From a virus, in the IMG/VR virus record IMGVR_UViG_3300022602_000075, positions 1 through 64,000 of that record: 64,000 bases of DNA; one strand, written 5' to 3'. Position numbers and translations under genes: made by a program. Shown here piece by piece: positions 1 through 64,000 of the stretch (the stretch's first letter is position 1; each line of letters begins with the position of its first letter). The notes under the pieces were generated by a model, which saw only the letters and a list, made by a program, of their open reading frames with translations, made no database searches and was not told the origin of the DNA.

Positions 1-2210
1 AAATTAGTAGCCGCGTTTACTAGTGCGTATGAGAATCCATCTAATTGAGTTTGAGATGCTTTTGTTAAATCGTCTTTATCTTTCTTTTCTTTCTCTATTG
101 CTTCTTGTTCATTCTTGTGTTTTTCTTCGATTTTTTTCTTATCACTGCCCATTAGAGTGCCCCAGTTCTTATATAAACCATAAGCACCACCCAATGCACC
201 ACCGATTGCCGCGCCTACAGGACCAAACATTAATCCCATACCTGCACCGGTGAGCGCAGAACTGCCTATGTCGGCAGTGGCTCCCAATTTTTCATGTCCT
301 GATTCGGTTAATTTGTCTGCTGCGTAATCTAATGCTATACCACCTAATAAACCACCTATGCCACCTTTGGCTTTACCTAAGAACTTCATTCCCTTAGAAA
401 GCATGCCGGCACCGCGTGCCGCCATACCTGCTCCACCGGCAGCCGCTGTGCCAGCGGCCGCAGTACCTGCTGCTCCCGCCGCTGCGGCGCCTTCCGCTGC
501 TACTGCGCCCGCAGTACCTGCTGCTCCCGCCGCTGCGGCGCCTTCCGCTGCTACTGCGCCTTCTGTTGCTACAGTAGCTGCACCGCCACCGGCGCCTTTC
601 TTTAGAGTTTCGAGAACGCTTCCTCCCCAGCCTGATATTTTACCACTATACTTAAATAACGCAATAGTTAATGCACCAAGCGCAAAGGTATTCAATGCTA
701 ATGCAGCCGCATAGGGGTTTACGATATTTGAAAGTTTGGTCGTTATAACACCAAAATTTCTACTTGCATCTCTCATGAATTTCACAAAACCCAGAGTAGA
801 ATCATCTTTGGGTTTGGTTGCTTCATCTGCCTCAGCCGCACGCTGACCTGCAGTTTTTCCTTCTGCTGCATTAGCCATTTGTCTGCGAACTTCTTCAGAC
901 TCTACGGTCATACCCTGGCTTTGTGCAAATTGAGCAGCGTTGCCACTGAATTTTACTGTGCTCCCGAATATCTGATTCCTTATGTCACCGGCTTTTAATT
1001 GGTCTTCTTGATACTTGGCTATGGCTTTAGAAACGTCTGCCTCTCCTTTTTCATTTCGCATGGACAGATACTGCTCAAAATCTCGTTGCATGTTGGGATT
1101 GCTTGCTAAATTAGCGGCACCAAGTTTGCTGTGCAATGTTCCAGTTGAAATCAATTCCATCGCACCTACATATTGCATAGAATTTTTATCGCCGCCCCCT
1201 TGTCTAAGGGCTTCTGCAAGCAATGCCTTTTCCATGTCTAGTCGTGCTTTAATCTCATCTGCTTTTTTAGTTGCGTCTGGAGTATTAAGCTTTCTAAGTC
1301 TTGCTTCTTCTTTTGACAACTCATTTTGATGTTGCTGTATTTGAACTGTTCTAGATGCTTCTTCTTGTTGCTTTTTCTGTTGTTCAACACTTTGACCTGT
1401 AAGAGTTGACAACTTAGTTAAATTATCTAAATAATTTCCAGTAGCGTCTGCTAAGGTTTTTTGGTTTTTAGTAAAAGTACTAAGAGACTGACCAGTTGAT
1501 ACCAAATAACCTACAGTGTCTGCTTGCGCTTGAGTATATTCTTCCTGACTATACCCTAACGATCTATACTTATCCATTTGTTCTTTGATTACTTTACCGC
1601 CTTCAGAGTACATGTCGGTAAGTTTACCAAATTTATCAAGTGCGCCTTTTGTAGTCCCTCCCAATGCTATCATATTACCGTTCAATGACTTGAACGCATT
1701 GCCAAACTTTGACATGTTTTCAGAAGTATAACCAGCATTAGTTGCTAGAGTTACTAACTCTTTATATGTCTGTGACGCTCCTATGCCCGCTTTGGCAAGG
1801 TCGTCATAAGTCTCCATAATTTTATCAGCTTGTTTGGTTAGTGAGCCGGCAAGAGCGGTTAGAGCACCGGTTACCATTACTAATCCCTGCCCAAACCCCG
1901 GTATCAGTTTAACTACGCTAGCGAGACCATCATGCATTGAGTCAACGCCGCTTTGGTATTTGGCAAGCCCTGATGTTTGTGCGTTTAATGCCTGACCAAA
2001 ACTTGAAAGCCCTTTAGTTACTCCACTTTTTAAGTTGTCTATTGCACTATTAAGAGAGTCTATGCGACGTTCTAAATCACGCTGCTTTTTCTCAGCTATG
2101 GCTTGAGCTTCAGAGTAAGCGGATGTAACGCCCGTACTTTTTCTTATCGCATCGTTAAATTTGGTAAACGCTTCAAGTAACTCGGGTGTTATAGGATTTT
2201 CTTCTGCCAT
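1..2210 (-). CDS. tail tape measure protein (N-terminal 736 codons, partial)
   Basis: The frame is open from the ATG at 2208-2210 to the left edge, so only the N-terminal part is seen. The product is long, helical and low in cysteine. It has a coiled-coil-like stretch near residues 45-75, hydrophobic segments near residues 498-519, an Ala/Gly-rich stretch with an exact 17-residue tandem repeat (about 550-584), and a glycine-rich hydrophobic stretch after that. This mix of long helices and membrane-like segments is typical of tape measure proteins, which set tail length and sit in the tail tube lumen. T4 gp29 has 590 residues, so this protein is longer. It lies next to a gp26-type hub gene, which fits, but on the opposite strand to the other tail genes. 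The role is inferred from architecture and position. Confidence 0.7.
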   Translation of the reverse strand, partial: MAEENPITPELLEAFTKFNDAIRKSTGVTSAYSEAQAIAEKKQRDLERRIDSLNSAIDNLKSGVTKGLSSFGQALNAQTSGLAKYQSGVDSMHDGLASVVKLIPGFGQGLVMVTGALTALAGSLTKQADKIMETYDDLAKAGIGASQTYKELVTLATNAGYTSENMSKFGNAFKSLNGNMIALGGTTKGALDKFGKLTDMYSEGGKVIKEQMDKYRSLGYSQEEYTQAQADTVGYLVSTGQSLSTFTKNQKTLADATGNYLDNLTKLSTLTGQSVEQQKKQQEEASRTVQIQQHQNELSKEEARLRKLNTPDATKKADEIKARLDMEKALLAEALRQGGGDKNSMQYVGAMELISTGTLHSKLGAANLASNPNMQRDFEQYLSMRNEKGEADVSKAIAKYQEDQLKAGDIRNQIFGSTVKFSGNAAQFAQSQGMTVESEEVRRQMANAAEGKTAGQRAAEADEATKPKDDSTLGFVKFMRDASRNFGVITTKLSNIVNPYAAALALNTFALGALTIALFKYSGKISGWGGSVLETLKKGAGGGAATVATEGAVAAEGAAAAGAAGTAGAVAAEGAAAAGAAGTAAAGTAAAGGAGMAARGAGMLSKGMKFLGKAKGGIGGLLGGIALDYAADKLTESGHEKLGATADIGSSALTGAGMGLMFGPVGAAIGGALGGAYGLYKNWGTLMGSDKKKIEEKHKNEQEAIEKEKKDKDDLTKASQTQLDGFSYALVNAATN
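460..561. repeat. two-copy 51-bp tandem repeat in the tape measure gene
   Basis: Positions 460-510 and 511-561 are identical except for the last base. The unit is 17 codons, so the frame is kept, and it encodes an Ala/Gly-rich 17-mer (GAVAAEGAAAAGAAGTA). Degenerate related sequence flanks both copies. Slippage here would change protein length in 17-residue steps. Confidence 0.9.
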
Positions 2211-2219
2211 TTTTTATCC

Positions 2220-2227
2220 AATAAATA
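2220..2227 (+). promoter_or_regulatory. possible late promoter box AATAAATA
   Basis: AATAAATA lies 54 nt before the ATG at 2282, which has its own AAGGA Shine-Dalgarno. The gap between this gene and the divergent tape measure gene is only 71 bp and also holds ACTAAATA on the minus strand, so both genes may be fired from here. Confidence 0.45.
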
Positions 2228-2281
2228 TAATAAGTATTTAGTTACCAAATATATACTCATTTTTTACACAAGGATAATTCT

Positions 2282-3103
2282 ATGAGCGACAACCCTCTTA
2301 AGCAGTATTTTAGAAGACCAGCTATTTATTTAAAACTACCCAGTGCTGGACAAGGGTATGAGCCCGGAGTATTAGAACTGCCTCACAATGGAGAATTGCC
2401 AATTTACCCAATGACTGCAATAGATGAAATCACTGCTAGAACCCCAGACGCACTTTACAACGGTACCGCTGTTGTAGAAATCATGAAAAGTTGCCTTCCA
2501 AATGTTAAAGATCCTTGGGAAGTGTTTAGTTCAGATTTAGATGCGATTATGATAGGAATCAAAGTTGCTTCTAATGGAAATGACATAGAAATGGAAAGCG
2601 AATGTCCTAAGTGCAAAGAAACTGGTAAGTACGGTGTTAACTTGGCTGCTATGCTAGCCCAACTAAAATCTGGGGATTACACTAAAGAACTGAATATACA
2701 TGACTTGTATTTCAAGTTTAGACCGCTAAAGTTCAAAGAAATGAATGATATCAACTTAAAGCAATTTGAAATACAAAAAACACTATTCCCTACAGATACA
2801 GACACTGAAGAGCAGCGCAACAAGAAAAATAAAGATGCACTTAAAGTAGTAACTGATTTAACTATTGATGTGCTATCAAAGGCTATTGAGTACATCAAGA
2901 CACCAATTGGCATAGTATCAGAAAAGCCATTCATCTTAGAATTCTTAAGAAATTGCGACCGTCTTACTTACAACAAAGTAAGAGATTACACAACTGAACT
3001 TAAAGATCAAACTGAAATGCCACCACTAGATATCGTATGTGTTAATTGCAGTCATCCCTATAAGTCTAAATTTACCCTAAACGTCACTGATTTTTTCGAA
3101 TAA
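2282..3103 (+). CDS. 26: T4 gp26-type baseplate hub protein
   Basis: 273 residues. The N-terminus (PLKQYFRRPAIYLKLPS, then GELPIYPMTAIDEI and TPDALYNG) matches the pattern I know from the T4 baseplate family that includes gp26, a hub component at the tail tip. A CPKC pair near residue 110 and a CVNC pair near residue 253 could bind zinc as a split ribbon, which many homologues also have. T4 gp26 is shorter (208 residues). The ATG follows AAGGA at a good distance. The next gene starts 11 nt downstream and looks co-transcribed. The family call is fairly firm; the exact T4 counterpart is less so. Confidence 0.65.
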   Translation: MSDNPLKQYFRRPAIYLKLPSAGQGYEPGVLELPHNGELPIYPMTAIDEITARTPDALYNGTAVVEIMKSCLPNVKDPWEVFSSDLDAIMIGIKVASNGNDIEMESECPKCKETGKYGVNLAAMLAQLKSGDYTKELNIHDLYFKFRPLKFKEMNDINLKQFEIQKTLFPTDTDTEEQRNKKNKDALKVVTDLTIDVLSKAIEYIKTPIGIVSEKPFILEFLRNCDRLTYNKVRDYTTELKDQTEMPPLDIVCVNCSHPYKSKFTLNVTDFFE

Positions 3104-3114
3104 GGCTTCTTAAT

Positions 3115-3327
3115 ATGGCACCCGCAGCCATTAAGAAGCTGTTGGACGGGTATGAAAAAGAATGCGAAGATATAAAAAAGGGAGCCATAACTATGGCATG
3201 GTATATGCGTGGCGGTGTTTCCTACCAAGATATCCTCAACATGTCTTCTTCCGAACGGGAAGAAATCAATAAACTTATTGAGTCCAACTTAGAAACAACT
3301 AAGAAAACACAATTGCCGTTCTTCTAG
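3115..3327 (+). CDS. small baseplate-hub-cluster protein, possibly gp51-like
   Basis: 70 residues, with the pattern AWYMRGGVSYQDILNMS followed by SEREEINKLI and a C-terminal KKTQLPFF. I associate this pattern with small proteins encoded next to gp26 in T4-like phages, where a hub assembly factor (gp51) is expected, but I cannot confirm that identity. It is co-directional with the gp26-type gene, 11 nt away, and has AAGG before the ATG. A hairpin terminator follows the stop. It is likely a real gene with a tentative role. Confidence 0.5.
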   Translation: MAPAAIKKLLDGYEKECEDIKKGAITMAWYMRGGVSYQDILNMSSSEREEINKLIESNLETTKKTQLPFF

Positions 3328-3338
3328 TGCGCCAAAGA

Positions 3339-3391
3339 AAGACGAACTACGTTCGTCTAAGACCTCACTTCGTTCGGTCTTGTTTTTCTTT
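3339..3391 (+). terminator. double-hairpin rho-independent terminator
   Basis: Just after the stop at 3327 there are two hairpins: AGACGAAC-tac-GTTCGTCT (3340-3357), then AAGACC with GGTCTT around 3359-3381, followed by a T-rich run (3381-3391). It ends the short plus-strand hub operon before the convergent minus-strand block. Confidence 0.75.
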
Positions 3392-3439
3392 TAAAGTTAT
3401 TCAACTCTATTTTACAATTTTTTATTCTTCTTTTATTAT

Positions 3440-3850
3440 TGACTGGAATGATATCTTGCACATGCAGCTCAGAGCCCATGGTAGTGCTATTCAGAACTAC
3501 CCATGGACGAAAGTTACATGCAGTCGTCGCTCCGATGTTTATCCCCCGTATAACTAGCCCGTTCGTACTGCTATACGCCACCGGTTGCTCTGTAAGGTTT
3601 AATGGGGTCGTAGTGAAGTGATTGGCTTCAGGCCAATGTTAAGCAACGCACATTCTATAACATCAAAACATAGTAGTTATAGACTTGTTCAGGGTTCGCT
3701 TTTTGTCGATTGCCCTGTCGGTGTGCCGATGTCTTGCTTTGTACAAGACATCCTACTCCAGATCCGCAGGCTACTGGCTTCCCAGGCTTGCTCAAGGAGA
3801 GTCAGGGTACCCTGACCAGACGAGTTTTGTAGCTGTAGGTATAATACCGG
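3440..3850. other. gene-free, GC-richer region with many inverted repeats
   Basis: No convincing gene spans this part of the 544-bp gap (3328-3871) between convergent operons. It holds a 10-bp inverted repeat CCATGGTAGT/ACTACC(C)ATGG (3476-3506, one bulge) flanked by direct repeats ACATGCAG (3460-3467 and 3516-3523), a 6-bp stem (3621-3637), CAGGG/CCCTG (3690-3717), a perfect 9-bp stem GATGTCTTG/CAAGACATC (3728-3752) and a perfect 16-nt palindrome GTCAGGGTACCCTGAC (3801-3816). A minus-strand frame (about 3357-3638) reads like protein (for example GLVIRGINIGATTACNFRPW) but has no proper start and may be a gene remnant. A structured RNA, an origin or a decayed gene are all possible. Confidence 0.4.
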
Positions 3851-3871
3851 TTGAGCTTTATTAGGGCAAAG

Positions 3872-4459
3872 TTAGAGCTGTTGACTTGGTGTCTGTTGAG
3901 CTGTAGTAACGGTTAAATAAGGTGAGCTGTTTAAATTTGTGTTAGTGTTAGTTGCGCCGCAATATGCAGCAAAAATATCTCGGTTGTGTTTGAAAAAGTT
4001 ATCGAATTCTAAGATAACCCAATCCTTATGATTAGAACTGGTGTAGTATAGAAAATGATCTGTGACCCAAGTGTATTTACTTTGAAGCGCAACAAAACGG
4101 CCTTTGCGGTTAAATTTCATAAAAAGTACGCTAAGATCGTCTGGTTCTGCCACATCCATCATCTGTGCTAACCAGCTGTCAAGAATTTTACATCCCCCGG
4201 CTAGTACTTGATGAAATGGAAAGTCAGCATAACTTTTACATTCTGCATTTAATTTAGAGAAACTTTGTCCTGGAACAATGTCTCCCTTGAAACTTCTGAT
4301 CTGTCCTTCGTGTAAAACTTGAGTTCTTGTTTGATTCTTGCCACCGATATAAGCACCCGAGCCCGGAGCCCTAATAAAAGACTCTCCGTATAACTCAGAT
4401 AAGAAACTAGCGACTTCTCGCTCAAAACCTGAACCTTTCGCTTTCTGTGGGCTAGCCAT
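3872..4459 (-). CDS. PDDEXK (Holliday-junction-resolvase-like) nuclease
   Basis: 195 residues. The start KGSGFEREVASFL gives the helix with a conserved Glu; GDIVPG supplies the catalytic Asp and LNAECKSY the E-x-K pair, in the order usual for PDDEXK nucleases of the Hjc/resolvase type. The first about 150 residues hold the fold and the C-terminal 35 are Thr/Asn/Gln-rich. It follows an HNH gene (2-nt gap) and gp46/gp47 on the same strand, so it belongs with phage recombination and branch resolution (T4 uses gp49, an unrelated fold, for that). The start is the ATG after an A/G-rich stretch. The fold call is moderate; the substrate is inferred. Confidence 0.6.
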   Translation of the reverse strand: MASPQKAKGSGFEREVASFLSELYGESFIRAPGSGAYIGGKNQTRTQVLHEGQIRSFKGDIVPGQSFSKLNAECKSYADFPFHQVLAGGCKILDSWLAQMMDVAEPDDLSVLFMKFNRKGRFVALQSKYTWVTDHFLYYTSSNHKDWVILEFDNFFKHNRDIFAAYCGATNTNTNLNSSPYLTVTTAQQTPSQQL

Positions 4460-4461
4460 TA

Positions 4462-5100
4462 TTATATTTCTTTCTTGTTTTTACAGTTGTCACCGTGCCA
4501 ACGATGAAACATGTTAATACTTATACTCTTACCGCAGTGCCCACATATTTTTTTGATTTGTGAGGTGTGTCTGCCTTCGGCTAACATTTTTTCATTTATA
4601 CTGCCACCTAAGAAGTGATGCTTACCTTCAGCTACTAATTGTTTAGCTAATTTTCGTTGAATCTCTCCGCCGACAAAGGGATTTGTCCCTTCTTCTACTC
4701 TTTTTAGATTTCTTGCTCTGGTAATCTCTCCGCTATTCAAGAAATGATGAGTCCCGTTTTTTACGCGGTCTGAGCTAATACTTGAGCCGTCAGGTCTTTT
4801 TAATAGATGGTGAGATCCGTTATTAACCCGTAACTCAGCGGATTTAGAAGCGATATAGGATAATTCTTCGGCTGACAACTTCAATCTTCTTGCTAGTAAA
4901 TTACACGCTCCCCAATCACCCTGAGAAAAATGTATATCGTAGTGTTCTTTAATGGTAACCAATTTCAGATTTGATATGTCATTGTTTTCATGATTACCAT
5001 CAATGTGATGAATGTCCATAGGCTTACCGTCAGCATCCCGAGGAATAGCACCGAAGTGTTGTTTATAAATATTGCGGTGGTTATTATGTGGACTTAGCAT
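4462..5100 (-). CDS. HNH homing endonuclease
   Basis: 212 residues. The motif MDIHHIDGNHENNDISNLKLV (H31-H32, then N40 and N44) is a classic HNH core at the N-terminus. It is followed by repeated NUMOD-like DNA-binding units of the type VNNGSHHLL, VKNGTHHFL and VAEGKHHFL (about residues 90-175) and a C-terminal zinc knuckle (CGHCGKS with a later C). It stands between gp46 and the resolvase-like gene as a free-standing element with no intron signs; its target is unknown, though such genes usually cut near their own site in related phages lacking them. The family is certain enough; activity is not shown. Confidence 0.85.
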   Translation of the reverse strand: MLSPHNNHRNIYKQHFGAIPRDADGKPMDIHHIDGNHENNDISNLKLVTIKEHYDIHFSQGDWGACNLLARRLKLSAEELSYIASKSAELRVNNGSHHLLKRPDGSSISSDRVKNGTHHFLNSGEITRARNLKRVEEGTNPFVGGEIQRKLAKQLVAEGKHHFLGGSINEKMLAEGRHTSQIKKICGHCGKSISINMFHRWHGDNCKNKKEI

Positions 5101-5138
5101 GATATTAGTTATGATAATTTTTCATCACTGAAAAATTT

Positions 5139-6905
5139 TTATGCTGGTTCCCCAGATGAACTGTAGGTAGTAAAGCCGCCCTCTTTAACTACTTTCAATA
5201 TGTTATCAACACGACTAGATAGTTCCTCTCTATGTGAAACCAACCAAATAGATTTATTGCGGCGGCGAGTCATATCTTTAAGAATGGACATTGCATTTTC
5301 AACGCCGATGGTGTCTAATCCAGAATCAATTAATTCGTCAATAAATATAGTATTGATTGGGAAATATAAATTTTCCCACACATCTCTAAAAGCAAACGAA
5401 AGAGAAAGTATGAGCCTATTCATTTCTCCGCGGCTAAGGTTATAGAAATCAAGTTCTCTACCTAATTCTGTGATCTCAACATTTAAATCATTTTGAAATA
5501 CTACTTGATGTGGCAATCCAATACGATCTAGATAATGAGTTAGTCTAGCGTTTAGATAACTTAGGTTCTGATCAATAATCTTTTTACGAACAAACGAATC
5601 TTTGTTAGTTAGAAGATTTAGAATGAGTGTTTGGTGTTCTAATACTTTAGTTAAGTCATTGATAGTATCAAAACTAATTGGTTGCAATGCTTGATTTTCC
5701 ATTTCTGTGATTTGTTCAGCATATGGATCAGTTTCATTACTCTTATTTTCAATTTGGTTCAAGATATTAGTGATTTGGCTAGAATGCTTAACTGCTTCTG
5801 CCTCAGTATCATAGTGAGTCTTTGGAGCACGACCTAACTTACCCAACGCACTTAGTGCATTAGTATGCTCAGTTAGTCGCTCATTAGTAGTAGACTCTAG
5901 CGCAACCGCATCTTTAAGTGCTTTCTTTTTATCACTTAACACGGTCTTGTGCTTATCATCGTGAAATTCTTGTCCACACGCATAACAAGTATGATTTTTT
6001 AAATCATCTATTTCTTTCTTTAACTTGTCGATTGTTTTGCGTTCTTTGGACAAATCGGTCTCACAACGAGCAATCAATTTCTTTAGATCATCGATTTGCT
6101 TGGATTTTTCATTGTAAGTAACCAAATCTTTATGTGATTGCAATTCTTTATCAATGTCGATCTTAGTTAGGTCATCATATTCTAATGCTAACTTGTTTAA
6201 GTCTTCGTCATGTTTGTTTTGCCAAAGACGTTGGCGACGCTTGGTACTTTCAATTTGTTCTTTTACACGCTTGTTGGCTTCTTCAATAGCCTTGATGTTA
6301 AACTCTTCTTGTTGAATAGCATCTTTAGACTGTTTCACTTTTTCCTTAAGTACTTCTGCTTTTTCAGAAAGCAGAGTGATACCAAGCAACTGTTCAATTA
6401 CATTGCGCTGATCGTTGGCTTTCATAGCCAAAAATGGTTCACTATAAGTATTAAGAGCAACAGTATGCTTGAACATATCTGGAGTCATACCAATTGCTTT
6501 TTCAATATGCTCTTGTGTTTCTTTGTTTTCACCCTGAGCATCATCGGTTGATTCTTGTAAGTTGCTATTGACATAGAACTTCAAAATGTTTGGTCTACGA
6601 CCACGCTCAATCTTGTATTCAACACCGTTAGCACTAAACTCTAGTGTAACAAGCATACCCTTACCGTTAGTACGATTGATTAGATTATCTTTTCTAATAC
6701 TATTAATTGGTGTGCCAAATAACGCATAACTCAACCCTTGAATAAGAGTTGTCTTACCTGTACCATTTCTAGCACCGTCACCGCCCAAGTCTAAGTTTTC
6801 ACCTAGAATTAGTGTAAGTTCTTTGCTGTCAAAGTTTACCGCTTGCATTACTTGTCCAATAGACAAGAAATTACGTAAAGTTATATTTCTAAGTACGATG
6901 CTCAT
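5139..6905 (-). CDS. 46: gp46-type recombination nuclease ATPase subunit (SbcC/Rad50-like)
   Basis: 588 residues. Walker A is at residues 48-53 (GTGKTT) within ILGENLDLGGDGARNGTGK. Long coiled-coil arms (about 180-300 and 320-400) flank a zinc hook CYACGQ, and the C-terminal head has the signature LSRGEMNRLILSLSF and Walker B TIFIDELIDSGLD. In T4, gp46 with gp47 trims DNA ends for recombination-dependent replication. Length is close to T4 gp46 (560). Its ATG overlaps the gp47 stop (ATGA), so the two are translationally coupled. An HNH gene follows directly. Confidence 0.95.
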   Translation of the reverse strand: MSIVLRNITLRNFLSIGQVMQAVNFDSKELTLILGENLDLGGDGARNGTGKTTLIQGLSYALFGTPINSIRKDNLINRTNGKGMLVTLEFSANGVEYKIERGRRPNILKFYVNSNLQESTDDAQGENKETQEHIEKAIGMTPDMFKHTVALNTYSEPFLAMKANDQRNVIEQLLGITLLSEKAEVLKEKVKQSKDAIQQEEFNIKAIEEANKRVKEQIESTKRRQRLWQNKHDEDLNKLALEYDDLTKIDIDKELQSHKDLVTYNEKSKQIDDLKKLIARCETDLSKERKTIDKLKKEIDDLKNHTCYACGQEFHDDKHKTVLSDKKKALKDAVALESTTNERLTEHTNALSALGKLGRAPKTHYDTEAEAVKHSSQITNILNQIENKSNETDPYAEQITEMENQALQPISFDTINDLTKVLEHQTLILNLLTNKDSFVRKKIIDQNLSYLNARLTHYLDRIGLPHQVVFQNDLNVEITELGRELDFYNLSRGEMNRLILSLSFAFRDVWENLYFPINTIFIDELIDSGLDTIGVENAMSILKDMTRRRNKSIWLVSHREELSSRVDNILKVVKEGGFTTYSSSGEPA

Positions 6906-7918
6906 AAGTTCTGATAAATTTCCATAAGCAGCTTAACATCAAATTCTTTACTTTCAATGTTGCTAATTTGATCTAGTATTATCTTATCTACGCTTTCAAA
7001 TTTCAACTCACCTGGGGCTAAATCTTGTGCGTGTTGGTCTGATTTAATTGGGATCAATGACATTTCTCTTAATTGATGTTCGGGAATAAATTTCTCTCGC
7101 AAGAAATTTGCTTCTTCGTATGTGATTTCATAATCTAAGTGTACTCTGACACTAGAGCGGGGCAGCAAGAGTCCATCGGGATTTTCTAGTACATCACTTA
7201 ACTTGCAGACCCTAAACACTGGCTGATTAGGCCAAGGATGGAACTCAGGTTCGCTACCCCACTCTAGTATCATCATACCTCTTTGATCGTCACCGGCATC
7301 TGCATAATTGTGCGGAAAACAATTACCTATATACCAGACATTTTGCTTGCTCTGTCTTTTATGAAAATGACCAGAGAATACTTGATCAAAACCTTTTAGT
7401 TGATCAGTATTGATTTCTCCGTGATCGGGCATTTCCACCATAGCATTCATATAAAAATGCGGCAGTTCAAAATGCCCAAACAAATACTTGCCTTCTAGTT
7501 TCTTTAATTTCTTAAAGTCTTCACCAACTAGCCACGGAGCAATAGTTACATCACCGTGATTAAAAAAGTCATTTACAATAGTGATGTTGGGCAAATGCTT
7601 AGCCCACTCTACGCTATGAATGTCTCGCTTGTCACGATAGTAAAGATCGTGATTGCCCGGAATAAAATAAACTTGATCGAAATTATCGCTTAGTTTTTCT
7701 AAGGCTCGCAAACTATACTGAAGTGTTTGTATATTAATACTTGCACGATGGTGATTCCAATCGCCCAAGAAAAAACAAGTTTCACAATTTTCACTCTTGG
7801 CTTTGGAAATAAACCAATCAACAAAATCAGCACAATCGTTATTGTGCTGAATTGAATTACTCTTGAGTCCAAAGTGAATATCAGTTAGGACTGCTGCTTT
7901 CTTAAATAAATTTGACAT
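6902..7918 (-). CDS. 47: gp47-type recombination nuclease subunit (SbcD/Mre11-like)
   Basis: 338 residues of a metallophosphoesterase. In order: DIHFG near the N-terminus, GDWNHH, GNHDLYY and the HFHKRQ pair, which are the metal ligands of Mre11-type nucleases. It matches T4 gp47 in length (339) and gene neighbour. The stop overlaps the gp46 ATG. The ATG follows AAAGGCAG upstream. It lies directly downstream of a Vsr-like homing endonuclease that separates it from gp55. Confidence 0.95.
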   Translation of the reverse strand: MSNLFKKAAVLTDIHFGLKSNSIQHNNDCADFVDWFISKAKSENCETCFFLGDWNHHRASINIQTLQYSLRALEKLSDNFDQVYFIPGNHDLYYRDKRDIHSVEWAKHLPNITIVNDFFNHGDVTIAPWLVGEDFKKLKKLEGKYLFGHFELPHFYMNAMVEMPDHGEINTDQLKGFDQVFSGHFHKRQSKQNVWYIGNCFPHNYADAGDDQRGMMILEWGSEPEFHPWPNQPVFRVCKLSDVLENPDGLLLPRSSVRVHLDYEITYEEANFLREKFIPEHQLREMSLIPIKSDQHAQDLAPGELKFESVDKIILDQISNIESKEFDVKLLMEIYQNL

Positions 7919-7978
7919 CAGTAAAGTATACTGCCTTTAGTTAACTATAATCAAGTGTTAAGGTTACATCTATACGCA

Positions 7979-9583
7979 TTAAGATTTCCACACATATACA
8001 TTATTGCCACAGTCCCATATTCTATCATAACCGCTATTTGCCATGTTTTGCCGCTCTGATAATTCTTGATCGTATTTAAGCAATCGTTTTTTTAATTTAT
8101 GTTTTTGAAAATGCTGGCGACTATAGATTTTCACATAGTCAAGCGTATAACGATATCCGGGCTTAGTTGTTCCTGTGTGCGTAAATCCTAATTTGGTGTA
8201 TACATTTCCAGTAGCGTAAGAGCGGTCGGCATAGGACAATACACTATTTGGATTTTGTGTTGAGATAAAATATTTAAATAATTTGCTGGCCCCTCCCACT
8301 ACAGTATGCCCCAAAATAGTTGAAAACCTTAGCAATTCCCACTGCGCTTTATTTCCAAATCTGCACCTTCCAAAACTCATCGCACTCATTAATTTTGAAT
8401 TTGAATCAAAAAGTCCGATATTTACTGTATTTCCTCCGCAATTGCCTTGCAAATGAGTAGCGTCAAAAAAGTCATTTGCTGTTTTTCTTTCTATAACCTT
8501 AACAGTAGTATCTCTCGCAAAGACTCGCGCTGCTATCCCCATCTTCACACTCAGCAAGGATTCAATTATTGGACGTTTATCATTCCAATCATGCTCCCAG
8601 ATGTGCAACAATTGTATAGATTGGTTACTACAGTCAATAGTTTTTTGTACATGATACTCCTTCCCACGACCCCGTGACTCGCTATGCCAATACGTACCGT
8701 TACACTCTATTGCCAAGTTTAATTTAGGTAAATATATGTCTAATTGACGGTTAGTAAGGACCGACCAATCTGATTGTATGATATCTTCTGAAGAGTAAGT
8801 AGATTTGACATAATCTACGACTGATTGTTCAAAGTAATTTGTCTTGAACGTTGGTAAAACTAACCCTAATTCGTTAACTTTACTATATATTGGGTAACGT
8901 GATATCCCATACCTAGAGGCTAGCTCAGACACCGGCGCTGTCATTATTTCTGTTTTAAAAATTTCATCGTCGGTCATAAACAACAATGCTTCGGGAGAAT
9001 AATGATTTTTTATCCAAGTTTCTGCTTGTTTGGTTCTGATAGTTTTTACCTTAGCAGGGTTATCAACGCCGTACTTATCCACGAATGCCTGCTTCATCCT
9101 TGCTTTCCCCGTTGCTGACTGAGTAGGATATGCAGCACCAAAAGTAATGTTATTGGCATCAGTTACTCTATTGGTAAATTCTTCCGTTTTGCTGTAATGA
9201 TCTACTCCATACCTTTTACGAGAAGTATTTTTAATTTTATCACTCCAATCGGCTTCTTGTGAATGCCACTCAGGCAATCCCTTGCTAACTCTATCTAGTT
9301 TTTTTGTCGCAACGGTGTATTTTGCTGTACACTTTTTGCTGCAATACTGACGATACCTTCGCAAGTCGTCATGCCAAGAAAGACTATTCCCACATTCACA
9401 TGTGGGAATATCACAGCAGTTTTTTTCTGCATGGAATAATATTTGTCTAGGCTTAACTGATTTGATTTTATCACTGACTGTGCAATAGATATCGCTAAAA
9501 TTAGAATTTAACAAATCATTATATAGCAATCTCTTTTGCAACTTAAATGCGATTATCTCATCTGTGATTGTATTGCCCGACAT
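7979..9583 (-). CDS. large Vsr-like homing endonuclease with GNAT-like C-terminus
   Basis: 534 residues. An N-terminal cysteine cluster (C56, C57, C62, C64, C81, C85) could bind zinc. Short repeats KRYGVDHY and KYGVDNP (124-130, 170-176), common in phage homing endonucleases, follow, then a helix-turn-helix-like part (217-240). The nuclease domain has RQLDIYLPKLNLAIECNGTY with WH (D282, E293, H300) and LLHIWEHDW, as in the Vsr-like/EDxHD group. The C-terminal 150 residues (LFDSNSKLMSAMSFG to YTKLGF) resemble a GNAT-like module often seen at this place. It is free-standing between gp47 and gp55. It shares its nuclease type with the gene nested in the terminase intein. Confidence 0.8.
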   Translation of the reverse strand: MSGNTITDEIIAFKLQKRLLYNDLLNSNFSDIYCTVSDKIKSVKPRQILFHAEKNCCDIPTCECGNSLSWHDDLRRYRQYCSKKCTAKYTVATKKLDRVSKGLPEWHSQEADWSDKIKNTSRKRYGVDHYSKTEEFTNRVTDANNITFGAAYPTQSATGKARMKQAFVDKYGVDNPAKVKTIRTKQAETWIKNHYSPEALLFMTDDEIFKTEIMTAPVSELASRYGISRYPIYSKVNELGLVLPTFKTNYFEQSVVDYVKSTYSSEDIIQSDWSVLTNRQLDIYLPKLNLAIECNGTYWHSESRGRGKEYHVQKTIDCSNQSIQLLHIWEHDWNDKRPIIESLLSVKMGIAARVFARDTTVKVIERKTANDFFDATHLQGNCGGNTVNIGLFDSNSKLMSAMSFGRCRFGNKAQWELLRFSTILGHTVVGGASKLFKYFISTQNPNSVLSYADRSYATGNVYTKLGFTHTGTTKPGYRYTLDYVKIYSRQHFQKHKLKKRLLKYDQELSERQNMANSGYDRIWDCGNNVYVWKS

Positions 9584-9597
9584 TATATTCTCTCTGT

Positions 9598-10488
9598 TTA
9601 TTCATCAGAGGAAATCTTCATATCGCGCATTTGCCTAGTGAAACTTGGAGTTAAGTTATTCATTTCAAGAATGTCATCGCGTATATTTTGATTTCTCTTT
9701 TCTGTATTTAGCACACGACAGAAAGAATTGGTGATAGCCGCTGTGTAATAAGCAAATGGATTAGAAGACCTGGCTTCATTGAATCTTAACCCAACATAAG
9801 TTAATTGCAGAATGGCTGAGTTACGCATTTCATCGTTGTAAGTGTAACCTCTCCAGTTAAATTTCATTGCGTACTTTTCGCAAAGCATGATATACATACG
9901 GGCTAACTTATCGGTGATCTGTCCGTGATCTTTAGAGAACTCTCCAGTCTTTACGCCGCCCCGCCAATGAGATTTACCTACGCAGTATGGATCGCCGTTT
10001 TCGTCAATTTTAAAATGCTGAAATGGTGGGAAGTTTACTTTGACATGAACCATGTCATCTACTGCATCTTTAGTGCTTGGATCTTCCAAATCATCAAATA
10101 GATTTTCTTCACTATCTTCAAATTCAAAAATATCTTTGGCTGTTTTCTTTTTGACTACTTTTCTGGGCTGCTTAGCAGCAACAGGTACATGATCCCAAGT
10201 CATTACTCGGAAAATCAAATCAGTAGTAGGGATATCTTTGTGGGTTAGTTTTTCGTCTTTACCTACAGAAAGCCTAGTAGCCCTAAGTTCTTTGGCTTCT
10301 TTGATCTTACTAGCCTTGCACATTGCTTTTAGTGCAGAGTCTAGATTGTCGCTAGAAGTATCTATGATTAGGTCATAGACGTTGTATTCTTGTTTGGTAA
10401 AGCAGCAATATGAAGTTTTGCTGGCGTGAATTTCTTTTAAAATGTCTTTATTGTTTAGATAATTGACAGGTTTCTTTGCTATAGACAT
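9598..10488 (-). CDS. 55: gp55-type late-transcription sigma factor
   Basis: 296 residues from the ATG at 10486-10488, which follows AAGGA; an upstream ATG at 10515 lacks a site and would add nine residues. The N-terminal NYLNNKDIL resembles T4 gp55 (YNYVNNKELL). The C-terminal third (YAMKFNWRGYTYNDEMRNS, then NPFAYYTAAITNSFCRVLN) is the sigma region 2-like core that reads the TATAAATA box in T4. It is larger than T4 gp55 (185) because of an acidic/basic middle insertion (about 75-165). Many ATAAATA boxes in this window are its likely targets. A sigma70 promoter lies just upstream. Confidence 0.9.
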   Translation of the reverse strand: MSIAKKPVNYLNNKDILKEIHASKTSYCCFTKQEYNVYDLIIDTSSDNLDSALKAMCKASKIKEAKELRATRLSVGKDEKLTHKDIPTTDLIFRVMTWDHVPVAAKQPRKVVKKKTAKDIFEFEDSEENLFDDLEDPSTKDAVDDMVHVKVNFPPFQHFKIDENGDPYCVGKSHWRGGVKTGEFSKDHGQITDKLARMYIMLCEKYAMKFNWRGYTYNDEMRNSAILQLTYVGLRFNEARSSNPFAYYTAAITNSFCRVLNTEKRNQNIRDDILEMNNLTPSFTRQMRDMKISSDE

Positions 10489-10514
10489 AATTTCCTTGTT
10501 ATTGTGATAAAACA

Positions 10515-10543
10515 ATATTACACGACATGTTGGATAATGTCAA
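10515..10543 (-). promoter_or_regulatory. sigma70 promoter for gp55
   Basis: On the minus strand TTGACA (10543-10538), a 17-bp spacer and TAATAT (10520-10515), a near-consensus host promoter about 25 bp before the gp55 start codon. It means the late sigma factor itself is made by host polymerase before late transcription. Confidence 0.8.
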
Positions 10544-10576
10544 TAAGTTATTGATTAAATTGGGGGTTTTTTGAAC

Positions 10577-10584
10577 GATAAATA
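10577..10584 (+). promoter_or_regulatory. late promoter GATAAATA of the baseplate operon
   Basis: GATAAATA lies 43 nt before the ATG at 10628, so this transcript has a leader. The leader holds a small stem (AGACA/TGTCT, 10590-10608) and an AGAGAA stretch as a weak ribosome site. Confidence 0.7.
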
Positions 10585-10627
10585 TACGAAGACAGTCTAT
10601 TTATGTCTGGAAAAAGAGAACTAACAT

Positions 10628-11998
10628 ATGGCAACAGGGTCGGCTACAAAAACTACTAATAGCGGTTGGACAGTAACAACAGTTTATGATACAGCCACAT
10701 CACAAGGGGTAATGACTTTTACTGGGCCAAATGGAGAAGTCGTTACTTATACTTCCGGTGCTGGTCAGGGCACCATCGAAAGTGCCTTTCAGGCTGCAGG
10801 AATACCGATACCTAATGGACTTGCCCTTACAGGATTGTCTACGCTTACGGCTGCTAGATTTTATGCAAACCAGGCAGCACAAGCCGGGGCATCCGAATCA
10901 GCGGCTACCCCGGTTTCGCCTGTTGCAGACACTACAGCAAATGCAGCACAGACAACCGCGGTAACTGATTCAGGCGCAAACGCCACTCCAACCCAAGGAA
11001 CGACACCAGAAACTCCGCCGGCTGACACGCTACAAGAAGTGCAGGTAACGGCACAACCTGTTCCAACTCAAGGAACAGAACCTCTTCCCGTACCGTCTGG
11101 TGATTTAGGAGAAATTGTTGTAACAGCACCCCGAGATACAGGTGAAGACACTGATAGTTCTTCCGATTCAGAAAGTGACGGAATTAGCGGAGATGAACTT
11201 AGCGCCCAAGAACAGGCTGCACTACAAGAGGCTACTAATTTTGCATTAGGTAGAGATTGGAGAGTAAGATTAGCATTGGCTCCGGGATCTAATTATCTTT
11301 ACAACGCTAACCCTCCAGGAATATTGGGCCCCTTAAAAGCCACACAAGGTGTTATATTTCCGTACACTCCAGATATTCAGGTTGCGTATACAAGCAACTA
11401 CGAATCGCTTGCCCTTACGCACAGTAACTACAAGATATTTCAATACCAAAGCAGCGGAGTAGATCAGGTAACAATCTCATGTCCATTTACTGCTCAAGAT
11501 ACTAGCGAAGCACTTTATCTTTTAGCAGTAATACATTTTTTCAGAACTGCAACAAAGATGTTTTATGGTCAAGATCAAGATCCTGTTTCAGGTCTACCCC
11601 CTCCTTTGTGCTATCTGTACGGTTTAGGAGCATTTCAATTTGACAATCACCCGCTAGTAATTAGCAACTTTACTTATTCTCTACCCAACGAAGTAGACTA
11701 TATAAGAGTAAGTACAAACACTGTTCAACCTGGTGTAGGAACTACTGGTAGTAATTTTCCTACTAGTTTACCTGAACTAATACAACAAACTCGTTTAGGA
11801 AGTATAGCACCGGGGGGCACGGTACAACCTGTTGATTTTGGGATACCTAGTACCGGAACTGTTCCTGCTACTTATGTACCAACTATGATGACCATGTCAA
11901 TTACTTGCTACCCAATCGTAAGCAGAAATGACATTAGTAATAACTTTAGCGTTAAGAAATATGCAACCGGTGAACTGACAACTAGAGGATTTTGGTAA
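10628..11998 (+). CDS. baseplate / tail-tube junction protein (gp48-like)
   Basis: 456 residues. The first about 190 are low-complexity (Ala, Thr, Gln, acidic) and look like a linker. The second half is a compact domain beginning GRDWRVRLALAPGSNYLY, with QDTSEALYLLAVIHFFRT and LYGLGAFQFDNHPLVISNF, and ends with a beta-rich tail (TMMTMSITCYPIV). This layout recalls T4 gp48, which caps the baseplate and starts the tail tube: a similar helical stretch is followed by a beta-rich C-terminus. It is the first gene of the operon and overlaps gp53 by one base. Structural role fairly sure, exact counterpart uncertain. Confidence 0.5.
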   Translation: MATGSATKTTNSGWTVTTVYDTATSQGVMTFTGPNGEVVTYTSGAGQGTIESAFQAAGIPIPNGLALTGLSTLTAARFYANQAAQAGASESAATPVSPVADTTANAAQTTAVTDSGANATPTQGTTPETPPADTLQEVQVTAQPVPTQGTEPLPVPSGDLGEIVVTAPRDTGEDTDSSSDSESDGISGDELSAQEQAALQEATNFALGRDWRVRLALAPGSNYLYNANPPGILGPLKATQGVIFPYTPDIQVAYTSNYESLALTHSNYKIFQYQSSGVDQVTISCPFTAQDTSEALYLLAVIHFFRTATKMFYGQDQDPVSGLPPPLCYLYGLGAFQFDNHPLVISNFTYSLPNEVDYIRVSTNTVQPGVGTTGSNFPTSLPELIQQTRLGSIAPGGTVQPVDFGIPSTGTVPATYVPTMMTMSITCYPIVSRNDISNNFSVKKYATGELTTRGFW

Positions 11999-12312
11999 TG
12001 TCGAATCAAGCAATATATCCTGCTTCAAGCAGTTATTACAGCACTGATATTTTTAACAACAAGTTTTTGGATATCATGCAGTATCGTCCAATACCTAGTT
12101 TAAATTCGGACATTTATTATATTATACCCCCTGTATATCAGTATAGACCTGATTTACTAGCATATGACTTATATCAAGATCCTCGTTTGTGGTGGGTCTT
12201 TGCACAACGAAATCCAAACAGACTAGGGCCTGATCCTTATTTTAATTTCGTAGCCGGGCTAGGAATATACGTGCCACAATTGGCAACTTTAAAACAGACT
12301 TTAGGTATCTAA
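11998..12312 (+). CDS. 53: gp53-type baseplate wedge protein
   Basis: 104 residues from the ATG at 11998, which overlaps the previous stop (TAATG); a TTG two codons earlier is less likely. The core VYQYRPDLLAYDLYQDPRLW, then WVFAQRNPN and a final GIYVPQLATLK follow the known gp53 pattern (RPDLLA, WWVF, RNP). In T4 gp53 (196 residues) joins wedges around the hub; this version is short. It is coupled to the gene before it and 3 nt from the next. Confidence 0.85.
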   Translation: MSNQAIYPASSSYYSTDIFNNKFLDIMQYRPIPSLNSDIYYIIPPVYQYRPDLLAYDLYQDPRLWWVFAQRNPNRLGPDPYFNFVAGLGIYVPQLATLKQTLGI

Positions 12313-12315
12313 TTC

Positions 12316-15300
12316 GTGACTACTGTTACTAATCCAATGACGACCACCATTGATTTAGGTGAAGGTAAGACAGCCTATGTTACTACCGAACTTGATCCCA
12401 ATACTGGTTCATACACAACTACTGTAAATATCCCTGCATTTGGAGTTAGTTATCAAGGAACTCCCCAAAGTGTAATGAACCAACTGTCAAACTTGAATAA
12501 TCAATTAGTTGAGAATAATGAAATCGAACCCAGCGGTGATGTAAACATTAACCTATCAACGGTAGTTCCTCAAGCAATAACAAGTCAACAATTTAATATT
12601 GGAAAATTAGTCAACGCTCCCAATACTGACGCTGCTACCCCTGTACCCGCTCCTGATATTCCAACTACAACGGGAAATTATAGTACTTCAACTACTACGA
12701 CTACAACGACTACCGCGCATACAGGTGGCGGCTCTGTTATAACTTCAGTCAATCCTGACGGCACTATAACAAAAACTGTAGTGCCTGGTCAAAACAGCAC
12801 AGTTACAACAACTACAACAGAGAGTGCTAATCCCGATTCATCTCCGCAACCTCTGCCAGCAGTAAACACGCCCGCACAGCAAGTAGCACCCGGATTGCAA
12901 ACAACTCAAGAAAACACACCACAAATAACGGGCAGTGCTGATGAAGATCGTAATGCACAAAACGCTGCTGCTTCTAATCAACAATCGGGAGTGGTAGTTA
13001 ATAATTCAGGGAATAATCCTTCAACAAGCCCGGCTAGTGCAACATCTGCTAGTAGTCCCGGGGCTACTACACAATCAACTTCATCCAGTGGTGCAGTTGG
13101 TGGATTAAATGCACCGGGTGCTAGAGTAGAAAACCCATTATCTAGTTTGGCTAGTTATAATTATATAATCAGTTTATATACTATGTCTCCTGCAGCCCAC
13201 GATGCTTGGGTACAATCGGGCAAAAAAGACCCCGCTGCATTGGGCGGAGCACAAATGGGACAAGTAGCAAATGGTGTGTACCTAATATGTCAAAGCGGTG
13301 GAATTAACAACACTACTACGCAGCGCGCACCGGGATTTGAACTAGATTACTATATTGATAATTTAAAATGCACTAGTCTTATCAATGCCAAAGCATCGGG
13401 CGGTGATTACTTCAATATAGAATTCTCTTTTACTATCACAGAACCATATGGATTTTCTTTTATAACAAATCTAAGAAAAGCACAGTCTATATTATATAAT
13501 TCACCGCAAACTACCGCATCAGGATCATCAAGCACAAATGCTGCTGGGCCACCTGCAAATCCTCTTAAAGGAATGTATATTTTAGGCATTAAATTTTTAG
13601 GATGGAATTTAGATGGTAGCCAGGCTACGGGACAAGAGCAATTTACAGGTGGAACGCTAGATGAAAATGGCACACAAAATGGGTTGTTTCAACAGTATTA
13701 CGATATTCAAATAACCGGTTGCACATTTAAACTAGACGGCAGACCTGTAGTTTATAATATTACCGCAGTTCCCCTGAACACAGGTGCAGGATTAGGAACA
13801 AAGAGGGCTACGATAGATACACCAATCAGTATTGAAGGTGGTACTGTAGATAGCGCATTTAACGGACCAACTGGCATAATAACTCAAATGAACAATAACG
13901 AAGCTAACCTGGTAAAAACTGGTAAAGCGCAATATGCAAACACATATGAATTAACTTATTTAGGGCCAGACGTAGATTTGATAAAAAATGCAACCATAGT
14001 ATCAGCCGCTGACGTAGACAAATACAAATGGGCTAACGCAGATGTGAAAAAGCCCAGTGATTCAAATGACGCTACCGCACAAAAGTCCCCACCTAACAAT
14101 ACTACTAGAACAGTATCGATTGGTGCCGGCACCAATATATCTGCCGCCATAGGTAGTATTATAAAACAAAGTTCTTATTTGACTAGTGCATTAAATGCTG
14201 TTTATACAACTAGTCTTGAGCCTACCAGTCAAGGTAGTCCTGAAGCACAGACTAACGATAAACCTAAAAAAATTGCTTGGTACAACTTATCTGTAGAAAC
14301 TACACAGGCTAAATGGGATATTACTAGAGGAGACTGGGTATATCATATAAGTTATGTTATAACGACATATGATACTCCTTCTATTCAAACACCTTATGCT
14401 AGTGATGCTGGAGAATATCTAGGCCCGTACAAGAGATATGACTATTGGTTTACTGGACAAAATAAAGAAGTTATGGGATTGAGTTTTAACTATGATACTT
14501 CTTACTTTTTAGGTACTCAAGACGCTTCTACGACACCTAACAATTCGGCTTCACAAAACAACAACGCACCTTACGCACCTAATAAACCGGCTGGTGGAAG
14601 CAATCAGGCTAGACTTGGATTAGGTATGATAGCACAGAATTCATATACAACATATTTGTACGATCCCCAAGCATATCAGAGCGTACAAATGAAAATAATG
14701 GGAGATCCAGATTATCTAGTAACTTTGTCTCCACCCCCGCCAAATGCGGCAGAAGTTTATAATAAATTCTACGGTCCCGGAAAAACAATAAATCCAAAAA
14801 GCAGTCAGTGTTTCATAGAAGTTAACTTCTTAGAAGCAACAGACTACGATAATAACACTGGTGTGTTAAATCTAAACGATCAAATATTCTTTGGATTAGG
14901 CTCTCCTAGTTCAGGAGTTACCCCTAAAGGAATCATATTCATGGTAATACAAGTTGACAACGATTTTGTAGGCGGTAAGTTCACACAAACAATTACAATG
15001 AATGGCACGCCTTGGCCTAACATATCAAATCAGCCTAATCCTAATATACCTAGACCAGGCACTGCTCCTAGTAATTCCGGGAACACTAGCAGTTCTGGCA
15101 CAAGCACTGGATCAGGCCCTACACCCGGTAACAATAACGCAACTGCACAATATACCGGATTACGAGGATCGGCGTATACTCCCGACGAAGCAGCGAATGC
15201 TGCGGCTTGGGCAGCAGCAACTAAAGCAGAATATTTGGCAAGTTTAAAAGCAGGCTCTGGTAACGGAAGCACCACACCTACACCAAAGACTACCCCAACC

Positions 15301-15411
15301 GGGCCTCAAGGTCAACAAGTGGCAGACGGAGACGCAAATCCAAATCCAGGTGGAACAACTACTGCATCAGGACAGCCTGCAGTCCCGCAATATATAAATT
15401 CAAGAGCATAA
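12316..15411 (+). CDS. large Thr/Ser-rich baseplate-region structural protein, family not recognised
   Basis: 1031 residues from GTG at 12316 (AGG upstream; an ATG at 12337 is an alternative). Residues 1-275 are Thr/Ser/Asn/Gln-rich. A structured core starts near 278 (NPLSSLASYNYIISLYT) and has FELDYYIDNLKCTSLI and IEFSFTITEPYGFSFI, which looks beta-rich, with a second similar stretch near 650-850. The last 110 residues are again Pro/Thr/Gly-rich. It lies between gp53 and gp5 and so is likely part of the hub or wedge. I have seen similar proteins annotated only as virion structural. No catalytic motif seen. Confidence 0.5.
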   Translation: MTTVTNPMTTTIDLGEGKTAYVTTELDPNTGSYTTTVNIPAFGVSYQGTPQSVMNQLSNLNNQLVENNEIEPSGDVNINLSTVVPQAITSQQFNIGKLVNAPNTDAATPVPAPDIPTTTGNYSTSTTTTTTTTAHTGGGSVITSVNPDGTITKTVVPGQNSTVTTTTTESANPDSSPQPLPAVNTPAQQVAPGLQTTQENTPQITGSADEDRNAQNAAASNQQSGVVVNNSGNNPSTSPASATSASSPGATTQSTSSSGAVGGLNAPGARVENPLSSLASYNYIISLYTMSPAAHDAWVQSGKKDPAALGGAQMGQVANGVYLICQSGGINNTTTQRAPGFELDYYIDNLKCTSLINAKASGGDYFNIEFSFTITEPYGFSFITNLRKAQSILYNSPQTTASGSSSTNAAGPPANPLKGMYILGIKFLGWNLDGSQATGQEQFTGGTLDENGTQNGLFQQYYDIQITGCTFKLDGRPVVYNITAVPLNTGAGLGTKRATIDTPISIEGGTVDSAFNGPTGIITQMNNNEANLVKTGKAQYANTYELTYLGPDVDLIKNATIVSAADVDKYKWANADVKKPSDSNDATAQKSPPNNTTRTVSIGAGTNISAAIGSIIKQSSYLTSALNAVYTTSLEPTSQGSPEAQTNDKPKKIAWYNLSVETTQAKWDITRGDWVYHISYVITTYDTPSIQTPYASDAGEYLGPYKRYDYWFTGQNKEVMGLSFNYDTSYFLGTQDASTTPNNSASQNNNAPYAPNKPAGGSNQARLGLGMIAQNSYTTYLYDPQAYQSVQMKIMGDPDYLVTLSPPPPNAAEVYNKFYGPGKTINPKSSQCFIEVNFLEATDYDNNTGVLNLNDQIFFGLGSPSSGVTPKGIIFMVIQVDNDFVGGKFTQTITMNGTPWPNISNQPNPNIPRPGTAPSNSGNTSSSGTSTGSGPTPGNNNATAQYTGLRGSAYTPDEAANAAAWAAATKAEYLASLKAGSGNGSTTPTPKTTPTGPQGQQVADGDANPNPGGTTTASGQPAVPQYINSRA

Positions 15412-15412
15412 T

Positions 15413-16924
15413 ATGTTAGACAATACCTCCAATCCCAGAAGCATACCTAAAGCATACAAGATAGACTCAGGAGGTGCTGCAACAGTACCTGTACCTGTAT
15501 TTGCAGTAGTAAAAGATAACATTGATCCAACTCGTTCAGGAAGAATTCGTGTTTACATTTCTGGTATCACAGTAAAGCCACCTGAAGATCCTAGCAGTTG
15601 GACTACTGTATCTTTTTTAAGTCCTTATTTTGGTAGTGTACAAGGTGACTCTAATAACACAGGTTACGGCACGTTTAAAGGCAACCCAAGTTCTTATGGC
15701 ATGTGGATGGCTCCGCCTGATATAGGTTCTACAGTACTGTGCATTTTTGCTAATGGTGATCTTAACTATGGATTTTATGTAGGAGCAGTCCCTAACGCTG
15801 ACGCCTTACAAATGATTCCTGCAATTGGAGCAGTTGATAATGTAGTTCCTAATCAAGGTGAAGCGCAAAGTTATGGTGGAGCAACTAGACTGCCTGTAAC
15901 TAATATAAATTCTAACAACACAAACTTAGCAGATAGTCCAGATTTTTTAAGCGCACCTAAACCAGTTCATAGTTATTCAGCAGCAGTTATGTTTCAACAG
16001 GGCGTGCTTAGAGATCCAGTTAGAGGTCCTATATCATCTAGTGCGAATAGAGAAACTCCTAGTAGAGTAGGTTGGGGAGTTAGCACTCCAGGAAGACCTA
16101 TATACCAAGGTGGTTATGATGATACTTCTGTTGCTGCAAATTTAGATGCTAGTAAAGGTGAAAAACTACAAGTAGTTTCTCGCCGAGGTGGCCATACAAT
16201 CGTAATGGATGATGGTGACTTGATTGGTAGAGATCAACTTATCAGAATAAGAACTGCTTTAGGTCATCAAATTACAATGAGTGATGACGGACAGACTTTA
16301 TTGATACTTCACTCAAATGGTCAATCATATATTGAATTAGGTAAAGAAGGCACAGTCGATATCTACTCTACTAATTCATTTAATGTAAGAACACAAGGTG
16401 ATCTTAATTTACACGCAGACAATAATATTAATATTCATGCTATGAAAACGCTTAATATACAAGCAAAGGCTATGAATCTTAATTCTGAAACTACATATAA
16501 TCAGCGAGTGGGTTCTGATTACGCAGTAAGCGCGGCAGGCAAATTTACTGTATTAGCAGGTGGAGCATTAAGTATAGGAGCAGGTGGCGATGGATCATTT
16601 GCTGCTGGCGGGATAGCATATATCAACGGCAGCAAAGTAAATTTAAACACTGGACAAACAGGAACTCAACCTCAAGCAGTCAAGCCTATACCTATAGTAG
16701 CACAGACAGACACGCTACACGATGCAACAAAGGGTTTCATAGCAGCACCTGCAAAATTACTGACTATCGTTTCACGCGCTCCTGCTCATATGCCTTGGGC
16801 TAATGCAGGTCAGGGTGTAAATGTAAAGGTTAAATTAAGCGCATCAAGTCAGTTGCCCTCTGCTCCCTCTACAGCATTAAATAATGTTAATAATACTGCC
16901 TCTTCAAATGGTACTGGAGTATAA
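15413..16924 (+). CDS. 5: gp5-type central spike / hub protein without lysozyme domain
   Basis: 503 residues. The N-terminal 150 form an OB-fold-like part (VVKDNIDPTRSGRIRVYI, later MAPPDIGSTVLCIF), the usual start of gp5/VgrG proteins. The C-terminal part has short beta repeats such as GDLNLHADNNINIHAMKTL and NIQAKAMNL, typical of the triple beta-helix spike. T4 gp5 has a lysozyme domain between these parts; none is visible here, so cell-wall digestion must come from elsewhere. It follows the previous stop with a 1-nt gap and leads directly into the next gene. Confidence 0.85.
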   Translation: MLDNTSNPRSIPKAYKIDSGGAATVPVPVFAVVKDNIDPTRSGRIRVYISGITVKPPEDPSSWTTVSFLSPYFGSVQGDSNNTGYGTFKGNPSSYGMWMAPPDIGSTVLCIFANGDLNYGFYVGAVPNADALQMIPAIGAVDNVVPNQGEAQSYGGATRLPVTNINSNNTNLADSPDFLSAPKPVHSYSAAVMFQQGVLRDPVRGPISSSANRETPSRVGWGVSTPGRPIYQGGYDDTSVAANLDASKGEKLQVVSRRGGHTIVMDDGDLIGRDQLIRIRTALGHQITMSDDGQTLLILHSNGQSYIELGKEGTVDIYSTNSFNVRTQGDLNLHADNNINIHAMKTLNIQAKAMNLNSETTYNQRVGSDYAVSAAGKFTVLAGGALSIGAGGDGSFAAGGIAYINGSKVNLNTGQTGTQPQAVKPIPIVAQTDTLHDATKGFIAAPAKLLTIVSRAPAHMPWANAGQGVNVKVKLSASSQLPSAPSTALNNVNNTASSNGTGV

Positions 16925-19357
16925 ATGGCTGACGACTCATCAACTGAAACTAACACCGCAGAAACAGGTGCAGTAATACCTGCAGTAGACCTTACATCAC
17001 TGCCGGTTACTGCTCCCGTTATAGCGTCTCAACCAGATACGCCACCGGTTAGTGATTCAATTGATAAGACTGCAACAAGCGCACTATTGGGAACAATGCA
17101 ACAAACGGTCGCAACTGACCCTAATCTTGCGCTAGCAGCATCAACTGGTTCTACAGTAGTGAATGACGAGAATGGAGTACCCCAACTAGTCATAGGACAA
17201 TATGGACAAACCCCTGATCAACTTGAAGCAGCGGGAATACTCAAGCCCGGATCAGCGCAATTAGTTAACTCAGCAATTGCCAGCGGGATAGATGTAGACA
17301 CAGCCATGCCTCCAAATCTATTTACCGGGGAACAAGGTATTACTAGTTTAGATTCTTACATCAATAATCCTACAGCCCAAGCATCGGTGTCAGTAACATC
17401 GCTACAACAATCACAAACACAACTAACAGATGCCGGCTTAATTACTGGACAAGAAGATTCTTCACAAATATCAGGAGTAGTATTGTCGGGAGCAACCGTA
17501 GGAGTTCCTGAAACGCTCGACGCTATTAACTATGTTAATTCTCAAACTCCAAACATAGAGCCTGACCCAAGTGTACTTACACAAATATCACCCGGGGGTT
17601 ACGGTGTTAATTCATCGTCTCCTTTGTCATCAGTGGGAGGATCAATCAACAGTTTTGCTTCTAAAGGAGTATCCAGTATCTCAGCGCGATTGAGTGGATC
17701 TACTGGGTCATTTGCAGGGAGCATATCAGGATCATTTAATTCGTTATCGGGCGGATCTATATCTGCATCATTTGGATCTATCTCTGGGGTATCGGGTAGA
17801 ATAATGGGGACCATCAGTAAAGGTAACTTTGCGGCTGGTGCAGGCTCACTGTCAGTTGGATCATTAAGCGGGTTAAGTTTATCACTTAGCGCACTATCAA
17901 ATGTACCAAGTTTATCTAGTTTGACTGTATCAGTTAGGGGAGCATCCGCATCGGCATTTTATGCAATAGCAGCAAGTTTTAGACCTCTACAACCAGGTGT
18001 ACCTCAAAATCTAACAGTATTAGCAAAACAGGCCGCAGCAAGAACAGCGGGCGCAGCAAGCATAGGTGGATCACTATCGCTATCTAATGGATTGAAGAGT
18101 TTAACTGGTTCTATATCGGGATCATTGTCAGGTAGTATAGGGGGCGTATCAGGATCTATTTCTTTGTCAGGTGGATTAAGCAGTATAGGTGGCTCTATTT
18201 CTGGTGCAGTAAGTGGTATAAGTGGCTCTATTTCTGGCGCAGTAGGTGGAATATCGGGAAGCATTGGAGGATTAGCAACTAGTTCCTCACTAGCAGCAGT
18301 AGGTGCAGCAACTTCAGCGATAAGTGGTACTCTTGCAATACAAGGTATTATAGGTGGCAACTCATCTAAATCATCTAGGTCTGCACCAGGTTCACTATCT
18401 GGTACTGGAATAAGTGGATTTATACAGGCATCAACAGTGCAAAGTGTTAATAACTTAAGACCTACTGTAGGAGGATATGCTAGTACTAGTTCTTTAGTAA
18501 ACAGTGCTGGTTCAGGTTCTACAGGTCTATACCAAGCAGCATTATCAGTAAGTTCGGGAGCATTGCATGTTTCGGCAGCAGCAATGGCTAGCGGTGTTAA
18601 TAATTTACCCGGGGGCGCGGGCAGTATTTCCTCTGTAGTTAACAACTCTTCTAAGTCATTAATGTCAGTTCCTGGACTAAGTTCTATTTCAAATTTGGCT
18701 AAAAAAGCCTCTGCAAGTTTGCTCAATAATATAATACCAAGTAATCCATTTTCTACTTCAAATTTGGGAAGTAGTCTTTCAGGTGGCTTAGGAGGGGTAG
18801 AATCTATAACAAGCGGCAGTGCCTTAGTTGATGCTGCAAATTTAGGAACTCCTGACTTAAATGCTGATCTACCAGATTTACCTGATATAGACGCAGCATC
18901 CGGAGATTTATCAAGTCTAGCAACTACTGGACTGTCTGCAGGAGACGCCGCTCAACTAGAAGCCTCTGTGTCTGCACTTGGTACAGGTGGGCCATCGCCG
19001 GTTAAAATGCCTACAGTCGCTATGAATACCGTCGATAGATCGGATCTTGTTGCAGGAATAAACGATCAACTAGGTGATCCTGGAATTCCTGCTCCAAATT
19101 TCTTAGACGATGTATCACCTGTTGCAATTGACGAACTAGACCAAGTACAGCAGCAAGAAGCCAATGCAACACAAGCAGTAGATCAAATTGATGCGTACAA
19201 TATTCAAGTACAAGCAGCATATCAGTCTTATTATTTGGCTCTACAAAACTACCCACAGGGTGATCCCAGAATCGAACAAGCGCATCAAGCGTATCTATCA
19301 CTGCAAAATTCTCCAGAACTAGCCCAGTTGTACAAACAGGCTAATATAAATGTTTAA
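16925..19357 (+). CDS. Gly/Ser-repeat tail protein of the gp5-gp25 interval
   Basis: 810 residues. The ATG follows GGAG and directly abuts the gp5 stop. Residues 75-220 hold a domain with GQYGQTPDQLEAAGILKPGS, a pattern I have met in tail proteins near the spike. Residues about 230-520 are a long series of short repeats of the type SGSISGS, GGVSGSIS and GAVSGISGS, low in charge. The C-terminus (about 700-810) is helical with Gln/Tyr-rich segments. Role unknown; the repeat could be an extended beta or flexible region. A long antisense frame over the repeat is a shadow of its codon pattern. Confidence 0.6.
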   Translation: MADDSSTETNTAETGAVIPAVDLTSLPVTAPVIASQPDTPPVSDSIDKTATSALLGTMQQTVATDPNLALAASTGSTVVNDENGVPQLVIGQYGQTPDQLEAAGILKPGSAQLVNSAIASGIDVDTAMPPNLFTGEQGITSLDSYINNPTAQASVSVTSLQQSQTQLTDAGLITGQEDSSQISGVVLSGATVGVPETLDAINYVNSQTPNIEPDPSVLTQISPGGYGVNSSSPLSSVGGSINSFASKGVSSISARLSGSTGSFAGSISGSFNSLSGGSISASFGSISGVSGRIMGTISKGNFAAGAGSLSVGSLSGLSLSLSALSNVPSLSSLTVSVRGASASAFYAIAASFRPLQPGVPQNLTVLAKQAAARTAGAASIGGSLSLSNGLKSLTGSISGSLSGSIGGVSGSISLSGGLSSIGGSISGAVSGISGSISGAVGGISGSIGGLATSSSLAAVGAATSAISGTLAIQGIIGGNSSKSSRSAPGSLSGTGISGFIQASTVQSVNNLRPTVGGYASTSSLVNSAGSGSTGLYQAALSVSSGALHVSAAAMASGVNNLPGGAGSISSVVNNSSKSLMSVPGLSSISNLAKKASASLLNNIIPSNPFSTSNLGSSLSGGLGGVESITSGSALVDAANLGTPDLNADLPDLPDIDAASGDLSSLATTGLSAGDAAQLEASVSALGTGGPSPVKMPTVAMNTVDRSDLVAGINDQLGDPGIPAPNFLDDVSPVAIDELDQVQQQEANATQAVDQIDAYNIQVQAAYQSYYLALQNYPQGDPRIEQAHQAYLSLQNSPELAQLYKQANINV

Positions 19358-19363
19358 TAAATA
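19356..19363 (+). promoter_or_regulatory. late promoter AATAAATA, 5 nt from the gp25 ATG
   Basis: The box ends 5 nt before the ATG at 19369. In T4 the box spans -13 to -6, so transcription would begin at the A of the start codon. It overlaps the stop of the previous gene. Confidence 0.65.
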
Positions 19364-19368
19364 ATACT

Positions 19369-19818
19369 ATGCCTACATACATTGGATTTTCAACGATACA
19401 AGCCAACCAACCCAGAAGCACTAATGCTAACTCTGGCAACAATGGTGGCCCGGGTAATCTAGTAAAGCCAATTTCTTACGGTAATAAGTTTAAAATAGTA
19501 GATGAACAATTGGTTTTGCGAGATTTCTTAAACGCTCTTAACATACCGTTAGGTCAAAAAGTAGGACAACCTCAGTATGGGACAACGATTTGGTCGTTTG
19601 TGTTTGAACCAAACACATCAGATACGCAATATCAATTAGAAAATGAAATCAGAAGAATAGCAGGGTTAGATCCTAGAATTCAGTTGGGCTATGTGAAAGC
19701 ATTTCCTAAACTAAACGGAATACTTTTAGAAGTACAAATGGCTGTAAATCCATTCAACAACCCATCAGTAATAAGCATTTTCTTTAACCCGGCTAATAAC
19801 TCAGCAGTATTGCAGTAA
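19369..19818 (+). CDS. 25: gp25-type baseplate wedge protein
   Basis: 149 residues. The C-terminal 90 show the gp25/GPW pattern: LRDFLNALNIPLGQKVGQPQ, then YGTTIWSFVFEP, the ENEIRRIAGLDPRIQL helix and a final beta pair. The first 40 residues are Asn/Gly-rich extra sequence; T4 gp25 has 132 residues. gp25 is the wedge core that starts sheath assembly. No ribosome binding site is visible because the promoter box is only 5 nt away; it may be translated both from a leaderless mRNA and by read-through from upstream. Confidence 0.9.
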   Translation: MPTYIGFSTIQANQPRSTNANSGNNGGPGNLVKPISYGNKFKIVDEQLVLRDFLNALNIPLGQKVGQPQYGTTIWSFVFEPNTSDTQYQLENEIRRIAGLDPRIQLGYVKAFPKLNGILLEVQMAVNPFNNPSVISIFFNPANNSAVLQ

Positions 19819-19844
19819 CCTTTAAAAGTCGTAGTTTTTGTACT

Positions 19845-19852
19845 GATAAATA
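19845..19852 (+). promoter_or_regulatory. late promoter GATAAATA of gp6
   Basis: Lies 18 nt before the ATG at 19871, leaving a leader of about 13 nt without a clear Shine-Dalgarno. Confidence 0.65.
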
Positions 19853-19870
19853 ATAAAAACGGTATAAATT

Positions 19871-22800
19871 ATGGCTGTAACAAGTAATAGACAATCTAAT
19901 CTTTTTGGTATTAACTATTGGCAACAAGTGTACCAAACCTACGCCGGTGCTGACTTCACCAGCTATAACTACGAAACTCTAAGAAAGAGTTTTATTGACT
20001 ACCTAAAGATTTACTATCCTGAAACTTTCAATGACTATATTGAGAGTTCGGAATTTATTGCGTTACTTGATGTTATGGCATTCATGGGTCAAGGTTTAGC
20101 GTTTAGAAACGATTTGAATGCCCGTGAAAACTTCATAGACACAGCAGAGCGTAGAGACTCAGTTATCAAACTAGCCAACCTAGTAAGTTACACTGCTAAA
20201 CGCAATCTAGCGGGTCAAGGGTTCTTGAAAGTAGTTAGCATACAAACTACACAAAACATTACAGATATTAATGGCATCAACTTAAGCAATATTCCTATTT
20301 TATGGAACGATCCTGCAAACCCAAGTTGGCAAGAACAGTTCAATACAATCATCAATGCTTGCTTGATTAATACGCAGTTTGTAGGTAGACCCGGAAACTC
20401 ACAAGATATATTGGGCGTAACAACTAGTGAGTACGCTATCAGCATTCCTCCTAATAGTCTACCTATAGTACCATTCAACGCTACTATAAATGGCAACACA
20501 ACTAACTTTGAGTTAACTAGCATGACCAGCGTAGGTGAAAATTATTTGTATGAAATTCCACCTGCCCCATCTGGTAAATTCAATATCTTATACAGAAACG
20601 ATCAATTGGGATACGGTAGCCCAAATACAGGCTGGTTCTTTTATTTCAAGCAAGGGTCACTACAAAATTTCCCATTTACTTTAGCGCAGCAAATTGCTAA
20701 TCAGGTTATTAATATTGGGAATATTCAGGGTGTAAACAACACAGATACTTGGTTATACCAAATAAGCACAAATAATGCTTCTCCCGCACTTTGGACTCAA
20801 GTAGAAAATGTTTATGCAAACGCTTACTTGCAAGCAGTAGCAGAAGGCTCACAGCGAGCCATATTCTCTGTAAGTTCTGGTTTTAACGACACCGTAAGTT
20901 ATGTATTTGGAGATGGAGTATTTTCAGAAATTCCTGTAGGTAATTTTACAGCATATGTTCGTGCTGGAAACGCACTGTCATACACAATTTATCCTAGCGA
21001 CATGCAAGGTTTAACAGTAGCATTCAGTTATGTTACCCGAGTAGGAACACTAGAAACTCTTACATTTAGTTTAGAACTGCAAGAAACTGTTTCAAACGCA
21101 CAGGCCAGAGAAACAATTGGTGATATCAAGCAACGCGCCCCTGCAGGTTACTACACACAAAACAGAATGGTAAACGGACAAGACTATAATAACTTCCCAT
21201 ACTCGTACTATAGTTCTATTATCAAGTCTCAGGCTATCAATCGTAGTTCTATTGGCATTTCTAAGAACATAGACTTGTTAGATTCGACTGGTAAATACTC
21301 AAGCACTAATTCATTTGGTGATGACGGAGCACTATATCAAGATGCCACTCCGGGATTTTTAACCCTAACTATCAATTCTAATAGTGATATTATTGTATTC
21401 TTGACTTCTACATTATCTTCGGCTCTAGCAGACAACAGAGCAAATCAATACTACGTACAATATTACACCAGATATTCAATCAACTCTACTACTGCGCCTA
21501 GTACAATTCTTTGGCAGACCAGTTCAGTTGACACAAGCAGCGAATCTGGTTATTTCTACTATGTAAGCGGCGATCAAAATATTCCAGTGCAATTAGGAGT
21601 ATACGCTACAAATAATTTACAGTATGTAACACAGGGTGCGCTTTGCTATTTCACTGCTCCAACTGGTTACTATTTTGATTCATCAAACAGGTTAGTAGCA
21701 GGAGTACCTAAACCAACCGATGTTACAGGATTTTGGACTACTGTACTCAATGTAATAGGTGATGGTTCTAATAACGGAGTAGGTAGTTTTTCAAATGGAA
21801 CAGGTCCTGTAGTCTTAAATGGTTATGTACCTAGCACTGCGATCTTGACTACTGTGATTCCAGTATTCAGTAATTCGCTACCAACGGACATCATACAACA
21901 AGCAACTATCAAATTGCAATTACAATTGAGTTTTAGTTTAGTATTCAATAACTCTATTGCAATTAACCAAGATCGTTGGTCAATTAGTTATTACGGTGAT
22001 CCTAAAGCATTTGTAAATTTTGCAGCAACAGGAACTACGGGTGCAAACATTTATACAGTCACATATAATCAATTAACTTATTACTTTGGTAGTGTAGCAG
22101 ATACAAGATTTGCTCCACCTAGCAACACACTTGTTTATGATCCGTTCTCAGGAAAAACTTTGCAAGACTTTATCAATATACTACCAGTCAATACTCTTCC
22201 TAACTCATCGTATCCTTTGAGTGTTCCTGTGAAGATTAATATCGTAGGACAAACTACAGAACCTGACGGTTACACAGACGATTTCCAAGTTGAAGTTTCT
22301 GCCACTGACGTAAATGATGCTCAACTTATATTGAATCCTGACTTCTTTAATTTTGTAACAGGTTACCAACAAGGTGGACAGAATTTTGGCATCTATGTTT
22401 TCTTTGAAAAGATTGTAGACGCATTCAATTTAACAAGACACCAAATTGTCCCATCTTCTAGCGTAATCTATCAATATCCTACATCTACTCAAATAGAGTT
22501 AGTAAAATACGACTATCCAGTAGGACAGTTATTCTTTGCATACAATGAAGTCAACTCTTCTGGTGGGGTAGGTAATTTTTACACTACCGCGCAGAATCCA
22601 TTAGTTACTACGCCAGATTACTCACTAGTGTTGCAAACCAAATACTCAGTAGAAACGGGTAGACAGGGATTAAGTTTTCAATACAGACACAATTCTAATA
22701 ACACTACAAGAATTGATCCAACTACAACAAATATCATTGATTTGTATATCGTAACACAAAGTTACTACACACAATATCAAAACTATATTCAAGACACAAC

Positions 22801-23287
22801 TGGTACAATACCTGAACCAGAAATGCCGACTATCGATGAATTAAATCAGTCTTATGGTCAGTTACAAGATTATAAGATGGTCAGCGATAGTCTTATACCT
22901 AATAGCGTAGTATTCAAGCCACTGTTTGGTCCTAAAGCAGATCCAGCACTTCAAGCCACTATTAAAATCGTTCCTGTTGCAGGAGTAAGCGCAAGTAATA
23001 GTGAGATTATAAGTGCAGTACTTACAGCAATGAACGAATATTTTAACATAAATAATTGGAACTTCGGTGATACTTTCTATTTCTCTGAACTAGCAGCATA
23101 TCTACATACTAATGTTGGTCAATATGTAAGTTCTGCGGTACTAGTTGCTAATGATCCAAATCAACCGTTTGGATCATTATATGAAATTCAATGTGCTCCG
23201 TATGAGATATTCGTTAATGCGGCTACAGCGAATAACATTGTTGTGATACCTGCATTGACACCGGCAGAACTACAAATAGCGTTATAG
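19871..23287 (+). CDS. 6: gp6-type baseplate wedge protein
   Basis: 1138 residues. The N-terminus (YETLRKSFIDYLKIYYPETF, then EFIALLDVMAFMGQGLAFRN, LNARENFIDTAERRDSV) is the conserved start of gp6, a baseplate-J-type protein that forms the inner ring of the wedge. It is much longer than T4 gp6 (660 residues); the extra length is mostly beta-rich sequence in the middle (about 400-900). The C-terminal part (FKPLFGPKADPALQATIKIV) again fits gp6. It is followed 11 nt later by the giant gene. Confidence 0.9.
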   Translation: MAVTSNRQSNLFGINYWQQVYQTYAGADFTSYNYETLRKSFIDYLKIYYPETFNDYIESSEFIALLDVMAFMGQGLAFRNDLNARENFIDTAERRDSVIKLANLVSYTAKRNLAGQGFLKVVSIQTTQNITDINGINLSNIPILWNDPANPSWQEQFNTIINACLINTQFVGRPGNSQDILGVTTSEYAISIPPNSLPIVPFNATINGNTTNFELTSMTSVGENYLYEIPPAPSGKFNILYRNDQLGYGSPNTGWFFYFKQGSLQNFPFTLAQQIANQVINIGNIQGVNNTDTWLYQISTNNASPALWTQVENVYANAYLQAVAEGSQRAIFSVSSGFNDTVSYVFGDGVFSEIPVGNFTAYVRAGNALSYTIYPSDMQGLTVAFSYVTRVGTLETLTFSLELQETVSNAQARETIGDIKQRAPAGYYTQNRMVNGQDYNNFPYSYYSSIIKSQAINRSSIGISKNIDLLDSTGKYSSTNSFGDDGALYQDATPGFLTLTINSNSDIIVFLTSTLSSALADNRANQYYVQYYTRYSINSTTAPSTILWQTSSVDTSSESGYFYYVSGDQNIPVQLGVYATNNLQYVTQGALCYFTAPTGYYFDSSNRLVAGVPKPTDVTGFWTTVLNVIGDGSNNGVGSFSNGTGPVVLNGYVPSTAILTTVIPVFSNSLPTDIIQQATIKLQLQLSFSLVFNNSIAINQDRWSISYYGDPKAFVNFAATGTTGANIYTVTYNQLTYYFGSVADTRFAPPSNTLVYDPFSGKTLQDFINILPVNTLPNSSYPLSVPVKINIVGQTTEPDGYTDDFQVEVSATDVNDAQLILNPDFFNFVTGYQQGGQNFGIYVFFEKIVDAFNLTRHQIVPSSSVIYQYPTSTQIELVKYDYPVGQLFFAYNEVNSSGGVGNFYTTAQNPLVTTPDYSLVLQTKYSVETGRQGLSFQYRHNSNNTTRIDPTTTNIIDLYIVTQSYYTQYQNYIQDTTGTIPEPEMPTIDELNQSYGQLQDYKMVSDSLIPNSVVFKPLFGPKADPALQATIKIVPVAGVSASNSEIISAVLTAMNEYFNINNWNFGDTFYFSELAAYLHTNVGQYVSSAVLVANDPNQPFGSLYEIQCAPYEIFVNAATANNIVVIPALTPAELQIAL

Positions 23288-23298
23288 GTTTAAAATAA

Positions 23299-26200
23299 AT
23301 GGCCAAAGTAATTAGAACATTAGATTTCTTACCTGAGATATTTCAGACACCCTCAAACCAACAGTTCTTGAGTGCAACTCTTGACCAACTAGTAAATCCA
23401 CCTGATTTACAAAAATTACAAGGTTTCGTAGGTAACAGATTTGGTTACGGTGTTAACGCCAATGACTATTATGTTACTGAACCAGATGCTACTAGAACAA
23501 ACTATCAATTAGATCCGGGCGTTGTATTCACTAAGCCAGGCACTTCAACTGCCACAGACTTTATTAGTTATCCTGGAATCTTGAATGCTATCAATGCAGC
23601 AGGTGGCTTAGCCAATAACAATAGCAGATTGTTTAATTCACAATTCTATTCTTGGGATTCATTTACTAATTTAGATCCTCTAATCAATTTTAATCAGTAC
23701 TATTGGTTGCCTGAAGGGCCACCGGCAGTTACAGTAGCAGCAGCAACAGTATTCTCAGCTGAAGATTATGTAGTAACTGCTGAGGCTAATGGATATAATA
23801 TTTCAGTTCTAGGTTCGGATACGGGCAGTATTAATCCTACTATTACACTGTTGCGCGGCGGCGTATACAACTTTTATGTAAATCAATCTACTCAATTTTG
23901 GATTCAAGGTCTTCCTGGCGTACAGGGAATTGATCCAACAAATCCAAATCAAAGCGTTCGTCAAATATATGGCGTAGGCAACAATGGTGCGGAAACAGGC
24001 ATAGTAACATTTACAGTTCCGCCAGCAAACGCACAACAACAATATATTCTTCCTGGAAACAACTTAGTAAGTCTAGTAAGTAATATCCCTTACGAGAATT
24101 TGAACGGACAACTAGTATCAACTATTAAAAACATAGACGGTGTAACATCATTGAATGGCATGACCGTGATGTTCTATGATACTGGTACTCCAGTAAACAC
24201 CAACTTCTATAAAATTGCTTATGTGGGAGATCCTAATAATCCTACTATTAGTTTATCTGTAGTTAGTGCTATACCAGTCAATCAAAACATCAATGTAGTA
24301 TATGGAAACACATATGGTGGATTGACTTTCTATTTGGATAATTCTAACAACATAGAACAACTACCGTATATTTCAGCCCCGCTAGACACACTCTATTACC
24401 AAGACGGCAGTGATCCTACAAGAGTAGGAATGATAAGACTTATTGAGAGTAATGTTACTAATCAATTAGATATAAACACTCAAGTATTAGGCCAAAAGAA
24501 CTTCACATCAACAAATGGTGTAGTATTTACAAATGGCTTAAAAGTACAGTTTAATGGAGACGTAGTACCTTCAAGTTACTTAACTGGGCAATATTATGTA
24601 CAGGGTGTGGGTACGGCTATTGAATTACTTCCTGTAAGCGATTTCATAGTATCAGAGCCATTTACAGGTGACGTTCTTACACCTTGGGATTCTACTAATT
24701 GGGATATAGGCAATTTTTCTGACACACTGTACATACCTACATACCCTGATTATATCACAATTGCTAGAAATTCTATCAACCGAAACCCATGGTCGCGCAG
24801 TAATCGTTGGTTTCATATTGACGTAATCAATGCTACTGCACAGTATAATAATGATCCATCTATTGCTACTACATTTGCTAGACAAGATAACAAGGCGGCT
24901 AGACCGATCATCGAGTTTTATCCAAATCTAGAACTATTCAACTATGGTTCAGTTGGTGTAAGTGCAGTTGATTTTATTGATTTTAGAACAACTGACTGCT
25001 TAAATCTTGTCGCCGGTCAACCTGTTTATTATCCAGACGTTGATGTGTACACTGCATATAACGCAAATGTCTTTAATCCCCCTGTACCTACTGTAGGATT
25101 CACAACACCTTCACCAATGGGTAGCATCAATGTTGCAAATATGCGAGCAGTAGCAATCAGCCCAACTGGTGTATATGTTGCAGTTGGTTATGGAACTGCT
25201 AATTCTGCTCTTTACTCTGTATCGACAGATGGTATCAATTGGACTACGCCAGCATCAATGAATGGAGTTGTTGTTCCTGCCGCCAGTATGAATTCAGTAA
25301 CAGTTAATTCTGCTGGGCTTTTTGTCGCTGTGGGAGGGGCAGGTTATCCTTACTACGCTACATCAACAGATGGCATTAATTGGACTACTCCTGCGCTGAT
25401 GAACGGTAGTTCTGTTTATACTCAAATGCGCTCGGTTACTGTTAATTCGTCTGGTTTATTTGTTGCGGTTGGCAGTGACGGAAGTACTTATCCGTTGTAT
25501 GCTACATCCACAGATGGTACTAATTGGACTACTCCTGCTATAATGAACGGCAGCACTAGTTTCGCTGCAATGCAAGCAGTTACTGTAAACTCTTCAGGAT
25601 TATTTGTTGCTGTCGGTTATGATGGCAACCAATACCCAGTTTACGCTACATCAGTAGATGGTAGCACTTGGACTACACCTACACCGATGAATGGTACTAC
25701 TAATCCGGTTCGGATGCTAGCGGTCACTGTTAATTCATCTGGGTTATTTGTTGCTATTGGAACTGATATTAATACCGGTTATCCAGTTTATTCTACTTCA
25801 ACAACTGGTAGTAATTGGATTACTCCTGTAGCAATGACTGGTTCTGCTAGCGGCATAAGAATGACTGCTGTTTCAACGAACTATTACGGTTTATTTGTCG
25901 CTGTTGGGTACGACCAAAACACAGTTGATGGCGTAGCGTACAGACCAGTTTACTCAACTTCGTTAGATGGAAGTACGTGGACTGCACCTGCTTTCATGAA
26001 TAATAGTATCGATCCTGCTAATATTTATGGAGTTGCTGTAGACACAATCGGTGGATTTGTTGCTGTGGGAGACTCGGGTGTTAGCGGAGTAGTATCTAAG
26101 TCGGTAATTCAATTGCCTTCTACTTCTACTACTGTAACTGTACCAGTGGCTTCAGTTACTGGCACCCTAGAAGTAGGCATGTATATAAACGATTCTCAGA

Positions 26201-29200
26201 ATATATTGCCACCAAATACACAAATTACTAGTATTACTAATCACTCAGGGGTACTATACATTGAAGTATCTTGGCCAAATCCTACAGTACTGTCAGGAAT
26301 AATCGGGGTATCACTTGTAGCCGATCCTAGCAGTAATACTAATTACGCTTTATTCCCTGGCGCTAGAGTTATATTTGCAGCCGATCCTGCTCAAAAAGCA
26401 AAAATATTTGTTGTAAACTTCTCTACAGTTACACAAGGATCACCTCCTGTTATTACATTAGCAGAAGCACCAGATGGTCAAATAGTAGCAGGTAATGTAG
26501 CAGCAGTAATCAGAGGATATAATAATCAAGGTTATAGTTTCTGGTACAACGGTACTGCTTGGGTACAGGCACAACAAAAGATTACCAACAATCAAGCACC
26601 ATTATTTGATGTGTTTGACTCAAATGGTATAAGTTTTGGAAATCCTGCATATTATGTTGGTACTTCATTCAAAGGATCACGTTTATTCTCTTACGCTATA
26701 GGTACTGGGCTTGCTGATAAGGTATTAGGATTCCCGCTAAGTTATAGTTCAGTAAACAATATTGGCGACATTAGTTTTGACGTATCATTCAATTCAGATA
26801 CTTTTACATATGTCAACAGTTCTTCTCCTGTTACTGAAAACGTAAACACTGGATTTGTTTATAACACAAATAGTTTAACTGACCACACTAGATTACTGGG
26901 TTGGCAAACAGCAGTAGGACCTAGCGTACAGTATCAGGTATTTGAATTTAACTATGTAAGAAATTATGTAGTACCTAACAACGCATTCTTGTTAGATGTT
27001 GCACCAGTTGCTTCTGATGTAGAGCCTTGGCCAGTCTTAGAAGTTTACGTAAACAATGTATTGCAACCATCTACTAACTACACTGTAACCACAACTAGTG
27101 ATTCTACTACTGTAGTAATCAATATTCCAAATCAGATAACAAACACACTTGTTCAGATTTTAGTGTTAAGTGATCAAGTAAGCAAATATGCGTTCTATCA
27201 GATTCCGATCAATCTAAGCAACAACCCATTCAACACAGATATTACTGTAACTAATGTAGGTGATATTAGACGACAATACGCAAGCATATTTAATAACTGC
27301 CCAAACACAACAGGACACGTATTTGGCTCTAACAATTATAGAGACTTGGGTAATTTAGTACCATACGGTAATGTTATTATACAGAATAGCGCATCTCTAG
27401 CATTACCTGCTACATTCTTGCGTAATCTAGATTTCAATATTTTTGATGCGCTAGCATACAATAGCAAAAAGTATGTTGAATACAAGAACCTAATCGTATA
27501 CACAGTAAATAGTTACCCATTCGACCAGCGTTATGATCCAGCATATGTATTGAACACTGCTATTGATCTTATCACTGCGGCTAAAGACAGTTCTCAATCA
27601 TTCTTCTGGAGTGATATGATTCCTGCCAAAGCCCCGTACGCATCAAATGCTTATACTTTCAAAAGCAACTTAGACAGAACAGTTTATCCTTTAACACAAA
27701 CTTATAATTTCAAAACAGCAAATTATAATGGTGTTTTAGTATACTTGTCTAGAACTATTAGCGGATTAACTATAACTAAGCAGCTAGTAATTAATCAAGA
27801 TTATACAGTAAGTGCTACTGCACCTTCGCTAGAAATTACTATTCAATTGCTAGCAGGTGACGTTGTAACTATCAACGAATACAATCAAACTTATGGAAGT
27901 TATGTACCAAACACTCCAACTAAGTTAGGATTGTATCCTGCTTTCATACCTGAAGTAGTTTTAGATACTGGTTATCAGCAACCAACTTACTTCATCAAGG
28001 GTCACGACGGTTCTTACAACAAACTGTACGGCGATTATATTCCTGAAACAGATACGCTTGTTGACTTTAGAGACCAAGCACTGCTTGAGTTTGAAAAGAG
28101 AGTGTATAACAATCTTAAGTTAAGCAACACTATTCCAATTCAAGCATATGAAGTTACACCGGGCTTCTTTAGAACAACTGACTATTCATACGATGAATGG
28201 TTAGAAATTTACACACCTGGATTCTTGAATTGGGTAGGACAAAACAAACTAGACTACAAGCAACAGTACTATAATTCTTACAACCAGTATACTTGGAACT
28301 ATAAGAAGACTACTAACAAAGTAGACAATAGCGTTATCGACATTGGTTACTGGAGAGGCGTGTATAGTTATTTCTACGACACAACTACTCCCAACACTAC
28401 ACCGTGGGAAATGTTAGGTTATAAGAACGAACCAAGTTGGTGGACTGACAGATATGGTCCAGCACCATACACCAGCAATAACTTAGTTCTTTGGGGAGAT
28501 TTAGCAGCAGGCTTAGACTGGAATAACGGAAATCCTGTTGTAATACCTAAAGCAGTTCGTAATGGATTGTTAAAAGTGTTGCCTGTAGACAGTCAGGGTA
28601 ATTTAATATCACCATTCCAAAGTGTAGTGGCTAATTACTATACTCCATCATTTGAAGCAAACTGGGTAGTTGGTGACGACGGCCCAGTAGAATTCAGTTA
28701 CAGACGCAGTAGCAGTTGGCCTTTCGACTTAATGCGTATTCTAGCACTCACTAAACCAGCAGAATTCTTTAATTTAGGCGCTTGGGTAGACAACTACAAA
28801 TACAGCGAAGAGTTCAACCAGTACTTAGTTGGTGGCAGAAGTCACTTAGTACCTAACGAAATTCCAGTATATGGTTCGGGCACACCTGTAACAAGTTATA
28901 TTAACTGGGTAGTTGACTACAGAAAGCAGTACGGTGTTGACGCTACTACAACAATCACTACGTTGATAAACAACTTAGATGTAAGATTAGTATACCGTTT
29001 AGCAGGATTCAGCGATCAAAACTTGTTGAATTTCTATATTCAAAGCACTAATCCAAATAGCAATAACTCTTCATTGCTAATACCAAATGAAAGTTATCAA
29101 GTGTTATTATACAGCAACCCACCATACAGCGTGTTGCAGTACTCAAGCGTAATCGTTCAAATCACTAATCAAGGTCAGTATGCCGTATTTGGTAATTCAC

Positions 29201-32200
29201 AGAATTCGGCGTATTTTTCAACTCTAGTACCTAAAAACGATGGGCAGACTAGTACTACAAAAGTAGATTCACTTTCAGTAACAGTACCTAGAAACTTTAC
29301 ATCGACCGAAGAAATGGTGCCATATGGTACTATATTCCAAACTCCGCAAGCAGTTGCAATATTCTTAGCCAGTTATGGTGCTTACTTAGAAGCGAATGGT
29401 GCAACATACGAATATCAACTTGGTGCCCTACCAATTAATTGGAATCAAATGATTTCAGAATTCTTGTACTGGGTACAAATTGGTTGGCAGCCGGGCGCAA
29501 TCACTACACTAAATCCTGCTGCTTATGAACTTACAATCAATAGAGAAAATCAGATCGTACAGCCACTAAGCGTACAAGGTGCAAACTTTGTATTAAATCA
29601 AAACTTGTATCCAATCAAGAATGCTGACTTATCAATTATCAGAAATGGTACACAGTTTAGCGTTACTCCTCTAAATCAGGGTGACACTATTAGTTATGGA
29701 CAATTCAACTTGAGTAATTTTGAAAACGCTTGCGTATTCAACAATACTACAATGTTTGGCGACACTATTTGCGATTTAGTAACTGGCTTAAGACAAAACA
29801 GATTATACTTGAGAGGGGCTAAAACTGCAAGTTGGAATGGTACATACACTGCGTCGGGCTTCATTATCAATCAAAATAATGTGGTACAATGGGATCCGGC
29901 AGCCAAGTACACTAAAGGACAAATTGTAAAATACAAAAATCAATACTGGGTCGCTCAAGATATTATACAACCAAGCGAAACATTCCAACAAAAGTATTGG
30001 TTGCTATCAAACTACAACATGATACAAACAGGTTTGTTGCCTAACTCTAGCACTAACTCGCTAGACAGTACATATTACTACAGCAATGAACAGTCTGCAC
30101 TCAATACAGACACTAACTTATTGTGTTACTCATTGATTGGATACAGACAGCGCGATTATGCTGCTATTGCTGATCTAACAGATGTAACACAAGTCAATGT
30201 TTATCAGAATTTGATCAAGACTAAGGGAAGCACTAATGCGGTTAGCGCATTTAAGGGCGCAACTTTACCTCACGGCGGCATAGATTATAACGTATACGAA
30301 AACTGGGCTATTTTGTCTAGCAATTTTGGCGGCGTGTTAAACAATAACTTTGTTCAGTTTAAACTTAACGCAGCAGAATTAAGTGGTAACCCCTTCATTG
30401 TGGGTTTAACTGACGGAGTATCTACTACTGGAGTAGAACAAGAAGTACCTCTTTACTCTTTATACAACTACAATTACAGTTCACCTCCAACCAGCCCTAA
30501 TGTATTACCTACTATAAGCCAATATGTTCCATCTACATTATTCCCTGATGCTGGATATGTGAACTTCAACGACGTTAAAATGTCGTCTTACTTCTATTCT
30601 CAATTGCCTACTGCCGTAAATCAACAAGGAGTAATTATACCTCTTACAAGTTTCTACGTAGGTGATTATGTTTGGTTAGCCAATTACTTAAATCAATGGA
30701 ATGTGTATACTCCAATTTCACTTGGTCAAGTTGTTGCTGTAACAAACAATTTAAATAATACTTGCACTGTAACATTCTCACAGATGCACAATTTAAAACA
30801 ATATGATTTGATCGCCATAACAAACTTTAATAGTGCAGTAAACGGATACTATACGGTTAATAATGTTGTTGACAATTATCAGATTACTATATTGTTGTCG
30901 TTAACTTCAAGTTCTCGTCAATTAATTGGTCAAGGCGTAGGTATGTATCTGTCCCCGCAGCGTGTAACTACACCTTCGCAAATCACAAATCTTCCTTTAG
31001 ATTCTTCTGAGTTTGTTAAGAACACAGTTTGGGTAGATACTAATAATGACGGTGGATGGGCAGTTTACCAAAAGAACATCAACTATCAGTTAGAAGAAGA
31101 AATCACTCAACCGCTCAATGATAGTTTGTCGTTTGGTAGTTCTGTAGTTTACAACAGTAACTTAGGTGGCTACTTAATTGGTGACCCTAATTTAGGAAAC
31201 GTATACAGATATGATCTTAACCAGGGCACGGGCGGATATGACTTATTCCAAACATTAACTCATGCTGCATCGTTTGGTTCTTCTATGGTAAACGAAGGAT
31301 CAATTTATGTAATATCACAACCTACAGGTACTCCAACTGTTTATATCTATACTATCAACAATTCGGTACTATCAGATCAACTAATTTCATACCAGGCAGG
31401 AATCACTGCGCCTAGCGGCGTAACTAATTGGGGTAGCGCATTAGCATTATCCGGTGATACTAATTGGTTGTATATCTCAGACACCGGTCATAATAAAGTT
31501 TATGTTTACAATAAGCAAAATATATTGTTAACTGCTGGCAGTTTTGTGACAGGTGAAACGTACACTATCAACAGCATTGGTACTACAGACTTTACTGCTG
31601 TAGGTGCAATCGAAAATAAAGTAGGAATTACATTTATCGCAACAGGTGCTGGATCAGGTACAGGCACAGCAACTCAATCTACATATAAATCTTCAGCAAT
31701 CATCGATGCTACTGGATTCTTGACCACTGGTGATAACTTTGGATACTCAATCGCAACTGATTACTACGGTGATACTGTTGTGATCGGTGCACCAGATGTT
31801 GACTACAGCACTGATTATCAAAACTGGGGTTCTGCGTATGTATATGAAAGAAGTGTGCAGAATTTCATAGCACCATACACATATCCTCTTAACTCAAATC
31901 CTGCACCATCTTTCCAATTAGCATGGTCTCCGTCAGCAGTACAAGTAAGCGTTAATAGTGTTGCAGTTCAAGCAAGCGAATACTCTATTTCAGGATCTAC
32001 TTTAACATACACCGGTTCTTTGACCGCGGGAGATATCATCAATGTAAGCGGAAATGTATTCACTAAAGTACAAACACTTACTACACAAAACAATCCTCAA
32101 GTAGGAGTGCAGTTTGGTCTATCAGTAGATACAACTGCTCATGCAGGTGAGATTATTGTCGGTGCCCCATTCGAATTAACACAGCAATTAGTAGAAGGTG

Positions 32201-35200
32201 CAGTATACAGATTTACTAACGGTGGTGCAGAGTACGGTCAAGTATATGGCACATCACCAGTAGCAACTACTGCTACTCGCACAATACTGATTAATGGCTT
32301 TGCTGCAACTATACCTTCTGGTGCTAATGCAGCAGTAGCAGCAAACACTATTAATCAAACTAATATTATCAACATTACTGCTAGTGCAACTAGCGACAAT
32401 AAACTAGTTATTAGTTTAACCAATCCTGCTTTAGCACAGGCTAATGAAAAATTACTAGTGACGGCACTAAACAGTTCAGCATTGACTGAATTAGGAGTTA
32501 ATACATACACTCAAACACAAGTTGTGCTATGCCCACATACAGAAGGGCCAACACAATTTGGTACTGTAGTCAAGTTCAATGAGTCGGGATCATTTGTAGC
32601 CAGTGCACCAGTTGGCACTAGATATGAAGATACGACATTTGATGTTGTAGATTATCCTGATCAGGATACAATCTTTGACAACAATACTACACAATTTATT
32701 GAGTCGTTCCCAAATGCTGGCGCAGTTTACATGTTTGATTATTTGGGTAACTACAACGAAACTCTACAAAATCCTGGATCATTTGTATATGCTCAAAGTG
32801 TAAATGCACCAAATCTAACATACGGTCCTCAGCCGCGTTACGGCACTGCTATTGACTTTGTTAGCAATCGAGTTGTAGTTGGCACACCAAATATGTACAA
32901 TTATGACATTAGTGCAACTACACTAACAGCCGGAGTAACATATACTATTGTATTCGTAGGAACAACAGACTTTACTGCAATTGGTGCTGTTTCGAACACG
33001 GTTGGTGTTACATTCGTTGCTACAGGGCCGGCTTCTGGTTCAGGATTTGCTACTGACGGTGATTTAGTAAGTTATGGTCAAGTAATTTCTTACACTAATT
33101 CTGTTGGTCAACAAGACTGGGAAGTTTACAGACAAACTGCACCAATTGTTGATACTGCAAGAATTGGGTACATGCAGATTTTCAGCGCACAAACTAATAA
33201 CACATTAGTAAACTTAGACTACTTTGATCCATTGCAGGACAAGTTATTAGGTGCAGTAGCAGAAAACATTGATGTTATTTCAAACAATGATCCTGCAAGT
33301 TACAATAATGGAAATGTAACTCAACGTGCATTAGTTTGGGGTAAAGAACATTTAGGCAATATTTGGTTTAATACTTCTAATGTTAGATTCGTAAACTATC
33401 ACCAAGATGATGTAGTATATAACAGTAAGTATTGGGGTGCGGTATTCCCTGGTAGTGATGTTGCAGTATATACTTGGGTAGCAAGCAATAACCCACCTGC
33501 AAACTATCAGGGCCCGGGCACACCATATAACACTAACCTATACACGATAGAAACTATATTAAATGCCTCACAATCAGCAGTACCTGTTTATTACTTCTGG
33601 GTAAGAAACACTAGTATTATCTTTAGTGAACAAGGAAAGACTCTATCTGACACCGTGCTGCAATCATATATCAGCAGTCCTCAAAACTCAGGTATAAGTT
33701 ACATTTCTCCAATACTACCTAATGTATTCTCAGTGTATAATTCACAGCAGTACTTGAACGGTAATGATAGTGTGCTGAATGTGGGTTATGCTACTGGTGT
33801 GACTAACGATCAATATCACACTGAATACTCACTCATTAGAGAAAATTATCCTGATGACTTCTTGCCAGGTTTACCAACTCTAGCAAATCCTACCCCAACA
33901 TTACTATATCAAAAATTATTGTATAGTTTGTCAGGCGTAGACGGAATAGGTCAAGTAGTACCAGATCCGTTCTTGCCAGTAGCAGTGCAATCTGGTGTTG
34001 CAGCACGACCAAGACAAAGTTTCTTCTTAGACAGATTCATAGCACTTCAAAATTACATTGAATTTGCAAACAATGTAATGAGCAAGTATCCTATCACTGA
34101 AATCAGAGAAAATGCTACTTACTTGTATGCTAAAGGTCCGTTCTACGACACATCTAATTATTGGGAGTTTATAAACTGGTGGGCACCTGGCTATGATAAT
34201 TCTATCAGATCATCTACAGTAGTACCTTTCTACGCAGATTTGTCAACTTTAAGCGTTGCACCAGGTACTATTGTAAAAGTACAATCTAACGGTGCAGGTA
34301 AATCAGAGTGGTATATCTTAGTAGCTGGAAACGTTTGGAATCGCATAGGGTTACAAAACGGCACAATTCAATTCAAGTCTAGCCTTTGGAATTACAAGGA
34401 TGCAGGATTTGGTTGGGGTAATAACTTCTTTGATACTGCGTCATTCGACACGTATCCTAGTGAAGAAACTTATTGGATAGCAAGAGCATTAACTGAACAG
34501 ATTTATACTAACGAATTGTTGGCTTACAGAAATAATAGTTTGATCTTATTGTTCCAGTATATTCAAAGCGAATCTGTATCTTCGCAAAACTATCTTACTT
34601 GGTTGAACAAGACTTCATTAGTAGATGTTTCACACAACATCAGACAATTGCTTCCTTATGAAAACTATCAGTCTGACAATCAAGATTTCTTAGCTGGATA
34701 CTTAGGAGAAGCATTACCTTACCACGTATTCATTAAAGAGTTTACATATGTATACACTGGTTCTAACACATGGGCCGGTAATGTAATCGACTTTGATTTA
34801 CCAGCACAATATAACACTACAATTGATCAGTTTGTATCACCTCAATTGGTATACAGTAATCCTGATAATGTTTATACATACTCACCAACGAGTCTAATTT
34901 GGCAGCAACCTGAGTACTATCAGTGGTTTACTAATTATGGAATTAGTCTGACAGGTGAAACCAACTACTTGATCGGTGAAATAACTGCTTATTTGGGATT
35001 AGGATCTTCGGTTATTGCAGTAACAAATGCTTCAGGATTCCCATTAAATGGTGTAATCATGATTGGTGAAGAAAAGATTGCATACTCTACTGTAAACCGT
35101 GCAAATAATACTTTAACCAACTTAGTAAGAGGTTACGGTGGTACTACTGTTAGCGTTCACTTCCCTGGCGAAAACATTTATATTGACTTGCCAGCAGTTC

Positions 35201-38200
35201 TAGTATTGAACGGTGGCAGAGGGTACACTAATCCACCTAAAGTAACTGCTTATATTGATACTTCAATTTATCCAGCACCTTCAGTACCTGCTCAATTAGA
35301 AGCAGTTATGAGTTTAGACTCGGTAGTTTCAGTAAATGTTATCGATCCAGGTAATGGATATGCAGTACTCCCACAAATCATTATAGATTACGCTGAGCAA
35401 ATTGTATTTGCAAGCACAAATGTAAATGTACTGTTTAGTACTATTCAGATTCCTACACCTCTCTTACAAACTGGAGACTTAGTAAAATACGAAATGTCTC
35501 CAAACGGACAGGCTATTGGTGGAGTTGAAAACAACCAATGGTACTACATAAACGTACTACAAAGCGCGCCTGCTGTTGTTGTAGCACTTTACACAACTTA
35601 CTTAGATGCAGTAAGTGATACGAACAGAGTATTCTTCTATAATCAAGGCTCGGGAACTGGTCATACTCTGAATTTAGGCGCAAAAGCATCTGCTGTTTCT
35701 ACAGCCGCGCCAATCAGAGAAAACAATATAACATTGAAGTTTGACAGAACTAGTTATAATTCTCAAGTATCAGAATGGACTCCTAATGCATTTTATGGTG
35801 CGTTCTTTACTGGGGATGCATTAAGTCAGTTACAAACTTCAAGTTCTACGCTGCCATTAAGTAGCACTCAGCCTGATATCAATTCTATATTAACTAGCGC
35901 ACAAGGCTGTGTATTTGAAATCGTAGACACTGGGAACATTCAGCAAGTTGAATGGTCTTCTTTTGTACGCACTGTGTCTGAAACTATAGCCTCAACAAAT
36001 GCAATTAGATTAATTCTAAGCAGCAGTACGCTAGAAAATGCTTCAGGTTCTACAGTTGGCATGGTTGAAGGAATGCCGGTACAGTTTAACGGTTTTGTTG
36101 GTTCAAGCGGTATTGTACCAAACACTGTGTACTATGTGAAAGAAGTATTAAGTCTTACAGACTTTACTATTTCAGCAACTTCAGGCGGCAGCACGCTTTC
36201 ATTGAGCAATCAAGTAATAACTGGTGCTGGATTAAATTGCTTAGTTGCACAAGTAACTAATACTGCAACACTGACTATGAACTATCCTGGCATAAGAACT
36301 GCTACTTCGGTCACTGCTAACAGTATTGCAAAACGTGGTTACATAACTGTACCGTTGAATTCAATTGGTACAGGTGGCACAAAGGGTATGTATTCTGGAT
36401 TACCTGTATTCTTTGTAGGGAATGTATTTGGCGGAGTAGTAGCAAATCAAGCATACTATGTCACTACGGTACTAGATAAGCAAAATTTCACAATTTCCAC
36501 TAGCGCAGACCCATACACGGTACAAGTAGAAGCAACTAATAGCAGTACCAATTATGTAACTTTGAATAGTACAACTGGACTTTCAGTTAATGATCCTATT
36601 GTTATTAACGAAATGGTTGTTGAAGGGCAAGCAGCAACTAGTTTTGGTAACATCGTTCCTTCTACAATTTACTATGTAAGTCAAATAATCGATGGTTTTA
36701 ACATAACGATTTCTACTGATTATAATGGTAGTACATTTGTGCTGTCTACAGTTTCATCCACTACTACAGTTACTGCTGGTTCTTTTGTAACAGGAGTTAC
36801 TTATACTATTCTAGATTTAGGAACTACTGATTTTACTTTGATTGGTGCAGCATCTAATACTATTGGAGTAGTATTTGTCGCAACAGGAGCAGGAACTGGT
36901 ACAGGTACTGCAACTTGCCGTTCTTTTGCAACTCTAGTAAGTCAAGCAAATACTGCACTTCTGACTACTTCTATTGGTGACATGACAATCAACTTGTCGC
37001 TACCAGTAAGTCCCGGACAAGTTAATGGTCAGTTGTTTACATTATACAAAACATCACAAGAATATTACCCAATTACATATACAGTTTCTAACGAATTAAC
37101 TGGCTCAATTGTTGCAACTATTGCAGGGGTTAATTATGCTGCTATATCTGCTACATATGGCACAGCAAATTTCTATGTAAACATGCCATTAAGAGTAAGT
37201 CACAATATTGGTAACTTGGTAACAGCAACTACTTACTATGTGACTAGCATTGGTGCAATAACAGTAGAAGTAACAGCAACTGCATCTTCTACAAATAGAC
37301 TTACTTGCAACGATACTTCTGTACTCTACGCTAACATGCCAATCGTCTTTAGTGGTACAGGGTTAGGTGGAATCACAATTAGTCAAACATATTATGTAAA
37401 AACAATAATAGATTCAACACACTTTACTATAAGCACTACACCGAGCGGTACTGTATTAACTCTTACCAGTGACACTGGTTCTATGACAGGCACTGGAGAT
37501 GCGTATATAACACTATCGACTTCGTTGGGAGGTGGCAACGTTTCGTTATCAAGTGACTATGGCCCAGTTACATATACACAGACACCTGTCACTCTGCCTG
37601 ATATAGCAGTTAATTACTTAGTAGGTGGCTACTCTGTAACTATCGTAGCCGGGGGGCAAGGAATGGCTACAACTAATGTACTAACAGTAAGCGGTACTGA
37701 AGTAGGTGGCGTATCCCCTGCCAATGACGTTACTATTGAAGTGAATGGAGTAGATAGTCAAGGATCTATAGTAAGTTTAACAGTCACGGGAACAGTACCT
37801 GCTGATTCACAAAGCAAGTATTACTTAAAAGTAACAGGAACAAATACATTTGAAGTGTATGCTGATCCGTTAATGGCAGTACCTGTAACAGGAATTGGAT
37901 TCCCATACACGGGAGTAAAATCAACTACTGCAACTACAGTTACTGCTTCCAATGACAGAGTTACTGTAGCAGATTCTACAATATTTGCAGTAAATGATTC
38001 AGTAGTATTCACTGGAGAAGTTTTCACTACAGATATTGTATTGGGTCAGACTTATTATATTAAGGCAAAACCAACATCAACTACTGTAACTATTTCTACT
38101 CTGCCTGGGGGTACTACATTAGATATAACTGCAAATGCATCTGGTTCTATGACTATGGCTGCTTTGGGTTCGTTTGCGTTCTTGTATGAACCATTCTATT

Positions 38201-41200
38201 TTAACCCAAGCATTGTTAAGTTCAGCAATCAACTGTATCGCTGCATAGTTAGCAATAATGATTCAGAATTTGTTTATGGCAAGTGGGAACTATTAGATTC
38301 GGGTGATCGTAGAATCAACGCACTAGACAGAATTGTTGGATACTATAAGCCTACAGTCAATATGCCTAGTTTCACGTACCATGAGACTTCACCGCTTCAG
38401 CCAGGAGTTTCAAGTGTTGACTTCTCACAATTATTGACTGGTACTACTTACCCTAACAGCACATACTTAGGTAATCCGTTCCAACCATCGCAACAGTTAC
38501 CGCTGAATGTAAAACTGCAAGATCAACCATTTATTGCAACTCTGCCAGCAGTATATGATGTACAAGGCTCAGCATTTACTTCAGGATTCGGCCCAGAAGA
38601 ACTAGTACCTGGTATTGTATCTGACAATCTATCTATGATAGTTAATACGCTACCGGGTAGTAATTGGGATCCTGCTCAATATGCACATGACGGTTATAAT
38701 GTAGTATCTCTACAATTTACACCTGCTTATTCAACCCAAACTGTTTACAGTTTTGATAGAGCAGTTCAAGTGCCCGCACAAGTAGCAGTATTTGTGATTA
38801 ATGGTTCTACTCAATTGTCTACTAGCATCTATAATAGCATAGATTATACTGTTGATTGGGTAAACAGTACTGTAATATTGAATAGTCCTCTAGCAGCATC
38901 TAATACTCTAAGAATAGATGTGTACGAAGTAGGCAATGGATACCAATTAGTCAAGTCAAGTACTAAGCGTGACCCTATTATACTAGATCCAGTTACTGGA
39001 TTCAATGGAATTCCATTAGATTGCAACTATGCCGGTAATATCAATAACGGCAACGGAATAGTAAGACCGGGTACGGCACCTATACAAACCAATGCTACTG
39101 CTACTATAAGCGCAACAAATTCTATTGTAGTAGACAATGTATCAAGTTTCATATTAAACAGTCCAATTACATTCCAAGGTAGCACTTTTGGAAACATTGT
39201 AGCAGGTACTACTTATTATGTAAAAACAATCAGCACTGTAACAGACAGTATTACGGTGTCTACAACATATGATATTTCAACCGGTATAGCAGGATCTACA
39301 TTCCACTTAAGTGACGCGGTGGGTAGTATGGTCTGCATCATCGAAACTGGCAACGGAGTATTCTGGAGTCCTCCAGTCGTATATCACAATGGTAATAAAC
39401 TAGTTTTGGGAACTATAAATTTTGCGATTTCAACTTCAGCAAGCACAGGATACATAACATGTAACTCTACTTCTGGATTAATAGCAAACACACCTATTAA
39501 GTTTAGCAATACAATGTTTGGTGGCGTAACTCCACAAACAACTTATTACATTTCTCATATTTTGGATTCTTATAAATTTAGTATATCTGCTACTCCTGGT
39601 GGAGCACCATTAACATTGACCGATGCAGTTGGTGGAGCATCGTTTATTACAAACGACTATGCTGCTGCGCTTTCGGCAGACGGTTTTACAGCCAAATTAG
39701 TGTTTGCTTCACTTTATGATCCTTCAGTAGATTATATTACCTATACACTGTTTGGAGAAACAGTTCCTCAATATAGCTATACTATACCTGAAACTCAAGT
39801 CTTTTCAAATATCACAGGATCTTCATTTACTTTAACTAATTATGTAGTTGAAGATAATCCTACTAACGCTATAGTAGAAGTAAATGGCGTAAGACAAACG
39901 GCTGCACAGTACACTATCAGCAGTTTATCAAACACCATAACATTCAATACTCCTCCACCGATCGGAAGTACAGTTGCAGTAACATCATATAACTTGACTG
40001 ATAATCAATACTTTAATACTCAATATGGTATTAGTGGTTCTTCTCTGTCTGCATCTACTACAGTTATAGTATCTGCTACAACAAACACAGTATCAACTTA
40101 TGACCAAAACGGCACAGTTGGATATGACACTCAATTGTACGCAGAAAATCTAAACACGCTAACACTAGATACTGGATATAACACTTCAGTGTTCACAATA
40201 GGTCAAGTGATTGTGTTCTCTGCTCCAACTATCGGCGGTATAGTAGCCGGTAAAAACTATTACATAGCACAAATAATAGATTCTTCTACGTTTACTATTT
40301 CGGAACTATTAGGTGGCGCACCAATTGCGGTAACTACTGCTACGGGAACAATGACTGGAAATCTAAACGGCATCACAGTAGCCGCGATTACTAATATCAG
40401 TAATGTCATATCAGATCCTCTTGCTACTACAACAGTAACTGGAACATCTTCTATAACTAACTTGATTACTTGTGCTTCAACTACTAACTTTGCTTTAAAT
40501 CAAACTGTGCAGTTTGAGGCTAGTGTTATTTCCGCTACATCAATTGTTATAGGGGCAACATATAGAATTGAATCATTAGGTACAACTGATTTTACAACTA
40601 TAGGTGCTGCTACAAATGCGGTTGGGGTAATCTTTATTGCTACAGGAGTGGGTACTGGTACAGGCACTGCACTATTGGCTACATTTGGCAACATAGATTT
40701 GTTGGGCCAAGTGTACTTTGTAAAAACTAAAGACAGTTCTACAACATTCTCTATTTCGGATCAAGCAGGTAACACAATTACATTAGGTACTGATTCCGGT
40801 TCGATAAAAGCAATAGTCGGTGGACAACCTACTATTAGAATAACAACTGGCGTACTTAATACTTTTGAAGACAATACTCTTGTTAGAATTGATGGAACAT
40901 TGGGTTCTACACAATTAAATAACCAGACGTTCTACGCTAAAGTAATTACAACTACTCAGTTTGACATTTACTCACAACCATACAGTCCTGCGTTTGGGGC
41001 TATTAACTCTCCAGTTACTAATGTATCTACTTGGCTTGGCGGTGGATATGCATGGAGAGATGGGCTATTCACTATAATTGATACCAAAGCAACTGCGACC
41101 GCACCGAATGGACTAATCACTGTTAATTCGACTACAGAGTTAATATTGGGTACCCCAGTATACTTCACTGTTTCGGGAACAGCACTTGGTTCAACCATTA

Positions 41201-42147
41201 TGGGAGGATTAATCGCAGGCAGAGAGTACTTTGTAAATCAAATTGTTCCTGGAACTGGTTTCTATGTCACCGAAACTAGAGGTGGCAACAATCTAGCACT
41301 TACTTCTGATACAGGTGGTGTCAACGTAACACAATGGCAACAAACTAATGTTGACCGTCTATGGGTAACAGTAAATGGGTATCGAGTTCCTTCTTCATCA
41401 CTGCGTTTGAATCCAGGAAATGATCTAAGCATACTAGCAAGTATTAATCCAGGTGACGAAGTAATTATTACTAGTATGGTGCCTTCGGCTACCCCAAATC
41501 AAATGACTTACTACATGAATGTAAATCAACTTGGGGTACCGGTAGTTTACAATGCTAACATGTCTAAAACTTGGTTAGTACGTGGATTAGAAAGTTTAGA
41601 TACAGTAATTTACGTCAACGATGTATCACAAATTACAGAAACTATTGTCCAAAACAATATTGCACCTGCACCAGTTGGAGGAGTAATCAGTATAGGATTG
41701 AATGTAGACAAGAGAACACTAACTAGCGTAACAGTTTACAACAACACAACTGGTCAAACTGTTCCAAGTAGCGCATATAGCGTTCAAATAGTTGACGCAT
41801 CTCCTACTCTGCTAATAACAGGGGGAGTCACTACAGGAAACTACTTGACGATAACTTCAATTCAGGGTAACTTAATCTATATTAACGGAGAACAAATTGT
41901 ATTTGGAGTAGTAGATTTTGCCACTAACACACTTACCCAATTGCAACGTGGAGCAAATGGCACTGCTACACAGACATTAATCGCTCCGTATACTCCTGTA
42001 CTAGGATTGCTGCCCGGCGATCGATTATCTGATACTTACTATAATCAAACTTGGAATCCAATCCCAGGAATCTACAATCTTACTGAGGGCGACCCGCTAC
42101 AGATAGCAGATACTGCCCCTGCTACTTTCTTAAATACGGGGAAATAA
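23299..42147 (+). CDS. giant 6282-residue baseplate/fibre protein (gp7 position)
   Basis: A single uninterrupted frame of 18.8 kb. The first about 150 residues (TLDFLPEIFQTPSNQQFLSA to FNQYYWLPEGPP) form a head domain I have seen in proteins next to gp6. Parts seen by eye: six approximately 50-residue repeats with DGxxWTTP (610-927); long unassigned parts (930-2600); an FG-GAP-like propeller with phrases such as VVIGAPD and IIVGAPFEL (about 2607-3200); four copies of a TTDFT module (2746, 3207, 4492, 5746); and about ten copies of a beta domain with YYVK (4253-6004). In T4 gp7 (1032 residues) follows gp6; here a wedge protein seems fused to a long fibre-like body. It ends 18 nt before the next small gene. 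Base composition is like its neighbours and no stop or frameshift breaks it. Confidence 0.8.
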   Translation: MAKVIRTLDFLPEIFQTPSNQQFLSATLDQLVNPPDLQKLQGFVGNRFGYGVNANDYYVTEPDATRTNYQLDPGVVFTKPGTSTATDFISYPGILNAINAAGGLANNNSRLFNSQFYSWDSFTNLDPLINFNQYYWLPEGPPAVTVAAATVFSAEDYVVTAEANGYNISVLGSDTGSINPTITLLRGGVYNFYVNQSTQFWIQGLPGVQGIDPTNPNQSVRQIYGVGNNGAETGIVTFTVPPANAQQQYILPGNNLVSLVSNIPYENLNGQLVSTIKNIDGVTSLNGMTVMFYDTGTPVNTNFYKIAYVGDPNNPTISLSVVSAIPVNQNINVVYGNTYGGLTFYLDNSNNIEQLPYISAPLDTLYYQDGSDPTRVGMIRLIESNVTNQLDINTQVLGQKNFTSTNGVVFTNGLKVQFNGDVVPSSYLTGQYYVQGVGTAIELLPVSDFIVSEPFTGDVLTPWDSTNWDIGNFSDTLYIPTYPDYITIARNSINRNPWSRSNRWFHIDVINATAQYNNDPSIATTFARQDNKAARPIIEFYPNLELFNYGSVGVSAVDFIDFRTTDCLNLVAGQPVYYPDVDVYTAYNANVFNPPVPTVGFTTPSPMGSINVANMRAVAISPTGVYVAVGYGTANSALYSVSTDGINWTTPASMNGVVVPAASMNSVTVNSAGLFVAVGGAGYPYYATSTDGINWTTPALMNGSSVYTQMRSVTVNSSGLFVAVGSDGSTYPLYATSTDGTNWTTPAIMNGSTSFAAMQAVTVNSSGLFVAVGYDGNQYPVYATSVDGSTWTTPTPMNGTTNPVRMLAVTVNSSGLFVAIGTDINTGYPVYSTSTTGSNWITPVAMTGSASGIRMTAVSTNYYGLFVAVGYDQNTVDGVAYRPVYSTSLDGSTWTAPAFMNNSIDPANIYGVAVDTIGGFVAVGDSGVSGVVSKSVIQLPSTSTTVTVPVASVTGTLEVGMYINDSQNILPPNTQITSITNHSGVLYIEVSWPNPTVLSGIIGVSLVADPSSNTNYALFPGARVIFAADPAQKAKIFVVNFSTVTQGSPPVITLAEAPDGQIVAGNVAAVIRGYNNQGYSFWYNGTAWVQAQQKITNNQAPLFDVFDSNGISFGNPAYYVGTSFKGSRLFSYAIGTGLADKVLGFPLSYSSVNNIGDISFDVSFNSDTFTYVNSSSPVTENVNTGFVYNTNSLTDHTRLLGWQTAVGPSVQYQVFEFNYVRNYVVPNNAFLLDVAPVASDVEPWPVLEVYVNNVLQPSTNYTVTTTSDSTTVVINIPNQITNTLVQILVLSDQVSKYAFYQIPINLSNNPFNTDITVTNVGDIRRQYASIFNNCPNTTGHVFGSNNYRDLGNLVPYGNVIIQNSASLALPATFLRNLDFNIFDALAYNSKKYVEYKNLIVYTVNSYPFDQRYDPAYVLNTAIDLITAAKDSSQSFFWSDMIPAKAPYASNAYTFKSNLDRTVYPLTQTYNFKTANYNGVLVYLSRTISGLTITKQLVINQDYTVSATAPSLEITIQLLAGDVVTINEYNQTYGSYVPNTPTKLGLYPAFIPEVVLDTGYQQPTYFIKGHDGSYNKLYGDYIPETDTLVDFRDQALLEFEKRVYNNLKLSNTIPIQAYEVTPGFFRTTDYSYDEWLEIYTPGFLNWVGQNKLDYKQQYYNSYNQYTWNYKKTTNKVDNSVIDIGYWRGVYSYFYDTTTPNTTPWEMLGYKNEPSWWTDRYGPAPYTSNNLVLWGDLAAGLDWNNGNPVVIPKAVRNGLLKVLPVDSQGNLISPFQSVVANYYTPSFEANWVVGDDGPVEFSYRRSSSWPFDLMRILALTKPAEFFNLGAWVDNYKYSEEFNQYLVGGRSHLVPNEIPVYGSGTPVTSYINWVVDYRKQYGVDATTTITTLINNLDVRLVYRLAGFSDQNLLNFYIQSTNPNSNNSSLLIPNESYQVLLYSNPPYSVLQYSSVIVQITNQGQYAVFGNSQNSAYFSTLVPKNDGQTSTTKVDSLSVTVPRNFTSTEEMVPYGTIFQTPQAVAIFLASYGAYLEANGATYEYQLGALPINWNQMISEFLYWVQIGWQPGAITTLNPAAYELTINRENQIVQPLSVQGANFVLNQNLYPIKNADLSIIRNGTQFSVTPLNQGDTISYGQFNLSNFENACVFNNTTMFGDTICDLVTGLRQNRLYLRGAKTASWNGTYTASGFIINQNNVVQWDPAAKYTKGQIVKYKNQYWVAQDIIQPSETFQQKYWLLSNYNMIQTGLLPNSSTNSLDSTYYYSNEQSALNTDTNLLCYSLIGYRQRDYAAIADLTDVTQVNVYQNLIKTKGSTNAVSAFKGATLPHGGIDYNVYENWAILSSNFGGVLNNNFVQFKLNAAELSGNPFIVGLTDGVSTTGVEQEVPLYSLYNYNYSSPPTSPNVLPTISQYVPSTLFPDAGYVNFNDVKMSSYFYSQLPTAVNQQGVIIPLTSFYVGDYVWLANYLNQWNVYTPISLGQVVAVTNNLNNTCTVTFSQMHNLKQYDLIAITNFNSAVNGYYTVNNVVDNYQITILLSLTSSSRQLIGQGVGMYLSPQRVTTPSQITNLPLDSSEFVKNTVWVDTNNDGGWAVYQKNINYQLEEEITQPLNDSLSFGSSVVYNSNLGGYLIGDPNLGNVYRYDLNQGTGGYDLFQTLTHAASFGSSMVNEGSIYVISQPTGTPTVYIYTINNSVLSDQLISYQAGITAPSGVTNWGSALALSGDTNWLYISDTGHNKVYVYNKQNILLTAGSFVTGETYTINSIGTTDFTAVGAIENKVGITFIATGAGSGTGTATQSTYKSSAIIDATGFLTTGDNFGYSIATDYYGDTVVIGAPDVDYSTDYQNWGSAYVYERSVQNFIAPYTYPLNSNPAPSFQLAWSPSAVQVSVNSVAVQASEYSISGSTLTYTGSLTAGDIINVSGNVFTKVQTLTTQNNPQVGVQFGLSVDTTAHAGEIIVGAPFELTQQLVEGAVYRFTNGGAEYGQVYGTSPVATTATRTILINGFAATIPSGANAAVAANTINQTNIINITASATSDNKLVISLTNPALAQANEKLLVTALNSSALTELGVNTYTQTQVVLCPHTEGPTQFGTVVKFNESGSFVASAPVGTRYEDTTFDVVDYPDQDTIFDNNTTQFIESFPNAGAVYMFDYLGNYNETLQNPGSFVYAQSVNAPNLTYGPQPRYGTAIDFVSNRVVVGTPNMYNYDISATTLTAGVTYTIVFVGTTDFTAIGAVSNTVGVTFVATGPASGSGFATDGDLVSYGQVISYTNSVGQQDWEVYRQTAPIVDTARIGYMQIFSAQTNNTLVNLDYFDPLQDKLLGAVAENIDVISNNDPASYNNGNVTQRALVWGKEHLGNIWFNTSNVRFVNYHQDDVVYNSKYWGAVFPGSDVAVYTWVASNNPPANYQGPGTPYNTNLYTIETILNASQSAVPVYYFWVRNTSIIFSEQGKTLSDTVLQSYISSPQNSGISYISPILPNVFSVYNSQQYLNGNDSVLNVGYATGVTNDQYHTEYSLIRENYPDDFLPGLPTLANPTPTLLYQKLLYSLSGVDGIGQVVPDPFLPVAVQSGVAARPRQSFFLDRFIALQNYIEFANNVMSKYPITEIRENATYLYAKGPFYDTSNYWEFINWWAPGYDNSIRSSTVVPFYADLSTLSVAPGTIVKVQSNGAGKSEWYILVAGNVWNRIGLQNGTIQFKSSLWNYKDAGFGWGNNFFDTASFDTYPSEETYWIARALTEQIYTNELLAYRNNSLILLFQYIQSESVSSQNYLTWLNKTSLVDVSHNIRQLLPYENYQSDNQDFLAGYLGEALPYHVFIKEFTYVYTGSNTWAGNVIDFDLPAQYNTTIDQFVSPQLVYSNPDNVYTYSPTSLIWQQPEYYQWFTNYGISLTGETNYLIGEITAYLGLGSSVIAVTNASGFPLNGVIMIGEEKIAYSTVNRANNTLTNLVRGYGGTTVSVHFPGENIYIDLPAVLVLNGGRGYTNPPKVTAYIDTSIYPAPSVPAQLEAVMSLDSVVSVNVIDPGNGYAVLPQIIIDYAEQIVFASTNVNVLFSTIQIPTPLLQTGDLVKYEMSPNGQAIGGVENNQWYYINVLQSAPAVVVALYTTYLDAVSDTNRVFFYNQGSGTGHTLNLGAKASAVSTAAPIRENNITLKFDRTSYNSQVSEWTPNAFYGAFFTGDALSQLQTSSSTLPLSSTQPDINSILTSAQGCVFEIVDTGNIQQVEWSSFVRTVSETIASTNAIRLILSSSTLENASGSTVGMVEGMPVQFNGFVGSSGIVPNTVYYVKEVLSLTDFTISATSGGSTLSLSNQVITGAGLNCLVAQVTNTATLTMNYPGIRTATSVTANSIAKRGYITVPLNSIGTGGTKGMYSGLPVFFVGNVFGGVVANQAYYVTTVLDKQNFTISTSADPYTVQVEATNSSTNYVTLNSTTGLSVNDPIVINEMVVEGQAATSFGNIVPSTIYYVSQIIDGFNITISTDYNGSTFVLSTVSSTTTVTAGSFVTGVTYTILDLGTTDFTLIGAASNTIGVVFVATGAGTGTGTATCRSFATLVSQANTALLTTSIGDMTINLSLPVSPGQVNGQLFTLYKTSQEYYPITYTVSNELTGSIVATIAGVNYAAISATYGTANFYVNMPLRVSHNIGNLVTATTYYVTSIGAITVEVTATASSTNRLTCNDTSVLYANMPIVFSGTGLGGITISQTYYVKTIIDSTHFTISTTPSGTVLTLTSDTGSMTGTGDAYITLSTSLGGGNVSLSSDYGPVTYTQTPVTLPDIAVNYLVGGYSVTIVAGGQGMATTNVLTVSGTEVGGVSPANDVTIEVNGVDSQGSIVSLTVTGTVPADSQSKYYLKVTGTNTFEVYADPLMAVPVTGIGFPYTGVKSTTATTVTASNDRVTVADSTIFAVNDSVVFTGEVFTTDIVLGQTYYIKAKPTSTTVTISTLPGGTTLDITANASGSMTMAALGSFAFLYEPFYFNPSIVKFSNQLYRCIVSNNDSEFVYGKWELLDSGDRRINALDRIVGYYKPTVNMPSFTYHETSPLQPGVSSVDFSQLLTGTTYPNSTYLGNPFQPSQQLPLNVKLQDQPFIATLPAVYDVQGSAFTSGFGPEELVPGIVSDNLSMIVNTLPGSNWDPAQYAHDGYNVVSLQFTPAYSTQTVYSFDRAVQVPAQVAVFVINGSTQLSTSIYNSIDYTVDWVNSTVILNSPLAASNTLRIDVYEVGNGYQLVKSSTKRDPIILDPVTGFNGIPLDCNYAGNINNGNGIVRPGTAPIQTNATATISATNSIVVDNVSSFILNSPITFQGSTFGNIVAGTTYYVKTISTVTDSITVSTTYDISTGIAGSTFHLSDAVGSMVCIIETGNGVFWSPPVVYHNGNKLVLGTINFAISTSASTGYITCNSTSGLIANTPIKFSNTMFGGVTPQTTYYISHILDSYKFSISATPGGAPLTLTDAVGGASFITNDYAAALSADGFTAKLVFASLYDPSVDYITYTLFGETVPQYSYTIPETQVFSNITGSSFTLTNYVVEDNPTNAIVEVNGVRQTAAQYTISSLSNTITFNTPPPIGSTVAVTSYNLTDNQYFNTQYGISGSSLSASTTVIVSATTNTVSTYDQNGTVGYDTQLYAENLNTLTLDTGYNTSVFTIGQVIVFSAPTIGGIVAGKNYYIAQIIDSSTFTISELLGGAPIAVTTATGTMTGNLNGITVAAITNISNVISDPLATTTVTGTSSITNLITCASTTNFALNQTVQFEASVISATSIVIGATYRIESLGTTDFTTIGAATNAVGVIFIATGVGTGTGTALLATFGNIDLLGQVYFVKTKDSSTTFSISDQAGNTITLGTDSGSIKAIVGGQPTIRITTGVLNTFEDNTLVRIDGTLGSTQLNNQTFYAKVITTTQFDIYSQPYSPAFGAINSPVTNVSTWLGGGYAWRDGLFTIIDTKATATAPNGLITVNSTTELILGTPVYFTVSGTALGSTIMGGLIAGREYFVNQIVPGTGFYVTETRGGNNLALTSDTGGVNVTQWQQTNVDRLWVTVNGYRVPSSSLRLNPGNDLSILASINPGDEVIITSMVPSATPNQMTYYMNVNQLGVPVVYNANMSKTWLVRGLESLDTVIYVNDVSQITETIVQNNIAPAPVGGVISIGLNVDKRTLTSVTVYNNTTGQTVPSSAYSVQIVDASPTLLITGGVTTGNYLTITSIQGNLIYINGEQIVFGVVDFATNTLTQLQRGANGTATQTLIAPYTPVLGLLPGDRLSDTYYNQTWNPIPGIYNLTEGDPLQIADTAPATFLNTGK
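25130..26090 (+). repeat. six tandem DGxxWTTP repeats in the giant protein
   Basis: Six coding repeats of about 160 nt, each carrying SxDGxxWTTPxxMNG after a VAVGY-like strand. The pattern resembles BNR/Kelch-type propeller blades, so they may form one six-bladed propeller. Confidence 0.75.
31535..40680 (+). repeat. four dispersed copies of a TTDFT/ATGxGTGTG module
   Basis: Copies at about 31535-31680, 32917-33060, 36772-36920 and 40535-40680 encode a 48-residue unit with TYTI, GTTDFT, IGA, NTVGVxFxATG and a Gly/Thr end. The DNA has diverged while the protein is well kept. Copies 1 and 2 lie within or at the edge of the FG-GAP-like region, copies 3 and 4 within the YYVK array, so the unit looks like a movable insert. 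Confidence 0.75.
36055..41310 (+). repeat. array of about ten YYVK beta domains
   Basis: Roughly ten units follow the pattern PVxFxG, FGGIxxGxTYYVK, FTISxxxGGxxLxLT and a final GSM. Spacing is irregular because other sequence, including TTDFT modules, is inserted between them. They likely form a shaft of similar small beta folds. Confidence 0.7.
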
Positions 42148-42152
42148 GTAAT

Positions 42153-42160
42153 GATAAATA
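42153..42160 (+). promoter_or_regulatory. late promoter GATAAATA, 5 nt from an ATG
   Basis: The box ends 5 nt before the ATG at 42166. Predicted leaderless start. Confidence 0.65.
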
Positions 42161-42165
42161 ATTCT

Positions 42166-42318
42166 ATGAACTCGGATAATTCAAAACCTATGAACTTACA
42201 GGCAACCACACCCCAAAGAAAGCCCAATGAATTGGGAACATTGCAATTTTCGTCGCATGTTAAGATCACTGATCCTAACACAAGAGAAGTTTTGGTAGAT
42301 AAGAGGGGTGACAACTAA
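42166..42318 (+). CDS. small unknown protein of the tail region
   Basis: 50 residues: a polar N-terminal half, then a short beta-like end containing HVKITDPNTREVLVDKRGDN. The last part resembles the start of the next protein (YDPNNGEIFVDKKNAINYEN), so it may be a small relative or a cut-down copy of it. The ATG is 5 nt from a late box, and the stop is 1 nt before the next ATG. Unknown role, likely virion. Confidence 0.6.
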   Translation: MNSDNSKPMNLQATTPQRKPNELGTLQFSSHVKITDPNTREVLVDKRGDN

Positions 42319-42319
42319 A

Positions 42320-42946
42320 ATGTCTATTATTAACTTAGCCTATAAAGTAGAAGGTTTTCTAAAGATTTATGACCCAAATAATGGGGAAATCTTTGTAGAC
42401 AAAAAGAATGCTATCAACTATGAAAACATGTCCATAGCCATTGCTAATACTCTTAGTGCCCGCGGTTATGGAGAAATTTACGAAATGGCGTTTGGTAATG
42501 GTGCTGCTTCAGTAGACAATACTGGTGTTATTACTTATTTGCCGCCAAACGTTACGGGTCAGAACGCGGCCCTGTATAACCAAACTTATTCAAAGATCGT
42601 AGATGATAACAGTGTTTTCAACTTAGATCCTACTAGAAACAAAATGACAGTGTATCACACTGCGGGTACAGTATATACTGACATTTTGGTGCAATGTTTG
42701 CTTGATTACGGCGAACCTGCAGGACAAAATGCATTCGACAACAGCACACAAACAGATTCTTCATACGTGTTCGATGAATTAGGATTACTGTCCAATAATG
42801 GTACAGATTCTAACGGAAATGTTTTTACAAGTTTGTTAACTCATGTTGTTTTTCACCCTGTACAGAAGTCTCTGAACAGACAGATACAGATTGACTACAC
42901 AGTTAGAATACAATCGTTGACCAACTTGATTACAACCAGTTCTTAA
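42320..42946 (+). CDS. virion structural protein, unrecognised
   Basis: 208 residues from the ATG at 42320, preceded by AGAGGGGTGA, a strong ribosome site; a GTG at 42308 would add four residues and overlap the gene before. N-terminal GFLKIYDPNNGEIFVDKKNA is followed by a mixed domain with GYGEIYEMAFGNGAASVD and a beta C-terminus (HVVFHPVQKSLNRQIQIDYT). Position between the giant protein and the tail fibre suggests a connector or fibre-base protein. No enzyme motif. Confidence 0.6.
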   Translation: MSIINLAYKVEGFLKIYDPNNGEIFVDKKNAINYENMSIAIANTLSARGYGEIYEMAFGNGAASVDNTGVITYLPPNVTGQNAALYNQTYSKIVDDNSVFNLDPTRNKMTVYHTAGTVYTDILVQCLLDYGEPAGQNAFDNSTQTDSSYVFDELGLLSNNGTDSNGNVFTSLLTHVVFHPVQKSLNRQIQIDYTVRIQSLTNLITTSS

Positions 42947-42948
42947 CA

Positions 42949-42956
42949 GATAAATA
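42949..42956 (+). promoter_or_regulatory. late promoter GATAAATA of the tail fibre gene
   Basis: Lies 21 nt before the ATG at 42978 and overlaps the previous stop region. A GCGGAG sequence in the leader could serve as ribosome site. Confidence 0.65.
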
Positions 42957-42977
42957 AAAAGCGGAGCCACTGCAACT

Positions 42978-45137
42978 ATGTCATATACAATACTTTTAAC
43001 TAATGGTACAGTACTTACAACTATTCCAGACGGTACTATTAATACTACCAGCACATCGCTAGGATTACCCGGCAGAAACTATGCAGGGTATGGTCAGCCA
43101 ATCGACGAAAACTTTGTGTGGCTCACTGAAAACTTTGCAAACACTGCTCCACCGGCTAATCCGCTAGCGGGACAGTTATGGTATAACACTAATAATCAAA
43201 CGCTGTATGTTTGCCCTATTCAAGGAACTACTAGTGCATCAAGTTGGCTAGCACTAACATCAACTTCAAGCGGTGGCACCACAACATTTGGAAATGTAAC
43301 TGTAAACGGAAACATTCAAGCAAACAATGCAACTGTTACTAATTCTATCTCAGCAAATGCTATTACTGTAAATTTTGCTACGGTATCTTCAAATTTAGTT
43401 GCAGGTAACGCGAACATTACAACTGCTAATGTAGGTACATTATACACTAATGCAATTAGTTCAGGTTCTCAATCAACTGCAGGTACTCTGACTGGCGTTT
43501 GGACTGCTAATGGTTCAGGAACAGTTACTTATACTGGACCGCACACTGCTTCAGGTACTTCTTTATATGTCACTGGCGGAAATTTAGTAATCGATCCAGG
43601 TTCAAGCAGTGCAGGCATTAGATCAGATAATTATTACTATGCAAATGGTACTCCAATTCCAATTGGTGGCATATACGGAAATACTCAAGTAGCATCATTC
43701 TTGTCTACGGGTTTTGGTAGTAATACAATCACTACTTCGGGAACTATAACCGCAGGAACTCTCAGCGCAACAGGTACTGTTGTTGCTACAAATATTGGAA
43801 ACATTGCTGCAATAAACTTAACTGGCAGCAGTAGCAATGTGCTGTATGGTAACGGTGTCTTTGCTCCAGCGGCCGGCGGATCAACTTATGGAGACAGCAA
43901 CGTTGTTACTTTACTTGCTGCATTTGGTAGCAACACTATCGTAACTACGGGTAATATTACTGGCGGTAACTTTATAGGAAATGGTAAGGCACTTACAGGT
44001 ATTACAAGTGCAGGCACTGCCGGCGCAGTGAGCATGACTCCTCAAAGCACAGGTACTTACTATCTGCCATTTATTTCAGGTACAACATCAGGAAATTATG
44101 CACTGAACGGGAACGCTAATTTCTCGGCTAACTTAGCAAATGGATATATCACTGCTACTGGATTTGTAGGTAACGGCGCAGCACTAACTGGAGTTGCAGC
44201 CTCGTTCCCTATCACAAACGGCACTTCGAATATTGCAGCACCCGTAGTCAATGGCAACATTAATATAACGGCAGCAGGTAATACGACATTAGTAATTACG
44301 GGCACCGGGGCAAACATTTCCGGTACTTTAAATGCTACAGGCAATGCTAATGTGGGTAATATCGGCGCTGTCATAGGCGTATTCACTAATGTAAAGGGTG
44401 AAGGTGGTAATCTTAGCAACATTCAGGGTAGCAATGTCATTGGCACAGTGGCTACCGCAATTAGTGCTGGTACAGTAACTACTGCTGCTCAACCAGGCAT
44501 TACTTCAGTTGGTACACTAACTTCACTCACCGTATCGGGTGCAATAACAACAAACGGAAACGCAGTAGGTTATTTGGGTATTCCTCAATCAGGTGGAGCA
44601 GGAAAGACTACTTCATACACAACTGTATTGAGTGACTCGGGCACACAGATTTACTACACTGGCGGAAATGCAGCAACAGCGACAACTTGCTCATCCTCAT
44701 CAACTACTTTGACAGTAGGAGGAACTCCACTGACCGGAACGTTTGCTCCAGGAATGCCTATCTTAATTGCATCAGGTACTGGAACATTAGCAACGGGAAC
44801 AACTTATATTGTCAGCCAACTAAGCGGAACTACTGGTGGAGCAGGTACATACCAGTTAAGCCAAGCGCCTACTGTAGCACTAGCATCGGCAACCATCTAC
44901 GGCGGTCCAGTACTGACTATTGCTGCTAACTCTTCAGTTGCATATCCAGTTGGTACAGTACTAACATTCATCAATGATGGTTCTGTTGCTAACTTGCAAG
45001 CAGGGATAACATGTGCTGATAATCTTGTATGGCAGGCTAGTGGCGCCACCGGTACTAGATTCTTGAACCGTTATGGTATTGCTGTAGCAACTAAAGTTAC
45101 GGGAACTAGATGGTTCATTACTGGAGCATTAACTTAA
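42978..45137 (+). CDS. tail fibre protein
   Basis: 719 residues. The first 85 residues (MSYTILLTNGTVLTTIPDGT, GRNYAGYGQPIDENFVWLTE, then PANPLAGQLWYNT) are a fibre attachment domain common in T4-like marine phages. The middle (about 95-540) is Gly/Asn/Thr-rich with repeats like GNFIGNGKALTGI and GYITATGFVGNGAALTGV, as in trimeric fibre shafts. The C-terminus ends with a beta tip (NLVWQASGATGTRFLNRYGI). Host recognition is the expected role; the receptor cannot be read from sequence. The stop overlaps the next ATG. Confidence 0.85.
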   Translation: MSYTILLTNGTVLTTIPDGTINTTSTSLGLPGRNYAGYGQPIDENFVWLTENFANTAPPANPLAGQLWYNTNNQTLYVCPIQGTTSASSWLALTSTSSGGTTTFGNVTVNGNIQANNATVTNSISANAITVNFATVSSNLVAGNANITTANVGTLYTNAISSGSQSTAGTLTGVWTANGSGTVTYTGPHTASGTSLYVTGGNLVIDPGSSSAGIRSDNYYYANGTPIPIGGIYGNTQVASFLSTGFGSNTITTSGTITAGTLSATGTVVATNIGNIAAINLTGSSSNVLYGNGVFAPAAGGSTYGDSNVVTLLAAFGSNTIVTTGNITGGNFIGNGKALTGITSAGTAGAVSMTPQSTGTYYLPFISGTTSGNYALNGNANFSANLANGYITATGFVGNGAALTGVAASFPITNGTSNIAAPVVNGNINITAAGNTTLVITGTGANISGTLNATGNANVGNIGAVIGVFTNVKGEGGNLSNIQGSNVIGTVATAISAGTVTTAAQPGITSVGTLTSLTVSGAITTNGNAVGYLGIPQSGGAGKTTSYTTVLSDSGTQIYYTGGNAATATTCSSSSTTLTVGGTPLTGTFAPGMPILIASGTGTLATGTTYIVSQLSGTTGGAGTYQLSQAPTVALASATIYGGPVLTIAANSSVAYPVGTVLTFINDGSVANLQAGITCADNLVWQASGATGTRFLNRYGIAVATKVTGTRWFITGALT

Positions 45138-45601
45138 TGAGTGGAATACTTTCTGGAGAACTTGCTAGTCTTTCTTACAACCAAACATTTACTATTCAAT
45201 GTGGGTCAGGCACTAATACTGGGCCAAAAACTTTCACTTTCTCTATGTTCGGATGGTGCCCATTTACTTCAACTCCCGGACCTGGCGGAGTTGTACTACC
45301 AGACGCACCAATTGGTAAATTGTTAACTGGTAACCCCGGAACTGGTACGTCCCCTATTGCTGGAATATGGGAATCGCAAAGCGATTCCAGTTTACAAGTT
45401 GACTTGAATATAGCATTCTGGGGTGTATACACCACATCAACTATAAATACGATATCAATTAACGGCACGGTAATATCAGGATCTGGTGGAGGTTTTACAG
45501 GATTGCCTAATAATACTTTTGGTATTACCCGTTGGGTATTAACCGAGTCTACAACCGTTCATCTTAATCTAGCCGGCCCAGTGACTATCATAATAACTTA
45601 G
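45137..45601 (+). CDS. small unknown protein after the tail fibre (possible adhesin tip)
   Basis: 154 residues. The ATG at 45137 overlaps the fibre stop (TAATG), a coupled arrangement. Sequence is Gly/Thr/Ser/Pro-rich and beta-like (NQTFTIQCGSGTNTGPKTFT, later NTISINGTVISGSGGG). Genes coupled to fibres often encode tip adhesins or fibre chaperones; the composition favours a structural piece. No known family recognised. Confidence 0.6.
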   Translation: MSGILSGELASLSYNQTFTIQCGSGTNTGPKTFTFSMFGWCPFTSTPGPGGVVLPDAPIGKLLTGNPGTGTSPIAGIWESQSDSSLQVDLNIAFWGVYTTSTINTISINGTVISGSGGGFTGLPNNTFGITRWVLTESTTVHLNLAGPVTIIIT

Positions 45602-45602
45602 T

Positions 45603-46082
45603 ATGTCAAAATCTATTAAATGCTGGGAATATCCTGGCATATTGGTAATCAAAATCGATTCATCTCCGTGTAATCATAAATTTAATATGCGAGCTGGCGA
45701 TATAAGCTTGGGCGCATTTTATTACGGTAAAATAACTATTGTTGATGCTGCTAGACCGGATATCATAGGACACACATTTACTGATTGGTATGATTTTACA
45801 AAGCCAGAAAATCATAGATTCAATGAGTGGGGTCAATGGATGGTTTGCAGAGTAGAAGACGATGCAGGTTGGAGATGCTTTCACTCAGAGTGCGGTACTT
45901 ACAAGGGCATTGAATTGCTAGTTGTTTCTGAAGATACGATACTTACTGATAAACCTGCTGTAATACTTGATGGCAATTTTTACGATAGTAATAAAGTATA
46001 TGAAGCAATGGACTATGTTGAGCATTCTAACCAACTATCGGGTACAGGGAGGTTAGTTATTTTTCATGAACAACCTGTTTGA
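45603..46082 (+). CDS. unknown protein next to the fibre module
   Basis: 159 residues. It has a mixed sequence with many aromatic residues (FTDWYDFTKPENHRF, EWGQWMVCRVEDDAGWRCFH) and five cysteines, and no membrane segment. It overlaps the next gene by 17 nt and begins 1 nt after the previous stop, so it is part of the same operon. I do not recognise a family. Confidence 0.6.
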   Translation: MSKSIKCWEYPGILVIKIDSSPCNHKFNMRAGDISLGAFYYGKITIVDAARPDIIGHTFTDWYDFTKPENHRFNEWGQWMVCRVEDDAGWRCFHSECGTYKGIELLVVSEDTILTDKPAVILDGNFYDSNKVYEAMDYVEHSNQLSGTGRLVIFHEQPV

Positions 46083-46731
46083 TAAAGTATATTGTGTTAG
46101 TTTACCTGAAAGTCAAGATAGATGGAATAAGTTTATTGTAGAATATAAAAATGCCACAGGCTCAAATGATGTAACAAAAATGTGGGCTATACCTCCCGCC
46201 CCAGAAATAATCAAAGATAATGCCGACTTAGTTCTTTTTAATTATCCAGCTAGAACAATGATAGGTTGCACACTATCACATATCAAAGTGCTTTCAGATG
46301 CACTGTTTCATGGATATGAAAGCATACTTGTCTTAGAAGACGATGCTTTTTTATTGCCTGAATCTGTTGAAACAGTTGCAGCAGCACTTAAAGAGATACC
46401 AAACGATTGGGGGATTTTGTATTTAGGTGGCCACCCAACTGGGCCATTAATAAAAGTTACTGAACGCATAGCAAAACCCACGTCTCTATTTTGGAGTTCT
46501 TGGGGATACGCTATTCGTAGAGATGCTATGCACAAAGTTATTCACAAGTGTTTAGACATGATTTCACACACATCCTACGACGGTATTTTAGGTAAGCAAG
46601 CTGAAGCTATACAACGATATGTGATGTGTCCTCCAGTTTTGTCCGTACACGCTGGACATAGTACCATTACAAACAGTGAGAGCGATTTAGCAGAACTTGC
46701 TAAACCCGATTGGGTTAAGTTCTCGCCATGA
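46066..46731 (+). CDS. GT25-type glycosyltransferase
   Basis: 221 residues. FDKVYCVSLPESQDRWNKF at the N-terminus, GCTLSHIKVLSDAL (67-80) and ILVLEDDAFL with EDD at 91-93 follow the order of the LPS glycosyltransferase family 25: start strand, SH helix, acidic metal/donor site. It ends with WGYAIRRDA and a later HAGHSTI. The substrate could be a host surface sugar, phage DNA or a virion protein; the fibre next door makes a virion or surface target plausible. It starts after GGGAGG and overlaps the next gene by 4 nt. Confidence 0.8.
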   Translation: MNNLFDKVYCVSLPESQDRWNKFIVEYKNATGSNDVTKMWAIPPAPEIIKDNADLVLFNYPARTMIGCTLSHIKVLSDALFHGYESILVLEDDAFLLPESVETVAAALKEIPNDWGILYLGGHPTGPLIKVTERIAKPTSLFWSSWGYAIRRDAMHKVIHKCLDMISHTSYDGILGKQAEAIQRYVMCPPVLSVHAGHSTITNSESDLAELAKPDWVKFSP

Positions 46732-47333
46732 ATATTGTAGTATGCTCAGATGGTAGATGCGGTAGTCTGTGGTTAACGTTTGCAATCGCACATAAATTAA
46801 AACGTTCTTTTGGATGGCTGGATGAAGGACTGTGCGAGAATACAGTTCACATGACTCATGTTTTTGAACTTATTGAAAGTTTTGATGGTTTGGTAATACA
46901 CTCTACTAGAAGAAATGCTCTAGATCATTTTATCGCTACAGTTTTTTATGATCGGGTAATGTGCAAAGATGAAGAATGGGTAAACTTTTCTAATTCGATA
47001 GGAATATGGAGTCATATCCATGACGATGAAAAGCGAAAGCCAATTCTAACTAAAAAATTCAAAGAAATGGTAGAACGAACTCGCATAAGAGTGTATAGAA
47101 AAGAGTTTGAAGATTTCATGCAAGCTAGAAATAAGAATAAACAATTTATAAACGCTTACGGTGGACTAAAGCATACTATTTACTATGAAGACTTGTTTGA
47201 TGGGATTACGATTCCTGAATTAAGTATAGGGACAATTAGTTTTGAGCAAAAGGGTATATTTACCAAACTGCCGTATGATAAAACAGATATAGTGACTAAC
47301 TACAAAGAGATAGAAGAATGGTTCATAAATTAA
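46728..47333 (+). CDS. sulfotransferase-like protein
   Basis: 201 residues. CSDGRCGSLWL (6-16) resembles the 5'-phosphosulfate loop at the start of PAPS sulfotransferases, and STRRNALDHFIA (59-70) the 3'-phosphate motif with R and N in place. The rest is short and partly basic. If active it would move sulfate from PAPS to a carbohydrate or protein. The pairing with a glycosyltransferase (4-nt overlap) suggests both act on one glycan. The key lysine of many members is replaced here by a cysteine-glycine run, so activity is uncertain. Confidence 0.65.
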   Translation: MNIVVCSDGRCGSLWLTFAIAHKLKRSFGWLDEGLCENTVHMTHVFELIESFDGLVIHSTRRNALDHFIATVFYDRVMCKDEEWVNFSNSIGIWSHIHDDEKRKPILTKKFKEMVERTRIRVYRKEFEDFMQARNKNKQFINAYGGLKHTIYYEDLFDGITIPELSIGTISFEQKGIFTKLPYDKTDIVTNYKEIEEWFIN

Positions 47334-47384
47334 CATTATCCGTTTTAGTTGAACCAGACTGTAATAAATGATATAAGAGTATCT

Positions 47385-47392
47385 TATAAATA
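47385..47392 (+). promoter_or_regulatory. late promoter TATAAATA, exact T4 consensus, 5 nt from an ATG
   Basis: Ends 5 nt before the ATG at 47398. Predicted leaderless transcript that may run on into the tmRNA region. Confidence 0.75.
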
Positions 47393-47397
47393 TTGTT

Positions 47398-47556
47398 ATG
47401 AAACAGAAAAAGATACTCCGTGAAATTTACGCAGCTTGTCTTACGCATAATACCACTCGCCTTTATGAATTGCAATTAGAAGAGTTTAAAAAAATCTTCA
47501 AACGCAAACAAGAAGGCAAGTCGGTCTCCAAACCCAAGTATACAGTGGTACGATAG
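47398..47556 (+). CDS. small basic unknown protein
   Basis: 52 residues, rich in Lys/Arg/Gln with a helical middle (LYELQLEEFKKIFKRKQEG). It starts 5 nt after a TATAAATA box with no ribosome site. The stop is 20 nt before the first copy of the 30-nt duplication that flanks the HNH cassette, so before that insertion it would have been the gene just upstream of the tmRNA. Function unknown. Confidence 0.6.
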   Translation: MKQKKILREIYAACLTHNTTRLYELQLEEFKKIFKRKQEGKSVSKPKYTVVR

Positions 47557-47575
47557 ATAAGTAATTTTAATGGTA

Positions 47576-47605
47576 GTAAACTCTTAAGTAAAGGCGTCTT
47601 GGACC
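47576..47605 (+). repeat. left copy of 30-nt duplication (tmRNA acceptor-piece remnant)
   Basis: Matches 48097-48126 at 27 of 30 bases. It corresponds to the sequence just 5' of the tmRNA T-arm but here is followed by the HNH promoter instead of the T-arm, so it is a truncated leftover. Confidence 0.85.
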
Positions 47606-47615
47606 TACCGTATAG

Positions 47616-47623
47616 CATAAATA
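47616..47623 (+). promoter_or_regulatory. late promoter CATAAATA, 4 nt from the HNH ATG
   Basis: Box carried inside the inserted cassette, 4 nt from the ATG at 47628. The endonuclease thus brings its own late promoter. Confidence 0.6.
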
Positions 47624-47627
47624 CTTT

Positions 47628-48089
47628 ATGCTGCACAAACACCACATAATACCTAGACATGCAGGAGGAACAGATGATCCTTCTAATCTAGTTGAACTTA
47701 CTGTGGCAGAACATGCCGAAGCTCATAGGTTATTATTTGAACAATACGGTAGATGGCAAGATCGTGTAGCATGGTTAAGTTTATCTGGGATTATAAAAGA
47801 CGAAGAAAGAATTAACGAATTAATAAGAAGTTGGCGTGGTAGGAAACATACTGAAGAAAGTAAATCAAAAATTTCTGTCTTTCAAAAAGGAAGAAAACAT
47901 AGTGAAGAATCTAAACTAAAAATTAGCAAAAGTTTGAAAGGAAAACCATCTAAGTCTAAAGGTAAAACCAGATCAGAGGAATTTAAACAAAATGTTTCTA
48001 ATCAAAAGTTAGGAAATGATTATGGTAAATTCTTTAAAGGAAAATCGTGGCACAAAGATCCCGTTACTGGTAAAAGAGTATGGGATTAA
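47628..48089 (+). CDS. HNH homing endonuclease inserted in the tmRNA locus
   Basis: 153 residues. HKHHIIPRHAGGTDDPSNLV at the N-terminus is an HNH core (HH, then N), followed by AEHAEAHRLL. The second half has NUMOD3-type repeats (GRKHTEESKSKIS, GRKHSEESKLKIS, GKTRSEEFKQNVS), which bind DNA in many homing endonucleases. The cassette sits between two copies of a 30-nt sequence from the tmRNA acceptor piece, so the tmRNA gene is a likely target. Start 4 nt after a late box. No group I intron structure was seen around it. Confidence 0.85.
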   Translation: MLHKHHIIPRHAGGTDDPSNLVELTVAEHAEAHRLLFEQYGRWQDRVAWLSLSGIIKDEERINELIRSWRGRKHTEESKSKISVFQKGRKHSEESKLKISKSLKGKPSKSKGKTRSEEFKQNVSNQKLGNDYGKFFKGKSWHKDPVTGKRVWD

Positions 48090-48096
48090 AAACAGC

Positions 48097-48126
48097 GTAA
48101 ACATTTAAGTAAAGGTGTCTTGGACC
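48097..48126 (+). repeat. right copy of 30-nt duplication (functional copy)
   Basis: Three mismatches from 47576-47605. It restores the segment that precedes the tmRNA T-arm, keeping the tmRNA complete after the insertion. Confidence 0.85.
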
Positions 48127-48153
48127 GGGGTTCGATTCCCCGATGCTCCACCA
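48105..48153 (+). ncRNA. ssrA: acceptor piece of a circularly permuted tmRNA
   Basis: It ends with a T-arm (stem CGGGG/CCCCG at 48126-48130 and 48138-48142, loop TTCGATT), the strand ATGCTCC, discriminator A and an encoded CCA (48151-48153). ATGCTCC pairs with GGGGCAT at 48159-48165 over seven bases, and the third pair is G-U, the alanine identity mark of tmRNA. TGTCTTG (48116-48122) can pair with CAAGGTA (48177-48183) as a P2 helix using two wobbles. The 5' end is not certain. Because this 3' half comes before the 5' half in the gene, the molecule would be a two-piece tmRNA after processing. Confidence 0.8.
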
Positions 48154-48158
48154 ACTAT

Positions 48159-48321
48159 GGGGCATATCGGTTTCGACAAGGTAAGTAATAGTCAAAATGC
48201 GCTCGACAGGCGAATGTCGTTAATATAGCAAAACATATAAATGCTAACGATAGCGTTTACGCTTTAGCGGCCTAAAAAACTTGCTAAGCCGGGGTTGGTA
48301 ACCTTGTCAAATAATAACCAG
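48159..48321 (+). ncRNA. ssrA: coding piece of the permuted tmRNA with tag ORF
   Basis: It starts GGGGCAT then ATCGGTTTCGAC, the typical tmRNA 5' end and D-loop. A stem CGACA/TGTCG (48204-48219) fits pseudoknot 1. The tag frame starts at GCA 48228 and reads AKHINANDSVYALAA before TAA at 48273-48275; starting at GCT 48243 instead would give ANDSVYALAA, the same length as the E. coli tag. The C-terminal ALAA is the protease signal. GACAAGGT (48175-48182) can also pair with ACCTTGTC (48301-48308), enclosing the whole piece. Only 5 nt (48154-48158) separate it from the CCA of the acceptor piece. It is followed by a strong terminator. Role: rescue of stalled ribosomes. Confidence 0.85.
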
Positions 48322-48348
48322 AAAAGGCTCGCAAGAGCCTTTTCTTTT
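48322..48348 (+). terminator. rho-independent terminator of the tmRNA
   Basis: AAAAGGCTC-GCAA-GAGCCTTTT is a perfect 9-bp stem with a GCAA tetraloop followed by a T-rich run. It overlaps the start of the next late promoter box. Confidence 0.9.
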
Positions 48349-48355
48349 ATAAATA
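48348..48355 (+). promoter_or_regulatory. late promoter TATAAATA, 5 nt from an ATG
   Basis: Exact T4 consensus; ends 5 nt before the ATG at 48361. Predicted leaderless start. Confidence 0.75.
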
Positions 48356-48360
48356 TTGGT

Positions 48361-48801
48361 ATGATTCCCTTATATGTCTCTTACGTAGCTAAACTTCAAG
48401 GTGTGTCAGTCAACCTTAATAAAATGACGTTTGACTACGAAGTTATCAAAGACCGAATTCAAGACAACAAATTTTACTTAATGAAAGACAATCAGTATGC
48501 TAAAGAAGCTGATTTGTTGGAATACACAGTCAATATTATAGAATATATCAGAAAGTCGGTTTTGTTCAACATCATAACTTACGAAGTGCTGCGACCTAAT
48601 ACTGCACTACCGTGGTCACTAACATCTGACAAGTACAGTCATCACATTCCACTTGTGACTAACGGGGGTTGCTGGACTGTATACGAGAATAATACGTTTC
48701 ATCTGCCCGCCGACGGGACAATCTATACTGTAAACAAAGGCAAAGGACACAGCTTTATCAACGCGGGGCTAGAACCCAGAGTGCATTTGACGTTAGAATA
48801 A
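48361..48801 (+). CDS. aspartyl/asparaginyl hydroxylase-like protein
   Basis: 146 residues from the ATG that lies 5 nt after TATAAATA. A longer reading from 48295 would run through the tmRNA and its terminator and is rejected. The C-terminal half has HHIPLVTNGGCWTVYENN, then LPADGTIYTVNKGKGHSFIN and EPRVHLTLE, the layout of the Asp/Asn beta-hydroxylase type of 2-oxoglutarate/Fe(II) enzymes or related cupins: an early His, a late His before an Asn, and a final Arg. A target in host or phage is not evident. Confidence 0.55.
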   Translation: MIPLYVSYVAKLQGVSVNLNKMTFDYEVIKDRIQDNKFYLMKDNQYAKEADLLEYTVNIIEYIRKSVLFNIITYEVLRPNTALPWSLTSDKYSHHIPLVTNGGCWTVYENNTFHLPADGTIYTVNKGKGHSFINAGLEPRVHLTLE

Positions 48802-48804
48802 ATA
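48797..48804 (+). promoter_or_regulatory. late promoter AATAAATA, 4 nt from the multidomain-protein ATG
   Basis: Overlaps the stop of the previous gene and ends 4 nt before the ATG at 48809. Predicted near-leaderless transcript. Confidence 0.6.
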
Positions 48805-48808
48805 GTAG

Positions 48809-51685
48809 ATGAATCTCAAAGAACTCCATTCCTTCAAAATGTCAGATGCGGTCAAGTTTCACGACCAGCTAAATCCATCTCTTTTTCACGGGCAGCACTT
48901 AAACCCTGTAATTAGAAAAAAACTGTTAGCAATAGCAGAAGACTTTTTGAACAATTTAGGAGTCAGTCCATTTAAAGTCAAAGATGTTACCATGTCAGGG
49001 TCTAATGCTGCATATTCTTACACCCCGCATAGTGATATCGACTTGCACGTTATCGTAGACATGGATCAATTTAACAATGATGAGGTTTATCAAGAACTAT
49101 TCAATGCTAAAAAGACAGTCTATAATGATAAGCACGACATAACAATAAAAGACATTCCAGTAGAATTGTATGTTCAGCCGGCAAGTGATCCGCATGTGTC
49201 ATTGGGCGAATACAGTATAATGAATGATCACTGGATAAAATTCCCACTAAAGCGCAGGGCAAACTTTGATCAAAACAATACTAGAGCCAAGTATCAACAA
49301 CTAAAAAGTTTTTGTGAACTTGCACTAAAAGAACGAGACCTTAAAAGAGTCAGCAAGGTACTAAAAAAGATAAAGCAATATCGTAAAGCAGGTTTGGCTA
49401 ACTTTGGTGAATTCGGGCCTGAAAACTTAGCATACAAGATGGTAAAGAATCAAGGATACTTGCAAAAGTTATATGACTTGCGAGACAAGTTGCATAGTGC
49501 AAAACTAAGTTTTGAAAACATGTATCAGAATCCTGAAACTATCAAAGAAACAATAGGCCCGCATGAAAAAAAAGAATTAAAATTAATGTTACATGGGGAT
49601 AAGCCTGCTGCTATCATAGATTATACCGATTTAAATGAAAAAGTATGGCAGAACGCCATACAGAAAAATAATTGGACAGTAGAAACTATAGACATGAGCA
49701 AAATACCTCCACGAAAAGGTAGTATTTGGGCTAGCACTGCTCCAATGATTATAGTTAGTAAAGACCCTAATGTGGCTAAAAGTATAAAACGACTGATGCT
49801 TGCTACTTTAGGAAGTCCCGATGAGGCTCCGGCATCATATCATGTTCAATTAGGCAGATTGCTAGGTTACAGTGAAGCAGATATCCAACACTTTTTAAAA
49901 CACGTTGGATATAAAACTGATATTTCAGAAGAGACTGCTCCTAAAGAAAAAGTGTTCTATCATGTTACGACTACAGATAATGTTCCTCGAATAAAGAAGA
50001 AAGGTATTTTACCATTACAGCCTAGTAACTGGGTGCAAGCAGGCACAGGGGAACGTTACGGCGGTGGTGAAATATTTGCGTTTGACAATCTTCCCGACGC
50101 TCAAAGTTGGGCGGGTAAAATGGATTGGGAATTACACAAGAAACTGGGCACCGGCAAAATATCAATCGTTAAGTTCACTGATGATAACGATTGGGAAAAA
50201 GATACTGCGCCAATGGTTGCTTATAAAGGCAATGCGTTAAAGAGACATGGCAGAGTTAAGCCAGAGAATATAATAGATGCAGTACCTTTGACTTCTGATG
50301 CACTTAGAAAATTAACCTCATCTAATACTATAACAGAAGAACGAACTACCTTACAAAAAATGTACGGTAATAAGTTGCCTGAACGTGATGAAATATTTTG
50401 GAATTATGTTTCTACTAGAGATTTAAAAAAGCCATTAGTCATCAAAACTATGCCTAAGCATAAAGTAAAGATACATTTGCTTGGTCAATACCGTGTTGAA
50501 CATATTGATGATTTAGTAGACCGTTTAGACGATGAACAGATGGATACCTTTACTCACTATGTTAGTGATCCTGATTTATCAGATGAAGTAATTGTAATCG
50601 ATGATAATAAAATCATCGATGGACAACATCGTGCGCTAGCAGCCGCAGTTAGAAATGTACCTATCAAGTATGTAGACTTATCAGACCCGTTAGATGATTC
50701 ATCAGAGCCGTTAGATGAAGTTACTATAGACAATGTTAAAGGATGGGGAGCAGTACCTCATAATCAAGATGTAGACTATTTTGGGTTGCGAGTTAAAATG
50801 CGACCAAGTATATTCTTGAAATTAGCAGCACCTACCCATACTGAACCTGATGAAGAAATGACAAATCATATAAAGTCTGGTGGTGCGATTGGTGCACCTT
50901 TTCTTTATGTTCTGATGCCCGAAGACTGGGAGAAAGGTGATTATAGCATGGCGGCTAGAATTGGTGGTCATGAAGGCAGACACCGCATGAAAACTATCTT
51001 AAAGCATGAAGGTGACGATCCTGTAGAAGTTCACTTGTTCCCTATGAGCGGTTACAGAAGCAGACACTTAACTTCTGAAATTATCGATAACTGGAACAAA
51101 GGTTTGTATGCTGAAAAGAGTCGTGTAGTAGTACCTGGACCACTGTTTAGTGTGTCTGGTAATACACAGAACGTGACAGAAGCCTCGGAAGATATTCCAA
51201 AAATTGTATATCATGTAACTCCCACTAAAAATATAAAATCGATCGCCAAAGAAGGTTTAAAACCCGGCATAGGAGACAGATCAAATAAAATAATGAGAGA
51301 AAAATCTGGAATCTATGTATTTCCTAGTAGGCTGGCAGCAGAAGATGCAGTGATGAATTGGTTAGGTGATGAATTCGAAGATGAACCACTCACGATGCTA
51401 AAGATAGATACCTCTGGATTGGAAGATCACATTTCCAAAGGTGCAGGATATGAATTGATAATTGACACTATTATTGAACCTAATAGGATAAAGAAAGTCA
51501 ACATATCACTTGAAGAAGCCTCAGGCTACATTCCCAGTTATGCCCAAAGAAACGACCCCAGATACAAAACCGCCTTGACATTGGATGTCCATCCTGATAC
51601 AATGCGTAAGAATGCTAAACGATTTGGAAACAAAATCAGTAGAGCAGGAATTCCCCCAACAGCGAGACCAGACGGGAAAGTATAA
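48809..51685 (+). CDS. 958-residue multidomain protein: NTase, ART-like, ParB-like, ART-like; probable head polyprotein
   Basis: Residues 1-247 hold a nucleotidyltransferase domain (GSNAAYSYTPHSDIDLHV, with D76 and D78). Residues 248-374 are an unknown domain. 375-510 begin VFYHVTTTDNVPRIKKKGI, like the start of ART/Tpt1-type domains. 511-791 contain a ParB-like IIDGQHRALAA (about 602-612) and GHEGRHRMK (about 720). 792-903 start IVYHVTPTKNIKSIAKEG, a second ART-like domain. 904-958 are a basic tail. At the joints lie IKE (247), ISE (374), ITE (510), VTE (791) and LEE (903), the (I/L)xE form cut by T4 prohead protease. Late promoter. I infer a head-packaged polyprotein whose parts act in the host after injection, loosely as T4 Alt does. 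Confidence 0.65.
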   Translation: MNLKELHSFKMSDAVKFHDQLNPSLFHGQHLNPVIRKKLLAIAEDFLNNLGVSPFKVKDVTMSGSNAAYSYTPHSDIDLHVIVDMDQFNNDEVYQELFNAKKTVYNDKHDITIKDIPVELYVQPASDPHVSLGEYSIMNDHWIKFPLKRRANFDQNNTRAKYQQLKSFCELALKERDLKRVSKVLKKIKQYRKAGLANFGEFGPENLAYKMVKNQGYLQKLYDLRDKLHSAKLSFENMYQNPETIKETIGPHEKKELKLMLHGDKPAAIIDYTDLNEKVWQNAIQKNNWTVETIDMSKIPPRKGSIWASTAPMIIVSKDPNVAKSIKRLMLATLGSPDEAPASYHVQLGRLLGYSEADIQHFLKHVGYKTDISEETAPKEKVFYHVTTTDNVPRIKKKGILPLQPSNWVQAGTGERYGGGEIFAFDNLPDAQSWAGKMDWELHKKLGTGKISIVKFTDDNDWEKDTAPMVAYKGNALKRHGRVKPENIIDAVPLTSDALRKLTSSNTITEERTTLQKMYGNKLPERDEIFWNYVSTRDLKKPLVIKTMPKHKVKIHLLGQYRVEHIDDLVDRLDDEQMDTFTHYVSDPDLSDEVIVIDDNKIIDGQHRALAAAVRNVPIKYVDLSDPLDDSSEPLDEVTIDNVKGWGAVPHNQDVDYFGLRVKMRPSIFLKLAAPTHTEPDEEMTNHIKSGGAIGAPFLYVLMPEDWEKGDYSMAARIGGHEGRHRMKTILKHEGDDPVEVHLFPMSGYRSRHLTSEIIDNWNKGLYAEKSRVVVPGPLFSVSGNTQNVTEASEDIPKIVYHVTPTKNIKSIAKEGLKPGIGDRSNKIMREKSGIYVFPSRLAAEDAVMNWLGDEFEDEPLTMLKIDTSGLEDHISKGAGYELIIDTIIEPNRIKKVNISLEEASGYIPSYAQRNDPRYKTALTLDVHPDTMRKNAKRFGNKISRAGIPPTARPDGKV

Positions 51686-51957
51686 TGGACGAGTTTGAGT
51701 TTGAGACTGCGATAGAAGCCCGAAAAGTTTTGGGCGCAATGGGCGACCGAATGTACAAATCTGAATGTACCCGTTTCAAACGGGATCTTTGGACGCTGTA
51801 TGAAAACATTTCCGGTATGATCAGTGAATTGGCTAGCCTCGAAGTCAAGGCCCGACAGACCAAAAATCCCCGAAAAATCCCAGACCAGCGCAAGAAAATC
51901 CAGGATGCGATGGTATATTTGGACAAACTTATTTTGATCCAAATTTTAATGCAATAG
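51685..51957 (+). CDS. small helical unknown protein
   Basis: 90 residues, mostly helix-forming and charged (FETAIEARKVLGAMGDRMYK, KKIQDAMVYLDKLILI). The ATG shares a base with the stop of the multidomain gene (TAATG), so it is likely translated after it. No family recognised; a partner or immunity role for the large protein is possible only on position. Confidence 0.55.
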   Translation: MDEFEFETAIEARKVLGAMGDRMYKSECTRFKRDLWTLYENISGMISELASLEVKARQTKNPRKIPDQRKKIQDAMVYLDKLILIQILMQ

Positions 51958-51986
51958 AATCAATGACTTACAGAGCCAAAAAGTTC

Positions 51987-52014
51987 TTGCATTTCCCTGC
52001 GACTTCTGTATAAT
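51987..52014 (+). promoter_or_regulatory. sigma70 promoter of the MoxR gene
   Basis: TTGCAT (51987-51992), 16-bp spacer, perfect TATAAT (52009-52014). The leader of about 45 nt holds AAAGG before the ATG. Confidence 0.75.
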
Positions 52015-52066
52015 AGATTCATAAGTTGATGTTGTTGATTCACTCTTACTAAAGGTACATACTTAT

Positions 52067-53167
52067 ATGGCGACTGCGATTTCTGATAACAACACCATTA
52101 CGAGCGTTCAAGCCCGTAAGGCTCTTTTGAAGGCGTTCAAGGCAAAGCGACCCGTGTTTCTTTGGGGTACGATGGGTATCGGCAAGTCTGAGGTAGTCGA
52201 GCAGATTACTGATGAACTTGGCGGTCTTATGATCGATTTGCGTATGGCGCAGATGGAACCCACTGACATTCGTGGTATCCCGTTCTATAACAAGGATATC
52301 AACAAGATGGACTGGGCTGCCCCTGTCGATCTCCCGACTGAGGAACTGGCTTCTCAGTACCCGATTGTTGTCTTGTTCTTGGATGAGATGAATTCGGCTC
52401 CCCCTGCTGTTCAGGCAGCGGGCTATCAGTTGATTCTCAACCGTCGCGTTGGCAAGTACAAGTTGCCCGATAACGTGGTGATCGTTGCTGCTGGTAATCG
52501 TGACACCGACAAGGGCGTTACTTATCGCATGCCGATGCCGCTTGCTAATCGGTTCTTGCATCTTGAAATGCGGGCTGACTTCAATGCTTGGCAGGCATGG
52601 GCTGTCACTAAGGGCATTCACAAGGACGTGGTTGGTTATCTGTCGTTCGCTAAGCAGGACCTGCACGACTTCGATGCTAAGTCGGCAAATCGTGCGTTCG
52701 CTACCCCGCGTACTTGGTGCTTTGTGAGTGACTTGCTCAATGATGAGGACACCGATGCCGATACTCTGCACAATCTGATTGCGGGTGCTATCGGTGACGG
52801 TCTTGCTCTCAAGTTCATGAAGCATCGTCAGTTTTCGGGCAAGATGCCCAACCCCGAGGATATTCTCAAGGGCAAGGTGAAGGATCTTGCAGTCAAGGAA
52901 ATCTCGGCAATGTACTCGCTGACCGTTTCTATGTGCTACGAGTTGCGTGATGCTGTTCAGAACAAGCGGGTGGACATGAAGGAGTTCCATGTCATGGCGT
53001 CGAACTTCTTTACTTACATCATGGCGAACTTTGAGACTGAGTTGGTGATCATGGGTGCTAAGATCGCACTCAAGACTTATCAGTTGCCGATTGAGCCGAC
53101 CCAACTCAAGAACTTTGATCAGTTCCACAAGACTTACGGCAAGTACATCGTTGAGAGTGACAAGTAA
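52067..53167 (+). CDS. MoxR-family AAA+ ATPase
   Basis: 366 residues. Walker A is GTMGIGKS (34-41); Walker B is VVLFLDEMNSAPP with D106/E107; sensor 1 is VVIVAAGNRDTD and an arginine region follows (MPLANRF). DIRGIPFY and QLILNRRVG are MoxR traits. MoxR ATPases work with a VWA protein to remodel or load metal into targets, and the next gene encodes one. Codons end mostly in G or C with much CGT, unlike the AT-ending codons nearby, which suggests different origin or selection for strong expression. A long antisense frame is an artefact of this codon use. Confidence 0.9.
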   Translation: MATAISDNNTITSVQARKALLKAFKAKRPVFLWGTMGIGKSEVVEQITDELGGLMIDLRMAQMEPTDIRGIPFYNKDINKMDWAAPVDLPTEELASQYPIVVLFLDEMNSAPPAVQAAGYQLILNRRVGKYKLPDNVVIVAAGNRDTDKGVTYRMPMPLANRFLHLEMRADFNAWQAWAVTKGIHKDVVGYLSFAKQDLHDFDAKSANRAFATPRTWCFVSDLLNDEDTDADTLHNLIAGAIGDGLALKFMKHRQFSGKMPNPEDILKGKVKDLAVKEISAMYSLTVSMCYELRDAVQNKRVDMKEFHVMASNFFTYIMANFETELVIMGAKIALKTYQLPIEPTQLKNFDQFHKTYGKYIVESDK

Positions 53168-53174
53168 TGGAATT

Positions 53175-53204
53175 GGGACACGGTTGACACCGTGTCCCTT
53201 TTTT
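53175..53204 (+). terminator. rho-independent terminator after MoxR
   Basis: GGGACACGGT-TGAC-ACCGTGTCCC, a perfect 10-bp stem, then six T. It separates MoxR from the VWA gene. Confidence 0.9.
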
Positions 53205-53212
53205 GATAATAT
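53184..53212 (+). promoter_or_regulatory. possible sigma70 promoter inside the terminator
   Basis: TTGACA (53184-53189) is formed by the terminator loop and arm; 17 bp later lies TAATAT (53207-53212). It would restart transcription for the VWA gene. Part of the match may be a by-product of the hairpin. Confidence 0.55.
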
Positions 53213-53239
53213 ATACTTTCAATACGAACGAGGTGTGGT

Positions 53240-60651: not shown

Positions 60652-61197
60652 ATGGCATCATATGTGTACACAGCGAATTCGTCACCAAACGCATCTGCTA
60701 ATATTCAAACAGACAAGGTAAGAATTGCAACAACTAGTTCCCCGATCCAGCTTGTTGCAAGTTACCCAAATGTTGCAGGTACAGGCACGGTTACTTGCGC
60801 GACCACTTCTCACACAATAACTGGTTCAAGCACCACTTTTACTACGCAATTGAATACAGGTTACTGGATTGGTAACGCTACTGGCGCAACAGTAGGTATC
60901 GTACAAAGTGTAGCGAACAATACAAGTGTCACACTTACTGCTAATGCAGCAGTAGCCATTACAGGTGCTGGATATACAATCAATCCATTTGGTGTTCCGT
61001 ATCTAGTAGCAACCGCAAATAGCACAATCATTCCTGCAAACTCAGTCAATAATAGTTTTATCGTAGGACAAGGAAACATTATATCTTATTTAAATGTTTC
61101 TGGTGCGACAGCAGCACCTTTCTCAATCACTGAATTGGGCGCAAATCATCCAAACACTGGTACAACTGGAGTATTACCTCCACCGGCAATCGCATAA
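60652..61197 (+). CDS. small beta-rich virion protein, unrecognised
   Basis: 181 residues. It is rich in Ala, Thr, Ser, Asn and Val with beta-like alternation (IATTSSPIQLVASYPNVAGT, TVTCATTSHTITGS), no long helices and only one cysteine. Such composition fits a head decoration or fibre protein. The position just before the terminase suggests a head or neck part. The next gene begins 57 nt later. No family recognised. Confidence 0.55.
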   Translation: MASYVYTANSSPNASANIQTDKVRIATTSSPIQLVASYPNVAGTGTVTCATTSHTITGSSTTFTTQLNTGYWIGNATGATVGIVQSVANNTSVTLTANAAVAITGAGYTINPFGVPYLVATANSTIIPANSVNNSFIVGQGNIISYLNVSGATAAPFSITELGANHPNTGTTGVLPPPAIA

Positions 61198-61241
61198 TTG
61201 ACCTACTAAAGATTTAGTTTCTAAGAAGTAGCATCTCAGTT

Positions 61242-61249
61242 ACTAAATA
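61242..61249 (+). promoter_or_regulatory. late promoter ACTAAATA, 5 nt from the terminase ATG
   Basis: Ends 5 nt before the ATG at 61255; no Shine-Dalgarno. Predicted leaderless terminase mRNA. Confidence 0.6.
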
Positions 61250-61254
61250 CTTAT

Positions 61255-64000
61255 ATGAGTAACAAGTCAGGGCAAGGGGCACTAATCAAAAGCCCCTACG
61301 AAAAAACACACTTTGAAACACCTCAACAACTAGATGAGTTTGTAAAGTGCTGCGACCCTGATACCGGTTATCTTTATTTCATGGACAATTTTTTCTTCAT
61401 ACAACATCCTACTAAGGGTGGTATGAACTATCATCCATGGGATTATCAAAAACGTTTAATACACACATATCACAATTACAGATATAGTATATCGCTCATG
61501 CCCAGACAGTCTGGTAAGTGTTTTGGAATAAATACTACAGTTAAAATAAAAAATATTCACACCGGTAAGGTTGAAGAAATAACTATAGGAAAATTTTATG
61601 AACGATTTAGTAACTTGTCTAATTTGCTCAACAGAGATGAAGGAATTGCACTCTCATCTATTCAGAAAACACAATATGACAGTGACCAAATACAAAGAAG
61701 TCTATCCGAATGCACCAACTCGGTGCCAGCAGTTACTGGAAGCACAATCAAAAAGGGTATCGGGTTCTGGAAATCCTGCATACCAACATGGAGGGAAACT
61801 TTCTCCGTTTTCTCCAAAATTTATTCACGGGGATATATCGGAGCGAACTCAAATCAAAGCCGAACAGTCCCGAAAAGAAAATCAATCACATACTACTACT
61901 CTTGCATATTGGATGAAAGTTACGAATCAAGACGAAGAACAAGCGATTCGTATGCTGACAGATCGGCAAACTACTTTTTCTTTGAAGAAATGCTTAGAAA
62001 AATACGGGAAAGCCAATGGGTTGTTAAGATGGCAAGAACGGCAGCAAAAGTGGTCAAAGAATTTCAAAAAACAAAACTATTCAAATGTCTCACAAAAACT
62101 ATTCCATTTAATAATGGAACATTATGCGTCAGATCAAGTATATTTTGCGACCTTGGAACGGTCGGATATGTTAGACTACCAAAACAAGGAATATCGGCTT
62201 TTATTGGATTCAGGCAAGACTGTTCTACCGGATTTCATCAATATAGCAACGAGAAAAATTATAGAATTCGACGGGATTTATTGGCATGGGCAACATATGG
62301 CGAACCCGCAACGGGAACTAGAAAGAGAACAGCAGATTATTCAAAGTGGATACCAGTTACTAAGAGTTGCCGAGGAAAGATACAAGAAAGATCCTCAACA
62401 AGTGCTTCAAGAATGTCTGAACTTTCTGAATCAGTAGAAAGAAAATTTATAGAGTCATACGAAATAACCGATTATGAAATAACCACTGACACAGGATGGA
62501 AACCAATAACACACCTCCATCGTACTATTCCGTACAATGTTTGGGAAATTAAAACTGTAACAGGATTAATTTTGCAATGCGCCGACACTCATATTTTGTT
62601 TGATGGCTCAATGAATCAAGTTTTTGCAAAAGACTTAACTATTGGTTCGCATATTCATACTGTTAACGGAATAGAAAAAATTAAACATATTAGAGAAACA
62701 AATAATATTGAAAATATGTTCGATTTAACTATTAGAGATGAAAATCACAGATTTTATTCAAATGGTATTTTAAGTCATAATTCTACAAGTGCTGCCGGAT
62801 ACTTGTTGTGGTACGCCATGTTCAACCCGGACTCTACAATTCTGATAGCAGCGCACAAGTACACTGGCGCTCAGGAAATCATGCAGCGTATTAGATATGC
62901 TTATGAAAACTGCCCTAACCACATTAAAGCAGGGGTGACAACTTATAACAAAGGCAGTTTAGACTTTGAAAACGGTAGTCGTATTGTTTCGGCAACAACT
63001 ACCGAAAACACAGGTCGTGGTATGTCTATTACGCTTCTTTACTTAGACGAGTTCGCATTCGTAAGACCTACTATTGCTGAACAATTCTGGACTTCTATTA
63101 CACCTACACTATCAACTGGTGGTAAAGCAATCATTACTTCTACACCAAATAGCGATGAAGATCAATTTGCTCTTATTTGGAAGGGTGCTAATAAAACAGA
63201 AGACGAATATGGTAACGTAACAGAAGTTGGCGTAAACGGCTTCAAAGCATACCGTTCACACTGGTCTGAACAGCCCGGCAGAGACGAAAAATGGGCTGAA
63301 GAAATTAGATCACAATTGGGACAAGATCGCTTCAACCGTGAAATGGAATGCGAATTTATCATCGCCGATGAAACACTGATCAATCCAAACACTCTAATTA
63401 TGCTAGAGGGAACAGAACCTTCTAATAGAATGGGTCAAGTTAGATGGTATAAAGAGCCAACCAAAGGAAATTTATATGTAGTAGGGCTAGACCCAAGTTT
63501 AGGTACAGGTGGAGATCCTGCTGCTATAGAGATTTTTGAAGCAAACACTACGACGCAAATTGGTGAATGGAAGCATAACAAGACTAACATTCCCAGTCAA
63601 GTTAAGTTGCTAGCAGAAATAAACAGATATATTGTAGAAAAGACTAACGAACCAAACAATCTATATTATTCACTAGAAAACAACTCTATAGGTGAAGCTG
63701 CGATAGTTTCTCTGAACGAGTACGGTGAAGCCAATATTCCCGGGATATTCATTAGCGAACCGGGCAAAAAGCGCAGGGGTTTTAACACCACACACAAGAA
63801 CAAATTAGCCGCATGCGCTAAGTTTAAAACTCTGCTAGAAAGCAAGAAGTTAAAAGTTTATAGTCGCAGTCTGATATCTGAATTAAAGACTTTTGTGGCT
63901 TCAGGTGGCAGTTATGCCGCTAAAGTAGGCGACACAGACGATCTTATTATGGCTACACTCCTAGTCGTTAGAATTTTACAGCAGTTGGGCGATTATCACG
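61255..64000 (+). CDS. 17: terminase large subunit (gp17-type) interrupted by an intein, partial at right edge
   Basis: Reads without stop from the ATG at 61255 to the window end (915 codons), of which 88 codons are N-extein, 421 intein and the rest C-extein. N-extein: YHPWDYQKRLIHTYHNYRYS then PRQSGK. After the intein comes STSAAGYLLWYAMFNPD; joined they give the Walker A PRQSGKST. Walker B is LLYLDEFAFV; SATTTENTGRGMS is the usual coupling region; the nuclease part starts VVGLDPSLGTGGDPAAIEIF. This motor packages DNA into the head. Splicing is needed for function because the insertion splits the ATP loop. Promoter box 5 nt from the ATG. Confidence 0.95.
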   Translation, partial: MSNKSGQGALIKSPYEKTHFETPQQLDEFVKCCDPDTGYLYFMDNFFFIQHPTKGGMNYHPWDYQKRLIHTYHNYRYSISLMPRQSGKCFGINTTVKIKNIHTGKVEEITIGKFYERFSNLSNLLNRDEGIALSSIQKTQYDSDQIQRSLSECTNSVPAVTGSTIKKGIGFWKSCIPTWRETFSVFSKIYSRGYIGANSNQSRTVPKRKSITYYYSCILDESYESRRRTSDSYADRSANYFFFEEMLRKIRESQWVVKMARTAAKVVKEFQKTKLFKCLTKTIPFNNGTLCVRSSIFCDLGTVGYVRLPKQGISAFIGFRQDCSTGFHQYSNEKNYRIRRDLLAWATYGEPATGTRKRTADYSKWIPVTKSCRGKIQERSSTSASRMSELSESVERKFIESYEITDYEITTDTGWKPITHLHRTIPYNVWEIKTVTGLILQCADTHILFDGSMNQVFAKDLTIGSHIHTVNGIEKIKHIRETNNIENMFDLTIRDENHRFYSNGILSHNSTSAAGYLLWYAMFNPDSTILIAAHKYTGAQEIMQRIRYAYENCPNHIKAGVTTYNKGSLDFENGSRIVSATTTENTGRGMSITLLYLDEFAFVRPTIAEQFWTSITPTLSTGGKAIITSTPNSDEDQFALIWKGANKTEDEYGNVTEVGVNGFKAYRSHWSEQPGRDEKWAEEIRSQLGQDRFNREMECEFIIADETLINPNTLIMLEGTEPSNRMGQVRWYKEPTKGNLYVVGLDPSLGTGGDPAAIEIFEANTTTQIGEWKHNKTNIPSQVKLLAEINRYIVEKTNEPNNLYYSLENNSIGEAAIVSLNEYGEANIPGIFISEPGKKRRGFNTTHKNKLAACAKFKTLLESKKLKVYSRSLISELKTFVASGGSYAAKVGDTDDLIMATLLVVRILQQLGDYH
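61519..62781 (+). other. 421-residue intein in the terminase Walker A loop
   Basis: Starts with C (61519) in CFGINTTVKIKNIHTGKVEE, the block A of inteins, and ends FYSNGILSHN with S as first extein residue, the blocks F/G end (His before the last Asn). Block B (CADTHILF) lies in the C-terminal 115 residues. Only about 36 residues precede the inserted part, so the split between blocks is close to the N-terminus, as in the atypically split terminase inteins (AceL-TerL). The part between residues 27 and 307 is also read in the +1 frame as an endonuclease gene. Confidence 0.9.
61598..62437 (+). CDS. Vsr-like homing endonuclease nested in the +1 frame of the intein
   Basis: 279 residues from the ATG at 61598; AGGA ends 7 nt before it and a frame-2 stop lies at 61586-61588, so this is an independent start. 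A zinc finger (C7, C10, H20, H25: CLICSTEMKELHSHLFRKHN) is followed by a helical region (TKYKEVYPNAP, LEKYGKANGLLRW) and the nuclease TVLPDFINIATRKIIEFDGI, YWHGQ, then LREL-type helix and LLRVAEERY. This type is known from fractured genes with split inteins. The whole gene overlaps the intein frame, which stays open throughout. It ends with TAG at 62435-62437, 25 nt after an in-frame ATG (62413) of the intein frame. Confidence 0.85.
   Translation: MNDLVTCLICSTEMKELHSHLFRKHNMTVTKYKEVYPNAPTRCQQLLEAQSKRVSGSGNPAYQHGGKLSPFSPKFIHGDISERTQIKAEQSRKENQSHTTTLAYWMKVTNQDEEQAIRMLTDRQTTFSLKKCLEKYGKANGLLRWQERQQKWSKNFKKQNYSNVSQKLFHLIMEHYASDQVYFATLERSDMLDYQNKEYRLLLDSGKTVLPDFINIATRKIIEFDGIYWHGQHMANPQRELEREQQIIQSGYQLLRVAEERYKKDPQQVLQECLNFLNQ

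Follow-up and report, generated by a model that had tools for sequence, protein, structure and literature searches.

A permuted tmRNA gene of a T4-like virus preceded by a candidate homing endonuclease gene and a dead tmRNA head

We analysed a stretch of 64,000 nucleotides (the window) of the 72,019-base virus record IMGVR_UViG_3300022602_000075. Upstream of a complete circularly permuted tmRNA gene (48,094-48,343) we found, on the same strand, an HNH endonuclease gene and, further upstream, the dead head of a second type of tmRNA. We think that the locus is recombinant and that the acceptor half of a resident tmRNA gene was replaced at the T-arm in an endonuclease-associated event; our probability for this reading is about 0.55. 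A preliminary description, made from the sequence alone, had recognised a phage-encoded permuted tmRNA and knew of no other in phages. Permuted phage tmRNAs are in fact already known as a kind: one study counts 133 unique tmRNA structures from phages, 53 of them two-piece (PMC9004378), and another, which also sets out the permuted model that we used, compiles 79 phage tmRNAs (PMC11915505). IMG/VR holds many more. Our pattern scan of it returned at least 119 stretches, most with plausible tags; some are clear chance matches since they are high in GC and have no tag, and about 100 further permuted tmRNA loci are found among the matches listed. The window tmRNA is a clean addition to this growing set of two-piece phage tmRNAs, and what is new is the dead head and the HNH gene upstream of it.

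The tmRNA matched two covariance models over their whole length, beta_tmRNA (RF01850; 136.1 bits, E 2e-41, cut-off 84) and tmRNA_permuted (RF04321; 129 bits, cut-off 47). Independently, ARAGORN called a permuted tmRNA* with the tag ANDSVYALAA. The model alignment and the sequence place the T-arm (48,126-48,142), the acceptor 3' strand ATGCTCC (48,143-48,149) and ACCA (48,150-48,153) in one segment (48,126-48,153). The acceptor 3' strand and CCA (48,143-48,153) thus stand ahead of the acceptor 5' strand GGGGCAT (48,159-48,165), which is the permuted order. Between them lies the 5-nt intervening segment ACTAT (48,154-48,158), present as described before and identical in L004/L064. The seven acceptor pairs reported earlier, with G-U as the third, agree with both the sequence and the model alignment, and the T-loop, UUCGAUU, is uninterrupted. 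The gene opens with a head that we call type B (48,092-48,126), placed by the start of the RF04321 match and also opening the intact tmRNAs of L207, L208 and L219. Its AGCGT (P2 3' strand, 48,094-48,098) pairs, as AGCGU, with GCGCU of the coding piece (P2 5' strand GCGCT, 48,199-48,203). In the alignments to RF01850 and RF04321 the coding piece runs from the acceptor 5' strand to the tag stop (48,159-48,275) and contains TTCGAC at 48,172-48,177.

The tag frame (48,243-48,275) begins at the resume codon GCT 48,243, as aligned to the beta-tmRNA model, and encodes ANDSVYALAA with a hydrophobic LAA-type tail, followed by the stop TAA (48,273-48,275). The tag end YALAA given in the preliminary description therefore stands. 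However, its tag of 15 residues (AKHINANDSVYALAA), thought to be longer than the usual 10-residue type, is ruled out by the model alignment and ARAGORN, and ten residues is the ordinary beta-type length. The remainder of the coding piece, together with the terminator, occupies 48,276-48,348, with the RF01850 match reaching 48,343; the terminator that had been noticed after the coding piece is a hairpin at 48,322-48,343 (stem 48,322-48,330/48,335-48,343) with a T-rich stretch after it. The working RNA is thus a normal two-piece (permuted) beta-type tmRNA. We infer that its transcript would be cut at the acceptor stem with loss of the 5-nt linker, and that the two pieces would be held together by acceptor-stem and P2 pairing. 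Stalled products would then be tagged with ANDSVYALAA, presumably via the host SmpB, since the contig, a fragment, yielded no SmpB gene. The RNA may plausibly serve to tag proteins of the phage or of the host.

The second head lies at 47,569-47,604 (+). Its sequence, AATGGTAGTAAACTCTTAAGTAAAGGCGTCTTGGAC, extends from a P2 3' strand GGTAG to the first T-arm bases. Other phages have intact permuted tmRNAs that begin with it, and we call this type A. Intact type A heads are carried by L047, L121, L122, L125-L131 and L133, and with those of L047, L121, L125 and L133 the remnant is identical over 36 nt. A direct repeat of 30 nt with 90% identity (47,576-47,605 and 48,097-48,126) brackets the HNH endonuclease ORF and had been overlooked in the preliminary description. 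In the intact type A genes the coding piece contains a CTACC, to which GGTAG of the head pairs. The remnant's GGUAG likewise needs CUACC, and the coding piece in the window has no such partner; the head of the working gene differs from the remnant (AACAGCGTAAAC) and pairs with GCGCT. When scored for P2 pairing, type A heads reach a mean of 14.6 when the coding piece is of type A and 6.8 when it is of type B, and the three remnants described here and below score 6.5-8 with their own coding pieces, so the two types are orthogonal in P2. Moreover, the type A head in the window ends at the T-arm and has no acceptor. Since it cannot pair with its own coding piece, it is dead as a part of a tmRNA. 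We also considered the stretch that follows the remnant (47,605-47,650) as a decayed coding piece and rejected it, as its score is reached by 15% of the other 46-mers of the window.

Between the type A remnant and the type B head lies an ORF for a protein of 153 aa (47,628-48,089, +). It contains both NUMOD3 (1.8e-13) and HNH (3e-5) by Pfam, each above the cut-off, and it falls into PHROG 655, homing endonuclease (1e-23). By tblastn it matches phage proteins annotated as MobE; no close solved structure was found for it. We regard it as a candidate homing endonuclease gene of the free-standing, MobE-like type. A hairpin, AGCATAAA/TTTATGCT (47,614-47,632, +), is predicted over its start codon; the fold of 47,612-47,634 has -7.0 kcal/mol, which is reached by 0.15% of mononucleotide shuffles. 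Within the hairpin stands CATAAATA (47,616-47,623, +), which probably acts as a late promoter, judged by the T4 late consensus. On the + strand no NATAAATA motif occurs between this promoter-like motif and the tmRNA, and therefore the HNH gene and the tmRNA may be co-transcribed. Late-promoter-like NATAAATA motifs are present in the window at 19,356, 47,616, 48,348, 48,797 and 59,443, and end 4-5 nt ahead of the start codons at 19,369, 47,628, 48,361, 48,809 and 59,456. Such spacing would yield leaderless or nearly leaderless late messages. Relatives of the HNH gene are also seen inside phage tRNA gene arrays (L144, L145, L146). A group I intron in the tmRNA is ruled out, as no intron family was detected in 47,340-48,420 at E up to 1 and the working T-loop is uninterrupted.

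The same fusion of a type A remnant with a type B tmRNA is found in two other phage lineages. In L123/L124 the type A remnant breaks off after TTGGACGGGGGTGCGA and is followed by an HNH gene other than that of the window, then by a type B head and a complete permuted tmRNA (106.8 bits). In L004, L064 and L132 about 15 nt separate the two heads and there is no endonuclease gene; this lineage also has intact type A genes (L129, L130). The breakpoints of the three fusion lineages lie close together in the T-arm, no more than about 12 nt apart. The intact A or B genes of relatives have no endonuclease gene, and intact endonuclease-free type B is represented by L207, L208, L219 and relatives.

By gene order, intact type A phages (L122, L126, L127, L128, L133), L123/L124 and L209 share one locus, F5-F7-F4-tmRNA-F2-F0-F1-F3, where some contigs span only a part and L125 is partly rearranged. 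The intact type B phages L207, L208 and L219 have the downstream half of this order in common, and L207 also part of F4. In L209 only the tail of an HNH gene is left ahead of the type B tmRNA. The empty site for the L123 type is clear by gene order. For the window, L190/L197 have a tmRNA without an HNH gene before the same downstream genes, with another head type. We did not see an HNH-free allele of the window phage itself, because the closest relatives, L156 and L157 of the same lineage, begin at the 3' end of the tmRNA.

The coding pieces themselves are mosaic, B-like across P2 and, in L123 and L004, A-like around the tag. Over 48,120-48,178, from the T-arm through the acceptor and linker into the first part of the coding piece, the window has the same sequence as L004/L064, although the rest of the tmRNA and the neighbouring genes differ between the window and L004, which points to an exchange of this short stretch. 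Small ORFs were seen in the intervening segments of other permuted tmRNAs: in L202, where the tmRNA lies at 433-1,174, the segment of about 380 nt holds an ORF of 122 aa (538-906) with no match in a Pfam search, and those of L125/L133 and L129 hold ORFs of about 38 aa.

We propose that a resident type A permuted tmRNA gene was broken in its T-arm, perhaps by an HNH enzyme. Repair from a type B tmRNA gene adjoining a MobE-like HNH gene would have carried the endonuclease gene along and would have put type B sequence in place of the whole stretch from the T-arm to the P2 5' strand or beyond. Both the head and the strand that pairs with it would therefore have been exchanged jointly, and the 36-nt head of the resident gene would have stayed behind, dead, upstream of the HNH gene. 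The recurrence with a different HNH gene in L123/L124, the HNH tail before the type B tmRNA in L209 and the mosaic coding pieces argue for such an endonuclease-associated swap, as do L149 and L150, where relatives of the window's HNH gene adjoin permuted tmRNAs in divergent orientation. On the other side stand the endonuclease-free fusion of L004, the lack of a complete HNH-free allele in the window's lineage and the finding that the HNH proteins of the window and L123 can be aligned only across a core of 36 residues. A wider proposal would be that HNH endonucleases of T4-like phages target the T-arm of type A genes and that a resistant type B acceptor half, with a P2 orthogonal to that of the resident gene, travels with them. 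Such homing by half-gene replacement would have happened on two or more occasions, each with another HNH gene; we put this forward tentatively and give it a little less than an even chance.

The serious rival is ordinary phage mosaicism. Illegitimate recombination between tmRNA alleles would have made a partial duplication, and the HNH genes would have settled later in a useless spacer. The L004/L064/L132 fusion, with its heads about 15 nt apart and no endonuclease gene, speaks for it, and homing endonuclease genes are common in T4-like phages. We also found no general enrichment of such genes next to phage permuted tmRNAs: for 89 near ORFs none was present among the 25 families listed of 33, while the comparison set of 110 far ORFs did contain HNH and SegE matches. 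Against it stand the breaks in three lineages, no more than about 12 nt apart in the T-arm, the different HNH genes exactly at the break in two of the three, and the relatives of the window's HNH gene beside the tmRNAs of L149 and L150. We therefore consider it somewhat improbable, though well worth keeping in mind.

Far less probable is that the upstream head is functional, either as an alternative acceptor head or as an RNA element that regulates the HNH gene or the tmRNA in cis. Its 36 nt are perfectly conserved, and it can be folded into a hairpin with the CTACCG just after it. This conservation is also what a recent derivation from type A heads would give, and the remnant has neither a complete T-arm nor an acceptor, does not pair with the coding piece and matches no Rfam family other than tmRNA above cut-off. 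Least probable of all is that the working tmRNA is a relic that has decayed or is not expressed, or that it is an artefact of assembly or host contamination: we found no SmpB gene in the contig, but every pair and the tag frame are preserved, another contig (L134/L135/L155) has the same locus, the flanks are phage genes and the heads are unmatched in the collection of bacterial and archaeal genomes.

The contig carries T4-type genes (T4 baseplate protein, gp25) and belongs to a T4-like virus, which makes the host contamination raised in the preliminary description very unlikely. Neither the type A nor the type B head had a match among the contigs of 84,980 bacterial and archaeal species genomes, and we rejected a bacterial origin of the heads. 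In cultured phages only short T-arm matches to the window's tmRNA were found. L134 is a contig that otherwise matches the window and carries, at its end, two copies of the type A remnant with 83 nt between them; this may be a tandem copy or, so near the contig end, more likely an assembly effect. Elsewhere in the window, a single ORF of 6,282 codons (23,299-42,147) adjoins virion structural genes, and two more nuclease-like genes (4,462-5,100 and 7,979-9,583, - strand) flank SbcCD-like genes, one with HNH_3 and the other with DUF7487 and a weak MTES_1575 match.

The two-piece form suggests that tmRNA genes are modular, so that a half could be swapped if its P2 partner moves too. If homing endonucleases drive such swaps, as they may, this would tie selfish DNA to the spread of a ribosome-rescue gene among phages.

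Among known systems, the working RNA resembles the two-piece tmRNA of Betaproteobacteria (RF01850/RF04321) in its whole-model match, acceptor and P2 pairing, 10-residue AND...ALAA tag and an intervening segment between acceptor and coding piece. It differs in being phage-encoded and in the very short intervening segment of 5 nt, and heads of types A and B are unmatched in the bacterial genome collection. The methylophage Melnitz, a T4-like myophage from water, also has a complete two-piece tmRNA gene (PMC9004378). However, that tmRNA is of the alphaproteobacterial type and comes with a glutamine riboswitch, whereas ours is of the beta type and is preceded by an HNH gene and a dead head.

T4-like phages have free-standing homing endonuclease genes, among them those of MobE (HNH) and SegB, and show intronless homing; SegB, in the tRNA gene region, drives the inheritance of a region of stable-RNA genes (PMC2988022). 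The HNH gene of the window is likewise free of an intron and sits in a spacer beside a conserved gene, and its predicted late promoter in a start-codon hairpin recalls those of segB and the Aeh1 mobE. In contrast to these systems, it adjoins a permuted tmRNA and is bordered upstream by a gene remnant. Homing endonuclease genes have been described at exchange boundaries (PMC10448857), and in fungal mitochondria mobile ORFs have formed gene hybrids in Allomyces and Glomus atp6 and others (PMC3630166). There, too, an endonuclease gene comes with a foreign piece that takes the place of a resident part, and the displaced piece stays as a remnant, but the part is a protein C-terminus, while in the window it would be the acceptor half of a phage RNA gene with the remnant upstream. 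Finally, group I introns with LAGLIDADG genes occur in the tmRNA T-loop (PMC11915505) and also link an endonuclease to invasion at the T-arm. The window has an HNH gene instead of a LAGLIDADG gene, no intron, and a permuted gene, which would be whole because it was replaced and not because it is spliced.

What the first reader, a model, noticed from the sequence alone, without database searches (positions are those of the whole stretch)
61519..62781. Homing endonuclease gene written out of frame inside a continuous intein of the terminase
Seen directly: the terminase frame has no stop across 61255-64000, including the whole of 61598-62437, where a complete Vsr-like endonuclease is encoded in the +1 frame with its own AGGA site. 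The endonuclease has about 80 codons that start with AA, AG or GA, and about 70 of its 279 codons end in T; a T-ending codon before any of those would make a stop in the intein frame. About 20 stops would be expected by chance (hand count), none occurs. This points to selection to keep the intein frame open. Known: in fractured genes (split inteins with a free Vsr-like endonuclease gene between halves) the halves are separate ORFs, and terminase inteins can be split very near the N-terminus. Inference: here the split-type arrangement and the contiguous frame coexist, so the intein may be translated as one 421-residue cis-splicing piece with the nested gene acting as a second message, or be on the way to or from a fractured gene.
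Basis: partly seen in the sequence, partly recalled or inferred. Interest (0 to 1): 0.95.

Follow-up and report, generated by a model that had tools for sequence, protein, structure and literature searches.

The report
Out-of-frame homing endonuclease inside an intein
A phage DNA-packaging gene carries a self-excising protein segment, and inside that segment a DNA-cutting gene is written in another reading frame; related phages show that evolution has removed every stop codon from the outer frame, so one stretch of DNA carries both messages.

Summary
The terminase frame is open from 61255 to the window end, through a 421-codon intein (61519-62781) that contains a complete 279-aa Vsr/I-Bth0305I-like endonuclease gene (61598-62437) in another frame. 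All 79 junctions where a T would create a stop in the intein frame avoid T. Synonymous shuffling predicts 15.6 stops; this phage's own codon habits give P of about 3e-17.

Relatives show this is selection. Of 123 distinct loci with the full gene between the two intein parts, 10 have 0 stops in that frame and 113 have 17-83; nothing lies between. Open loci have lost the conserved ATG of the split C-half. Endonuclease-deleted relatives (687 and 714 nt, both in frame) keep one continuous intein. AlphaFold2 folds residues 1-37 and 300-421 with high confidence; the 262 residues between are disordered, and their sequence is barely conserved beyond having no stops.

Best explanation: a contiguous cis-splicing intein of the AceL/VidaL "atypically split" family, carrying its endonuclease gene dual-coded instead of between split halves. 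Known relatives are fractured genes (split halves) and the ShiLan domain (hidden HNH, not an intein). I found no report of the combination. Splicing and endonuclease expression are untested.

The parts
61255..61518 (+). TerL N-extein, ending in the Walker A motif (...PRQSGK); the intein sits inside Walker A
   Evidence: translation; Pfam Terminase_6N/6C on the ORF
61519..61629 (+). Intein N segment (C1 to about residue 37, CFGINTTVKIKNIHTGKVEEITIGKFYERF...)
   Evidence: AlphaFold2 pLDDT about 96; C1, T6 and G24 conserved in contiguous relatives
61587..61590 (+). AGGA ribosome-binding site of the nested gene, written in the codons of the conserved intein motif T-I-G-E/K-F-Y-E
   Evidence: same AGGA(G)-ATG spacing in the open loci listed except L057
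61598..62437 (+). Nested homing-endonuclease-like gene, 279 aa, +1 relative to the intein frame; its stop TAG (62435-62437) lies in the codons of the conserved intein motif V-E-R-K-F
   Evidence: Pfam DUF559 and ROS_MUCR above cut-off; Foldseek best hit I-Bth0305I 3r3p
61601..61723 (+). ROS/MUCR-like zinc finger of the endonuclease (aa 2-42)
   Evidence: PF05443 E 8.5e-7; Ros zinc finger 2jsp also hit by fold
62228..62428 (+). DUF559 / Vsr-like nuclease domain of the endonuclease (aa 211-277)
   Evidence: PF04480 E 4e-7; 3r3p, 1vsr by fold
61630..62415 (+). Stop-free 'shadow' part of the intein frame (intein residues 38-299), disordered linker
   Evidence: 0 stops vs 15.6 expected; pLDDT mostly under 50
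62413..62415 (+). ATG that would start a split C-half; a by-product of a conserved endonuclease Cys (TGY), decayed to GTG/TTG in other open loci
62416..62781 (+). Intein C segment (...ADTH block B, ...LSHN block G)
   Evidence: pLDDT about 95; profile hits VidaL 6vgv, gp41-1, CatC
62782..64000 (+). TerL C-extein (+1 residue Ser), cut by the window end
   Evidence: T4 gp17

Best explanation
This is a contiguous, cis-splicing intein in the Walker A motif of a phage large terminase. Ribosomes read TerL, the intein N segment, a ~262-residue stop-free linker, the intein C segment and the rest of TerL as one chain. The HINT fold assembles from the two ends and removes the intein, linker included. 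The linker DNA is at the same time a complete Vsr/EDxHD-type endonuclease gene in another frame. It is started internally from an AGGA/ATG written in the intein's own T-I-G-x-F-Y-E codons and ended by a TAG written in its V-E-R-K-F codons. Purifying selection removes T before AA/AG/GA codons so that TerL stays translatable, with little or no selection on the linker's amino-acid sequence. The endonuclease presumably makes the element mobile, so the open element is found in several unrelated terminases. Shown by sequence: stop avoidance, its conservation, decay of the C-half start, in-frame loss of the endonuclease, a mosaic transfer, the predicted fold. Inferred: cis-splicing, translation of both frames, endonuclease activity and homing.
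For: (1) 0 stops vs 15.6 +- 2.6 by synonymous shuffle; P about 3e-17 by the window's own codon use. (2) 123 distinct loci with the full endonuclease between TerL intein parts: 10 with 0 stops, 113 with 17-83. On the first set of loci, open loci have shuffle z -5.6 to -7.8, stop-bearing loci average -0.2 +- 1.2. (3) Open endonucleases are 37-62% identical between lineages and all lack stops in this frame only. (4) Split C-half start: ATG in 31/31 fractured loci, but 5 ATG / 4 GTG / 1 TTG in open loci (Fisher 3e-4); ATT in the endonuclease-less L003. (5) Two different in-frame deletions of the endonuclease leave a continuous intein: 687 nt in L003/L004, 714 nt in L018 vs its sister L019. (6) Contiguous endonuclease-free homologues at the same TerL site in Vibrio phage Kuja (annotated as one CDS) and Salmonella phage 38, among 322 phage records. 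(7) AlphaFold2: residues 1-37 and 300-421 pLDDT ~95, linker mostly <50; Foldseek best hit VidaL intein. (8) Shadow sequence barely above a no-stop null at deep divergence (z mostly 0-2.5). (9) The open state needs 2 changes on the endonuclease tree but 6 on the C-extein tree.
Against: No protein, RNA or splicing data. The window itself keeps an ATG (62413) at the C-half start position. Only about 9 open lineages exist, mostly one clade, so loci are not independent and the Fisher value for start codons is optimistic. L057 lacks the AGGA-ATG signal. Trees are 'quick' searches with many weak forks. Endonuclease activity and the EDxHD catalytic residues were not tested. How ~15 stops could be purged step by step is unexplained.
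Confidence: 0.87

Rival explanations
1. A fractured gene in disguise: the C-half is made separately from ATG 62413 and splices in trans with an N-part; the open frame is incidental or only keeps ribosomes moving to the C-half start.
For: ATG 62413 is present in the window; 113 relatives with the same gene content are fractured; 29 of 31 doubly overlapping fractured loci have the same phase at both ends.
Against: No stop ends an N-half here. The C-half start has decayed to GTG/TTG in most open lineages while 31/31 fractured loci have ATG, and is ATT in L003. Incidental openness is excluded statistically.
Confidence: 0.07
2. The insert is removed at RNA level (intron) or skipped by the ribosome (bypassing), so the intein is read without it.
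For: T4 gene 60 bypassing and intron-borne endonucleases are precedents (own knowledge).
Against: Neither needs an open frame, yet openness is strongly selected. No group I/II match in Rfam; the only sub-threshold matches are implausible. The insert is almost entirely the endonuclease ORF, leaving no room for a ribozyme.
Confidence: 0.02
3. The shadow peptide is itself a functional protein domain under sequence selection (true two-protein overprinting).
For: Shadow identity is slightly above null on average, and proline is depleted in all 10 open loci.
Against: At 37-62% endonuclease identity the shadow identity is close to the no-stop null (z mostly 0-2.5); the region is predicted disordered; two natural deletions remove most of it.
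Confidence: 0.05
4. Chance, codon bias or assembly error.
For: T-ending codons are somewhat rarer in open endonucleases than in their own terminases.
Against: T is absent only at at-risk junctions (0/79 vs 72/200); the same zero holds in 10 distinct loci from independent samples; near-identical contigs L001 and L002 agree.
Confidence: 0.005

Closest known systems
Fractured genes: split inteins with a free Vsr-like endonuclease gene between the halves (Dassa et al. 2009, NAR 37:2560; paper not held, from own knowledge and its citation in PMC3229294)
   Same: Same gene content, same TerL intein family, homologous endonuclease, same overlaps at both ends
   Different: There the intein frame has 17-83 stops and the halves are separate ORFs; here the frame is continuous with 0 stops
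Atypically split TerL-type inteins: AceL-TerL (own knowledge), VidaL (6vgv), consensus Cat intein (6dsl)
   Same: C part matches VidaL and CatC by sequence and fold; break point close to the N terminus
   Different: Those are trans-splicing; this one is contiguous with a ~262-residue insert at that position
ShiLan domain (Arsenault, Gosselin & Gogarten 2025, PMC11855218)
   Same: Out-of-frame endonuclease in a phage gene whose own frame stays open
   Different: HNH enzyme, no intein or intron, insert thought to stay in a non-essential methylase; here a Vsr-like enzyme within a HINT intein in an essential terminase, and selection against stops is quantified against stop-bearing relatives
Canonical endonuclease-containing inteins (PI-SceI type)
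   Same: Contiguous intein carrying a homing-endonuclease sequence
   Different: Those endonucleases are in frame and fused, and all sit at one conserved (C35) site (PMC6801210); here out of frame and near the intein N terminus
TerL mini-inteins of Ackermannviridae (Salmonella phage Maynard/Mooltan annotation; Vibrio phage Kuja)
   Same: Homologous contiguous intein at the same TerL site
   Different: No nested endonuclease

Membership tests
Intein (HINT) | Nucleophile at residue 1, terminal His-Asn, Ser/Thr/Cys at +1 | tested here: met
   C1, H420-N421, +1 Ser; C1 and HN invariant among 13 contiguous relatives
Intein (HINT) | HINT fold | tested here: met
   Foldseek hits to 58 chains at E<=1e-3, the 50 listed being intein or BIL chains, VidaL first
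Intein (HINT) | Canonical block B TxxH | tested here: inconclusive
   A355-D356-T357-H358 here; A, D and H invariant in the family; T not at the first position
Intein (HINT) | Self-splicing activity | not testable with these tools
   needs expression
Fractured gene | Intein halves encoded by separate ORFs | tested here: not met
   one frame, 0 stops between the halves
Fractured gene | Free-standing Vsr-like endonuclease gene between the two intein parts | tested here: met
   own SD, start and stop; homologous to endonucleases of 113 stop-bearing loci
Vsr-like / EDxHD homing endonucleases (I-Bth0305I) | Catalytic-domain fold | tested here: met
   3r3p best hit, prob 1.00, E 0.013, TM(target) 0.60-0.63; Vsr 1vsr fifth. 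E-value modest
Vsr-like / EDxHD homing endonucleases (I-Bth0305I) | EDxHD catalytic residues and cleavage | not tested
   KIIEFDGxYWH block conserved but not mapped onto 3r3p
ShiLan-type hidden endonuclease insert | Out-of-frame endonuclease with open host frame | tested here: met
ShiLan-type hidden endonuclease insert | HNH enzyme, no splicing element | tested here: not met
   Vsr-like enzyme inside a HINT intein
Group I/II intron | Ribozyme covariance match | tested here: not met
   no Rfam intron match even at E<=1

The most novel reading that the evidence does not exclude
A mobile gene nested inside another mobile element, dual-coded with it: the endonuclease gene (or its remnant) moves as its own unit between inteins of different phages, its start and stop signals are written in conserved intein motifs, and the stop-free shadow frame lets an intein carry an endonuclease at a non-canonical site without splitting. 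L003 hints at this: a 146-nt tract bounded by the endonuclease gene's ends is identical to L004, while the flanking intein and terminase are of another phage's type.
Probability: 0.4. Interest if true: 0.88.

Novelty: new variant of a known kind. Interest (0 to 1): 0.8.

Why it matters
It adds a third way for an intein to carry an endonuclease, besides in-frame fusion and gene fracture: out of frame, in a stop-purged register. It bears on an explicit puzzle, why endonuclease domains in inteins always sit at one (C35) site (PMC6801210): here a ~260-residue insert is apparently tolerated near the N terminus, possibly because it is disordered. It links contiguous and split inteins by naturally occurring intermediates (open with gene, open with gene deleted, fractured) and gives a clean natural experiment on overlapping reading frames with over 100 stop-bearing controls. 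A contiguous intein accepting long arbitrary linkers near residue 37 may also be useful in protein engineering. Standard gene callers would probably report only one of the two frames, so the class may be under-recorded.

Tried and rejected
Intron: Rfam over 61000-63200 at E<=1 gave only two implausible sub-threshold matches. Codon bias: the zero is confined to at-risk junctions. Functional shadow peptide: little identity beyond a no-stop null. Third-frame stops looked enriched, but conditioning on the open frame leaves only L068 and L057 above z 3. Genome contigs gave 4 relatives only, none open. The PHROGs library has no family for the endonuclease. A search for more open loci of the L057 type found none. 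Literature searches for an intein with an out-of-frame endonuclease returned only the ShiLan paper as a close precedent.

Full report
WHAT IS THERE. The window is bases 1-64000 of a 72,019-base virus record. TerL starts at ATG 61255 and stays open to the window end. An intein begins at Cys 61519 inside the Walker A motif (PRQSGK|C) and ends at Asn 62781 before Ser. Within it, at 61598-62437, lies a complete 279-aa gene in another frame. Its start is preceded by AGGA at 61587-61590. Pfam finds DUF559 (4e-7) and a ROS/MUCR zinc finger (8.5e-7). AlphaFold2 gives pLDDT 84, and the best PDB match is the I-Bth0305I catalytic domain, with Vsr at lower rank. So it is a Vsr-like homing-endonuclease-type protein with a DNA-binding finger.

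IS IT CHANCE. In the intein frame a stop appears whenever an endonuclease codon ending in T precedes one starting AA, AG or GA. There are 79 such junctions, with T at none; elsewhere T is at 72 of 200. Shuffling synonymous codons gives 15.6 +- 2.6 stops and never fewer than 6 in 20,000 trials. In 13 other gene segments of the window T stands at 38% of such junctions, so the chance of 0/79 is about 3e-17. The other alternative frame shows no depletion.

RELATIVES. [quoted passage not shown] The count of intein-frame stops is sharply two-peaked: 10 loci have 0 and 113 have 17-83. On the first set of loci the shuffle z-score is -5.6 to -7.8 for full-length open loci; stop-bearing loci average -0.2 with sd 1.2. 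The stop-bearing loci are fractured genes, for example L005 with an N-half ending after a 20-nt overlap, then the endonuclease, then a C-half with its own ATG. Open lineages differ from each other by as much as 37-62% identity in the endonuclease, yet none has a stop in this frame.

WHY CONTIGUOUS RATHER THAN SPLIT. Three observations besides the open frame. First, among fractured loci whose C-half start overlaps the endonuclease end, 31 of 31 use ATG; open loci have 5 ATG, 4 GTG, 1 TTG, L063 has TTG at that place, and L003 has ATT. An NTG there is a by-product of a conserved endonuclease Cys codon, and only fractured loci hold it to ATG. Second, natural deletions of the endonuclease stay in frame: 687 nt in L003 and L004 (same junction) and 714 nt in L018 relative to its sister L019. 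Third, contiguous endonuclease-free homologues exist at the same TerL position in Vibrio phage Kuja and Salmonella phage 38, out of 322 phage records matched.

STRUCTURE. The 421-residue intein was modelled with 43 sequences: residues 1-37 and 300-421 reach pLDDT about 95, and 38-299 are mostly below 50. All 50 listed Foldseek matches are intein or intein-like (BIL) chains, with VidaL first at E 5e-10; sequence profiles find VidaL, gp41-1 and the consensus Cat intein. The insert lies just after the first helix, the kind of position where AceL/VidaL-type inteins are split (own knowledge; PMC10189870 describes such atypical splits).

WHAT IS SELECTED. Against a null that resamples synonymous codons while forbidding intein-frame stops, the shadow peptide is scarcely more conserved than expected at deep divergence (z mostly 0-2.5); proline is depleted in all ten open loci. 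So the linker must be translatable, but its sequence hardly matters. Both signals of the nested gene are written in conserved intein codons: AGGA(G)...ATG in T-I-G-E/K-F-Y-E (9 of the 10 open loci listed; L057 differs), and the stop in V-E-R-K-F in most.

MOBILITY AND HISTORY. On the endonuclease tree open loci form one clade of nine plus L057 (2 changes); on the C-extein tree they need 6 changes and on the short C-intein tree 3. The open element therefore follows the endonuclease rather than the terminase, as a mobile element would. L003 is a mosaic: an L023-type terminase and intein holding a 146-nt tract identical to L004, bounded by the endonuclease gene's ends. L057 joins an N-terminal part near the open clade to a C-terminal part of a fractured lineage, yet has no stops in either, so stops were probably purged at least twice or after recombination. 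Among fractured loci overlapping at both ends, 29 of 31 have the same phase as the open ones, so opening needs only stop removal and closing needs only one stop. Which way it went is unresolved; how about 15 stops could be purged gradually is an open question.

AGAINST KNOWN THINGS. It is a member of the HINT inteins by motifs and fold. It is not a fractured gene, since the defining separate halves were tested and not met, but it has the same content. It works like the ShiLan domain (PMC11855218) in hiding an endonuclease out of frame under an open host frame, but that element is HNH and not an intein. In ordinary inteins the endonuclease is in frame, and all are stated to sit at one site (PMC6801210). 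I found no report of an intein with an out-of-frame endonuclease in the library searched, which lacks most subscription papers.

LIMITS. No expression data; metagenomic contigs; about nine open lineages; quick trees; splicing, endonuclease activity and homing are inferred.

Noticed in passing
L071:3643-6444: Downstream of the nested-gene intein, TerL of this phage appears to contain a second intein-like N segment read in frame into a GIY-YIG-like endonuclease; in L005 a similar gene (6492-7493) is a separate ORF between the halves of a second split intein.
   Followed up: no
L023:2810-5776 (also L003), absent from L025: A second contiguous intein (CVGEDTVITVRN...LVSHN) at another TerL site, present in L023 and L003 but absent from the closely related terminase of L025: a recent gain or loss.
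   Followed up: no
L009 (Caulobacter phage Cr30, KF301602.1 94692-102366): A 34%-identical free-standing homologue of the nested endonuclease lies directly upstream of a terL that seems to lack this intein.
   Followed up: partly
L030; L032-L034: Fractured loci in which most of the endonuclease is deleted but the halves remain split by stops, a counterpart to the in-frame deletions of open loci.
   Followed up: partly
window 52049-53128 (-) and 53219-54088 (-): Long antisense ORFs (359 and 289 aa) lie almost fully opposite a phage ATPase gene (phrog_1297) and an HNH endonuclease gene (phrog_1314).
   Followed up: no
window 23299-42147: A single ORF of 6282 codons next to a baseplate wedge gene (19871-23287, phrog_10646).
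   Followed up: no
open loci shadow frame (L068, L079, L063, L057): Proline is depleted in the shadow peptide relative to a no-stop synonymous null (z down to -3.5; negative in all ten open loci).
   Followed up: partly
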